Virus record (IMG/VR): IMGVR_UViG_3300028844_005888
Location: 1 to 21,573 of that record
Reading direction: 5' to 3' (one strand)
Length of the DNA: 21,573 bases
Source: a virus
In this document: positions 1-21,573 of the stretch, one piece after another
Layout of the letters: each line of letters starts with the position of its first letter
Numbering within the stretch: the first letter of the stretch is position 1
Notes under the pieces: model-generated
What the model saw: only the letters and a program-made list of their open reading frames with translations
Database searches by the model: none
Told to the model about the DNA's origin: nothing
Translations under genes and position numbers: made by a program

Positions 1-735
1 CCATTACCAATTGATCCTATGCCTATAGAATTAGTAACGCCTGAAATTGAAGTTGTTCAGGTAGAAGAAATAACAACAGAATCTATTGAGATAGAAATTG
101 CAGCAATAGAGGCAGAAGTAAATGAACCAATCACTACGAAAAATGTTGAAGAAACAAATTCCGAAAGAGACAACGGAAGAGATACCGGAGGAGATACCAC
201 AGCCCAAGAAACCGAAAAACCCGAGCCAGAGAAAACAGACGAATCTGGATCCGAAGCTGATGGAAAAGGTGAAGAAGCATCCGATGATGAACAAAGCGAG
301 TCCAAGGACGATGACCGAAAAGAAAAAGACTCTGGGGAAGATACTAGCACTACAGATAGTGATGCAAAGGATAAAGAATTAGATGAAGGCAAAGATACTA
401 ACGAAACCGTTGAACCTGAAAAAGTTGCTAAACCAACTAAGAAGAAAGAAAAAAGTCGTAAAGACAAAATGAGACAGTTAATTGCAAATAAAGTAAATGC
501 ATTGACAAAGAAAGTAGAAAAGGCGACTACTATAGAAGAACAAATGGTCATACAAGCACAACTATTGGCTCTTGTAGCATTTGTTCCAGACTTTGATTAT
601 GCAGAAAAGAAAGTACCCGATATTTATTTTTATCCACCAGTGCCGACAGTAGATCACGAATTTTCAAGATGGTTTGTGAATGATCCTACTTTTGGTGCTA
701 TGGAAAACTTACAATATCCAAGTTTAAGGCAGTAA
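1..735 (+). CDS. Acidic low-complexity phage protein, 5' end outside window
   Basis: The frame is open from base 1. The first ATG is at 19, but no Shine-Dalgarno sequence precedes it, so the gene probably starts upstream and only the last 240-odd residues are seen. The visible part has three zones: a Glu/Ile/Val-rich start; a very acidic Ser/Thr/Asp/Glu stretch (about residues 45-140 from the ATG) that is probably disordered; then a Lys-rich patch, a short helical segment and a Pro/Tyr/Phe-rich C-terminus that looks folded. No family is recognised. The charge pattern would suit a virion scaffold, core or linker protein, but that is a guess. The next gene follows after 4 nt. Confidence 0.7.
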   Translation, partial: PLPIDPMPIELVTPEIEVVQVEEITTESIEIEIAAIEAEVNEPITTKNVEETNSERDNGRDTGGDTTAQETEKPEPEKTDESGSEADGKGEEASDDEQSESKDDDRKEKDSGEDTSTTDSDAKDKELDEGKDTNETVEPEKVAKPTKKKEKSRKDKMRQLIANKVNALTKKVEKATTIEEQMVIQAQLLALVAFVPDFDYAEKKVPDIYFYPPVPTVDHEFSRWFVNDPTFGAMENLQYPSLRQ

Positions 736-739
736 TTAA

Positions 740-1060
740 TTGAACACAATATTTTTTGGGTTGGCATTCACCATACATATGGGAATGTCAAATCAGTATA
801 ACGGAATACACCCAACCGTTAAATATAAATACAACGAATACGCGATAGGAGCATTTTACAATAGTGAAAAAAATATAAGTCTTTATACATCACGCGATGT
901 TGATTTAAAAGGTGACTTGAAACTAGAAGGTGGATTAGTGTCTGGATATTCTCAGCCCATAATACCATTTCTTAGATTGAAATATAATGACTATTTTATT
1001 GGACCCGGAATTGAGGGTAAAAAATTAGGAATTGTGTTTGGAAAAGAATTTCAATTTTAA
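740..1060 (+). CDS. Small exported beta-rich protein
   Basis: This is a 106-residue protein if translation starts at TTG 740, which has AAGG about 10 nt upstream and lies 4 nt after the previous stop. The N-terminus is a short hydrophobic stretch (about residues 3-15) that could be a signal peptide. The rest alternates short hydrophobic and aromatic strands with Gly/Asn turns (VKYKYNEYAIGAFYNSE, LRLKYNDYFIGPG, GIVFGKEFQF) and ends in Phe, as outer-membrane beta-barrels do. The length would allow about six to eight short strands. It may be a small beta-barrel or periplasmic protein that alters the host surface. An ATG start near 778 would remove the signal-like segment. No family can be named with confidence. 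Confidence 0.6.
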   Translation: MNTIFFGLAFTIHMGMSNQYNGIHPTVKYKYNEYAIGAFYNSEKNISLYTSRDVDLKGDLKLEGGLVSGYSQPIIPFLRLKYNDYFIGPGIEGKKLGIVFGKEFQF

Positions 1061-1071
1061 GGAATGAGCAA

Positions 1072-1713
1072 ATGGCAGAGATAGAGTATGGTGGAGTCAA
1101 AGCAAGCGGTTCAAAATTGCTTTTGATTATACCATTATTAGGTACAATAGGTGGTGGTCTTTGGGGTGGATTTGAATTCTACAAAGATTACCAAGATATG
1201 AAAGAACAAATACAAAGTTATGTTGCGCCAGATTTATCAGGATTCGATAAACAAATTGCAATACAGCAAGAGCATCAAGTGACTGTTGAGAGGCATATGG
1301 ATTTTGTATCAGAAGAATTAGAATTATTTAAGGGTGAGTTTGCTGGTGTTCGTGATCGTATTACAGAAAACACGGATTATCTCAGAGATGCAAAGCACGA
1401 TTTAAAAGACGAAATGGTTCGTATGGAAAAACATCTTGATCGTATTGAAATCGAAGTTACCAAAGCAGAAGATGAAATGAGGTCTATTTCAGAAAAACTT
1501 AATGATGATGTAAGAGCATTAATGGATGAAGGCGAAACAGAACAAGACAGGCTTAAATCAGATGTACGTCAAATGATTGACGATGCCAACAATCGTTTTA
1601 ATGATAAGATATCTGGTTTGGAAGGTTATGTCAAACGAGAATTAAGTTCTCTTGAAGAAAGACTCAATGCTAAACTAACAAAGGCACTTGATAATCCACT
1701 TGCTAATCGCTAA
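1072..1713 (+). CDS. Membrane-anchored coiled-coil protein
   Basis: A 213-residue protein starting at ATG 1072 with AAGGA at the stop of the previous gene. Residues about 16-37 form one transmembrane helix rich in Leu, Ile and Gly. Residues about 50-210 are almost wholly charged helix with heptad-like spacing (for example VERHMDFVSEELELFKGEF, then a long Glu/Lys/Asp/Arg helix), predicting a long coiled coil. The likely topology is a short cytoplasmic N-terminus, one membrane span and a rod outside. Rods like this occur in envelope-spanning or lysis-related phage proteins, but no family is recognised. The end overlaps the convergent gene at 1703 by 11 nt. Confidence 0.75.
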   Translation: MAEIEYGGVKASGSKLLLIIPLLGTIGGGLWGGFEFYKDYQDMKEQIQSYVAPDLSGFDKQIAIQQEHQVTVERHMDFVSEELELFKGEFAGVRDRITENTDYLRDAKHDLKDEMVRMEKHLDRIEIEVTKAEDEMRSISEKLNDDVRALMDEGETEQDRLKSDVRQMIDDANNRFNDKISGLEGYVKRELSSLEERLNAKLTKALDNPLANR

Positions 1714-1987
1714 ATGCCATCATTCCATTTGCTGGTGCTGAGGGTCTAGGATAATATGAAGGTTCAACATATGATTTTATGACAGGTGTTCCTTCGGGAA
1801 CACTAGCAGGAATACAATATACTGTAGCTTGATCTTTTGCTGACCAATGACCCCATCTTTTAGATAATTCTTCGGCAGTTGAGTTACAATATTCTACTGA
1901 ATAGAAATATAATTTTTCTTCAACTTCTATTCTATTTTCACCAATTCCGATGAAAAGCATGAGTGCAAAAACTTGTATCATATCCAT
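1703..1987 (-). CDS. Small exported or membrane-anchored protein
   Basis: Reads leftward, about 94 residues. I chose the ATG at 1987 because it comes directly after the stop of the upstream gene (TAATATG) with a GGTGG purine run just before; ATG 1981 is possible. A longer reading from 2014 would overlap the upstream gene for no reason. The N-terminus (MDMIQVFALMLFIGIGENR) is hydrophobic and may be a signal peptide or anchor. The rest contains two cysteines (in EYCNST and VYCIPA) that could form a disulfide, then a Pro/Tyr-rich tail. It is probably co-translated with the 1989-2477 gene. Function unknown. Confidence 0.6.
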   Translation of the reverse strand: MDMIQVFALMLFIGIGENRIEVEEKLYFYSVEYCNSTAEELSKRWGHWSAKDQATVYCIPASVPEGTPVIKSYVEPSYYPRPSAPANGMMAFSD

Positions 1988-1988
1988 A

Positions 1989-2477
1989 TTACCACCAAGG
2001 CGGTTGTTGTACAACGCCTATTAAGTAGACTCCACCAAAAACGGCAGTCAGAATGCCAAAACTTAGTGCAACCATGATTGCGCCGTTTATCATAGCATGT
2101 TTAAATTCTTCTGCGGCATAAATGGTTTCTTCACGTTCTTTTTTAATACTACGTCTTAATTCCATCATTTCGTCCCAGGTATTAGGACCGAATCTCATAT
2201 TCAACATAAACATGATTTCTTTTTCTTGCTCTGCCATTTTTTTCTTGTGAGTTAAAATGGCAAATGCTTCTTCTTCTATAGAACCTGAACCCATCAGTTT
2301 TGCGTGAAGTGGTGGTCTTTTTCTTTGTTCTTCAGCACGATTAATATCATTAAGTGCGCCAAACCATTTGCCCAGCTGGTGTGTACAATTTTCTAAATCT
2401 TGCCCGGCTTGAACAACTGCACTTAAACCTTTATATGCCGCGGAAGCTGCAGCAATAGCTGTTACAGGATCTATCAT
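1989..2477 (-). CDS. Phage membrane protein with helical N-terminus
   Basis: Reads leftward, 162 residues from the ATG at 2477. The sequence AAAGAAAGAAA just upstream can act as a purine-rich ribosome site; the reading frame extends 13 codons further but without a better site. Residues 1-25 are Ala-rich amphipathic helix (MIDPVTAIAAASAAYKG). The middle is charged helix with Lys/Glu runs. Residues about 134-156 form one transmembrane helix (IMVALSFGILTAVFGGVYLIGVV). It ends in PPWW. A TATAAATA box lies about 70 nt upstream on the same strand. Similar Ala-rich membrane proteins exist in marine T4-like phages, but no function is known to me. Confidence 0.7.
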   Translation of the reverse strand: MIDPVTAIAAASAAYKGLSAVVQAGQDLENCTHQLGKWFGALNDINRAEEQRKRPPLHAKLMGSGSIEEEAFAILTHKKKMAEQEKEIMFMLNMRFGPNTWDEMMELRRSIKKEREETIYAAEEFKHAMINGAIMVALSFGILTAVFGGVYLIGVVQQPPWW

Positions 2478-2547
2478 AAAATTTCTTTCTTTGTTTACTC
2501 TATAAATATAATACAATTCATTAGAAAAATTATGTAATTCATACTAC

Positions 2548-2555
2548 TATTTATA
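2548..2555 (-). promoter_or_regulatory. Candidate T4-type late promoter (leftward)
   Basis: TATAAATA on the minus strand (seen as TATTTATA on the plus strand), about 70 nt before the ATG at 2477. T4-like late promoters consist essentially of this -10 box. In DNA this AT-rich about five chance hits are expected in the window, so position is the only support. Confidence 0.4.
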
Positions 2556-2565
2556 CATTTTCCTC

Positions 2566-2594
2566 TTGACATTACTCTTGGATTATGCTACAAA
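2566..2594 (+). promoter_or_regulatory. Sigma70-type early promoter
   Basis: TTGACA (2566-2571), 17-nt spacer, TACAAA (2589-2594), with TGC directly before the -10 (extended -10). It precedes the microprotein at 2624 and the gene at 2705. Confidence 0.7.
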
Positions 2595-2623
2595 TAAGCA
2601 TAGTCAAGAGAAAGAAACGAATC

Positions 2624-2695
2624 ATGTTAGTAAATCTTCTAAGCTTCACCTTTAATCTGATTGTAGTTTTTGCAGTCTTAGAATTAGTAATGTAA
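2624..2695 (+). CDS. 23-residue hydrophobic microprotein or leader peptide
   Basis: Begins MLVNLLSFTFNLIVVFAV and ends in ELVM. It sits about 20-25 nt after the predicted start of the early transcript and ends 9 nt before the next ATG (2705), with AAGGA between. The peptide is almost entirely hydrophobic and could be one membrane helix, or a leader whose translation controls the 2705 gene. The upstream sequence GAGAAAGAAACGAATC resembles the leaders of the genes at 3181, 3495 and 3933, which supports real translation. There is no homology evidence. Confidence 0.45.
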   Translation: MLVNLLSFTFNLIVVFAVLELVM

Positions 2696-2704
2696 GGAAA
2701 CACT

Positions 2705-3115
2705 ATGTCTAATACTTTTTGTTCTGATATCATCTCCGATCTTTATAAAGAAGCTTATGGCTTTCGTCCGGGTCTAAATTTTATTGGATCATGGAATGAA
2801 ATGTCCGATGCTGAAAAGCAAGCGGAGTGGGATTCTCTTTGTGATGAATGTGACCGCACTTGGCAGAATGAAGAAGATTCTCAAGCGTATGCACTAGATT
2901 CTTTCATGCAGCGTTTAGACGATATCCAAGCATTGTCTCCTAATCTAGATACAGATGATGCAATTCGTTGGATTTTACAAGCCGAAGGTTTTAGTGATCA
3001 TGATTATCTCTATGGTGCTAGTTATTGTGCATACCATTTTGGTCTAAGTCACCAAAATGATTTCAAAGTAAACTTTGAACGGGTTTGTGCAGAACAAGCC
3101 ACAATGGCTGCATAA
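2705..3115 (+). CDS. Conserved-looking early phage protein, unknown function
   Basis: A 136-residue soluble, acidic protein starting at ATG 2705 with AAGGA 6-10 nt upstream. It contains four cysteines before its last segment (FCSD, LCDECD, SYCAYH) and one near the end (RVCAEQ), plus several Trp, Tyr and His residues. LCDECD is a CxxC pair that could bind metal, but no second clear pair is visible. The early-type promoter at 2566 and the neighbouring DUF932 gene suggest it acts in host takeover. No family recognised. The stop is followed at once by a hairpin that contains the next promoter's -35 box. Confidence 0.7.
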   Translation: MSNTFCSDIISDLYKEAYGFRPGLNFIGSWNEMSDAEKQAEWDSLCDECDRTWQNEEDSQAYALDSFMQRLDDIQALSPNLDTDDAIRWILQAEGFSDHDYLYGASYCAYHFGLSHQNDFKVNFERVCAEQATMAA

Positions 3116-3135
3116 AAGGGTTGACAAACTCTTTT
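3114..3135 (+). terminator. Hairpin overlapping the next promoter
   Basis: A 9-bp stem (3114-3122 with 3127-3135; AAAAGGGTT paired with AACTCTTTT, one G-U pair) around a GACA loop. The 3' arm ends in TTTT, so it could work as a weak intrinsic terminator for the 2705 gene. TTGACA (3121-3126) of the next promoter lies in its top. Confidence 0.45.
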
Positions 3136-3149
3136 ACATGTGATATGAA
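3121..3149 (+). promoter_or_regulatory. Sigma70-type early promoter
   Basis: TTGACA (3121-3126), 17-nt spacer, TATGAA (3144-3149) with TGA directly upstream (extended -10). It drives the two microproteins at 3181 and 3333. Confidence 0.65.
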
Positions 3150-3180
3150 TAGTGTGTAACAACAAAGAAAGCGAATCACT

Positions 3181-3333
3181 ATGCGAGGACTTTTCATTTA
3201 CGCAATCGTATGTTTCATACTAGGATGTGTGTTTATTAACCAAGGCGATGTAATTCTAGGATTAGCTGTATGTGCAGCTGGACCTTTCTGGCTTGCACTC
3301 GCCCATTATCTAGAAACAAGGAATAACAAATAA
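3181..3333 (+). CDS. 50-residue membrane microprotein
   Basis: Begins MRGLFIYAIVCFILGCVFIN and ends HYLETRNNK. Two hydrophobic segments (about 3-19 and 24-41) separated by the short polar turn NQGD make a helical hairpin. There is no strong Shine-Dalgarno sequence; the leader AAAGAAAGCGAATCACT abuts the ATG and is shared with neighbouring early genes. The stop overlaps the start of the next small gene (TAATG), a sign of translational coupling. It is likely an inner-membrane protein made early in infection. No family recognised. Confidence 0.55.
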   Translation: MRGLFIYAIVCFILGCVFINQGDVILGLAVCAAGPFWLALAHYLETRNNK

Positions 3334-3422
3334 TGTTAGAATTATTAGTAATGGTTATAGTGATCAGTCTAGCTATTCCTTTAGTTGGACTTACTTGGAT
3401 GTTTTTGGATATGTTTAAGTAA
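3333..3422 (+). CDS. 29-residue membrane microprotein
   Basis: Begins MLELLVMVIVISLAIPLVGL and ends MFLDMFK. It is one hydrophobic helix with a charged tail. Its ATG overlaps the stop of the 50-residue gene, so it is probably translated by reinitiation. The pair may act together in the membrane, in the manner of small phage inhibitors of host membrane proteins. That role is inference only. Confidence 0.45.
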   Translation: MLELLVMVIVISLAIPLVGLTWMFLDMFK

Positions 3423-3429
3423 ATAATGG

Positions 3430-3458
3430 TTGACAAATCAAATCAAATATGCTAGTTT
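3430..3458 (+). promoter_or_regulatory. Sigma70-type early promoter
   Basis: TTGACA (3430-3435), 17-nt spacer ending in TGC (extended -10), TAGTTT (3453-3458). A short hairpin around the -35 (TGGTT/AATCA, GACA loop) echoes those at 3114 and 3852 but is weak. It drives the 3495 gene. Confidence 0.6.
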
Positions 3459-3471
3459 ATTAGTATAGAAA

Positions 3472-3494
3472 GAATCACTTGAAAGGGTTCAAAA
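3472..3494 (+). promoter_or_regulatory. Shared early leader motif
   Basis: GAATCACT (3472-3479) followed by GAAAGGGTTCAAAA directly before ATG 3495. The same block recurs at 3912-3932 before ATG 3933, and GAATCACT alone lies at 3173-3180 before ATG 3181. AAAGGG is the likely ribosome site. The conserved GAATCACT is not needed for ribosome binding and may be a translational operator or mRNA-stability element. Confidence 0.5.
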
Positions 3495-3842
3495 ATGAAA
3501 GTCAATGTTTATCACGCACAACGTAATCACCAGACAGGTGATGTTGAAAGCCAAGAGCATGTTGCGGTAGTAAATATGCCGAGTTCTATAACAGAAAAAG
3601 ATGAGGCTCTTGAATATGCTTTTCGTTGGACTCAAAATATTATGGGTTCTTGGAGTCGGAATGATATTGAAGATAATTCAGACCACAATCCACTTTTTGT
3701 AGAACGTGTTGCTCCGCTTCATGAAAGTGGCATGGGGTTGCGTAGTTCAATGATGGGTGACCAGTTTGTTATTGAAAATGAACTTGGCAACAGATCACTT
3801 CACGAAGTTGCCATGATGGGTTTTAAAGACCTCGTGGCATAA
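3495..3842 (+). CDS. Small early phage protein, unknown function
   Basis: A 115-residue soluble protein with start ATG 3495 behind AAAGGG. The first ~25 residues (KVNVYHAQRN, then VAVVNMP) look like beta strands. The middle contains EYAFRWTQNIMGSW and the C-terminus returns to DQFVIENELGNRSLHEVAMMGF. There are many His and Met residues and no transmembrane segment. It has its own early promoter and a leader nearly identical to that of the DUF932 gene, so the two are probably expressed at the same time and level. No family recognised. Confidence 0.7.
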   Translation: MKVNVYHAQRNHQTGDVESQEHVAVVNMPSSITEKDEALEYAFRWTQNIMGSWSRNDIEDNSDHNPLFVERVAPLHESGMGLRSSMMGDQFVIENELGNRSLHEVAMMGFKDLVA

Positions 3843-3851
3843 ATTAAATGA

Positions 3852-3880
3852 AAACAAGTGGTTGACAACTGCTTGTTTTT
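3852..3880 (+). terminator. Intrinsic terminator overlapping a promoter
   Basis: A 12-bp stem (3852-3863 with 3867-3878, including two G-U pairs) with a three-base GAC loop, followed by Ts to 3880. It lies after the stop of the 3495 gene. The -35 box of the next promoter (3862-3867) forms the hairpin tip, so the same bases would end one transcript and start the next. Confidence 0.55.
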
Positions 3881-3890
3881 ACTATATAAT
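3862..3890 (+). promoter_or_regulatory. Sigma70-type promoter, consensus
   Basis: TTGACA (3862-3867), 17-nt spacer, TATAAT (3885-3890). This is a perfect match in both boxes, so it should be very strong. It drives the DUF932 gene. Confidence 0.8.
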
Positions 3891-3911
3891 ATACATATCA
3901 AATGAAAAAAC

Positions 3912-3932
3912 GAATCACTGAAAGGGTTCAAA
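3912..3932 (+). promoter_or_regulatory. Shared early leader motif
   Basis: Second full copy of the GAATCACT plus GAAAGGGTTCAAA block, directly before ATG 3933. Apart from one A and one T fewer it is identical to the block at 3472-3494. Confidence 0.5.
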
Positions 3933-4907
3933 ATGGCACATGAAGTTGAAATGGTAGACGGCGTAGCACAAATGGCTTACGCTGGAGATACACCTTGGCA
4001 TGGACTGGGTACGCCAGTATCCAATGATTTGACGCCAATGCAAATGCAGCAAAAAGCTGGACTTGACTGGGAAGTACAAAAAGTCCCGTCATTCATCGAA
4101 ATTGATGGCCAGAAAATCAAGACTGGTCAAGAGTCTTTGGTTCGTCTAAGTGACAACAAAGTCCTCACAAACGTTGGTGAAGGTTGGAACCCTTGTCAAA
4201 ACTCTGATGCTTTTAACTTTTTTGCAGAATACGTTGCAGCTGGTGACATGGAAATGCACACTGCAGGTTCTCTCAAAGGCGGTCAGATCACATGGGCACT
4301 AGCAAAAGTAAAAGAGTCTTTCGACGTATTTGGAGAAGATACTGTTGAATCATTCTTGCTTTTCAGTAATCCACATCAATACGGGAAATCAATTGATGTT
4401 CGTTTTACTCCAGTTCGTGTTGTTTGTAACAATACTCTTACAATGTCACTTGAACAAGGCGTAAAAAATTCAGCTAAAGTTGGTCACCGTGCAGTGTTTA
4501 ATGCAAACAATGTAAAGACTACTCTCGGCATTGCATCCGAAAAGTTTTCAAAGTACAAAGAAATGGCACAGTTCTTGGGTTCTAAGCGTGTTACCGCTGA
4601 TGATTTGATTACATTCTATAATGATGTATTTCCAAATACTTCACGTACCAAAGAACAGGCTCAAGTTGACAAGCTTGCCGATCTTTCACGCAATGCAAAA
4701 CTTTGCTATGATGTTCTAGAAACTCAGCCCGGCGCAGAATTTGCACCAGGGACTTGGTGGAGCGCATTGAATAGCGTGACATATGTTACAGATCACGTAC
4801 AGGGTCGCAATGCTGAAAATCGTCTGCATAGTCAGTGGTTTGGCATCAATCAAACTCGCAAAGTAAAAGCGGCAGAAAAAGCGGTTGAACTTGCTAATGC
4901 TGCATAA
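3933..4907 (+). CDS. DUF932 (TIGR03299) phage/plasmid-like protein
   Basis: A 324-residue protein of the DUF932 family, common in phages and plasmids. The hallmark start is present: GVAQMAYAGDTPWHGLG (about residues 10-26), followed by DLTPMQMQQKAGLDWEV and, near residue 165, the conserved FTPVRVVCNNTLTMSL. Length and domain order match the family. Its exact biochemical role is not established; it is often seen among early genes and near DNA-modifying functions. It is transcribed from the strongest promoter in the window and its codon use looks less AT-rich than its neighbours', both signs of high expression. The start ATG 3933 sits behind AAAGGG. An unusual folded RNA region follows its stop. 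Confidence 0.9.
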   Translation: MAHEVEMVDGVAQMAYAGDTPWHGLGTPVSNDLTPMQMQQKAGLDWEVQKVPSFIEIDGQKIKTGQESLVRLSDNKVLTNVGEGWNPCQNSDAFNFFAEYVAAGDMEMHTAGSLKGGQITWALAKVKESFDVFGEDTVESFLLFSNPHQYGKSIDVRFTPVRVVCNNTLTMSLEQGVKNSAKVGHRAVFNANNVKTTLGIASEKFSKYKEMAQFLGSKRVTADDLITFYNDVFPNTSRTKEQAQVDKLADLSRNAKLCYDVLETQPGAEFAPGTWWSALNSVTYVTDHVQGRNAENRLHSQWFGINQTRKVKAAEKAVELANAA

Positions 4908-4915
4908 AAGAATTT

Positions 4916-5186
4916 GGGAGAGATTGATTTCTCTCCCATCACTTGACCCGCTAGGCTAGTTACCTAGATAGTCCTGGAGTTGCACTCTGACGAAGTGAAC
5001 CGTCTAACTAAACGGAAACAAAGCACGATCACAAGTAGTGCGGCATTGAGATTGCCGATAAAAGATAAGCAGTGAGAGAGGTCTACTCCACCAGAACTAG
5101 ACCTTCAAGGAGAGACACTTTCATAAGACGAGTACTCGGCGGTAAAGTGTGATTTTTGTTTGCTCAATGATACTGTTTATCTTTTC
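4916..5186 (+). ncRNA. Candidate large structured RNA, unknown class
   Basis: This 374-nt gap between genes holds no credible gene but many hairpins. Seen in order: 4916-4923/4930-4937 (8 bp); 4951-4955/4963-4967 (5 bp); 4979-4981 and 4983-4986 with 4994-5000 (7 bp, one bulge); 5000-5003/5012-5015; 5023-5026/5038-5041; 5042-5045/5053-5056; then a long-range 14-bp helix 5060-5073/5172-5185 (one G-U) enclosing a 7-bp hairpin 5079-5085/5098-5104 and a 7-bp stem 5115-5121/5144-5150 capped by CGA-GTAC-TCG (5129-5138). The region is also GC-richer than nearby intergenic DNA. It does not match tRNA, tmRNA, RNase P or group I intron cores that I can recognise. The first hairpin may instead end the DUF932 transcript, in which case the RNA would start near 4977. 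Confidence 0.6.
4943..4970 (+). promoter_or_regulatory. Possible promoter for the structured RNA
   Basis: TTGACC (4943-4948), 16-nt spacer, TAGATA (4965-4970). It would start an RNA near 4977, just before the hairpin cluster. These bases also form the 4951-4967 hairpin, so the two readings compete. Confidence 0.35.
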
Positions 5187-5228
5187 TCACATTTCATAAA
5201 ACTTTTACATAATTTGCAGTTATTTTTA

Positions 5229-5236
5229 TATAAATT
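5229..5236 (+). promoter_or_regulatory. Late-like promoter box
   Basis: TATAAATT, one base off the T4 late box, in an AT-rich stretch about 46 nt before the transporter start at 5282. Weak evidence. Confidence 0.25.
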
Positions 5237-5281
5237 ACAGTGTTAAAAATAATACTTAAAACCTCAAAAAAGGAGAGTATG

Positions 5282-6271
5282 ATGGAAGTTATGAGTATTT
5301 GGATGCTGATCGGATTTTTATTTGCGGCATATGCGGTTATCGCAAACGATTCAGTTCAAACTTTGGGAACATGGATTGCATCAAATAATGAAAGATTTAA
5401 TTGGAAAGTTATGTGGGGTGCAGCTTCGGCTGTGCTCCTTTGGGCTTTGTGGTATGGCTGGTATAATTATGGAGGTGATATCAGTTATGGTCGTTTGAAT
5501 AAAATTCCATGGCAAGAGGTACAATGGTATCACGCACTTGCTCCTGGAGTATTATTGTTATTGACAAGGGTAGGTGTACCAGTAAGTACATCTTTCTTGG
5601 TATTATCTGCATTTGCTAGTACATTTGTATTAGAAAAAATGTTGATGAAATCTATGTTAGGATATGCCGTTGCAGCCGTTGCGGCTTATGCAATATGGAT
5701 GATTGTCAGTAAGTTATTAGATGAAGCAAAACCTGTAAAAGAAAATCATAAGAATTATTGGCGCATTGGTCAATGGGTAACGACTGGATTTCTATGGTGG
5801 ACTTGGTTATCTCATGATATGGCAAACATTGCTGTTTTTCTTCCCAGAGAATTGTCGGTTGAATTGATGCTTATGATATCCGTTGTTTTTGTTGCTGGTC
5901 TTGGTTTTATGCTAAGAGAAGGTGGCGGTAAGATTCAACAGATTGTTCTAGAAAAACACAACACAAGATATGTGAGGTCTGCAACAATTATTGATGGAGT
6001 TTATTGGCTTATTTTATATTTCTTTAAAGAATTAAATGATATTCCAATGTCAACTACATGGGTTTTTGTTGGTCTATTATGTGGTAGAGAACTTGCTATG
6101 GCAACAGTAACAGGCAAAGAAAAATTTAAAGTCGTATTTCCATTAATTGGTAAAGACTTTCTCAAAATGATGGTTGGTCTTGCAGCATCACTTGCTATTG
6201 TTCTTTCAATTCATTATGTATTTAATCCTATGCATAATGAAGAAGAAACTACACAAGAAATTACACAATAA
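5282..6271 (+). CDS. PiT-like phosphate transporter (compact, divergent)
   Basis: A 329-residue membrane protein with about nine or ten hydrophobic segments. It has the two-fold repeat of the PiT (inorganic phosphate transporter, PHO4) family: AND with SVQTLGT at 21-30 and PVSTSF at 100-105 in the first half, SHDMAN at 177-182 and PMSTTW at 255-260 in the second. Family members import phosphate with H+ or Na+ across the inner membrane. I chose ATG 5282, 6 nt after GGAG; ATG 5279 is adjacent, and a GTG at 5240 gives a longer, less likely start. It is shorter than the usual 400-500 residues. The His that normally ends each PxSTTH motif is Phe and Trp here, so transport ability or substrate may differ. 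It is a plausible phage metabolic gene for phosphate-poor water. Confidence 0.7.
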   Translation: MEVMSIWMLIGFLFAAYAVIANDSVQTLGTWIASNNERFNWKVMWGAASAVLLWALWYGWYNYGGDISYGRLNKIPWQEVQWYHALAPGVLLLLTRVGVPVSTSFLVLSAFASTFVLEKMLMKSMLGYAVAAVAAYAIWMIVSKLLDEAKPVKENHKNYWRIGQWVTTGFLWWTWLSHDMANIAVFLPRELSVELMLMISVVFVAGLGFMLREGGGKIQQIVLEKHNTRYVRSATIIDGVYWLILYFFKELNDIPMSTTWVFVGLLCGRELAMATVTGKEKFKVVFPLIGKDFLKMMVGLAASLAIVLSIHYVFNPMHNEEETTQEITQ

Positions 6272-6275
6272 AAAA

Positions 6276-6298
6276 ATGAGGGGCATTAAGCCCCTCAT
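6276..6298 (-). terminator. Intrinsic terminator (leftward)
   Basis: A 9-bp perfect stem ATGAGGGGC/GCCCCTCAT with a 5-nt loop. Read leftward, it is followed by a run of seven Ts counting the last stem base, so it ends the 6316-6546 transcript. Read rightward there is no T run, but the stem may still slow the transporter transcript. Confidence 0.85.
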
Positions 6299-6315
6299 GA
6301 TACTCTTAATATAAT

Positions 6316-6546
6316 TTAACGGCGTTCCCAGATGTTCCAGAGAATCCAGATTGCAACTAGTCCCATAATACCTTGGGCACCAAGTGTTGCCAGCATTGCG
6401 GATACGTTAGCAACAACAGATGTTGCTGGAATGAATGGAATCATACCGATTCCTAGAACTTCCAATACGATCATAAGTGCGGCGATACTCACGCCAACTT
6501 CGGCTAAAGATGCTGCCCAAGCTTTTACTGTATTCAGTACTTCCAT
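6316..6546 (-). CDS. Two-helix small membrane protein, holin-like candidate
   Basis: Reads leftward, 76 residues from the ATG at 6546, which has AAGGAGT 7-8 nt upstream; the longer reading from 6573 would include that ribosome site within the gene. Two hydrophobic helices: about 14-38 (EVGVSIAALMIVLEVLGIGMIPFIP) and 44-72 (VVANVSAMLATLGAQGIMGLVAIWILW), ending in the charged NIWERR. It is a self-contained unit with its own late-type promoter and intrinsic terminator, on the strand opposite its neighbours. Size, topology and late timing fit a class II holin, which makes holes in the inner membrane at lysis, but no endolysin is nearby, so a small virion or other membrane protein is equally possible. 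Confidence 0.65.
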   Translation of the reverse strand: MEVLNTVKAWAASLAEVGVSIAALMIVLEVLGIGMIPFIPATSVVANVSAMLATLGAQGIMGLVAIWILWNIWERR

Positions 6547-6578
6547 ATTTTTTGACTCCTTATAGTTGGTCATAAAAG

Positions 6579-6586
6579 TATTTATA
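6579..6586 (-). promoter_or_regulatory. T4-type late promoter (leftward)
   Basis: TATAAATA on the minus strand, about 33 nt before ATG 6546 and correctly oriented, giving an untranslated leader of about 25 nt with a good ribosome site. Confidence 0.6.
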
Positions 6587-6588
6587 TG

Positions 6589-6602
6589 AGCGAATTGTCG
6601 CT
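6589..6602. repeat. Small inverted repeat between divergent genes
   Basis: AGCGA-ATTG-TCGCT, a perfect 5-bp inverted repeat in the 119-nt gap between the leftward gene at 6546 and the rightward gene at 6666, directly behind the leftward late promoter. It could be an operator or a short RNA hairpin. No clear -35/-10 pair for the 6666 operon was found here. Confidence 0.3.
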
Positions 6603-6665
6603 TATCAGTATACTATACAGTATTATATTCATATATACTAATGAAATAGAAATAGAGGAAAAATA

Positions 6666-7127
6666 ATGACTTTTTGGAAATGGTGGACTAGTATAGTGAT
6701 ATTAGCATTATCACTTGGATTTATACAGTACAATATTGATATACTTGGATTTATATATGAAAATGATCCTACAAGAATAACTATGTTAATAGCTTCCATC
6801 TTTTTACTTTCAACTATAAAAGTTGGAATTGAAAGTTGGAAAAGACAGTTTTCATATGATAATCAAGATGAACTAAGCATGGTTTGGTTTATATCTGATG
6901 CTGTTATGTCTATAGGCATGATAGGAACTTTAGTTGGCTTTATTATTGTTCTTACAACAACCTTTACAGAAATAGACACAACTTCGGCACAAGCTATGAA
7001 AGAAGTGATTAGTAAACTAGCACAAGGTATGGGAATTGCGTTGTTGACTACACTTACTGGACTGGTAACTTCCGTTATTTTAAAATTGCAGTTAGTAATG
7101 CTGGATACAGATGATGAAAAAATATAG
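6666..7127 (+). CDS. MotA/TolQ/ExbB-like proton channel protein
   Basis: A 153-residue protein with four hydrophobic segments: about 8-30, 37-54, 72-98 and 119-142. The last two carry the family signature: SIGMIGTLVGFIIVL (82-96), like the IGxxGTVxG motif of ExbB and TolQ, and GMGIALLTTLTGLVTS (121-136), like the GxxxALxTTxxGL motif of the final helix. In the known family, five such subunits form a ring round a two-copy MotB/ExbD/TolR partner and turn proton flow into rotation or force. The next gene is exactly such a partner and overlaps by 17 nt. GAGGA precedes ATG 6666. It is shorter than ExbB or TolQ (about 230-240), chiefly in the cytoplasmic part. Confidence 0.75.
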   Translation: MTFWKWWTSIVILALSLGFIQYNIDILGFIYENDPTRITMLIASIFLLSTIKVGIESWKRQFSYDNQDELSMVWFISDAVMSIGMIGTLVGFIIVLTTTFTEIDTTSAQAMKEVISKLAQGMGIALLTTLTGLVTSVILKLQLVMLDTDDEKI

Positions 7128-7746
7128 TTCAAATTTAGCATTTACCGATCTACTTTTTAATCTACTAATAGGTTTTACAAGCTTACTTTTAATTGCATTT
7201 TTGCTTATCAATCCTATTGCCGAAGAAGGTAAGATTGATCCTAGATCAGAGTTTATCATTACATCTTCATGGGACGATGAATCTGCAATTGATATTGACA
7301 TATGGGTAAAAGGTCCTGACGATACGATTGTTGGATTTCCATCAAAAGATGGTAGGTACATGGTACTTGAGCGTGATGATCTTGGAGATACAAATGATTT
7401 AATTCAATTAAATGGCGATACAATATTAATTCAAAGAAATCTTGAGACACTTTCAATTAATGCGATTGTTCCTGGTGAGTACATTGTGACTGTTCATAAT
7501 TACAGTACATCAATTAGTAATGAAAATGAGGAATATCCTACTCCAGTAACTATTGATATTATGGATATGAATCCAATTTCGCTTGATATGAGTCGTACTG
7601 TAAAAGTTAGACTTAAAGAGGAAGTTTCAGTATTCTCTTTTATGGTAGATGAAGATGGTAATATCTATGATATGAACGATCAAATAGATGTAAAGATTCG
7701 TCCAGAAAAAGGAACACCTAGATCAGATCAATCTCAACAATTTTAG
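7111..7746 (+). CDS. MotB/ExbD-like partner with periplasmic beta domain
   Basis: A 211-residue protein with one N-terminal helix, about 12-34 (TDLLFNLLIGFTSLLLIAFLL), carrying Asp13 at its start, where MotB, ExbD and TolR have their essential proton-binding Asp. The remainder is predicted periplasmic and beta-rich: ESAIDIDIWVKGPDDTIVGF then IVPGEYIVTVHNYS resemble beta-sandwich domains with a D-x-D-x-WV edge. It lacks the OmpA-like peptidoglycan-binding domain of MotB, so its target is unclear. The ATG at 7111 is followed at once by a second one (7114); either may be used. The overlap with the MotA-like gene suggests coupled translation in fixed ratio. Confidence 0.7.
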   Translation: MMKKYSSNLAFTDLLFNLLIGFTSLLLIAFLLINPIAEEGKIDPRSEFIITSSWDDESAIDIDIWVKGPDDTIVGFPSKDGRYMVLERDDLGDTNDLIQLNGDTILIQRNLETLSINAIVPGEYIVTVHNYSTSISNENEEYPTPVTIDIMDMNPISLDMSRTVKVRLKEEVSVFSFMVDEDGNIYDMNDQIDVKIRPEKGTPRSDQSQQF

Positions 7747-7755
7747 GAAATAGTT

Positions 7756-8211
7756 ATGATAACACTCTTTATAATTATAATTGCGATTACTTGTATATAC
7801 ACGGCAAGCCTTATATACTATTCAAATGCGTCATTTATACTCAAACTTATTGCACTTCCAACTCAACTCGCGTTCTTTATATTCATGTCATATCAACTTA
7901 TACTATTGGCTGGAGCACCGATCAATGATGAACCAAATGGTAAATTCAATTATGTTCATCACGAAATAACTGATAAAGGTAACACTATTCTACTATGGAT
8001 GCATACATCGGAGAGAGGTCACCGCTTGTATAAACTGCCTTACGATAGAGAGAAAGCAAAGAAACTTGAACAAGCCAAGAACTCAAAGGGTACTGGTAAA
8101 AATATGGAAGGTGAGTTTCAACCGAATGGTAATGGATATACGTCACTTTTTGTAAGTGAACAATCACTATTAGAGCATCAAGATATAATAAAAAATGTTG
8201 ACAATCAATAA
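7756..8211 (+). CDS. Third membrane protein of the MotA/MotB-like operon
   Basis: A 151-residue protein starting at ATG 7756, 9 nt after the previous stop with AGGAAA between. Two hydrophobic helices fill residues 2-22 and 28-54. The rest is soluble and charged, with HHEITDKGNTILLWMHTSERGHRLYKLPYDREKAKKLEQAKNSKG split over a short strand region and a basic helix. Both termini are probably on the same side of the membrane. Its position makes it a likely accessory subunit or adaptor of the channel pair. No family recognised. The promoter at 8198 lies inside its last codons. Confidence 0.7.
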   Translation: MITLFIIIIAITCIYTASLIYYSNASFILKLIALPTQLAFFIFMSYQLILLAGAPINDEPNGKFNYVHHEITDKGNTILLWMHTSERGHRLYKLPYDREKAKKLEQAKNSKGTGKNMEGEFQPNGNGYTSLFVSEQSLLEHQDIIKNVDNQ

Positions 8212-8226
8212 GTTTTGTGTTATTAT
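8198..8226 (+). promoter_or_regulatory. Sigma70-type promoter
   Basis: TTGACA (8198-8203), 17-nt spacer, TATTAT (8221-8226). It overlaps the end of the preceding gene and serves the 8250-8894 cluster. Confidence 0.7.
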
Positions 8227-8249
8227 ATGATTCTAAAAGGAGATATTTT

Positions 8250-8525
8250 ATGACAGAAGAAGATACGCTACGAATGATTGATGGTGAGATTCAAGCCGTT
8301 AAAGAAAATAAGTATGATGAAATTCTCGGAGATATGTATGATACTATTTCTGAAGATAAATCCTTAGATGAACCTGAGACTGAAGAACCCATTGAAGAAA
8401 CTACTATGCGTATGAAAGGTGGTTATCGCTATCATGGAATCAATACTCAATTTAAGCAAGTAACTAGGGAAAATACAAGACGGCACTGGCGCCGTAAGTT
8501 TCCTTTAGGAATTCGATATGCTTGA
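8250..8525 (+). CDS. Small acidic-to-basic protein, unknown function
   Basis: A 91-residue protein; I chose ATG 8250, 9 nt after AAGGAG. An upstream in-frame start at 8217 would lie in the promoter. The first 60 residues are acidic (ISEDKSLDEPETEEPIEE) and the last 30 are basic and aromatic (MKGGYRYHGI, then RRHWRRKFPLGIRYA), giving a strongly polar charge split. No transmembrane helix. The basic tail could bind nucleic acid. The end overlaps the next start (ATATGCTTGA). Confidence 0.65.
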   Translation: MTEEDTLRMIDGEIQAVKENKYDEILGDMYDTISEDKSLDEPETEEPIEETTMRMKGGYRYHGINTQFKQVTRENTRRHWRRKFPLGIRYA

Positions 8526-8766
8526 TATTGTAATTGGATATAATATGGCTCTTGCTGTTACGCGAAGTATCAGCAAGACCGAATTCAAAAAGATGGAAAA
8601 TCCAGCGAGAATTGAAATCTTGAGATTTATTGATGATGCTATCTCTTTGACTTACGGCTCAAAGGCAGACGTTAAAATTTGGCGCCAACCTTTTGAAAAA
8701 AAGTACAAAGAACTAAGTAAAGTCCATGAAGATATTAAACAGAAGGAATTAGAAAAATGGAAATAA
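8518..8766 (+). CDS. Small helical protein, unknown function
   Basis: An 82-residue, mostly helical protein with start ATG 8518 overlapping the previous stop and AGGA upstream. The first 20 residues are mildly hydrophobic (MLDIVIGYNMALAVTRSI) and the rest charged, ending in a Lys/Glu-rich helix (KVHEDIKQKELEKWK). No motif recognised. It overlaps the lipoprotein gene by 10 nt, so the three genes 8250-8894 are probably one translationally coupled unit. Confidence 0.65.
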   Translation: MLDIVIGYNMALAVTRSISKTEFKKMENPARIEILRFIDDAISLTYGSKADVKIWRQPFEKKYKELSKVHEDIKQKELEKWK

Positions 8767-8894
8767 AAGTTTTTGTTACAATTCTACTAACACTATTTCT
8801 TGCAGGCTGCAATCCAGAATTAAGGTTTGAAGCAAAGCCAGAATTTAAATTTATTGCAAGTCCGCAAGAATTAACAATAGGTGCACATTTATAA
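8757..8894 (+). CDS. 45-residue lipoprotein
   Basis: Begins MEIKVFVTILLTLFLAGC: a short signal peptide ending in a classic lipobox LAGC, with lipidation and cleavage expected at Cys18. The mature part would be only 28 residues (CNPELRFEAKPEFKFIASPQ and eight more). Asn at +2 predicts sorting to the outer membrane by the usual Gram-negative rule. AAGGA precedes the ATG. Tiny phage lipoproteins include Rz1-type outer spanins and superinfection or entry blockers. The upstream partner lacks a clear membrane helix, so a spanin pair is not well supported. Confidence 0.7.
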   Translation: MEIKVFVTILLTLFLAGCNPELRFEAKPEFKFIASPQELTIGAHL

Positions 8895-8903
8895 AATTAG
8901 GGG

Positions 8904-8932
8904 TTGACAAGTGATTCTTAATATGCTATAGT
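8904..8932 (+). promoter_or_regulatory. Strong sigma70-type promoter with no gene
   Basis: TTGACA (8904-8909), 17-nt spacer, TATAGT (8927-8932) with TGC directly upstream (extended -10). The next strong element is the terminator at 8973. The spacer holds AGTGATTC, the reverse complement of the GAATCACT leader motif. Confidence 0.75.
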
Positions 8933-8938
8933 GTGATA

Positions 8939-9000
8939 GTTAAAGTCGATGTTTTCTTTCTTTTTTAAACTTAGAGCCAGTTTTACTGGCTCTTTTTTTT
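8939..9000 (+). ncRNA. Candidate 60-nt small RNA
   Basis: Bounded by the promoter at 8904 and the terminator at 8973-9000. The only ATG inside (8950) has no ribosome site and its frame runs through the terminator. The 5' half has a pyrimidine-rich single-stranded stretch (8952-8966) containing TTTCTTTCTTT, complementary to the AAAGAAAGAAA just before the ATG at 2477 (minus strand) and, over 8-9 nt, to the leaders at 2609-2617 and near 3165. This could be a small regulatory RNA, or just a by-product of a terminator shielding the late operon from early transcription. Confidence 0.5.
8973..9000 (+). terminator. Intrinsic terminator
   Basis: Perfect 8-bp stem AGAGCCAG/CTGGCTCT (8973-8980/8986-8993), TTTTA loop, then seven more Ts (8994-9000). 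It separates early-type transcription from the late operon. Confidence 0.9.
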
Positions 9001-9001
9001 A

Positions 9002-9009
9002 TATAAATA
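9002..9009 (+). promoter_or_regulatory. T4-type late promoter
   Basis: TATAAATA directly after the terminator's T run and about 35 nt before ATG 9044. Placement between a strong terminator and a four-gene virion operon is what a late promoter would need. Confidence 0.65.
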
Positions 9010-9043
9010 GTATAGTGTTAATAACAATAAAGGCATCCAAACT

Positions 9044-10261
9044 ATGAGAGACTTTCGTACTTTTATTACAGAACAGAAAAATACTCATATGACTCATATA
9101 GAAGATAAAGTGTTATATGGTGGAGTAAAAGGTACAAGAGAAGCTATTTTTGCATTAATTGGTATGCGAGATATGTTATCGGGTGTTAAGAAAGGAAACG
9201 TAAGTGTTAAATGGGACGGTGCTCCTGCTGTATTCGCTGGTATTGATCCGAGTGATAACCGCTTTTTTGTTGCCAAAAAAGGCATATTCAATAAAAACCC
9301 TAAGGTCTATAAATCTCCAGCTGATATTGATGCTGATACTTCTGGCGACCTTAATGCTAAGTTACAAGACGCACTCAAATACTTGCCGGAATTGGGAATC
9401 AAAGGCGTGGTCCAAGGAGACTTCTTATATTCCCGAGATGATTTGTCAAATCAAACAATTGCCGGAAAAAAATATACTACCTTTCATCCTAACACATTGA
9501 TTTATGCAATAGACCAAGGTTCGCCTGCAGCAAAAGATATAAAAAATTCTAAAATAGGTATTGTTTGGCACACTACATATACTGGAGATTCATTTGAGAA
9601 TATGAAAGCTAGTTATGGTGTGAATATAAAGAAATTTAAAAAATCTAAAAATGTTTGGTCTCAAGATGCCATGCTAAGAGATATGACAGGCATTACAATG
9701 TCTGCAAAAGATACAACTGAAGTGAATAAACAATTGACTGAAATAGGTAAATTATTTAATCAGATTTCTAGTTCTACACTCAAGCAATTAGAGACTAATG
9801 AAGATTTAGCTAAATCGATAGAAACTTTTAACAATACATATGTACGTCAAGGACAAATTATAAAAGATACTCAAAAACATGTCAATAATTTAATTCAATG
9901 GCACAAAGATAAGTTCCAAAAAGAAATCGATAAGAGAAAAACTGATAAGGGCAAATTAGCACAAAAGAATAAAAGAGATGATCTGTTGAAATTTTTTTCA
10001 GAAACTAACAAATCCAATCTAAAAAAGATGTTCGATCTGCAAAAATTGATAGTTCTAGTTAAATTGAAACTTATAAATATACTTAATAGAATCAAAAATT
10101 ATGATGTATTTGTTAAAACCAAAGATGGTTTTAAAGTATCTGGTGATGAAGGCTATGTAGCAATTGATAAACTTGGTGGTGACGCAGTGAAACTTGTTGA
10201 TCGTATGGAATTTTCATACAACAACTTTTCACCAGAAATTTTAAAAGGATGGGAAAAATAA
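9044..10261 (+). CDS. DUF6267-type protein with ligase-like motifs
   Basis: A 405-residue protein typical of marine T4-like phages, which I recognise as DUF6267. The core holds KWDG (56-59) in VSVKWDGAPAVFAG, then FFVAKKG (74-80), GDFLYS (125-130), and near the end DEGYVAI (368-374) and AVKLVDR (381-387). These resemble motifs I, III, IV and V of ATP-dependent ligases and capping enzymes, where the motif I Lys carries the nucleotide. A long helical Lys-rich insert (about 230-350) separates III from IV, which is unusual. The N-terminus MRDFRTFITE ends in IxE at residue 10, like the T4 capsid-targeting peptide cut by the prohead protease, so it may be packaged. Start ATG 9044, AAAGG upstream. 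Confidence 0.75.
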   Translation: MRDFRTFITEQKNTHMTHIEDKVLYGGVKGTREAIFALIGMRDMLSGVKKGNVSVKWDGAPAVFAGIDPSDNRFFVAKKGIFNKNPKVYKSPADIDADTSGDLNAKLQDALKYLPELGIKGVVQGDFLYSRDDLSNQTIAGKKYTTFHPNTLIYAIDQGSPAAKDIKNSKIGIVWHTTYTGDSFENMKASYGVNIKKFKKSKNVWSQDAMLRDMTGITMSAKDTTEVNKQLTEIGKLFNQISSSTLKQLETNEDLAKSIETFNNTYVRQGQIIKDTQKHVNNLIQWHKDKFQKEIDKRKTDKGKLAQKNKRDDLLKFFSETNKSNLKKMFDLQKLIVLVKLKLINILNRIKNYDVFVKTKDGFKVSGDEGYVAIDKLGGDAVKLVDRMEFSYNNFSPEILKGWEK

Positions 10262-10263
10262 GA

Positions 10264-13200
10264 ATGCAAAGTTTTAAAGAAAGTCTTTGGGCTAATATTC
10301 ATAAGAAAAGAAAAGAAGGCAGACCTATGCGAAAGCCTGGTTCTAAAGGCGCTCCTACAGACCAAGATTTTAAAAGTGCGCGAGGTGAGTCCGCTGAAGT
10401 AAACGAAATTTCTCCAGAAAAGAAAAAAGCATACAAAAGCAAAGCAGAAAGAGATTTGCCACAACGTACAAAGTATGCCAATAATTATCAAAATGCTGCT
10501 AAAGCCGATCCATCAAATGCAGATTATAAGAAGCGCGGAGATGCCCATCGCCGTAAAGAAAAGAATCGCATGAAAGGCATTGCATCTGTTACTGAGAAAA
10601 ATTGTGGTTGTGGAAAAACTCCCTGCGAAACATATGGTGAAAACTATAGTGAAGGTTTTATGGACACTATGAAACAATTAGTGCCAGGTGCTAGAGGAAA
10701 ACCACAGAAACCACAGCAAGGTAAAAAAACTGCCATGGAAATGCAGTTTCCATATGCCCGTTTATCAGTTCATAGAATGATAGTAGCTTTACGAAAAGCA
10801 AGGGGCACTGCTATGAAGGGTAAAGCGCAGGGGAAAGACCGTAGAGAAAACGAAAGAAGTTTAGGTTTTATTTTAGCTCATGTTGAAGATATAGCAAGAA
10901 ATCGGCACACCGAACAACCAAACAGTGGCAGGCAGATTCATGATGAAGGGAATATAGACGATGCAACCCAACAATATTTTATGGACAAAATTAGACAAAA
11001 CGATTGGACAAAAGCTGATCAGGAAATTTTAAATGCTATGGTTGGTAACGGAACAGATGACAATACAAAGGGTGGTGCATATCATGCAAGATCGTTGGCC
11101 CACGATATCGCTCTTTCGGTAAAGTATGCAAAGAAAGATGCTGGTATTAAAGAATCTGTTAATGAAGGTTTTATGGACACTATGAAACAATTAGTGCCGG
11201 GCGCAAAAGGAAAGCCTGCAAAAAAACTTAATGCAAAAAAACTTAATGCAGAACAAGTTAAAATATCTAAACAAATAGATAAAAAATTAAAATTAATTGA
11301 TGGTTTAATACAAAAAGTGCGACCACTAGGCGGTCAAATTGGTGGATTGGTGAGATTTAGCAAACTTCCGATTGAAAAAATGACTCCAAAAGATTTGTAT
11401 AGAGTATTGAACGATTGGTACGATTCTATAGAAGATGAATTAGACAATGGTGATGATAGTGCCGTTTTATCGAAAAAATATGGACGTTCAGTGGAAGACC
11501 TTCATGAACGCCTCGAAGAACTGGCACTTAAAATAAAAGATTATATGTATGCTTCTGGATATGATGTTCCACACGGTGGTGCAAAATTTCAATATCGATG
11601 GTTGAACAAAGTTGATTTTAGTGCTTCAAAGAGAACAGATGCAAAATGGTTGAAAATGAATGAATCTGTTGATGAAGGTTTTATGGACACATTCTTGGGC
11701 AGAAATATGAAAAAGGGCAATGTTGATAAGAAAAGAGTAAAAAAATCTAAAAATTCAGAACAAGTTAAATTATCTACAGAAATAGATAGAAAATTAAGAT
11801 TGATAGATGACTTAATGCAAAAAGTGCGACCATTGGGCGGCAAGCTTGGAAAATTAATGGCATTTCGCAAACTTCCGATTGAAAAAATGACTCCAAAGGG
11901 TATGTACTTAGCCTTGAATGATTGGTGGTCATCTATAGAAGCTGATTTAGATGACGACTCTGAAGATGATAATGAAAAGTATGCACAATCAGCAGAAAAA
12001 CTTTATGATCTTTGGGAAGAAGTAGGATTTAAACTAAGTGACTATATGTGGGCTTCTGGATATAATATTAAGGGAATCGGTCAGATGGCGAAGATAGGTT
12101 TTCCCGCTAAAAAGAGAACAGATCCAGAATGGTTGAAAATGAATGAATCTGTTGATGAAGGTTTCATGGACGCCATTCTAGGCAAAAATATGAAAAAGCG
12201 CGCAGAAGGAAATGCAGAACAAACTAAAATAGCTACGGATATTAATAGAAAATTAACATTAATTGATGGTTTAATGAAAAAGGTAAAACCTCTAGGCGGC
12301 AAGATGACTAGGTTGACTTCATTTCGCAAGACACCAATCAAAAAAATGACTCCAAAAGATTTGTATAGAGCATTGAATGATTGGTACTTATCTATAGATG
12401 ATTATCTCAATGACAATCCTGAAGTTGATAAACGTCATGGGCCCACAGTAGTCAAACTTCATAGTGTTTGGGAAGAAGTAGCAGATAAAGTACAAGACTA
12501 TATGTGGGCTTCTGGATACAATGTTAAACGCGGCGCGCAGAGCAAAGGGGGAAATATCATTGCTGATGTAATAAAGCCCGGCGGTCCTGTCATGGTACAG
12601 ACGAAAAAATTGAAAGTTGATGGAAAACTGGTGGATATTGATTATAATGTGCCAAAGAGAACAGATGCAAAATGGTTGAAAATGAATGAATCTAGAGTCA
12701 AAAACGTGGTAAGAGGAATGGGGGTTGATCCTGATCTTGTAATGAGAGGAATGGGAAAAGGTCCACATGCCGCAAAAGATAAGGCAAGAGCAGCAAAAGA
12801 ACCGAAAAAAACATTAAAATCTAGGGCTAAGAATGTGGCAAGAGGTATGGGTGTTGATCCAGATAATGTAATGAGAGGAATGGGTTTCAAAGAAGCTTCA
12901 GAACTTGATGAAAATAAAGCTGGGCGCCCCGTTTACTATTCAGTTGATCTTAATCATCAAATTCTGAAAGTGCATGATAGCAAAGAAGCTGGTATGAAAT
13001 ATAAAGTAGGCGGCGATGGACCAGATGGACATTTTTTAGTAAAAACAATTAGCAAAGCCCAAGGCAAAAAGCAAGTTGGGCGTTTTGTTGGGCGTCTGGT
13101 TAGCCGGCATTTAGACAAACAACCCTTTCCACACGATGATGGACCACATTATTCTGTACATAAAGAATCTGTTGAACTTGATGAATCAGTTTATGATAAA

Positions 13201-13935
13201 AAGTTGGCTCAAGCTTGGAAAAAAGTTAAATCTCTTCCTAATGTCCGAGGCATAAGTAATTCTGGCCAAAATCATGCAAAGAAACTATCTTCTTTGTTAA
13301 AAGGTAGTCCCGATAAACTTACATTTGAGAAATTAGAATTGGCTCTTGGTACTTATGAGACTCACGCATATAAGGCTGCAGAAGATAAGACAAATCCACA
13401 TGGAAAAGAAGACCTAGCAAAACTACAGGAATTTTGTGATTCGGTAGATGAAGTTATTGGTGCAATGAAAAATCTGCATCAAAGTAAACTTAAAGAAAGC
13501 CTTGAAGAAAATTATATGGCATGTAAAGATTGTGGTGATGAATTTGCAAAACCTACAACTGATTGTGAAAATGACTGTTATGATGAAAATGGTAGTCATT
13601 GGGAGTCTGTTGATGAAGCGTTGAGTATGCAACAAAGACTTGCTAGAGGTAGATCCGCTAGAAGAAATAAACAGAAAATGGCTCGTGGTAGAGAACGCGC
13701 TAAAAGAAAAGTTGCTACTAAAGATGTTCTGATGAAAAGAGCAAGAAAAGCAGCAAGAAAAGCACTATATAAAAAGTTGACAAAAAATGCTACAGACTTG
13801 TCTCCGGCAAGAAAAAAAGAACTTGAGACAAAGCTTCAGAAACCACAAATGCAAAAAGTGGTACATAGATTAGCTAAGAAGTTAGTGCCTAAAATTAAAA
13901 AAGCTGAAACTCAAAGAAGGTCAGGCTCAAAATAA
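10264..13935 (+). CDS. Giant modular head-core/polyprotein candidate
   Basis: A 1223-residue highly charged, basic protein starting at ATG 10264, 2 nt after the previous stop; an ATG at 10249 would overlap. Parts in order: MQSFKESLWANIHKKRKEG start typical of marine phage core proteins; Cys motif CGCGKTPC (from 114); a helical module after SEGFMD; three homologous modules of 160-180 residues (297-466, 467-627, 628-808), each opening ESV(N/D)EGFMD and ending (A/P)(K/E)WLKMN; a duplicated RGMGVDPD motif (about 809 and 853); a module closed by KESVELDE; a possible zinc ribbon CxxC-x10-CxxxC (1087-1105); and a strongly basic Arg/Lys tail. The recurring tags look like protease sites between units, and the basic tail could bind packaged DNA. 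Function is inferred. Confidence 0.8.
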   Translation: MQSFKESLWANIHKKRKEGRPMRKPGSKGAPTDQDFKSARGESAEVNEISPEKKKAYKSKAERDLPQRTKYANNYQNAAKADPSNADYKKRGDAHRRKEKNRMKGIASVTEKNCGCGKTPCETYGENYSEGFMDTMKQLVPGARGKPQKPQQGKKTAMEMQFPYARLSVHRMIVALRKARGTAMKGKAQGKDRRENERSLGFILAHVEDIARNRHTEQPNSGRQIHDEGNIDDATQQYFMDKIRQNDWTKADQEILNAMVGNGTDDNTKGGAYHARSLAHDIALSVKYAKKDAGIKESVNEGFMDTMKQLVPGAKGKPAKKLNAKKLNAEQVKISKQIDKKLKLIDGLIQKVRPLGGQIGGLVRFSKLPIEKMTPKDLYRVLNDWYDSIEDELDNGDDSAVLSKKYGRSVEDLHERLEELALKIKDYMYASGYDVPHGGAKFQYRWLNKVDFSASKRTDAKWLKMNESVDEGFMDTFLGRNMKKGNVDKKRVKKSKNSEQVKLSTEIDRKLRLIDDLMQKVRPLGGKLGKLMAFRKLPIEKMTPKGMYLALNDWWSSIEADLDDDSEDDNEKYAQSAEKLYDLWEEVGFKLSDYMWASGYNIKGIGQMAKIGFPAKKRTDPEWLKMNESVDEGFMDAILGKNMKKRAEGNAEQTKIATDINRKLTLIDGLMKKVKPLGGKMTRLTSFRKTPIKKMTPKDLYRALNDWYLSIDDYLNDNPEVDKRHGPTVVKLHSVWEEVADKVQDYMWASGYNVKRGAQSKGGNIIADVIKPGGPVMVQTKKLKVDGKLVDIDYNVPKRTDAKWLKMNESRVKNVVRGMGVDPDLVMRGMGKGPHAAKDKARAAKEPKKTLKSRAKNVARGMGVDPDNVMRGMGFKEASELDENKAGRPVYYSVDLNHQILKVHDSKEAGMKYKVGGDGPDGHFLVKTISKAQGKKQVGRFVGRLVSRHLDKQPFPHDDGPHYSVHKESVELDESVYDKKLAQAWKKVKSLPNVRGISNSGQNHAKKLSSLLKGSPDKLTFEKLELALGTYETHAYKAAEDKTNPHGKEDLAKLQEFCDSVDEVIGAMKNLHQSKLKESLEENYMACKDCGDEFAKPTTDCENDCYDENGSHWESVDEALSMQQRLARGRSARRNKQKMARGRERAKRKVATKDVLMKRARKAARKALYKKLTKNATDLSPARKKELETKLQKPQMQKVVHRLAKKLVPKIKKAETQRRSGSK
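10651..11198 (+). repeat. 35-nt direct repeat at two module starts
   Basis: Bases 10651-10685 recur exactly at 11164-11198 and encode EGFMDTMKQLVP in both. Identity at silent positions implies recent duplication or gene conversion of module starts. Confidence 0.85.
11152..12687 (+). repeat. Three tandem protein modules
   Basis: Units 11152-11661, 11662-12144 and 12145-12687. Each contains ESV(N/D)EGFMD, a helix KLxLIDxLxxKV(R/K)PLGG, a core P(I)xKMTPKxxYxxLNDW(Y/W)xSI, then DYM(Y/W)ASGY and KRTD(A/P)(K/E)WLKMN. Units differ by many substitutions between the conserved blocks, so the array is older than the 35-nt repeat. Confidence 0.9.
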
Positions 13936-13936
13936 T

Positions 13937-15481
13937 ATGGTAAATTTTACATCATTTAGACAATATTTAGTTGAAGAAGAAAAAACTGTATACTTTACTT
14001 TTGGTAGAATGAATCCTCCTACCATAGGACATGGTCTTTTATTAAGTGTACTAGCTAAAAAAGCGGGTCGTAATGCATATAGAGTATATGTATCACAATC
14101 AAGTGACCCTAAGAAAAATCCTTTATCTTATAATGATAAAGTAAAATATTTGCGTAAAATGTTTCCAAAACAATCCCGTAGTATTATGATGAATATGTCA
14201 GTAAAAAATGTTTTCGATGCTGCTACTGCCATGCATGATGATGGATTTAAAAATGCTATTATGGTAATAGGAAGTGATAGAGTAAAAGAGTTTGATGTAT
14301 TACTTCAAAAATATAATGGTGTTAAAGGTAAACATGGCTTCTATCACTTTAAAACATTAAGTGTGATAAGTGCTGGTGAACGTGACCCAGATGCTGAAGG
14401 TGTACAAGGTGCGTCTGCAACAAAACAAAGAAAAGCCGCTACAGATAACGACTTTATAGCATTTGCTCAAGGCTTACCGAAAACTATGTCAGATAAAGAC
14501 GCAAAAGGTCTTTTCAATGCAGTTCGTAATGGAATGGGTTTGAAAGAAGCGCAAGAATTTAAAAATCATATACAATTAAAAAGCGTTTCTGATATTAGAG
14601 AAAAATTTGTTTCTGGTAATATTTTTAATGTTAATGACTTTGTAATGATTAAAGACATTCAAGAAAAAGCAATGATAACTTTTAAAGGCTCAAATTATTT
14701 AATTCTAGAAAAAGAAGATGGATCCACTTGTAGAAAATGGATTGATTCTGTTGAAGCTATTGAAGAATCTTATGAAATAGGAACAGATGAATATTTAAAA
14801 CATGCTAAGAAAATGACTCCTGGCGAAGCTACTGAAGTTGGACAAGACCCAGACATTAAAGATAAGCCTGGTACTCAACCATCAGTATACTATAAGGGCA
14901 TCAAAACAAAATCTACTAAAGTTGCAAGAAACAATCATTTTTCTAAGGGTGCTAAAATGGATGATGATAATCCAGCAGCATATAAGCCAGCGCCTGGTGA
15001 TGCAACAGCCAAAACTAAGCCGTCAAAGCATACGAAAAAGTTTAAACAAATGTATGGTGAAAATAAGGCAGAAGTTGCAGCAAAAGAAAAGATAGCTAGA
15101 GAAAAAGAGTCCGACGCTAAAAGACATGATAGAATGTTAGATAGAGCAAGATTACTAGATACAAAAACTAAAAATAATGTTGCCAAAGAAGAATATGATA
15201 TGACGAAAGCATTTCAAGATTTCATAACAGATTTAGATGAAGAAATTTTAAGTGAAGAAGCTTCTTCTGGATTAAAGAAAAAAGCCGAAAAATCTGGAAT
15301 GCCTGTAGGAATTCTTAGAAAAGTATATAATAGAGGAATGGCAGCATGGCGCACAGGACATAGACCTGGCACAACACCTCAGCAATGGGGAATGGCAAGA
15401 GTTAATTCATTCGTAACAAAATCCTCAGGAACCTGGGGCAAAGCAGATTCCGATCTAGCAGCAAAAGTAAGGAAAAAATAA
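13937..15481 (+). CDS. Adenylyl/cytidylyltransferase-like fusion protein
   Basis: A 514-residue protein starting 1 nt after the previous stop. Residues 18-190 are a HIGH-superfamily nucleotidyltransferase: GRMNPPTIGH (23-32), GSDR (112-115) and GASATKQR (158-165), the counterparts of the HxGH and ISSTxxR motifs of NMN or pantetheine-phosphate adenylyltransferases, so the catalytic set looks complete. A strand-rich module follows (about 215-275: NDFVMIKDIQEKAMITFKG, then SNYLILEKEDG). The last 72 residues (GLKKKAEKSGMPVGILRKV, then TGHRPGTTPQQWGMARVNSF) match the DUF5824-type domain of phage proteins. The start MVNFTSFRQYLVE fits a capsid-targeting peptide with LxE. The substrate is unknown; an NAD-related nucleotide is possible. 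Confidence 0.8.
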   Translation: MVNFTSFRQYLVEEEKTVYFTFGRMNPPTIGHGLLLSVLAKKAGRNAYRVYVSQSSDPKKNPLSYNDKVKYLRKMFPKQSRSIMMNMSVKNVFDAATAMHDDGFKNAIMVIGSDRVKEFDVLLQKYNGVKGKHGFYHFKTLSVISAGERDPDAEGVQGASATKQRKAATDNDFIAFAQGLPKTMSDKDAKGLFNAVRNGMGLKEAQEFKNHIQLKSVSDIREKFVSGNIFNVNDFVMIKDIQEKAMITFKGSNYLILEKEDGSTCRKWIDSVEAIEESYEIGTDEYLKHAKKMTPGEATEVGQDPDIKDKPGTQPSVYYKGIKTKSTKVARNNHFSKGAKMDDDNPAAYKPAPGDATAKTKPSKHTKKFKQMYGENKAEVAAKEKIAREKESDAKRHDRMLDRARLLDTKTKNNVAKEEYDMTKAFQDFITDLDEEILSEEASSGLKKKAEKSGMPVGILRKVYNRGMAAWRTGHRPGTTPQQWGMARVNSFVTKSSGTWGKADSDLAAKVRKK

Positions 15482-15482
15482 A

Positions 15483-17771
15483 ATGAAAGATGTTTTTAAA
15501 TTTTTGGAAGAACAGAATGAAAATTTTGATCATCTGTTAGACGAAATTACAGAAGAAGATATTGATATCGCAATAGAAGAAACTTTTGAAGAAGAAGTTA
15601 AAAATGAAGGTATCATTGATAGAATGCTAGCCGGAAGAAACAAAGAAGGTTCTAAAAAGTGGGTGACTAAAAAACCAGAGACCCAAGAAGGTAGAAAAAA
15701 CAAACTTGGTCCTCGCACTAAACAATCAGATCCTTATGAAAGTAATGAAGCTTTCAAATCTCACATGATGTATGATCCAAAAACCGGAAAGGGTTATAAA
15801 GCGGAAAAAGAAGAAGATCATTTAAGAATGAAAAAAATGGGTTATACTCATGACAAAATGGAATCTGTTGATCTTAGTCAATATCGCAAAGGTGGTTCTA
15901 AAGCAGGAAAGCTACCGCCACATCTTGCTAAATTTATTGATCCTAAAACTGGCAACTTTACAAAAGATGCTGAAGCTAGAATTCAAAAAGGTAGAAAAAG
16001 TAAAGCTAGTTTTAAAGATGTAACGCCCAAAGGTTATGGTCCAAACGAATCTGTTGAACTTGATGAGGGAATTGTTACTAAAACTTTGACCGGATTAGTT
16101 GACAAGGGATTGAATAAAGTCTTAGACAAACTAGAAAAAATGACAGGCAAACATCTTGGACTTGTGCAGAAGTCAAAAATTCCATCTACTGGTAAAGACA
16201 AGGCAAACAATGTTTTGAATTATATTGGGACCCCAAAGTTTCACGATGCCAAAAAATTAAAAAAAGACTCAGAAGATTTTCATCGCAAAGCAAAAAAACA
16301 GTGGACATGGTCAAAAAGAGAAGTCGGAGATTCATTTAGATATTATGGTGACGATGGAAAAATACCAAAAGAACAAAGAGAAATGGTTAGCGATCTGCAA
16401 GCAGAGATGCAGAAAATCATAGACATGCATACACAATTAGAAAAAATGATGCAAACTACTGGAAATTCTGTAAAGTATCAAAGAACAATGGAAAAACTAG
16501 AACGTGATACAAATAGAGTTTTTAAAGAAATTGGAAAAGTTACCGAAAGGGGTGATGCCAGATATCGGGCCGCGCAAGGAATTGCCAATCTCAAAAAGGC
16601 AAAGAAAATGACGCATGGAAAACTTAAAAAAGGTTCTTCTGTAAAATTCAGACCATATGCAAATAGGGGTGAATCTGTTGATGAAGAAATAAGCATTGAT
16701 GAAAAGAAAAATTCACAATCAAACTATGATCTTTACCATTCATCATTCTCAGGTGCAATGCAACATGCATATAAACATGCAAAAGATGCTCATGGCATTA
16801 CTGTACATTCTTCAGAGATTGATGATAAAGTTGCAAGTGGACCAAGAAAACCTGTAAATGGTAAAACAAATTCATATCGTTTGAAAGGTGATAAAGGCAA
16901 TATTCAAGTACAAGTCTATAATAGAGGTGGATCAAAACCGTTTGAATTGAATATGTATAAAGAATCTGTAATAGAAGATGCTGAAATGATTATTGAGAAT
17001 GTTTCTCCAAAACAAATTGCTATGTTGAAAAAACAATACTCAAGTATGCCAGATAGACTTCCTTTAGACCAAGCAACGAAAATGAGCAAGATGGTTGCTA
17101 AGTTTGATAAAGCATCTCTTATGAAAGTTGCAAAGGCCGATATTAAATGGTTATCCTCGGCAGCTAAAACCAATCTTATTTCTAAACACGGCGCTACTGC
17201 AAAAGATTTTAAAGAAGATATGTCAGTACATGGCGCACCTTCACATTCTGCAGATAAAAAACCTCAAAACTATCGTAAACCTGATGGCAAAATGGGAGTC
17301 AAAATGGTGCCTATGGATCCTCAGACTACTAGAAAAGAATCTGTTGAACTTGATGAGGTAAAAGGTGCATTAGGAATGGAATCCGCAGCAAAAGCGTTAG
17401 AAAAATACGCTAAAGCTTCTGGTGGAATGGATGAAAAAGATTTCATGACTGCGGCAAGATTGTTGCGTAAAGGTTTAGATATGAAATTGAAAAAATTCGT
17501 AGATGATATGGACACTGAACCTAGAGAAAAAGTTATTACAACTATGGCAAAAACCCTGGGTAAAAAGCCTGTTGAGAAAATGTTTGGTGTAAGACTTCGT
17601 GAAGCTTCAAATTATGTTTCAGAAAAATTGAAACCATCAGATGGTATGGCTGCTTACATAAAAGATTTCGCAAAATCGGATGCACCTTCGCTTAAAGGCA
17701 AAGATGAAAAGAAAAGAAAAGAAATGGCAATTGCCGCTTATGTCTATGCCAAAAGTCGGGCGCGTGACTGA
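15483..17771 (+). CDS. Modular head-core/polyprotein candidate with ESVELDE tags
   Basis: A 762-residue charged protein starting 1 nt after the previous stop, with AAGGA about 11 nt upstream. It begins MKDVFKFLEE, ending LxE at residue 10, as in T4 internal head proteins. Modules in order: an acidic N-terminus; MYDPKTGKGYKAEKEEDHL with MGYTH (about 97-120); ESVDL tag (127); ESVELDE (189-195); a long helical unit (190-395); ESVDEEISIDE (397-407); a module with LYHSSFSGAMQHAYKHAKD and NRGGSKPFELNMY seen in many marine phage proteins (about 413-490); a helical unit; ESVELDE (619-625); and a C-terminal YIKDFAKSDAP(x)n KRKEMAIAAYVYAKS motif. It shares tags but not modules with the 1223-residue protein. 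It is probably a packaged or core protein. Confidence 0.8.
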   Translation: MKDVFKFLEEQNENFDHLLDEITEEDIDIAIEETFEEEVKNEGIIDRMLAGRNKEGSKKWVTKKPETQEGRKNKLGPRTKQSDPYESNEAFKSHMMYDPKTGKGYKAEKEEDHLRMKKMGYTHDKMESVDLSQYRKGGSKAGKLPPHLAKFIDPKTGNFTKDAEARIQKGRKSKASFKDVTPKGYGPNESVELDEGIVTKTLTGLVDKGLNKVLDKLEKMTGKHLGLVQKSKIPSTGKDKANNVLNYIGTPKFHDAKKLKKDSEDFHRKAKKQWTWSKREVGDSFRYYGDDGKIPKEQREMVSDLQAEMQKIIDMHTQLEKMMQTTGNSVKYQRTMEKLERDTNRVFKEIGKVTERGDARYRAAQGIANLKKAKKMTHGKLKKGSSVKFRPYANRGESVDEEISIDEKKNSQSNYDLYHSSFSGAMQHAYKHAKDAHGITVHSSEIDDKVASGPRKPVNGKTNSYRLKGDKGNIQVQVYNRGGSKPFELNMYKESVIEDAEMIIENVSPKQIAMLKKQYSSMPDRLPLDQATKMSKMVAKFDKASLMKVAKADIKWLSSAAKTNLISKHGATAKDFKEDMSVHGAPSHSADKKPQNYRKPDGKMGVKMVPMDPQTTRKESVELDEVKGALGMESAAKALEKYAKASGGMDEKDFMTAARLLRKGLDMKLKKFVDDMDTEPREKVITTMAKTLGKKPVEKMFGVRLREASNYVSEKLKPSDGMAAYIKDFAKSDAPSLKGKDEKKRKEMAIAAYVYAKSRARD

Positions 17772-17802
17772 AGTGGTATGAAAAAAGGGTAAATAATTAA
17801 AT

Positions 17803-18993
17803 ATGGGAAGAAGTAGAAATCTTGGTGCATTAGGTGGGGGTAAATTAAGAACTCACTTAATACCTGAAACAGATAGTTCATTTGATTTAGGACACTCAGA
17901 TTATAAAATAAGATCATTATATGTTAGTGGTAGTACTATACAATTAGGTGATAGTGGAACTATTTCTGCTGGCGCTGGAGGCATTATAATGCCTTCAATA
18001 GTAATCGGAACAGGTGCAGATAAAGTTGTTTTAAAAGCCGCTGCTGGAGGAAAGTTAGAAGTAAGGGATTCTGCAAACGCTTCAGCGGCTTCAGCTGCCG
18101 ACTTTGCAACTGAATCTTTTGTTACCACATCATTAACTTCTATTGACTCTGCATACGTTCAAGCCAGACAATCTACAGGTTCTCCAGGACAAGTTGCTGT
18201 TGTTAAAGCAAACTCTGTAGACAGTGGAAGAGTTTTAGGATTAATAGATTCTGCATATATTCAAGCTAGGGCACAAGAAAACATTAATGCTGGTGTAGGT
18301 CACTTCTTATATAACGCGACTGCAAACCAAACAGTCTTTAGTGGCAATGATGCTAATGGTAACTCCATGGTATATAATGGCACTAATGTTTTAGTAATGC
18401 TTAATGGCGTTCAAGTTATTTTAAATACAGACTATACTTTAAATGCTAGTACAAATACTGTAACATTTAATCAAGGATTAGATTCTGCAGCCCAAGTAAA
18501 TGTTACAACTTTTGCGCCAGCATCTGTAGATAATTTAACAGATATTTTTGATAGTTCTTATTTAAAATCAAGACTTGCTACGCTATATCCTGCTAATGCA
18601 ATTACTAAAGAATTTCTATATACAGCAACATCAGGTCAAACAGCATTTACTGGTGCGGATAGTTCAGGAAGTATTTTATCCTACGATTCAAGTACTGTAG
18701 AAGTTTATGCTAATGGTATTAGATTATTTAAAGGCGGAGATTACACCGCAAATAACGGCACTAGTGTCGTATTAGATGATTCAATAGGTACAGGCAGCCA
18801 GTTGGTTGTAGTAGATTTGTCTAGTACATTTGGTATAGCAACCGATGGACCTCTAAGACTTTCACCTCTAAGTGCACCAGCGAGTAATACATCAACAGGA
18901 ACAAAAGGTGATGTTGTGACTGATGCAAGTTATTTGTATGTTTGTACTGCCACAAATACCTGGGTAAGAACATCTATCGATACAACTTGGTAG
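17803..18993 (+). CDS. Tail fibre / virion structural protein
   Basis: A 396-residue Ser/Thr/Asn/Gly-rich beta protein with start ATG 17803 behind AAAGGG. The N-terminus (PETDSSFDLGHSDYKIRSLY, then VSGSTIQLG) is the NT-x-DLG-x-LY motif common at the start of T4-like marine fibre proteins. Short DSxYxxxR motifs repeat three times (SIDSAYVQAR, LIDSAYIQAR, IFDSSYLKSR), as in fibre shafts. Two copies of a roughly 80-residue domain follow, each opening FLYxAT(x)nF(S/T)G and including VxxNGxxxxxxxDYT. The C-terminus (STGTKGDVVTDASYLYVCTA, TNTWVRTSIDTTW) is a typical fibre end domain. It is probably part of the host-recognition apparatus. Confidence 0.8.
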   Translation: MGRSRNLGALGGGKLRTHLIPETDSSFDLGHSDYKIRSLYVSGSTIQLGDSGTISAGAGGIIMPSIVIGTGADKVVLKAAAGGKLEVRDSANASAASAADFATESFVTTSLTSIDSAYVQARQSTGSPGQVAVVKANSVDSGRVLGLIDSAYIQARAQENINAGVGHFLYNATANQTVFSGNDANGNSMVYNGTNVLVMLNGVQVILNTDYTLNASTNTVTFNQGLDSAAQVNVTTFAPASVDNLTDIFDSSYLKSRLATLYPANAITKEFLYTATSGQTAFTGADSSGSILSYDSSTVEVYANGIRLFKGGDYTANNGTSVVLDDSIGTGSQLVVVDLSSTFGIATDGPLRLSPLSAPASNTSTGTKGDVVTDASYLYVCTATNTWVRTSIDTTW

Positions 18994-19005
18994 AGGTGAT
19001 ATACT

Positions 19006-20433
19006 ATGGTTAAAAGTATTGGATTTAACTTTGTAAGAATGTTAGAAGCAAACGGCAAACTAAAAGTTGCCGAGATGGAAAATTTAGATTCAGTACCAAG
19101 TTCTACTTTTCCTAAGTTTGCAAACTTTGCTAGTTTTCCTACAAGCCCAGATGCTGGTAATATAGTTCTCAATGAAGAAACAAGGTTTTATCATTTTTGG
19201 GATGGAACAAGTTGGAAAAGATTAGAATCTGGTGATGATAATGTTTCTAATCCTAAAATTACAACTATACCTCCAACAACTTTAGATTTAAATACAGATG
19301 GATCCACAAACACAATTTCTATTGTAGCTTCTGATTCTGATGGTGATATTTTATCATATTCTTATGATATATCACAGTCTGGAAGTTATTATAGCCCCGA
19401 AAGAGGAAGTTCTTTACCACAACAATTAACATCTATTGCTGCCGGTTATGAAACTACAGGTAATTTTGTATTAACTCCTTCGACAGATACAAATCACGGT
19501 GGTAGTTTTATCTTTAGATCAAGAGTTACAGATGGAATAAAATCTGCAAGTGCAAATACTACAGTAAATTTGCAGTTTACAGTAGATCCTGGAGGTCATC
19601 TATTTAACGCTACTGGATCACACACTTGGACTTGCCCATCACATGTTGAAGAAGTTTCTGTTGTATGTATAGGTGGAGGCGGTGGCGGCGGTGCAGCGTA
19701 TTGGTCAGGCGGTGGCGGTGGAGGCGGTGGTTTAGGTTGGAAAAATAATATTTCTGTAGTTCCTGGACAATCTTATACTGTTGTTGTTGGAAGTGGAGGA
19801 AGTTCACAGAATGCAGGATCAGGTGGTAGTGGTGGTCAATCTTATTTTATAAGTAGTGCTACTGTTAAAGGTTCTGGTGGCGTTGGTGGCACAGGAACTA
19901 GTAGTACAAGTAATCAAAACTATGCGGGTGGCTATGGTGGTGGTTACACTGGAGATGGTGGAGGTAGTGGTGGTCTTGGCGGTACTAGTTCTGGTGATAC
20001 AGCTGGAGCAGGCGGCGGCGCAGGTGGTTATTCTGGATCCGGTGGTAGAGGTTCTGGAGGCGGCAGCTATACTAATGGTTCAGGCGGCGGTGGGTCAGGT
20101 GGTAGTGGAGGTGGTGGTAATAGCTCAAATGGGGCAGCCCCATCAGGTGGTGGTGTAGGTATTTATGGTCAAGGGTCAAGTGGTGGTTCTTCAAGCGCCG
20201 GCGGTTCTGGTGGAACATCAGGATCAAGTAATGGCACTTCTGGCGGATCTAGTAATACAGGAGGCCAATATGGTGGAGGTGGCGGCGGTCAATCCAACGA
20301 TAGTCGAAACACTCCAGGCTGTCAAGGTAAATTTGGCGCAGTAAGAATTATATGGGGCACAGGAAGATCATTTCCCTCTACAAATACATCATTAGCCTTT
20401 TCTAATACTGGTGATGGCGAAAGTACAAATTAA
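19006..20433 (+). CDS. Glycine-rich tail adhesin
   Basis: A 475-residue protein with start ATG 19006 after AGAGGTG. N-terminal part: a short fibre module (FYHFWDGTSWKRL, about 60-73). Middle: an Ig- or cadherin-like beta domain (about 85-200; ISIVASDSDGDILSYSYDIS, GYETTGNFVLTP). Then about 230 residues dominated by Gly-Gly and Gly-Ser runs, and a closing segment GAVRIIWGTGRSFPSTN. Glycine-rich domains of this kind form polyglycine-II sandwiches at the tips of T-even-type fibres (for example S16 gp38) and set receptor choice; the same role is inferred here. The closing RIIWG-x-GR-x-FP motif recurs in marine T4-like phage fibre proteins. Confidence 0.8.
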   Translation: MVKSIGFNFVRMLEANGKLKVAEMENLDSVPSSTFPKFANFASFPTSPDAGNIVLNEETRFYHFWDGTSWKRLESGDDNVSNPKITTIPPTTLDLNTDGSTNTISIVASDSDGDILSYSYDISQSGSYYSPERGSSLPQQLTSIAAGYETTGNFVLTPSTDTNHGGSFIFRSRVTDGIKSASANTTVNLQFTVDPGGHLFNATGSHTWTCPSHVEEVSVVCIGGGGGGGAAYWSGGGGGGGGLGWKNNISVVPGQSYTVVVGSGGSSQNAGSGGSGGQSYFISSATVKGSGGVGGTGTSSTSNQNYAGGYGGGYTGDGGGSGGLGGTSSGDTAGAGGGAGGYSGSGGRGSGGGSYTNGSGGGGSGGSGGGGNSSNGAAPSGGGVGIYGQGSSGGSSSAGGSGGTSGSSNGTSGGSSNTGGQYGGGGGGQSNDSRNTPGCQGKFGAVRIIWGTGRSFPSTNTSLAFSNTGDGESTN

Positions 20434-20929
20434 GGTATAAAAAATGGCAAGAAAAGGTAAGTTTAATATTTCTAGAAAGTTTCGTAAAGGCTCTAAGAAA
20501 TTTAATGCTAAAGAAGTCATTAGTGTTGAAAGTTCAAGTCTTGAAACAAGGTCAACTACAAAATCTAGTTTTGCAGCGGGGACCAGTGCAGGTGAATTAG
20601 CTTATTCTTCGGCAACAAAAAGACTTTATTTATGGAATGGCACAGAATGGAATACAATTTCTTCAGGACCACAATATGATTTAACATTATTAGATTCTCC
20701 TTCACCAACTTTAGAATTAGATGCTACAGGTAATACAAGTACTATTTCTATGAAAGCTATTAATCATATTTATGATAGTGCAAGTTATATCTCAGATGTT
20801 GAATATTCATATCATATGTTAGGATCAAACGATAGCCTATACAGAGCCGACGGCTCTACATATCCTTCACAACTTACAGGTCTTATAGCATCAGGTTATG
20901 AAAGTACAGGTAATTTTGTATTAACTCCT
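19456..20929 (+). repeat. 24-nt direct repeat in adjacent fibre genes
   Basis: Bases 19456-19479 recur exactly at 20906-20929 and encode the TGNFVLTP core of the Ig-like domain in both genes. The surrounding protein is alike but diverged, so these are paralogous domains with a conserved stretch able to support recombination. Confidence 0.85.
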
Positions 20930-21573
20930 ACTACGACTGTAGCAAATGCAGGAAGTTTTACTCTTATTACAAAAGCTTTTGATGGTTCAAGTTTTAAAAG
21001 CGCGCCCACATTAGTAAGTCTTTCTTTTGGATTATTTGATTTTACTACACATACATTTACAACTGCAAATAATACAAATACAAATGAACACCGTGCAACT
21101 AATAAAAATACTTTTATTTCAGCATATTCTGGAGCAGGATTTGAAAATAACTCTGATCACTTTAATGTATTACATGGAATACAGTTATGGAAAGTTCCTT
21201 CAGATGGTAACTATGAATTTGAAGTTGCTTCTGCTGGTGGTGGTAGTACTAACAGTGGAAATAGTGGTGGTTCTGGTAGAGTGATAAAAGGAACTAAAAG
21301 TTTAACAAGAGGTACAGTAATAAGAATTATTGTAGGAAATAGAGGTGGTAGGTTTCAACATACTGCTGGCGGTGGTGGAGCAAGTGTCGTGTCTCTTGGA
21401 AACAGTATGTCAAATGCAACTCCTGCAGCATCTTCAAATGGTGCATTTCCTTGGATTATGCCTGGTGCAGGTGGTGGTGGAGGCAGCTCAGGCGGCAATG
21501 GTTATAATGCAAGTACAGGGAATAATACAAGCAATGCCCACTCATATGGTATAAATAGTTCACCTGGAACTGG
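20444..21573 (+). CDS. Second glycine-rich tail adhesin, 3' end outside window
   Basis: ATG 20444 follows the previous stop by 10 nt, and the frame is open to the last base (376 residues seen). It starts basic (MARKGKFNISRKFRKGSKKF), then a fibre module with LAYSSATKRLYLWNGTEW, a beta domain parallel to that of the preceding gene (GYESTGNFVLTP), a second beta domain (about 200-265, ending LWKVPSDGNYEFEVASAGGG) and the beginning of a glycine-rich region. It is a paralogue of the 19006 gene with a different receptor-facing part, which suggests two alternative or co-assembled adhesins. Confidence 0.8.
   Translation, partial: MARKGKFNISRKFRKGSKKFNAKEVISVESSSLETRSTTKSSFAAGTSAGELAYSSATKRLYLWNGTEWNTISSGPQYDLTLLDSPSPTLELDATGNTSTISMKAINHIYDSASYISDVEYSYHMLGSNDSLYRADGSTYPSQLTGLIASGYESTGNFVLTPTTTVANAGSFTLITKAFDGSSFKSAPTLVSLSFGLFDFTTHTFTTANNTNTNEHRATNKNTFISAYSGAGFENNSDHFNVLHGIQLWKVPSDGNYEFEVASAGGGSTNSGNSGGSGRVIKGTKSLTRGTVIRIIVGNRGGRFQHTAGGGGASVVSLGNSMSNATPAASSNGAFPWIMPGAGGGGGSSGGNGYNASTGNNTSNAHSYGINSSPGT

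Follow-up and report, generated by a model that had tools for sequence, protein, structure and literature searches.

A candidate structured RNA downstream of the DUF932 gene in T4-like marine phages

Described phage RNAs and the present locus

Beyond tRNAs and riboswitches, little of phage RNA biology has been charted, and phages whose hosts are streamlined marine bacteria may depend on RNA regulation. Phage T4 encodes rnaC and rnaD, orphan stable RNAs of 119-139 nt, and T4-type phages reportedly carry promoter-stem-loop cassettes termed PeSLs. GOLLD and ROOL are large phage and prophage RNAs that form RNA-only cages, many of the GOLLD RNAs being longer than 800 nt (PMC12286853). The manA (RF01745) and wcaG (RF01761) RNAs of T4-like cyanophages were described as putative 5'-UTR riboswitches (PMC2864571), and the OM43 phage Melnitz encodes a permuted tmRNA and a glutamine riboswitch (PMC9004378).

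We analyzed a 21,573-nt virus record from a T4-like marine phage (IMGVR_UViG_3300028844_005888; the whole stretch is hereafter called the window). Its closest isolate at the DNA level is Melnitz, with similarity limited to part of the DUF932 gene. The non-coding element studied here occupies positions 4908-5191, between the DUF932 gene and a membrane-protein gene at 5282, and on the best reading of the sequence comparisons it is a putative, previously undescribed and narrowly distributed structured phage RNA of ~250-285 nt. The locus upstream of the right flank comprises the following features.

3933..4907, + strand: DUF932 gene (PF06067, phrog_1221), adjoining the RNA element on its 5' side
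4915..4938, + strand: hairpin 1, a perfect 9-bp stem (4915-4923/4930-4938); stem invariant, loop variable
4938..5060, + strand: conserved 5' domain, 92-99% identity among homologues, same fold returned by RNAalifold
4939-4944/4993-4998, + strand: P1, stem of the 5' domain
4951-4955/4963-4967, + strand: H2, stem of the 5' domain
4971-4991, + strand: H3, hairpin of the 5' domain
5000-5003/5012-5015, + strand: H4, stem of the 5' domain
5023-5026/5038-5041, + strand: H5, stem of the 5' domain
5042-5045/5053-5056, + strand: H6, stem of the 5' domain
5060..5191, + strand: 3' domain, a long-range helix (5060-5074/5171-5185) around hairpins A and B
5079..5104, + strand: hairpin A (stem 5079-5085/5098-5104), AGGUCUA/UAGACCU; in L002-L004 AGAUUCUA/UAGAAUCU
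5115..5150, + strand: hairpin B (stem 5115-5121/5144-5150), ACACUUU/AAAGUGU; clade-specific

The original prediction, made from the window alone, placed here a multi-branched RNA that could be assigned to no known class, in a gap free of genes. We likewise find no conserved ORF from the DUF932 stop (4907) to the next plausible start (5282). A protein-coding reading of the element was rejected, since changes in the shared 5' domain show no third-position bias (our own count on the alignment), the H6 loop contains a 2-nt indel, and for the 66-codon open frame of L002-L003 no relatives exist in PHROGs, Pfam or phages. For the DUF932 protein, the structure model, of low confidence (pLDDT 70, pTM 0.53), has no PDB match.

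Covariance-model searches returned no Rfam 15 family at or above the gathering cut-off, the best sub-threshold matches being at chance level, and ARAGORN reported no tRNA or tmRNA in the window or at the site of the element in the relatives. The element shares with GOLLD and ROOL a phage origin, an elaborate fold, candidate kissing loops and the lack of an obvious protein partner; however, it differs from them in size, matches neither Rfam model, and is located in a window in which no tRNA was found. Similarly to manA and wcaG, it is a structured RNA of marine T4-like phages that lies beside metabolic genes, but it has no Rfam match, and the downstream gene seems to be preceded by a promoter region of its own. 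The RNA genes of Melnitz occur in a related marine myophage; unlike the Melnitz tmRNA, the element has no recognisable T arm and gives no match. Its interpretation as a piece of a tmRNA was discarded because a recognisable permuted tmRNA is present elsewhere in some relatives. Permuted tmRNA genes in element-carrying phages (L082:7596-7951, - strand; L084:3308-3829, + strand; L085:11802-12323, - strand) are located ~7-8 kb upstream of the element on the same strand, and are 522 nt long in L084 and L085 and 356 nt in L082. T4 rnaC and rnaD are also orphan phage RNAs; identity with them was rejected, there being no meaningful sequence similarity and a different place and size. Strings resembling hammerhead and group I RNAs by eye were likewise set aside as not conserved or incomplete and without an Rfam match. 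At most, the element resembles the broad group of orphan phage RNAs that includes GOLLD, ROOL and T4 rnaC/rnaD. On the tests made it is a member of none of these, and it is most suitably classed as a candidate new family of RNAs whose general kind is already known.

Fold, sequence constraint and paired exchanges

The prediction had specified a 14-bp long-range helix with one G-U pair (5060-5073/5172-5185) enclosing two 7-bp hairpins. The helix is present exactly as described and can be extended to 15 bp, and both enclosed hairpins were found; hairpin B is missing from the minimum free energy (MFE) structure of the window, appears in that of L001 and L005, and is absent in L002-L004. Region 4916-5186 folds with an MFE of -79.8 kcal/mol (z -2.84), which none of 200 dinucleotide shuffles equalled, and its minus strand gives a z of -2.32. 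The 5' domain alone is ordinary in stability (z -0.83 in the window, 0.12 in L002 and 0.38 in L004), and the 3' domain alone has z-scores of -1.89 in the window, -3.64 in L005, -1.84 in L002 and -0.88 in L004. The folding signal of the window is carried mainly by the 3' domain and the 9-bp hairpin 1, and folding energy by itself is therefore insufficient to establish an RNA.

Comparison with the homologues reveals strong constraint on the primary sequence. Between the window and L001 the element differs at 4/292 positions (1.4%) versus 37/152 fourfold sites of the DUF932 gene (24%); for L005 the corresponding values are 13/293 (4.4%) and 60/144 (42%) (Fisher p ~1e-14 and ~1e-21, respectively). 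Relative to L002, the 5' domain differs at 9/121 positions and the fourfold sites at 49/146. Beyond position 5191, identity to the window drops to 85% in L005 and the alignment with L001 becomes poor. The simplest cause of the low divergence of the element would be purifying selection. Recombination was rejected as its source because third-position differences in DUF932 continue through the last 40 codons, an argument that does not reach a recombination tract beginning exactly at the DUF932 stop.

The 3' domain has a common layout and different letters in the two clades of homologues. In the long helix, seven columns are changed on both sides with pairing kept, one column is changed on one side, pairing is lost at two inner columns in L002-L004, and the clades do not share the two outermost pairs; these counts rest on an alignment of six distinct sequences with a hand-made 3' part. 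In one of the both-sides columns the window has A-U, L001 has G-U, and L005 and L002-L004 have G-C. Hairpin A shows one exchange of G-C for A-U and one inserted base pair in L002-L004. RNAfold of L002 alone recovers the long helix and hairpin A without any alignment. When the L002 helix is tested against shuffles without fixing the register, 3.6% of shuffles reach at least 11 of 13 pairs, so that this test alone is modest; it should gain strength from the conserved GATA and CAATGA anchors, between which the register is fixed. Consensus folding compared with column shuffles gives z -6.5 on the + strand and -4.1 on the - strand (SCI 0.78 versus 0.64; 3' part hand-aligned). Base-pair cells include 22 G-U versus 2 A-C, and this excess, together with the A-U/G-U/G-C intermediates, points to an RNA on the + strand; a minus-strand RNA was rejected on its weaker consensus energy and on the G-U polarity.

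Within the 5' domain, stem columns vary less than unpaired ones (5/72 versus 12/51, p 0.015) and 99.1% of cells pair, with one mismatch (pair 6-57 in L003 and L004) and an uninformative shuffle control; no pair is changed on both sides among the six sequences. Compensatory base changes, the mark of a structured RNA gene, were thus found in the 3' domain and not in the 5' domain, and the exchanges represent few independent events because there are only six distinct sequences in two clades. Loss of the helices or of compensatory changes in homologous phages, or folding no better than that of shuffled sequence, had been named in advance as evidence against the RNA; instead, the helices are kept with compensatory changes in the 3' domain, folding beats the shuffles, and the multi-branched RNA without a recognised class is retained in the homologous phages.

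Three loops were considered for tertiary contacts.

4957..4962, + strand: H2 loop UAGUUA, candidate kissing partner of the H4 loop
5005..5010, + strand: H4 loop UAACUA/UAACUG, candidate kissing partner of the H2 loop
5047..5051, + strand: H6 loop UGAGA, weak candidate for a pseudoknot with the tail UCUCA at 5185-5189

The H2-H4 contact comprises six pairs in 6/6 sequences, a number reached by 0.4% of shuffled loop pairs (uncorrected for the number of loops compared). The counterpart of the H6-tail contact in L002-L004 is UGGGU with ACCCG, and each of these two matches is likely by chance alone (P 0.18 and 0.32). That the H2 and H4 loops might pair between molecules to build an RNA-only multimer or scaffold, or that the invariant 5' domain might provide a new host-takeover function, strikes us as a long shot.

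Distribution among DUF932 relatives

DUF932 relatives were collected from IMG/VR, and homologues of the element were found only in this database. The element lies directly 3' of the DUF932 gene in L001, L005/L006 (identical here), L002, L003 and L004; these represent five distinct sequences beyond the window, fall into two clades, and all follow DUF932 genes that are at least 94% identical. Most DUF932 relatives lack it. The RNA is not a general companion of DUF932 genes. Pattern scans and the covariance model R1, built from the 5' domain, detected no further copy in the fetched loci, the longer records behind them, or Melnitz, and phage records contain no match to the element beyond chance. 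Scans with 16-20-base patterns (viral_contigs; one of genome_contigs) returned the same set and chance-looking matches, among them L087, L107, L109, L123, L124 and L125, which were rejected as homologues on this ground. Across the records covered by these searches, the element is thus narrowly distributed.

A truncated 42-nt remnant remains in L083, with unrelated DNA to its left and a deletion to its right, showing that the element can be lost. At L083:1-215, the end of a repetitive Lys/Tyr-rich ORF abuts this remnant, and the rest of the element is deleted. Such a piece would suit modular exchange of a cassette at the DNA level, similar to the PeSLs of T4-type phages, as would the location of the element at the edge of a variable gene slot and its combination of a hairpin with a promoter-like string. 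However, the element is larger than a PeSL and has paired exchanges, which, with the G-U polarity, a DNA cassette leaves unexplained; the promoter string beside the stem-loop is not conserved and is no strong sigma-70 promoter (see below), and instead of several similar copies per genome there is one match per record, the records being fragments. We consider a DNA-level role very unlikely.

Transcription, neighbouring genes and possible roles

Three further features bear on the expression of the element.

3862..3890, + strand: sigma-70 promoter TTGACA-N17-TATAAT, a 12/12 consensus match ~42 nt before DUF932
5192..5235, + strand: right flank with Pho-box-like repeats TTTCATAAAAC-TTTTACATAAT and TATAAAT at 5229
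5282..6271, + strand: membrane-protein gene, by eye resembling a PiT phosphate permease; sub-threshold match to Pfam PHO4 (E 2.1)

A private promoter had been proposed for the RNA, and the string TTGACC-N16-TAGATA does occur at 4943-4970, but it is weak as a promoter: its better-scoring form with an 18-nt spacer matches 9/12 consensus positions, promoter-like matches in the region are at shuffle frequency (12 versus 9.2 +/- 3.4), and the -35 box is lost in L002-L004 (TTGCCC/CTGCCC). The promoter at 3862..3890 is the likely source of the transcript, and relatives have promoter-like hexamers at the equivalent place upstream of DUF932. As its own promoter is weak and a conserved sigma-70 promoter precedes DUF932, the RNA would most simply be the 3' part of the DUF932 transcript.

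We propose, with a probability of about 0.5, that the element is a folded non-coding RNA of the + strand that derives from the DUF932 transcript and acts in trans. The early DUF932 transcript, started at the promoter at 3862, would extend 3' into the element, and the RNA would then be released or persist as a stable RNA. The nearly invariant 5' domain would bind a host or phage protein, the ribosome or an RNA in trans, whereas the 3' helix domain would constitute a structural clamp with sequence free to change provided that pairing holds. The sequence comparisons themselves show the conservation, the location, the base-pair exchanges of the 3' domain, the strand bias and the lack of a known family; the transcript, its processing, its action in trans and its partner are inferred.

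The constant position immediately after the DUF932 stop would also fit a cis-acting 3'-UTR element, in which the DUF932 mRNA would be protected or terminated by hairpin 1 together with the folded RNA, or DUF932 expression would be tuned by them. Several relatives without the RNA (L019, L020 and L053) have simple hairpins at the same place, and hairpin 1 itself may be part of the 3' end of the DUF932 mRNA. The sequence comparisons do not by themselves distinguish this role from action in trans. We regard it as possible but rather unlikely, since the RNA is much larger, and also more conserved, than a hairpin serving mRNA stability would have to be, the majority of DUF932 relatives do without it, and there is no intrinsic terminator on the + strand at the element; the 9-bp stem of hairpin 1 has no T run on the + strand and is terminator-like on the - strand.

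The conserved 5' and variable 3' parts also look like an aptamer and an expression platform, and the genes that follow encode a PiT-like permease, a Na/Pi cotransporter, or glyceraldehyde-3-phosphate dehydrogenase and then a Na/Pi cotransporter, as might be expected of a riboswitch-like leader of a downstream metabolic gene. Against such a role, the right flank probably serves as the downstream gene's own promoter region. Its repeats, called Pho-box-like after the PhoB site, lie between the RNA and the gene in the window and in L005, as does the TATAAAT motif. The latter is the late-promoter motif used for Melnitz (PMC9004378). L055 has a region of the same Pho-box/TATAAAT type without the RNA, and in both L055 and L019, which lack the RNA, a transporter gene of this kind comes after DUF932. 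No terminator or sequestration of a ribosome site was seen. A dedicated leader is thus argued against by the differing downstream genes of the two clades and by the occurrence of the slot's transporters without the RNA, and we judge it decidedly unlikely. In L055 and L056, which lack the element, a similar repeat is found immediately after the DUF932 stop, so that the RNA looks like a unit placed after the gene and before the promoter region that follows.

The trans-acting structured RNA is favoured because its size and constraint exceed those of a simple mRNA-end hairpin and because a dedicated leader is argued against. As an orphan RNA under strong constraint and with a defined structure model, the element offers a tangible starting point for expression and pull-down tests, and its narrow distribution and putative role limit its present weight.

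The surrounding genes provided additional observations. Pho-box-like repeats precede phosphate-transporter-like genes in the window (5192-5213), L005 (6260) and L055 (5952), which suggests possible control of phage metabolic genes by the host PhoB. The phage-borne glyceraldehyde-3-phosphate dehydrogenase gene is located at L002:1973-2983 and at the same place in L003 and L004, and in L002 the Na/Pi cotransporter-like gene follows it. Further downstream, the window encodes a 1228-aa ORF (10249-13935) with several internal repeats that contain ESVDEGFMDT-like motifs.

Follow-up and report, generated by a model that had tools for sequence, protein, structure and literature searches.

Few types of ion-driven rotary motor are known in bacteria. 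Members of the MotA/TolQ/ExbB family share GxxGTxxG and ALxxTxxG core helices in the ring subunit, a one-helix partner that carries an Asp, and an organization as a gene pair. Those that do not serve the flagellum have been called "generic ion transporters" (PMC12505986), and the part of that paper available to us mentions no three-gene type with a TerD-like head. In the Zorya system, according to the available text of PMC11890865, the Asp packs against a ring of Ser/Thr residues, and the core is used for defence. Stator-type genes have also been reported from viruses: excerpts of PMC8290583 (2021) describe motA/motB in viral contigs from glacier ice and the ocean, count 70 GOV 2.0 contigs with motA or motB, and note a peptidoglycan-binding motif in the viral MotB. 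As for TerD, the available part of PMC8123226 cites Ca2+ binding by the protein of K. pneumoniae, and is said to associate the Ter operon with the inhibition of phages and with resistance to colicins.

Here we analyzed the virus record IMGVR_UViG_3300028844_005888, of a marine phage, at its full length of 21,573 bases (hereafter the window), in which three plus-strand genes, tentatively referred to as A, B, and C, encode a stator-type pair and a third membrane protein. The pair has the core helices, the one-helix Asp partner and the gene-pair arrangement of the MotA/TolQ/ExbB family, and differs in the predicted TerD-like head on B, in the accompanying third gene C, and in the size of A (about 150 aa, vs. 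220–287 aa in the TolQ, PomA, MotA, and ExbB chains among its PDB matches). It shares its core with ZorAB of Zorya as well, although A lacks the long cytoplasmic tail of ZorA and B lacks the OmpA/peptidoglycan domain of ZorB (Pfam, 43 members), a domain that likewise sets flagellar MotB apart from B. No ZorC, ZorD, or ZorE was found by Pfam and PADLOC among the proteins of the window and the subset of neighbor representatives scanned. The Asp helix and the compact A resemble TolQR/ExbBD; in contrast, B has no Pfam ExbD/TolR match, no TolA or TonB was found, and C has two helices. Compared with the TerD family, the outer domain of B has a similar predicted fold, and its W-D, DxDL, and GD-rich motifs, as read by eye, follow one another as they do there, but B is membrane-anchored, predicted to face outside, and is without a Pfam TerD match or profile-profile support. 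The viral motA/motB genes in the available text of PMC8290583 are alike in being stator-type pairs in viruses with an ocean distribution, and unlike in that no peptidoglycan-binding domain was found in B; some of those 70 GOV 2.0 contigs could carry the A-B-C module. Our search of the open-licence literature, with subscription papers outside its reach, found no paper describing an A-B-C operon or a TerD-headed stator, and the operon seems to have received neither a name nor a functional test.

The ring-type protein A with B and C

An earlier note on this DNA, made from the letters alone, had read it as an overlapping stator-type pair with IGxxGTxxG and GxxxALxTTxxGL helices, whose partner has an Asp at the start of its single helix and a beta-rich, non-OmpA periplasmic domain, and whose operon is completed by a third membrane protein. 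It had staked this reading on a family match of A and on conservation of the Asp. Both bore out, and so did each of the structural points, the beta-rich domain being described more exactly as TerD-like in prediction. A, B, and C are real open reading frames, and A and B overlap by 17 bases. The two marks of the superfamily, a channel-domain match in A and a single helix with an acidic residue in B, are both present.

Gene A (6666..7127, plus strand) encodes a MotA/TolQ/ExbB-family ring protein of 153 aa. It matches Pfam MotA_ExbB (PF01618) with an E-value of 9.8e-8 and 32.2 bits against a cut-off of 22.9, and 40 of 42 A family members match the same model at E<=0.01. In a PDB search at E<=1, a profile of these 42 members retrieved 20 sequences. 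Stator ring proteins account for 18 of them (8vvn, MotA, ZorA, TolQ, PomA, and ExbB), and the remaining two are a TRP-like channel and an ATPase c subunit. NCBIfam gave matches far below its model cut-offs only, and the PADLOC ZorA models gave weak ones (best 5.1e-7). Hydropathy and charge counts fit four helices with both ends inside and a short loop between helices 2 and 3. The two family motifs read I83-G84-M-I-G87-T88-L-V-G91 and G121-M-G-I-A125-L-L-T128-T129-L-T-G132-L, with the codons of Thr88 (GxxGTxxG helix) at 6927..6929 and of Thr129 (ALxTTxxGL) at 7050..7052. Among 86 aligned phage rows, Thr88 is kept in 82, with A and N in two each, and the 81 genome rows all have it; position 129 is T in 58 and S in 29 of 87 phage rows, and T in 80 and S in 1 of 81 genome rows. 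Phage A proteins have a median length of 156 aa and end about 14 residues past helix 4. The span from D34 to G84 covers 39–66 residues in phages (one cut row aside) and 67–124 in the cellular regions that were fetched; in the GTDB loci, predominantly from SAR116, it is mostly 49.

Gene B (7111..7746, plus strand) encodes a protein of 211 aa. Its AlphaFold2 model (37 sequences, pLDDT 87.6) consists of a single N-terminal helix at residues 6–33 and a predicted periplasmic beta sandwich at residues 48–189 (7252..7677). Asp13 (codon 7147..7149), the expected ion-carrying acid, stands at the start of this only helix. It is conserved in all 89 viral rows and in 66 of 66 aligned GTDB rows, with one further row showing a gap, and in 19 of the 20 rows from fetched genome regions, where the exception is V. 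Also invariant in the 89 viral rows are W54, D61, D63, L86, R88, D89, D90, G92, N95, and E112; the viral loci were chosen by a pattern in residues 86–95, so that conservation there is partly by choice, and Asp13, W54, D61, D63, and E112 lie outside that pattern. In the MotA/TolQ/ExbB family, these Asp and Thr positions form the ion path, and by analogy Asp13, Thr88, and Thr129 would probably form it in A-B.

The assignment of the outer domain of B comes from structure comparison. A Foldseek search of the PDB ranked 9a6r_B best (2.7e-4) and returned the TerD protein 3ibz at 4.9e-3. VIA-align gave Z-scores of 10.4 for 3ibz, 9.5 for 2qng, 9.2 for 2qz7, 9.1 for 9a6r_B, and 8.1 for 2kxt, with rmsd 3.6–4.9 over 130–145 residues for the TerD structures, among which we presume 2qng and 9a6r_B to belong; the radial-spoke chain 7jtk, which is not TerD, reached 8.6, and past 2kxt the scores were 5.7 and lower. 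The domain as modeled therefore has a TerD-like fold, a description of shape that makes no claim of ancestry. Homology to TerD is unproven by sequence: Pfam gave no TerD, OmpA, or ExbD/TolR match in 43 B members (ExbD/TolR at E<=0.1), the best being weak matches to Y_Y_Y, PPC, and DUF2135, and B of the window matched nothing in Pfam, PHROGs, NCBIfam, or PADLOC. Alignment of the B profile with TerD by hhalign had a probability of 0.7–2.7% in three runs, which is not significant; the pairwise E-values were 0.086 with 4 TerD rows, and 0.017 (local) and 0.008 (global) with 52 rows, vs. 0.18–0.81 in controls. The global alignment, with its poor statistics, set the B motifs W-D, DxDI, and RDDLG close to W, D, and GD in TerD.

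Gene C (7756..8211, plus strand) encodes a protein of 151 aa, modeled by AlphaFold2 (pLDDT 82.3) as two helices (residues 2–22 and 27–52) followed by a small beta domain (61–121). The loop between the helices is positively charged (1.22 K/R vs. 0.13 D/E per sequence), and both ends of C, including the beta domain, are therefore predicted to lie outside. Pfam and PHROGs each gave a single sub-threshold match to C of the window, and Pfam matches across its relatives were scattered. Comparison of the model with solved structures gave nothing convincing (Z at most 7.2), an absence of match that does not make the modeled fold a new one.

Distribution in phages and alphaproteobacteria

Among annotated phage records, tblastn found relatives of A in 3 and of B in 27, the latter all Rhizobium or Sinorhizobium phages. 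The order A-B-C was present in all eight phage records examined (Pootjesviridae, 16-3-like phages, and others), some with small genes or homing endonucleases interposed; in Rhizobium phage 16-3 the three genes are p038, p040, and p042. A scan of viral contigs found 311 relatives of B, and the best 80 of these, together with the window and the eight phage records, made up a set of 89 viral loci. With iterated HMMs, B was found in 89 of them, A in 87, and C in 86, always in the same order. In the two loci without A (L010 and L022), B begins less than 40 bases from the start of the sequence, and the three without C (L031, L052, and L064) cover little sequence downstream. A and B lie within 60 bases of each other in 80 of the 89 loci, and B and C in 81, and the gene overlaps are conserved. 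This recurrence is far above chance. Comparison of the window with its relatives gave dN/dS values of 0.10–0.35 in 16 comparisons, with dS saturated in two more. A-B-C is a complete, selected motor-type gene set, and the phages that carry it infect one host class and belong to several unrelated kinds. In one related contig (L011), A is 62% identical to that of the window, while B and C are 92% and 91% identical, a pattern that a recombinational exchange of A would give.

The earlier note had taken the operon to be phage-borne, which holds insofar as phages carry it; it is, though, not phage-specific, and no phage invention, being chromosomal in SAR116 and present in Azospirillum and other alphaproteobacteria. 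A first genome scan, with a single protein as query, found no match. When 23 aligned B proteins served as the query instead, the scan gave 66 genome loci (GTDB), mostly SAR116, with B in 66, A in 62, and C in 61. One of them (L154) has two B genes, another (L159) lacks C at a contig end, and in L111 the neighbors are plainly bacterial; the contigs L097, L098, and L153 may be phage pieces in bins. C is followed by the same gene in 45 of the 66 loci, which by our own reading encodes an LLM-type oxidoreductase and marks one fixed operon site in SAR116. About 20 of the 66 loci (L104, L107, L108, L112–L114, L116–L118, and other SAR116) begin less than about 155 bases 5' of A; these early starts are contig ends, i.e., assembly breaks, for which no explanatory repeat was found.

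HMM surveys, in genomes that are incomplete and in which absences are soft, placed a relative of B in 45 of 136 SAR116-order genomes, in 64 of 385 sampled alphaproteobacterial genomes (55 at E<=2e-33 and nine weaker), and in 3 of 198 genomes from the phylum of a Desulfobacterales genome, one of them strong. Gene context was checked in the regions read: 20 fetched genome regions contained B in 20, A in 19, and C in 18, and had no neighbor common across cellular lineages. Azospirillum brasilense Sp7 has the full operon on a megaplasmid. In one alphaproteobacterial genome, a gene that by eye encodes a FliG-like protein lies directly 3' of C (L183:5240–6325, minus strand), and no such gene adjoins C in the three other genome regions inspected with it. 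Four genome loci (L151, L152, L154, and L157) contain B but neither of the other two genes, so B may also function by itself.

In a tree of 85 B proteins, the phage label changes at least 7 times, vs. 28.7 in shuffles, and at least 4 changes are forced by starred branches. The 16-3-like phages group with 12 rows of chromosomal origin (100/99), well away from the phages of marine contigs. The operon has been exchanged between phages and cells more than once. Because the rows from SAR116 are nested, at weak support (88/55), within a part of the tree made up mostly of phages, the tree fixes no direction of transfer.

Proposed mechanism and alternative readings

The reading we favor, at roughly even confidence, is that A-B-C forms a compact, ion-driven 5:2 rotary unit of the envelope, a TerD-headed subfamily of alphaproteobacterial origin that phages have borrowed. 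By analogy with the family, five A subunits would form a ring and two B helices its axle, and ions passing Asp13 and the Thr ring would turn one part against the other. B would extend its TerD-like head into the periplasm, and C would be a built-in third subunit with a periplasmic domain of its own. Because hardly any of A forms a cytoplasmic domain, the B head and C would do the work outside, where the target would be peptidoglycan, the outer membrane, or some periplasmic partner rather than a rotor in the cytoplasm. As no neighbor is conserved across cellular lineages, we name no partner. By analogy with TerD, the head may bind Ca2+.

The home of the operon would be the genomes of alphaproteobacteria, with several exchanges between these bacteria and their phages. 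A phage copy would supply or strengthen an envelope machine of the host, keeping or retuning the energized envelope of the infected cell, and possibly put rival phages at a disadvantage. Among the possible phage roles we would tentatively rank envelope support first and a block to superinfection second. A bolder and rather doubtful proposal is that A-B-C ranks with Mot, Ton, Tol, Agl, Gld, and Zor as a further, still unnamed class of ion-driven envelope machine, in which a Ca2+-binding TerD-like head would couple the motor to the periplasm and which phages would use to control entry. Such a class would tie the Ter fold of stress and phage resistance to a rotary motor. A minimal three-gene motor whose periplasmic head differs would offer a new approach to how such motors work in the envelope, and the module occurs in SAR116, which are abundant in the ocean, in Azospirillum of the soil, and in phages from either setting.

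The alternative that survives best, which we consider possible though not probable, is a device for superinfection exclusion or against phages generally: the motor would alter the envelope or sense injection and thereby stop a second phage, cells would retain the operon for the same benefit, and the use would be Zorya-like without Zorya effectors. The presence of the module in several unrelated phage kinds of one host class would suit such a device, as would the defence role of the same core in Zorya (available text of PMC11890865) and the links of the Ter operon to phage and colicin resistance (excerpt of PMC8123226), and the weak ZorA matches of A, in PADLOC and the PDB, reflect that shared core. 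On the other hand, the neighbors scanned include no Zorya effector family, and the fixed SAR116 site in 45 of 66 genome loci is unlike that of a mobile defence gene. We rejected a defence-island reading of the SAR116 copies, which occupy a single fixed operon site.

A proton leak for takeover or lysis timing, in which an ungated channel drains the proton gradient, appears improbable. The pair is of channel type and retains its ion-path residues, but bacteria retain the operon at a fixed locus, and the beta head and C would be needless in a leak. In the Pootjesviridae and RHph_N3_13, the neighbors are replication, gyrase, sigma-factor, and nucleotide genes and no lysis genes, yet a lysozyme gene lies within about 5 kb of the module in two other annotated phages.

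We think it very improbable that the phage proteins are decoys poisoning a Tol, Ton, Mot, or Zorya stator of the host by mixed assembly. The ring-core sequence is shared with such stators, but a decoy would need neither an active Asp nor a third subunit, whereas the full pair and C are retained with their channel residues and a low dN/dS. The earlier note had offered energizing of the envelope, disturbance of the host proton gradient, a block to superinfection, and countering of a stator-based defence as possible functions; the last of these, like the decoy, is made less likely by the purifying selection on Asp13 and the ion-path residues in phages, residues that cells retain as well.

Some of the neighbors in phage loci recur. 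Of the 89 viral loci, 34 have SbmA/BacA (identified by PF05992, E 2.8e-130) near the module, 27 of them within 600 bp, and counted by B group it is near in 15 of 39; a ClpP-like protease is near in 28 of the 89 loci, and a class II ribonucleotide reductase in 5 of the 39 groups, too few for a role in B12 uptake for that enzyme. A Ton-like energizer of nutrient uptake working with the phage SbmA/BacA would fit this proximity, but is scarcely credible, as a reverse scan found A, B, or C beside only 4 of 80 phage SbmA loci (the best 80 of 407, close to the query and of limited sequence span) and the window shows no gene for SbmA, TonB, or a receptor. SbmA was rejected as a partner on this reciprocal count, and is a common and mostly independent neighbor. 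We read none of these recurrent neighbors as functionally tied to the module. Transporters of the SbmA/BacA type are themselves common in uncultivated marine phages, with 407 relatives in viral contigs (L202–L279 and others), and occur in just 4 of 50,697 annotated phage records.

Other features of the window

The gene run that starts with A is followed 3' by a stem resembling an intrinsic terminator (8973..8993, plus strand), and a second such stem (6276–6298, minus strand) lies beyond a small gene divergent from A (6319–6573, minus strand). The latter encodes a protein of 85 aa with two predicted helices, which adjoins A in about ten related contigs too (cluster c364). No Rfam match was found in the window or in four genome loci, and sigma-70-like sites occurred in the window at chance level. 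ATAAATA and CTAAATA, which we take to be T4-type late-promoter motifs, had 11 matches vs. 10.4 expected and 1 vs. 5.6 expected in the window, and say nothing on timing.

Upstream, a membrane protein of 343 aa (5240–6271, plus strand) has no Pfam match over the cut-off and a weak match to the phosphate transporter structure 6l85 (E 0.0016), and is possibly a phage phosphate transporter. Downstream of C, an open reading frame of 45 aa (8757–8894, plus strand) is lipoprotein-like, with a LAGC box, and is also present in L010–L012; L013 and L014 have a 42-aa version located after SbmA. In five other loci (L037–L039, L048, and L049), a lipoprotein gene of 128–130 aa about 500 bases 5' of A is perhaps reminiscent of phage spanins. 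The annotated relatives closest to the DUF6267 protein of the window come from Phage C48C1 (a Stenotrophomonas phage), Methylophilales phages, cyanophages, and Pelagibacter phage HTVC008M. Finally, three large adjacent proteins (10249–17771) contain, as read by eye, a recurring ESV-type peptide and repeated "EGFMD" blocks, which are perhaps processing or packaging signals.

Follow-up and report, generated by a model that had tools for sequence, protein, structure and literature searches.

Polyproteins are familiar from RNA viruses and retroviruses, in which one precursor is cut at a short repeated site by a virus-encoded protease. The internal proteins IPI, IPII and IPIII of phage T4 are examples of host-takeover and anti-defence proteins. 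Cleavage by the T4 protease gp21 follows the rule L/I-x-E, and one short N-terminal peptide has the residues for targeting (aromatic residues 4 and 7) next to those for processing (8 and 10) (PMC9026906). In phiKZ and SPN3US, a prohead protease related to gp21 cuts inner-body and ejection proteins at S/A-x-E (PMC10052503). Polyvalent proteins (Iyer et al. 2017) are multidomain, are packaged for injection, and have been proposed to be split into units (PMC5512222). The locus described here contains two long genes, A and C, divided by a recurring tag, ESV(EL)DE. The literature searched held nothing relevant on this word or on polyproteins of T4-like phages, and no description of such a polyprotein strategy in a DNA phage was found there.

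A cluster of four genes

The window, meaning the whole 21,573-nt stretch that was analysed, contains the cluster listed below (slashes within sequences mark junctions).

9003..9009, + strand: ATAAATA, about 35 nt 5' of the first ATG of the cluster and directly after a terminator-like hairpin (about 8974-8999)
9044..10261, + strand: DUF6267 gene, first of the four genes, with a capsid-targeting-type N-terminus (MRDFRTFITE/Q)
9044..9073, + strand: MRDFRTFITE codons of the DUF6267 gene, with the layout of T4 IPII/IPIII MKTYQEFIAE
10249..13935, + strand: gene A, putative polyprotein of 1228 aa
13937..15481, + strand: gene B, cytidyltransferase/NMNAT-like domain fused to a DUF5824 module (aa 448-500)
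15483..17771, + strand: gene C, putative polyprotein of 762 aa
15483..15512, + strand: MKDVFKFLEE codons at the N-terminus of gene C, from the inspected translation and the rule in PMC9026906

The ATAAATA motif is compatible with a T4-type late promoter, its count across the whole window being at chance level. The start of gene A had been placed at 10264 in the initial annotation; this is the second Met, and the ORF opens at 10249. In gene B, LDE..LSE lies at aa 433-440, ahead of the DUF5824 module, and the product begins MVNFTSFRQYLVEE. The targeting motif M..[FY]..[FY][LI].E is matched by the DUF6267 gene, nearly matched by C and B, and not matched by A, whose N-terminus, MGKIRMQSFKESLW, has no clear likeness to a targeting sequence. 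In gene C, MKDVFKFLEE is probably the targeting and cleavage site.

No recognised protease or capsid gene was found within the window, and Pfam gave no domain above its cut-off in gene A or gene C, including the MPTase and other domains listed for polyvalent proteins. A sequence search matched neither protein to a solved structure, and Foldseek with the model of C returned nothing under E 1e-3 in PDB or BFVD. The main segments between the tags of gene A are 10-28 kDa with pI 8.6-12, joined near its end by two short acidic or neutral pieces, and the later segments of gene C have pI 8.8-9.9. Overall, 76% of segments have a pI above 9, versus 35% of other ORFs.

Recurring tags as peptide and as DNA

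Eight ESV(D/N/EL)-type tags are present in genes A and C, where about 0.02 would be expected by shuffling, confirming the recurrence of ESVDE, ESVNE and ESVELDE in both genes. Five strict tags are in A and three in C (0.01 expected in each, 2000 shuffles). The enrichment is that of the tag; plain [LI]xE shows none in either gene. Strict tags and their variants are as follows.

10642..10653, + strand: NYSE/GFMD junction, gene A aa 132, variant
11152..11166, + strand: tag ESVNE/GFMD, gene A aa 302
11662..11676, + strand: tag ESVDE/GFMD, gene A aa 472
12145..12159, + strand: tag ESVDE/GFMD, gene A aa 633
12898..12912, + strand: variant tag SELDE, gene A aa 884, homology edges at aa 882-890
13165..13185, + strand: tag ESVELDE, gene A aa 973, with the 20-nt word
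13438..13452, + strand: variant tag DSVDE, gene A aa 1064, homology edges at 1065
13495..13509, + strand: variant tag ESLEE, gene A aa 1083, homology edges at 1085
13603..13617, + strand: tag ESVDE, gene A aa 1119, preceding the last module
16047..16067, + strand: tag ESVELDE, gene C aa 189, 20-nt word
16671..16685, + strand: tag ESVDE, gene C aa 397, followed by SIDE
16692-16703, + strand: SIDE, an I-x-E site in gene C ahead of the YDLYH module
16962..16976, + strand: degenerate tag ESVIE, gene C aa 494, closing the YDLYH module
17337..17357, + strand: tag ESVELDE, gene C aa 619, 20-nt word
17616..17624, + strand: VSE, gene C, preceding the C-terminal module, with homology edges at aa 710-715 and in a low-pLDDT linker

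Most tags in gene A are VxE. The initial annotation had fitted LDE to the T4 rule (I/L)xE and called VDE and VNE close variants; LDE, IDE and LEE at several junctions fit the rule, and VDE, VNE and VIE elsewhere are off it. The last module of gene A (12 kDa, pI 12) has a gene of its own in phage C48C1 (MLSFKQFVSE/VLDATQRRK..).

Homology edges gather at the tags. At strict tags were found 56% of homology starts in A (10% background) and 50% of homology ends in C (13% background), and edges per position at tags versus the rest were 8.2 versus 1.8 in A and 38.8 versus 6.5 in C. Among 181 proteins compared all-against-all by BLAST, with composition correction and an identity floor, edges were 2.3-2.8-fold enriched within 6-10 aa of tags; when composition was left uncorrected, a cruder form of this comparison showed a weak signal for breakpoints. 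An [LIV]xE stands at the N-edge of DUF5824, a mobile module, in 34 of its 36 distinct contexts (20% expected), and at that of the YDLYH module in 40 of 48 (17% expected). At the GFMD junction LEE, LPE, VDE and VNE replace one another, and QLDE, ELNE and EDVNE also occur ahead of DUF5824. The NRRKA module had an upstream [LIV]xE in 0 of 8 cases, the tag coming after it instead in several proteins; contexts were too few for two other modules that were sought with regex anchors. In an AlphaFold model of C the tags lie within low-pLDDT linkers. By the homology edges and this model, the tags stand between modules. The breaks predicted at tags in homologues were seen, with some homologies passing through tags, suggesting that neighbouring modules are sometimes inherited together. 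Both proteins had been described as strings of unrelated modules; modules do lie between the tags, but not all are unrelated, since the three that begin at aa 302, 472 and 633 of gene A are related to one another in tandem.

The tag also recurs as DNA. A 20-nt word, GAATCTGTTGAACTTGATGA, is found at 13165 in A and at 16047 and 17337 in C, as the initial annotation had noted for the two genes, and the DNA of ESVDE is that of ESVELDE without the 6 nt GAACTT. Among tags with unrelated flanks, 41% of pairs within a genome were identical in DNA (2% expected), which bears out conservation beyond codon use, and 11.8% between genomes (1.8% expected). Control 5-mers also exceeded expectation (10.5% versus 3.1%; acidic 5-mers 24% versus 5%, n=79), and codon context or hidden relatedness may accordingly account for some of the DNA signal. 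The last Glu codon shows no conservation of its third base (0.55), and this Glu therefore looks selected as an amino acid. Since a DNA word of about 20 nt is kept almost unchanged at the tags, modules may be exchangeable there, a reading with statistical support, and the tag DNA looks like a seam for swapping beads between phages.

Protease, virion proteins and standalone modules in relatives

Both the S77 prohead protease (PF03420) and gp23 (PF07068) were found in all five complete relatives (5/5). Of 15 viral records, a set that includes many fragments, 4 had them. The gp23 sites in relatives are FLSE/A, FLGE/, FLAE/, FLTE/ and LLTE/. Module homologues are annotated as virion proteins in cyanophage isolates, among them ORFs 89-93 of S-SCSM1; ORFs 89, 91, 92 and 93, together with S-CREM2 gp154 and gp160, match tag-bearing proteins, and ORF92 contains KEEVELDE. 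For homologous modules of S-SCSM1 and S-CREM2, detection in virions by mass spectrometry is reported (PMC9602691, PMC10665884); the authors of the second paper caution that any non-structural protein found in the virion preparation could have come from contamination (PMC10665884).

VELDE is the commonest 5-mer in related viral loci, with 64 occurrences versus 0.18 expected. In IMG/VR, KEEVELDE had at least 120 matches, versus 8 for KEELEVDE, a composition-matched control with V and L permuted. Of 20 genomes, 17 had VELDE DNA, with 1-5 copies each, often near one another on one strand; a reversed-pattern control gave 1 match.

Modules of the polyproteins also exist as standalone genes. These begin with a T4-type capsid-targeting sequence (CTS), MKxFxxF[LIV]xE, which puts a protease site at the place of the tag; those of C48C1 begin MLSFKQFVSE/V and MITFKKYLEE/K. 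CTS-like N-termini, with the same layout as in T4 internal proteins, occur in 138 ORFs of related loci (13.4 expected). Their P3 residue is L in 61, I in 42 and V in 13; V at this position is the feature by which VDE and VNE deviate from the T4 rule. The strict N-terminal motif is present in just 8 of 160 tag-bearing ORFs and is not commoner there than among other ORFs.

Interpretation and comparison with known systems

The explanation that we consider probable is that A and C each encode internal head proteins joined in a polyprotein, which a gp21-type protease would cut and whose modules are shuffled at the tags; on this view the window is part of the genome of a marine T4-like phage of Kyanoviridae type. 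Genes A, C, B and the DUF6267 gene would form one cluster for the protein cargo of the head, with A and C as chains of mostly small, basic modules. The precursors would enter the prohead core, that of gene C probably through its CTS-like N-terminus. An S77 (T4 gp21-type) prohead protease would then cut after the Glu of each tag, at [LIV]-x-E sites (LDE, IDE, VDE, VNE), releasing many small internal proteins from one precursor; of this step, the protease is present in relatives, the tags are placed between modules, and the site rule is that of the T4 literature. The pieces would remain with the packaged DNA and, by analogy with the T4 internal proteins, may be injected for host takeover or protection against defences. 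Recombination at tags would allow modules to be gained, lost and reordered with frame and cut site kept. Maturation into small internal proteins, as first proposed, agrees with the comparative tests, but the cutting is one that we infer and A has no clear targeting sequence; the exchange seam agrees with homology edges and DNA identity, but is a statistical deduction. Because of these points and of VDE and VNE, the two proposals together are upheld only in part.

An acidic flexible linker, spacing folded domains in one uncleaved multidomain virion protein, is an unlikely identity for the tags. Glu-rich composition would then account for the likeness to protease sites, and both the low-confidence linkers and the unenriched plain [LI]xE agree with this. 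However, a linker would not require a set sequence, whereas VELDE outnumbers every other 5-mer and matches fall from at least 120 to 8 when V and L are permuted; P1 Glu with P3 L, I or V also recurs at the edge of the same module across distinct contexts, and standalone versions have a targeting sequence and a cut site where the tag would be. Less probable again is a recombination word alone, in which short DNA repeats arise by duplication or gene conversion and the peptide has no role. Tags identical in DNA more often than codon use explains, both in one genome and across genomes, and the coincidence of tags with homology breaks would be expected of it, but many tags have the peptide pattern without the DNA word (e.g. 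GTAGAGTTAGACGAA), as do QLDE, ELNE and EDVNE before DUF5824, and the last Glu is retained though its third base varies.

Least probable of all, in our estimate, is a docking motif for scaffold or protease, an internal targeting signal with cutting elsewhere or none. The adjacency of targeting and processing residues in one N-terminal peptide of T4 (PMC9026906) and an internal TFKQFNE in Syn9 gp186, which resembles a full targeting sequence, speak for it, whereas the tags have no counterpart of aromatic residues 4 and 7, which serve targeting in T4, and retain just the equivalent of processing residues 8 and 10. As Pfam found no peptidase domain in A or C, self-processing of the polyvalent-protein type was rejected.

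There is perhaps an even chance that the tag is dual-purpose, a prohead-protease site as protein and a recombination seam as DNA, making the head cargo a combinatorial cassette. If so, marine T4-like phages would exchange modules in frame and release them by prohead cleavage, and T4-like phages would gain a polyprotein strategy. Hypothetical proteins beside the cytidyltransferase gene in cyano-, pelagi- and methylophages would become readable: as the tag would mark the cut points of precursors, internal or injected proteins and their boundaries could be predicted from sequence, which would lead directly to candidate proteins for host takeover and anti-defence in phages common at sea.

The closest system is that of T4 IPI, IPII, IPIII and Alt, processed by gp21 (Peptidase S77). 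Shared with it are N-termini of the form M-x-x-F/Y-x-x-F-[LIV]-x-E, both in genes of the cluster and in standalone modules, sites resembling [LI]xE, proteins of small size (the modules here being basic), S77 protease and gp23 (here in relatives), and quick module turnover. Unlike T4, which has one protein per gene and one propeptide, this locus has several modules per ORF with a site at each junction, and V is frequent at P3. As in phiKZ and SPN3US, where many head proteins are cut after Glu with several sites per propeptide (PMC10052503), the sites are multiple; there nearly all cuts remove propeptides, whereas here the pieces look like separate products. For polyvalent proteins a metallopeptidase domain of their own has been proposed (PMC5512222), in contrast to A and C, in which Pfam found none. 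RNA-virus and retroviral polyproteins are unrelated; the arrangement proposed here differs in having a protease that acts in trans and modules that different lineages can exchange.

The tag-bearing gene cluster

The window, a single virus record of 21.6 kb, contains a four-gene cluster at positions 9044-17771 in which two putative polyproteins, A and C, carry the ESVDE, ESVNE or ESVELDE tag. The genes of this cluster are:

9044-10261, + strand: DUF6267 gene
10249-13935, + strand: gene A, 1228 aa, tag-bearing
13937-15481, + strand: gene B, cytidyltransferase/NMNAT-like domain plus DUF5824
15483-17771, + strand: gene C, 762 aa, tag-bearing

The initial annotation had described a recurring tag in both large proteins, and this was borne out by a count of strict tags, five in A and three in C, where shuffled sequences lead one to expect 0.01 each. 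The 20-nt word said to be shared between the two genes was also recovered, with copies starting at positions 13165, 16047 and 17337. Comparison of the tags as DNA indicated that ESVDE is ESVELDE minus six nucleotides. The DNA-conserved core of the tag (window 13165-13185 and related tags) reads GTTGAACTT and holds a small inverted repeat, GTT-G-AAC; in the EEVELDE form of the tag, the inverted repeat is AAGTTGAACTT.

Upstream of the cluster, at window positions 8974-9009, a terminator-like hairpin is followed by TATATAAATA approximately 35 nt 5' of the first gene, an arrangement that fits the expectation for a late transcription unit. Positions 6666-7746 encode a proton-channel protein homologous to MotA/TolQ/ExbB (PF01618, E 1e-7) and, immediately after it and overlapping it, a 211-aa ORF with a hydrophobic N-terminal stretch; further membrane proteins are encoded nearby. 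Such a homologue with membrane-protein neighbours is unusual in a phage.

Tags sit between modules in the window and in related viruses

The tags of both proteins sit between modules. Strict tags account for 56% of the homology starts in protein A (background 10%); in protein C they coincide with 46% of the starts and with 50% of the ends (background 13%). The mean number of related loci with a homology edge is 8.2 at the tags of A and 1.8 at its other positions, and 38.8 and 6.5, respectively, in C. Across 181 tag-bearing proteins, homology edges are enriched 2.3-2.8-fold within 6-10 residues of a tag. An AlphaFold model of protein C (mean pLDDT 64) shows confident domains separated by low-confidence stretches, and all of the tags of C are located wholly or mostly inside these stretches. 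The segments between tags are basic, 76% of them having a pI above 9, compared with 35% among other ORFs.

The tag is not confined to the window but is a general feature of these viruses. Among 456 non-redundant ORFs from related viral loci the commonest 5-mer is VELDE, seen 64 times with 0.18 expected, and with a looser tag pattern 19 proteins have three or more tags. A scan of IMG/VR for KEEVELDE in every coding found at least 120 stretches, whereas a control of equal composition with V and L swapped found 8. The VELDE pattern is present in 17 of 20 larger records, with 1-5 copies in each that are often clustered on one strand, and the reversed pattern gave a single match in the same 20. One related locus (L143, positions 1936-6231, - strand) encodes a tag-bearing polyprotein of 1431 aa in which a HicA-toxin domain (PF07927) spans aa 75-125, with a weak intein-splicing match further on, at aa 873-1027.

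Constraint on the tag as peptide and as DNA

Tags are constrained both as peptide and as DNA. The DUF5824 module, which occurs as its own gene, in a cytidyltransferase fusion or within polyproteins, was found in 36 distinct upstream contexts, and [LIV]xE precedes it in 34 of these (20% expected); for the YDLYH module the figure is 40 of 48 (17% expected). At the GFMD junction, which is used by gene A, homologues carry SLEE, QLPE, ELPE, SVDE or SVNE, so that the third residue before the candidate cut (P3) alternates between L and V. The peptide itself matters, and cutting may extend to the VDE and VNE forms.

For the DNA, VELDE tags with unrelated flanks were paired. Within genomes, pairs had a nucleotide identity of 0.936 compared with 0.803 expected from the codon use of the genome concerned, and 41% were exactly identical (2% expected); between genomes, 11.8% were exactly identical (1.8% expected). 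At third codon positions, identity stays high over the stretch that runs from two codons 5' of V up to and including D, drops to 0.55 at the last Glu, and is at background immediately 3'. By this pattern the tag behaves as a DNA word, with the last Glu apparently retained as an amino acid. Control 5-mers gave a smaller excess of exact identity (10.5% compared with 3.1%; acidic 5-mers, 24% compared with 5%), and the DNA-word effect therefore looks real, although its magnitude should be taken cautiously. Recombination at the tags could be the mechanism by which modules are exchanged.

Virion proteins, targeting sequences and the prohead protease

Homologues of tag-bearing proteins from the related loci have been reported in virions. 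These include ORFs 89, 91, 92 and 93 of S-SCSM1, whose annotation lists ORFs 89-93 as virion proteins following mass spectrometry (PMC9602691), and gp154 and gp160 of S-CREM2, both found in virions (PMC10665884). S-SCSM1 ORF91 begins MKSFLQFLKE|A (| marks the known or predicted cut position), ORF92 includes KEEVELDE, and the 69-aa virion protein ORF93 shares 64% identity with part of a tag-bearing protein of 936 aa.

All five complete relatives encode an S77 protease together with gp23, in which the expected maturation site reads FLSE, FLGE, FLAE, FLTE or LLTE. Such a protease may cut the precursors at their tags; protein A, which is without a clear targeting sequence, may also enter the head, and the module products might be injected.

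In T4, gp21 cuts after L/I-x-E, and in the capsid-targeting sequence residues 4 and 7 serve targeting and residues 8 and 10 processing (PMC9026906). The N-terminus of T4 IPII and IPIII is MKTYQEFIAE|A. In the related loci this layout is present at the N-terminus of 138 of 1829 ORFs (13.4 expected), with P3 being L in 61, I in 42 and V in 13. Gp186 of cyanophage Syn9 (locus L102, 8503-9228) begins MLTFKQLSE and has a second, internal copy, LLTFKQFNE|G, and to judge from its sequence it looks as if two targeting-sequence genes had been fused. Modules do swap between polyproteins and genes of their own. Two modules found in the window's proteins stand as individual genes in the phage C48C1 record, with the N-termini MLSFKQFVSE and MITFKKYLEE; at the position of the fused protein's tag-like site, the separate gene has a targeting sequence that ends in a cut site.
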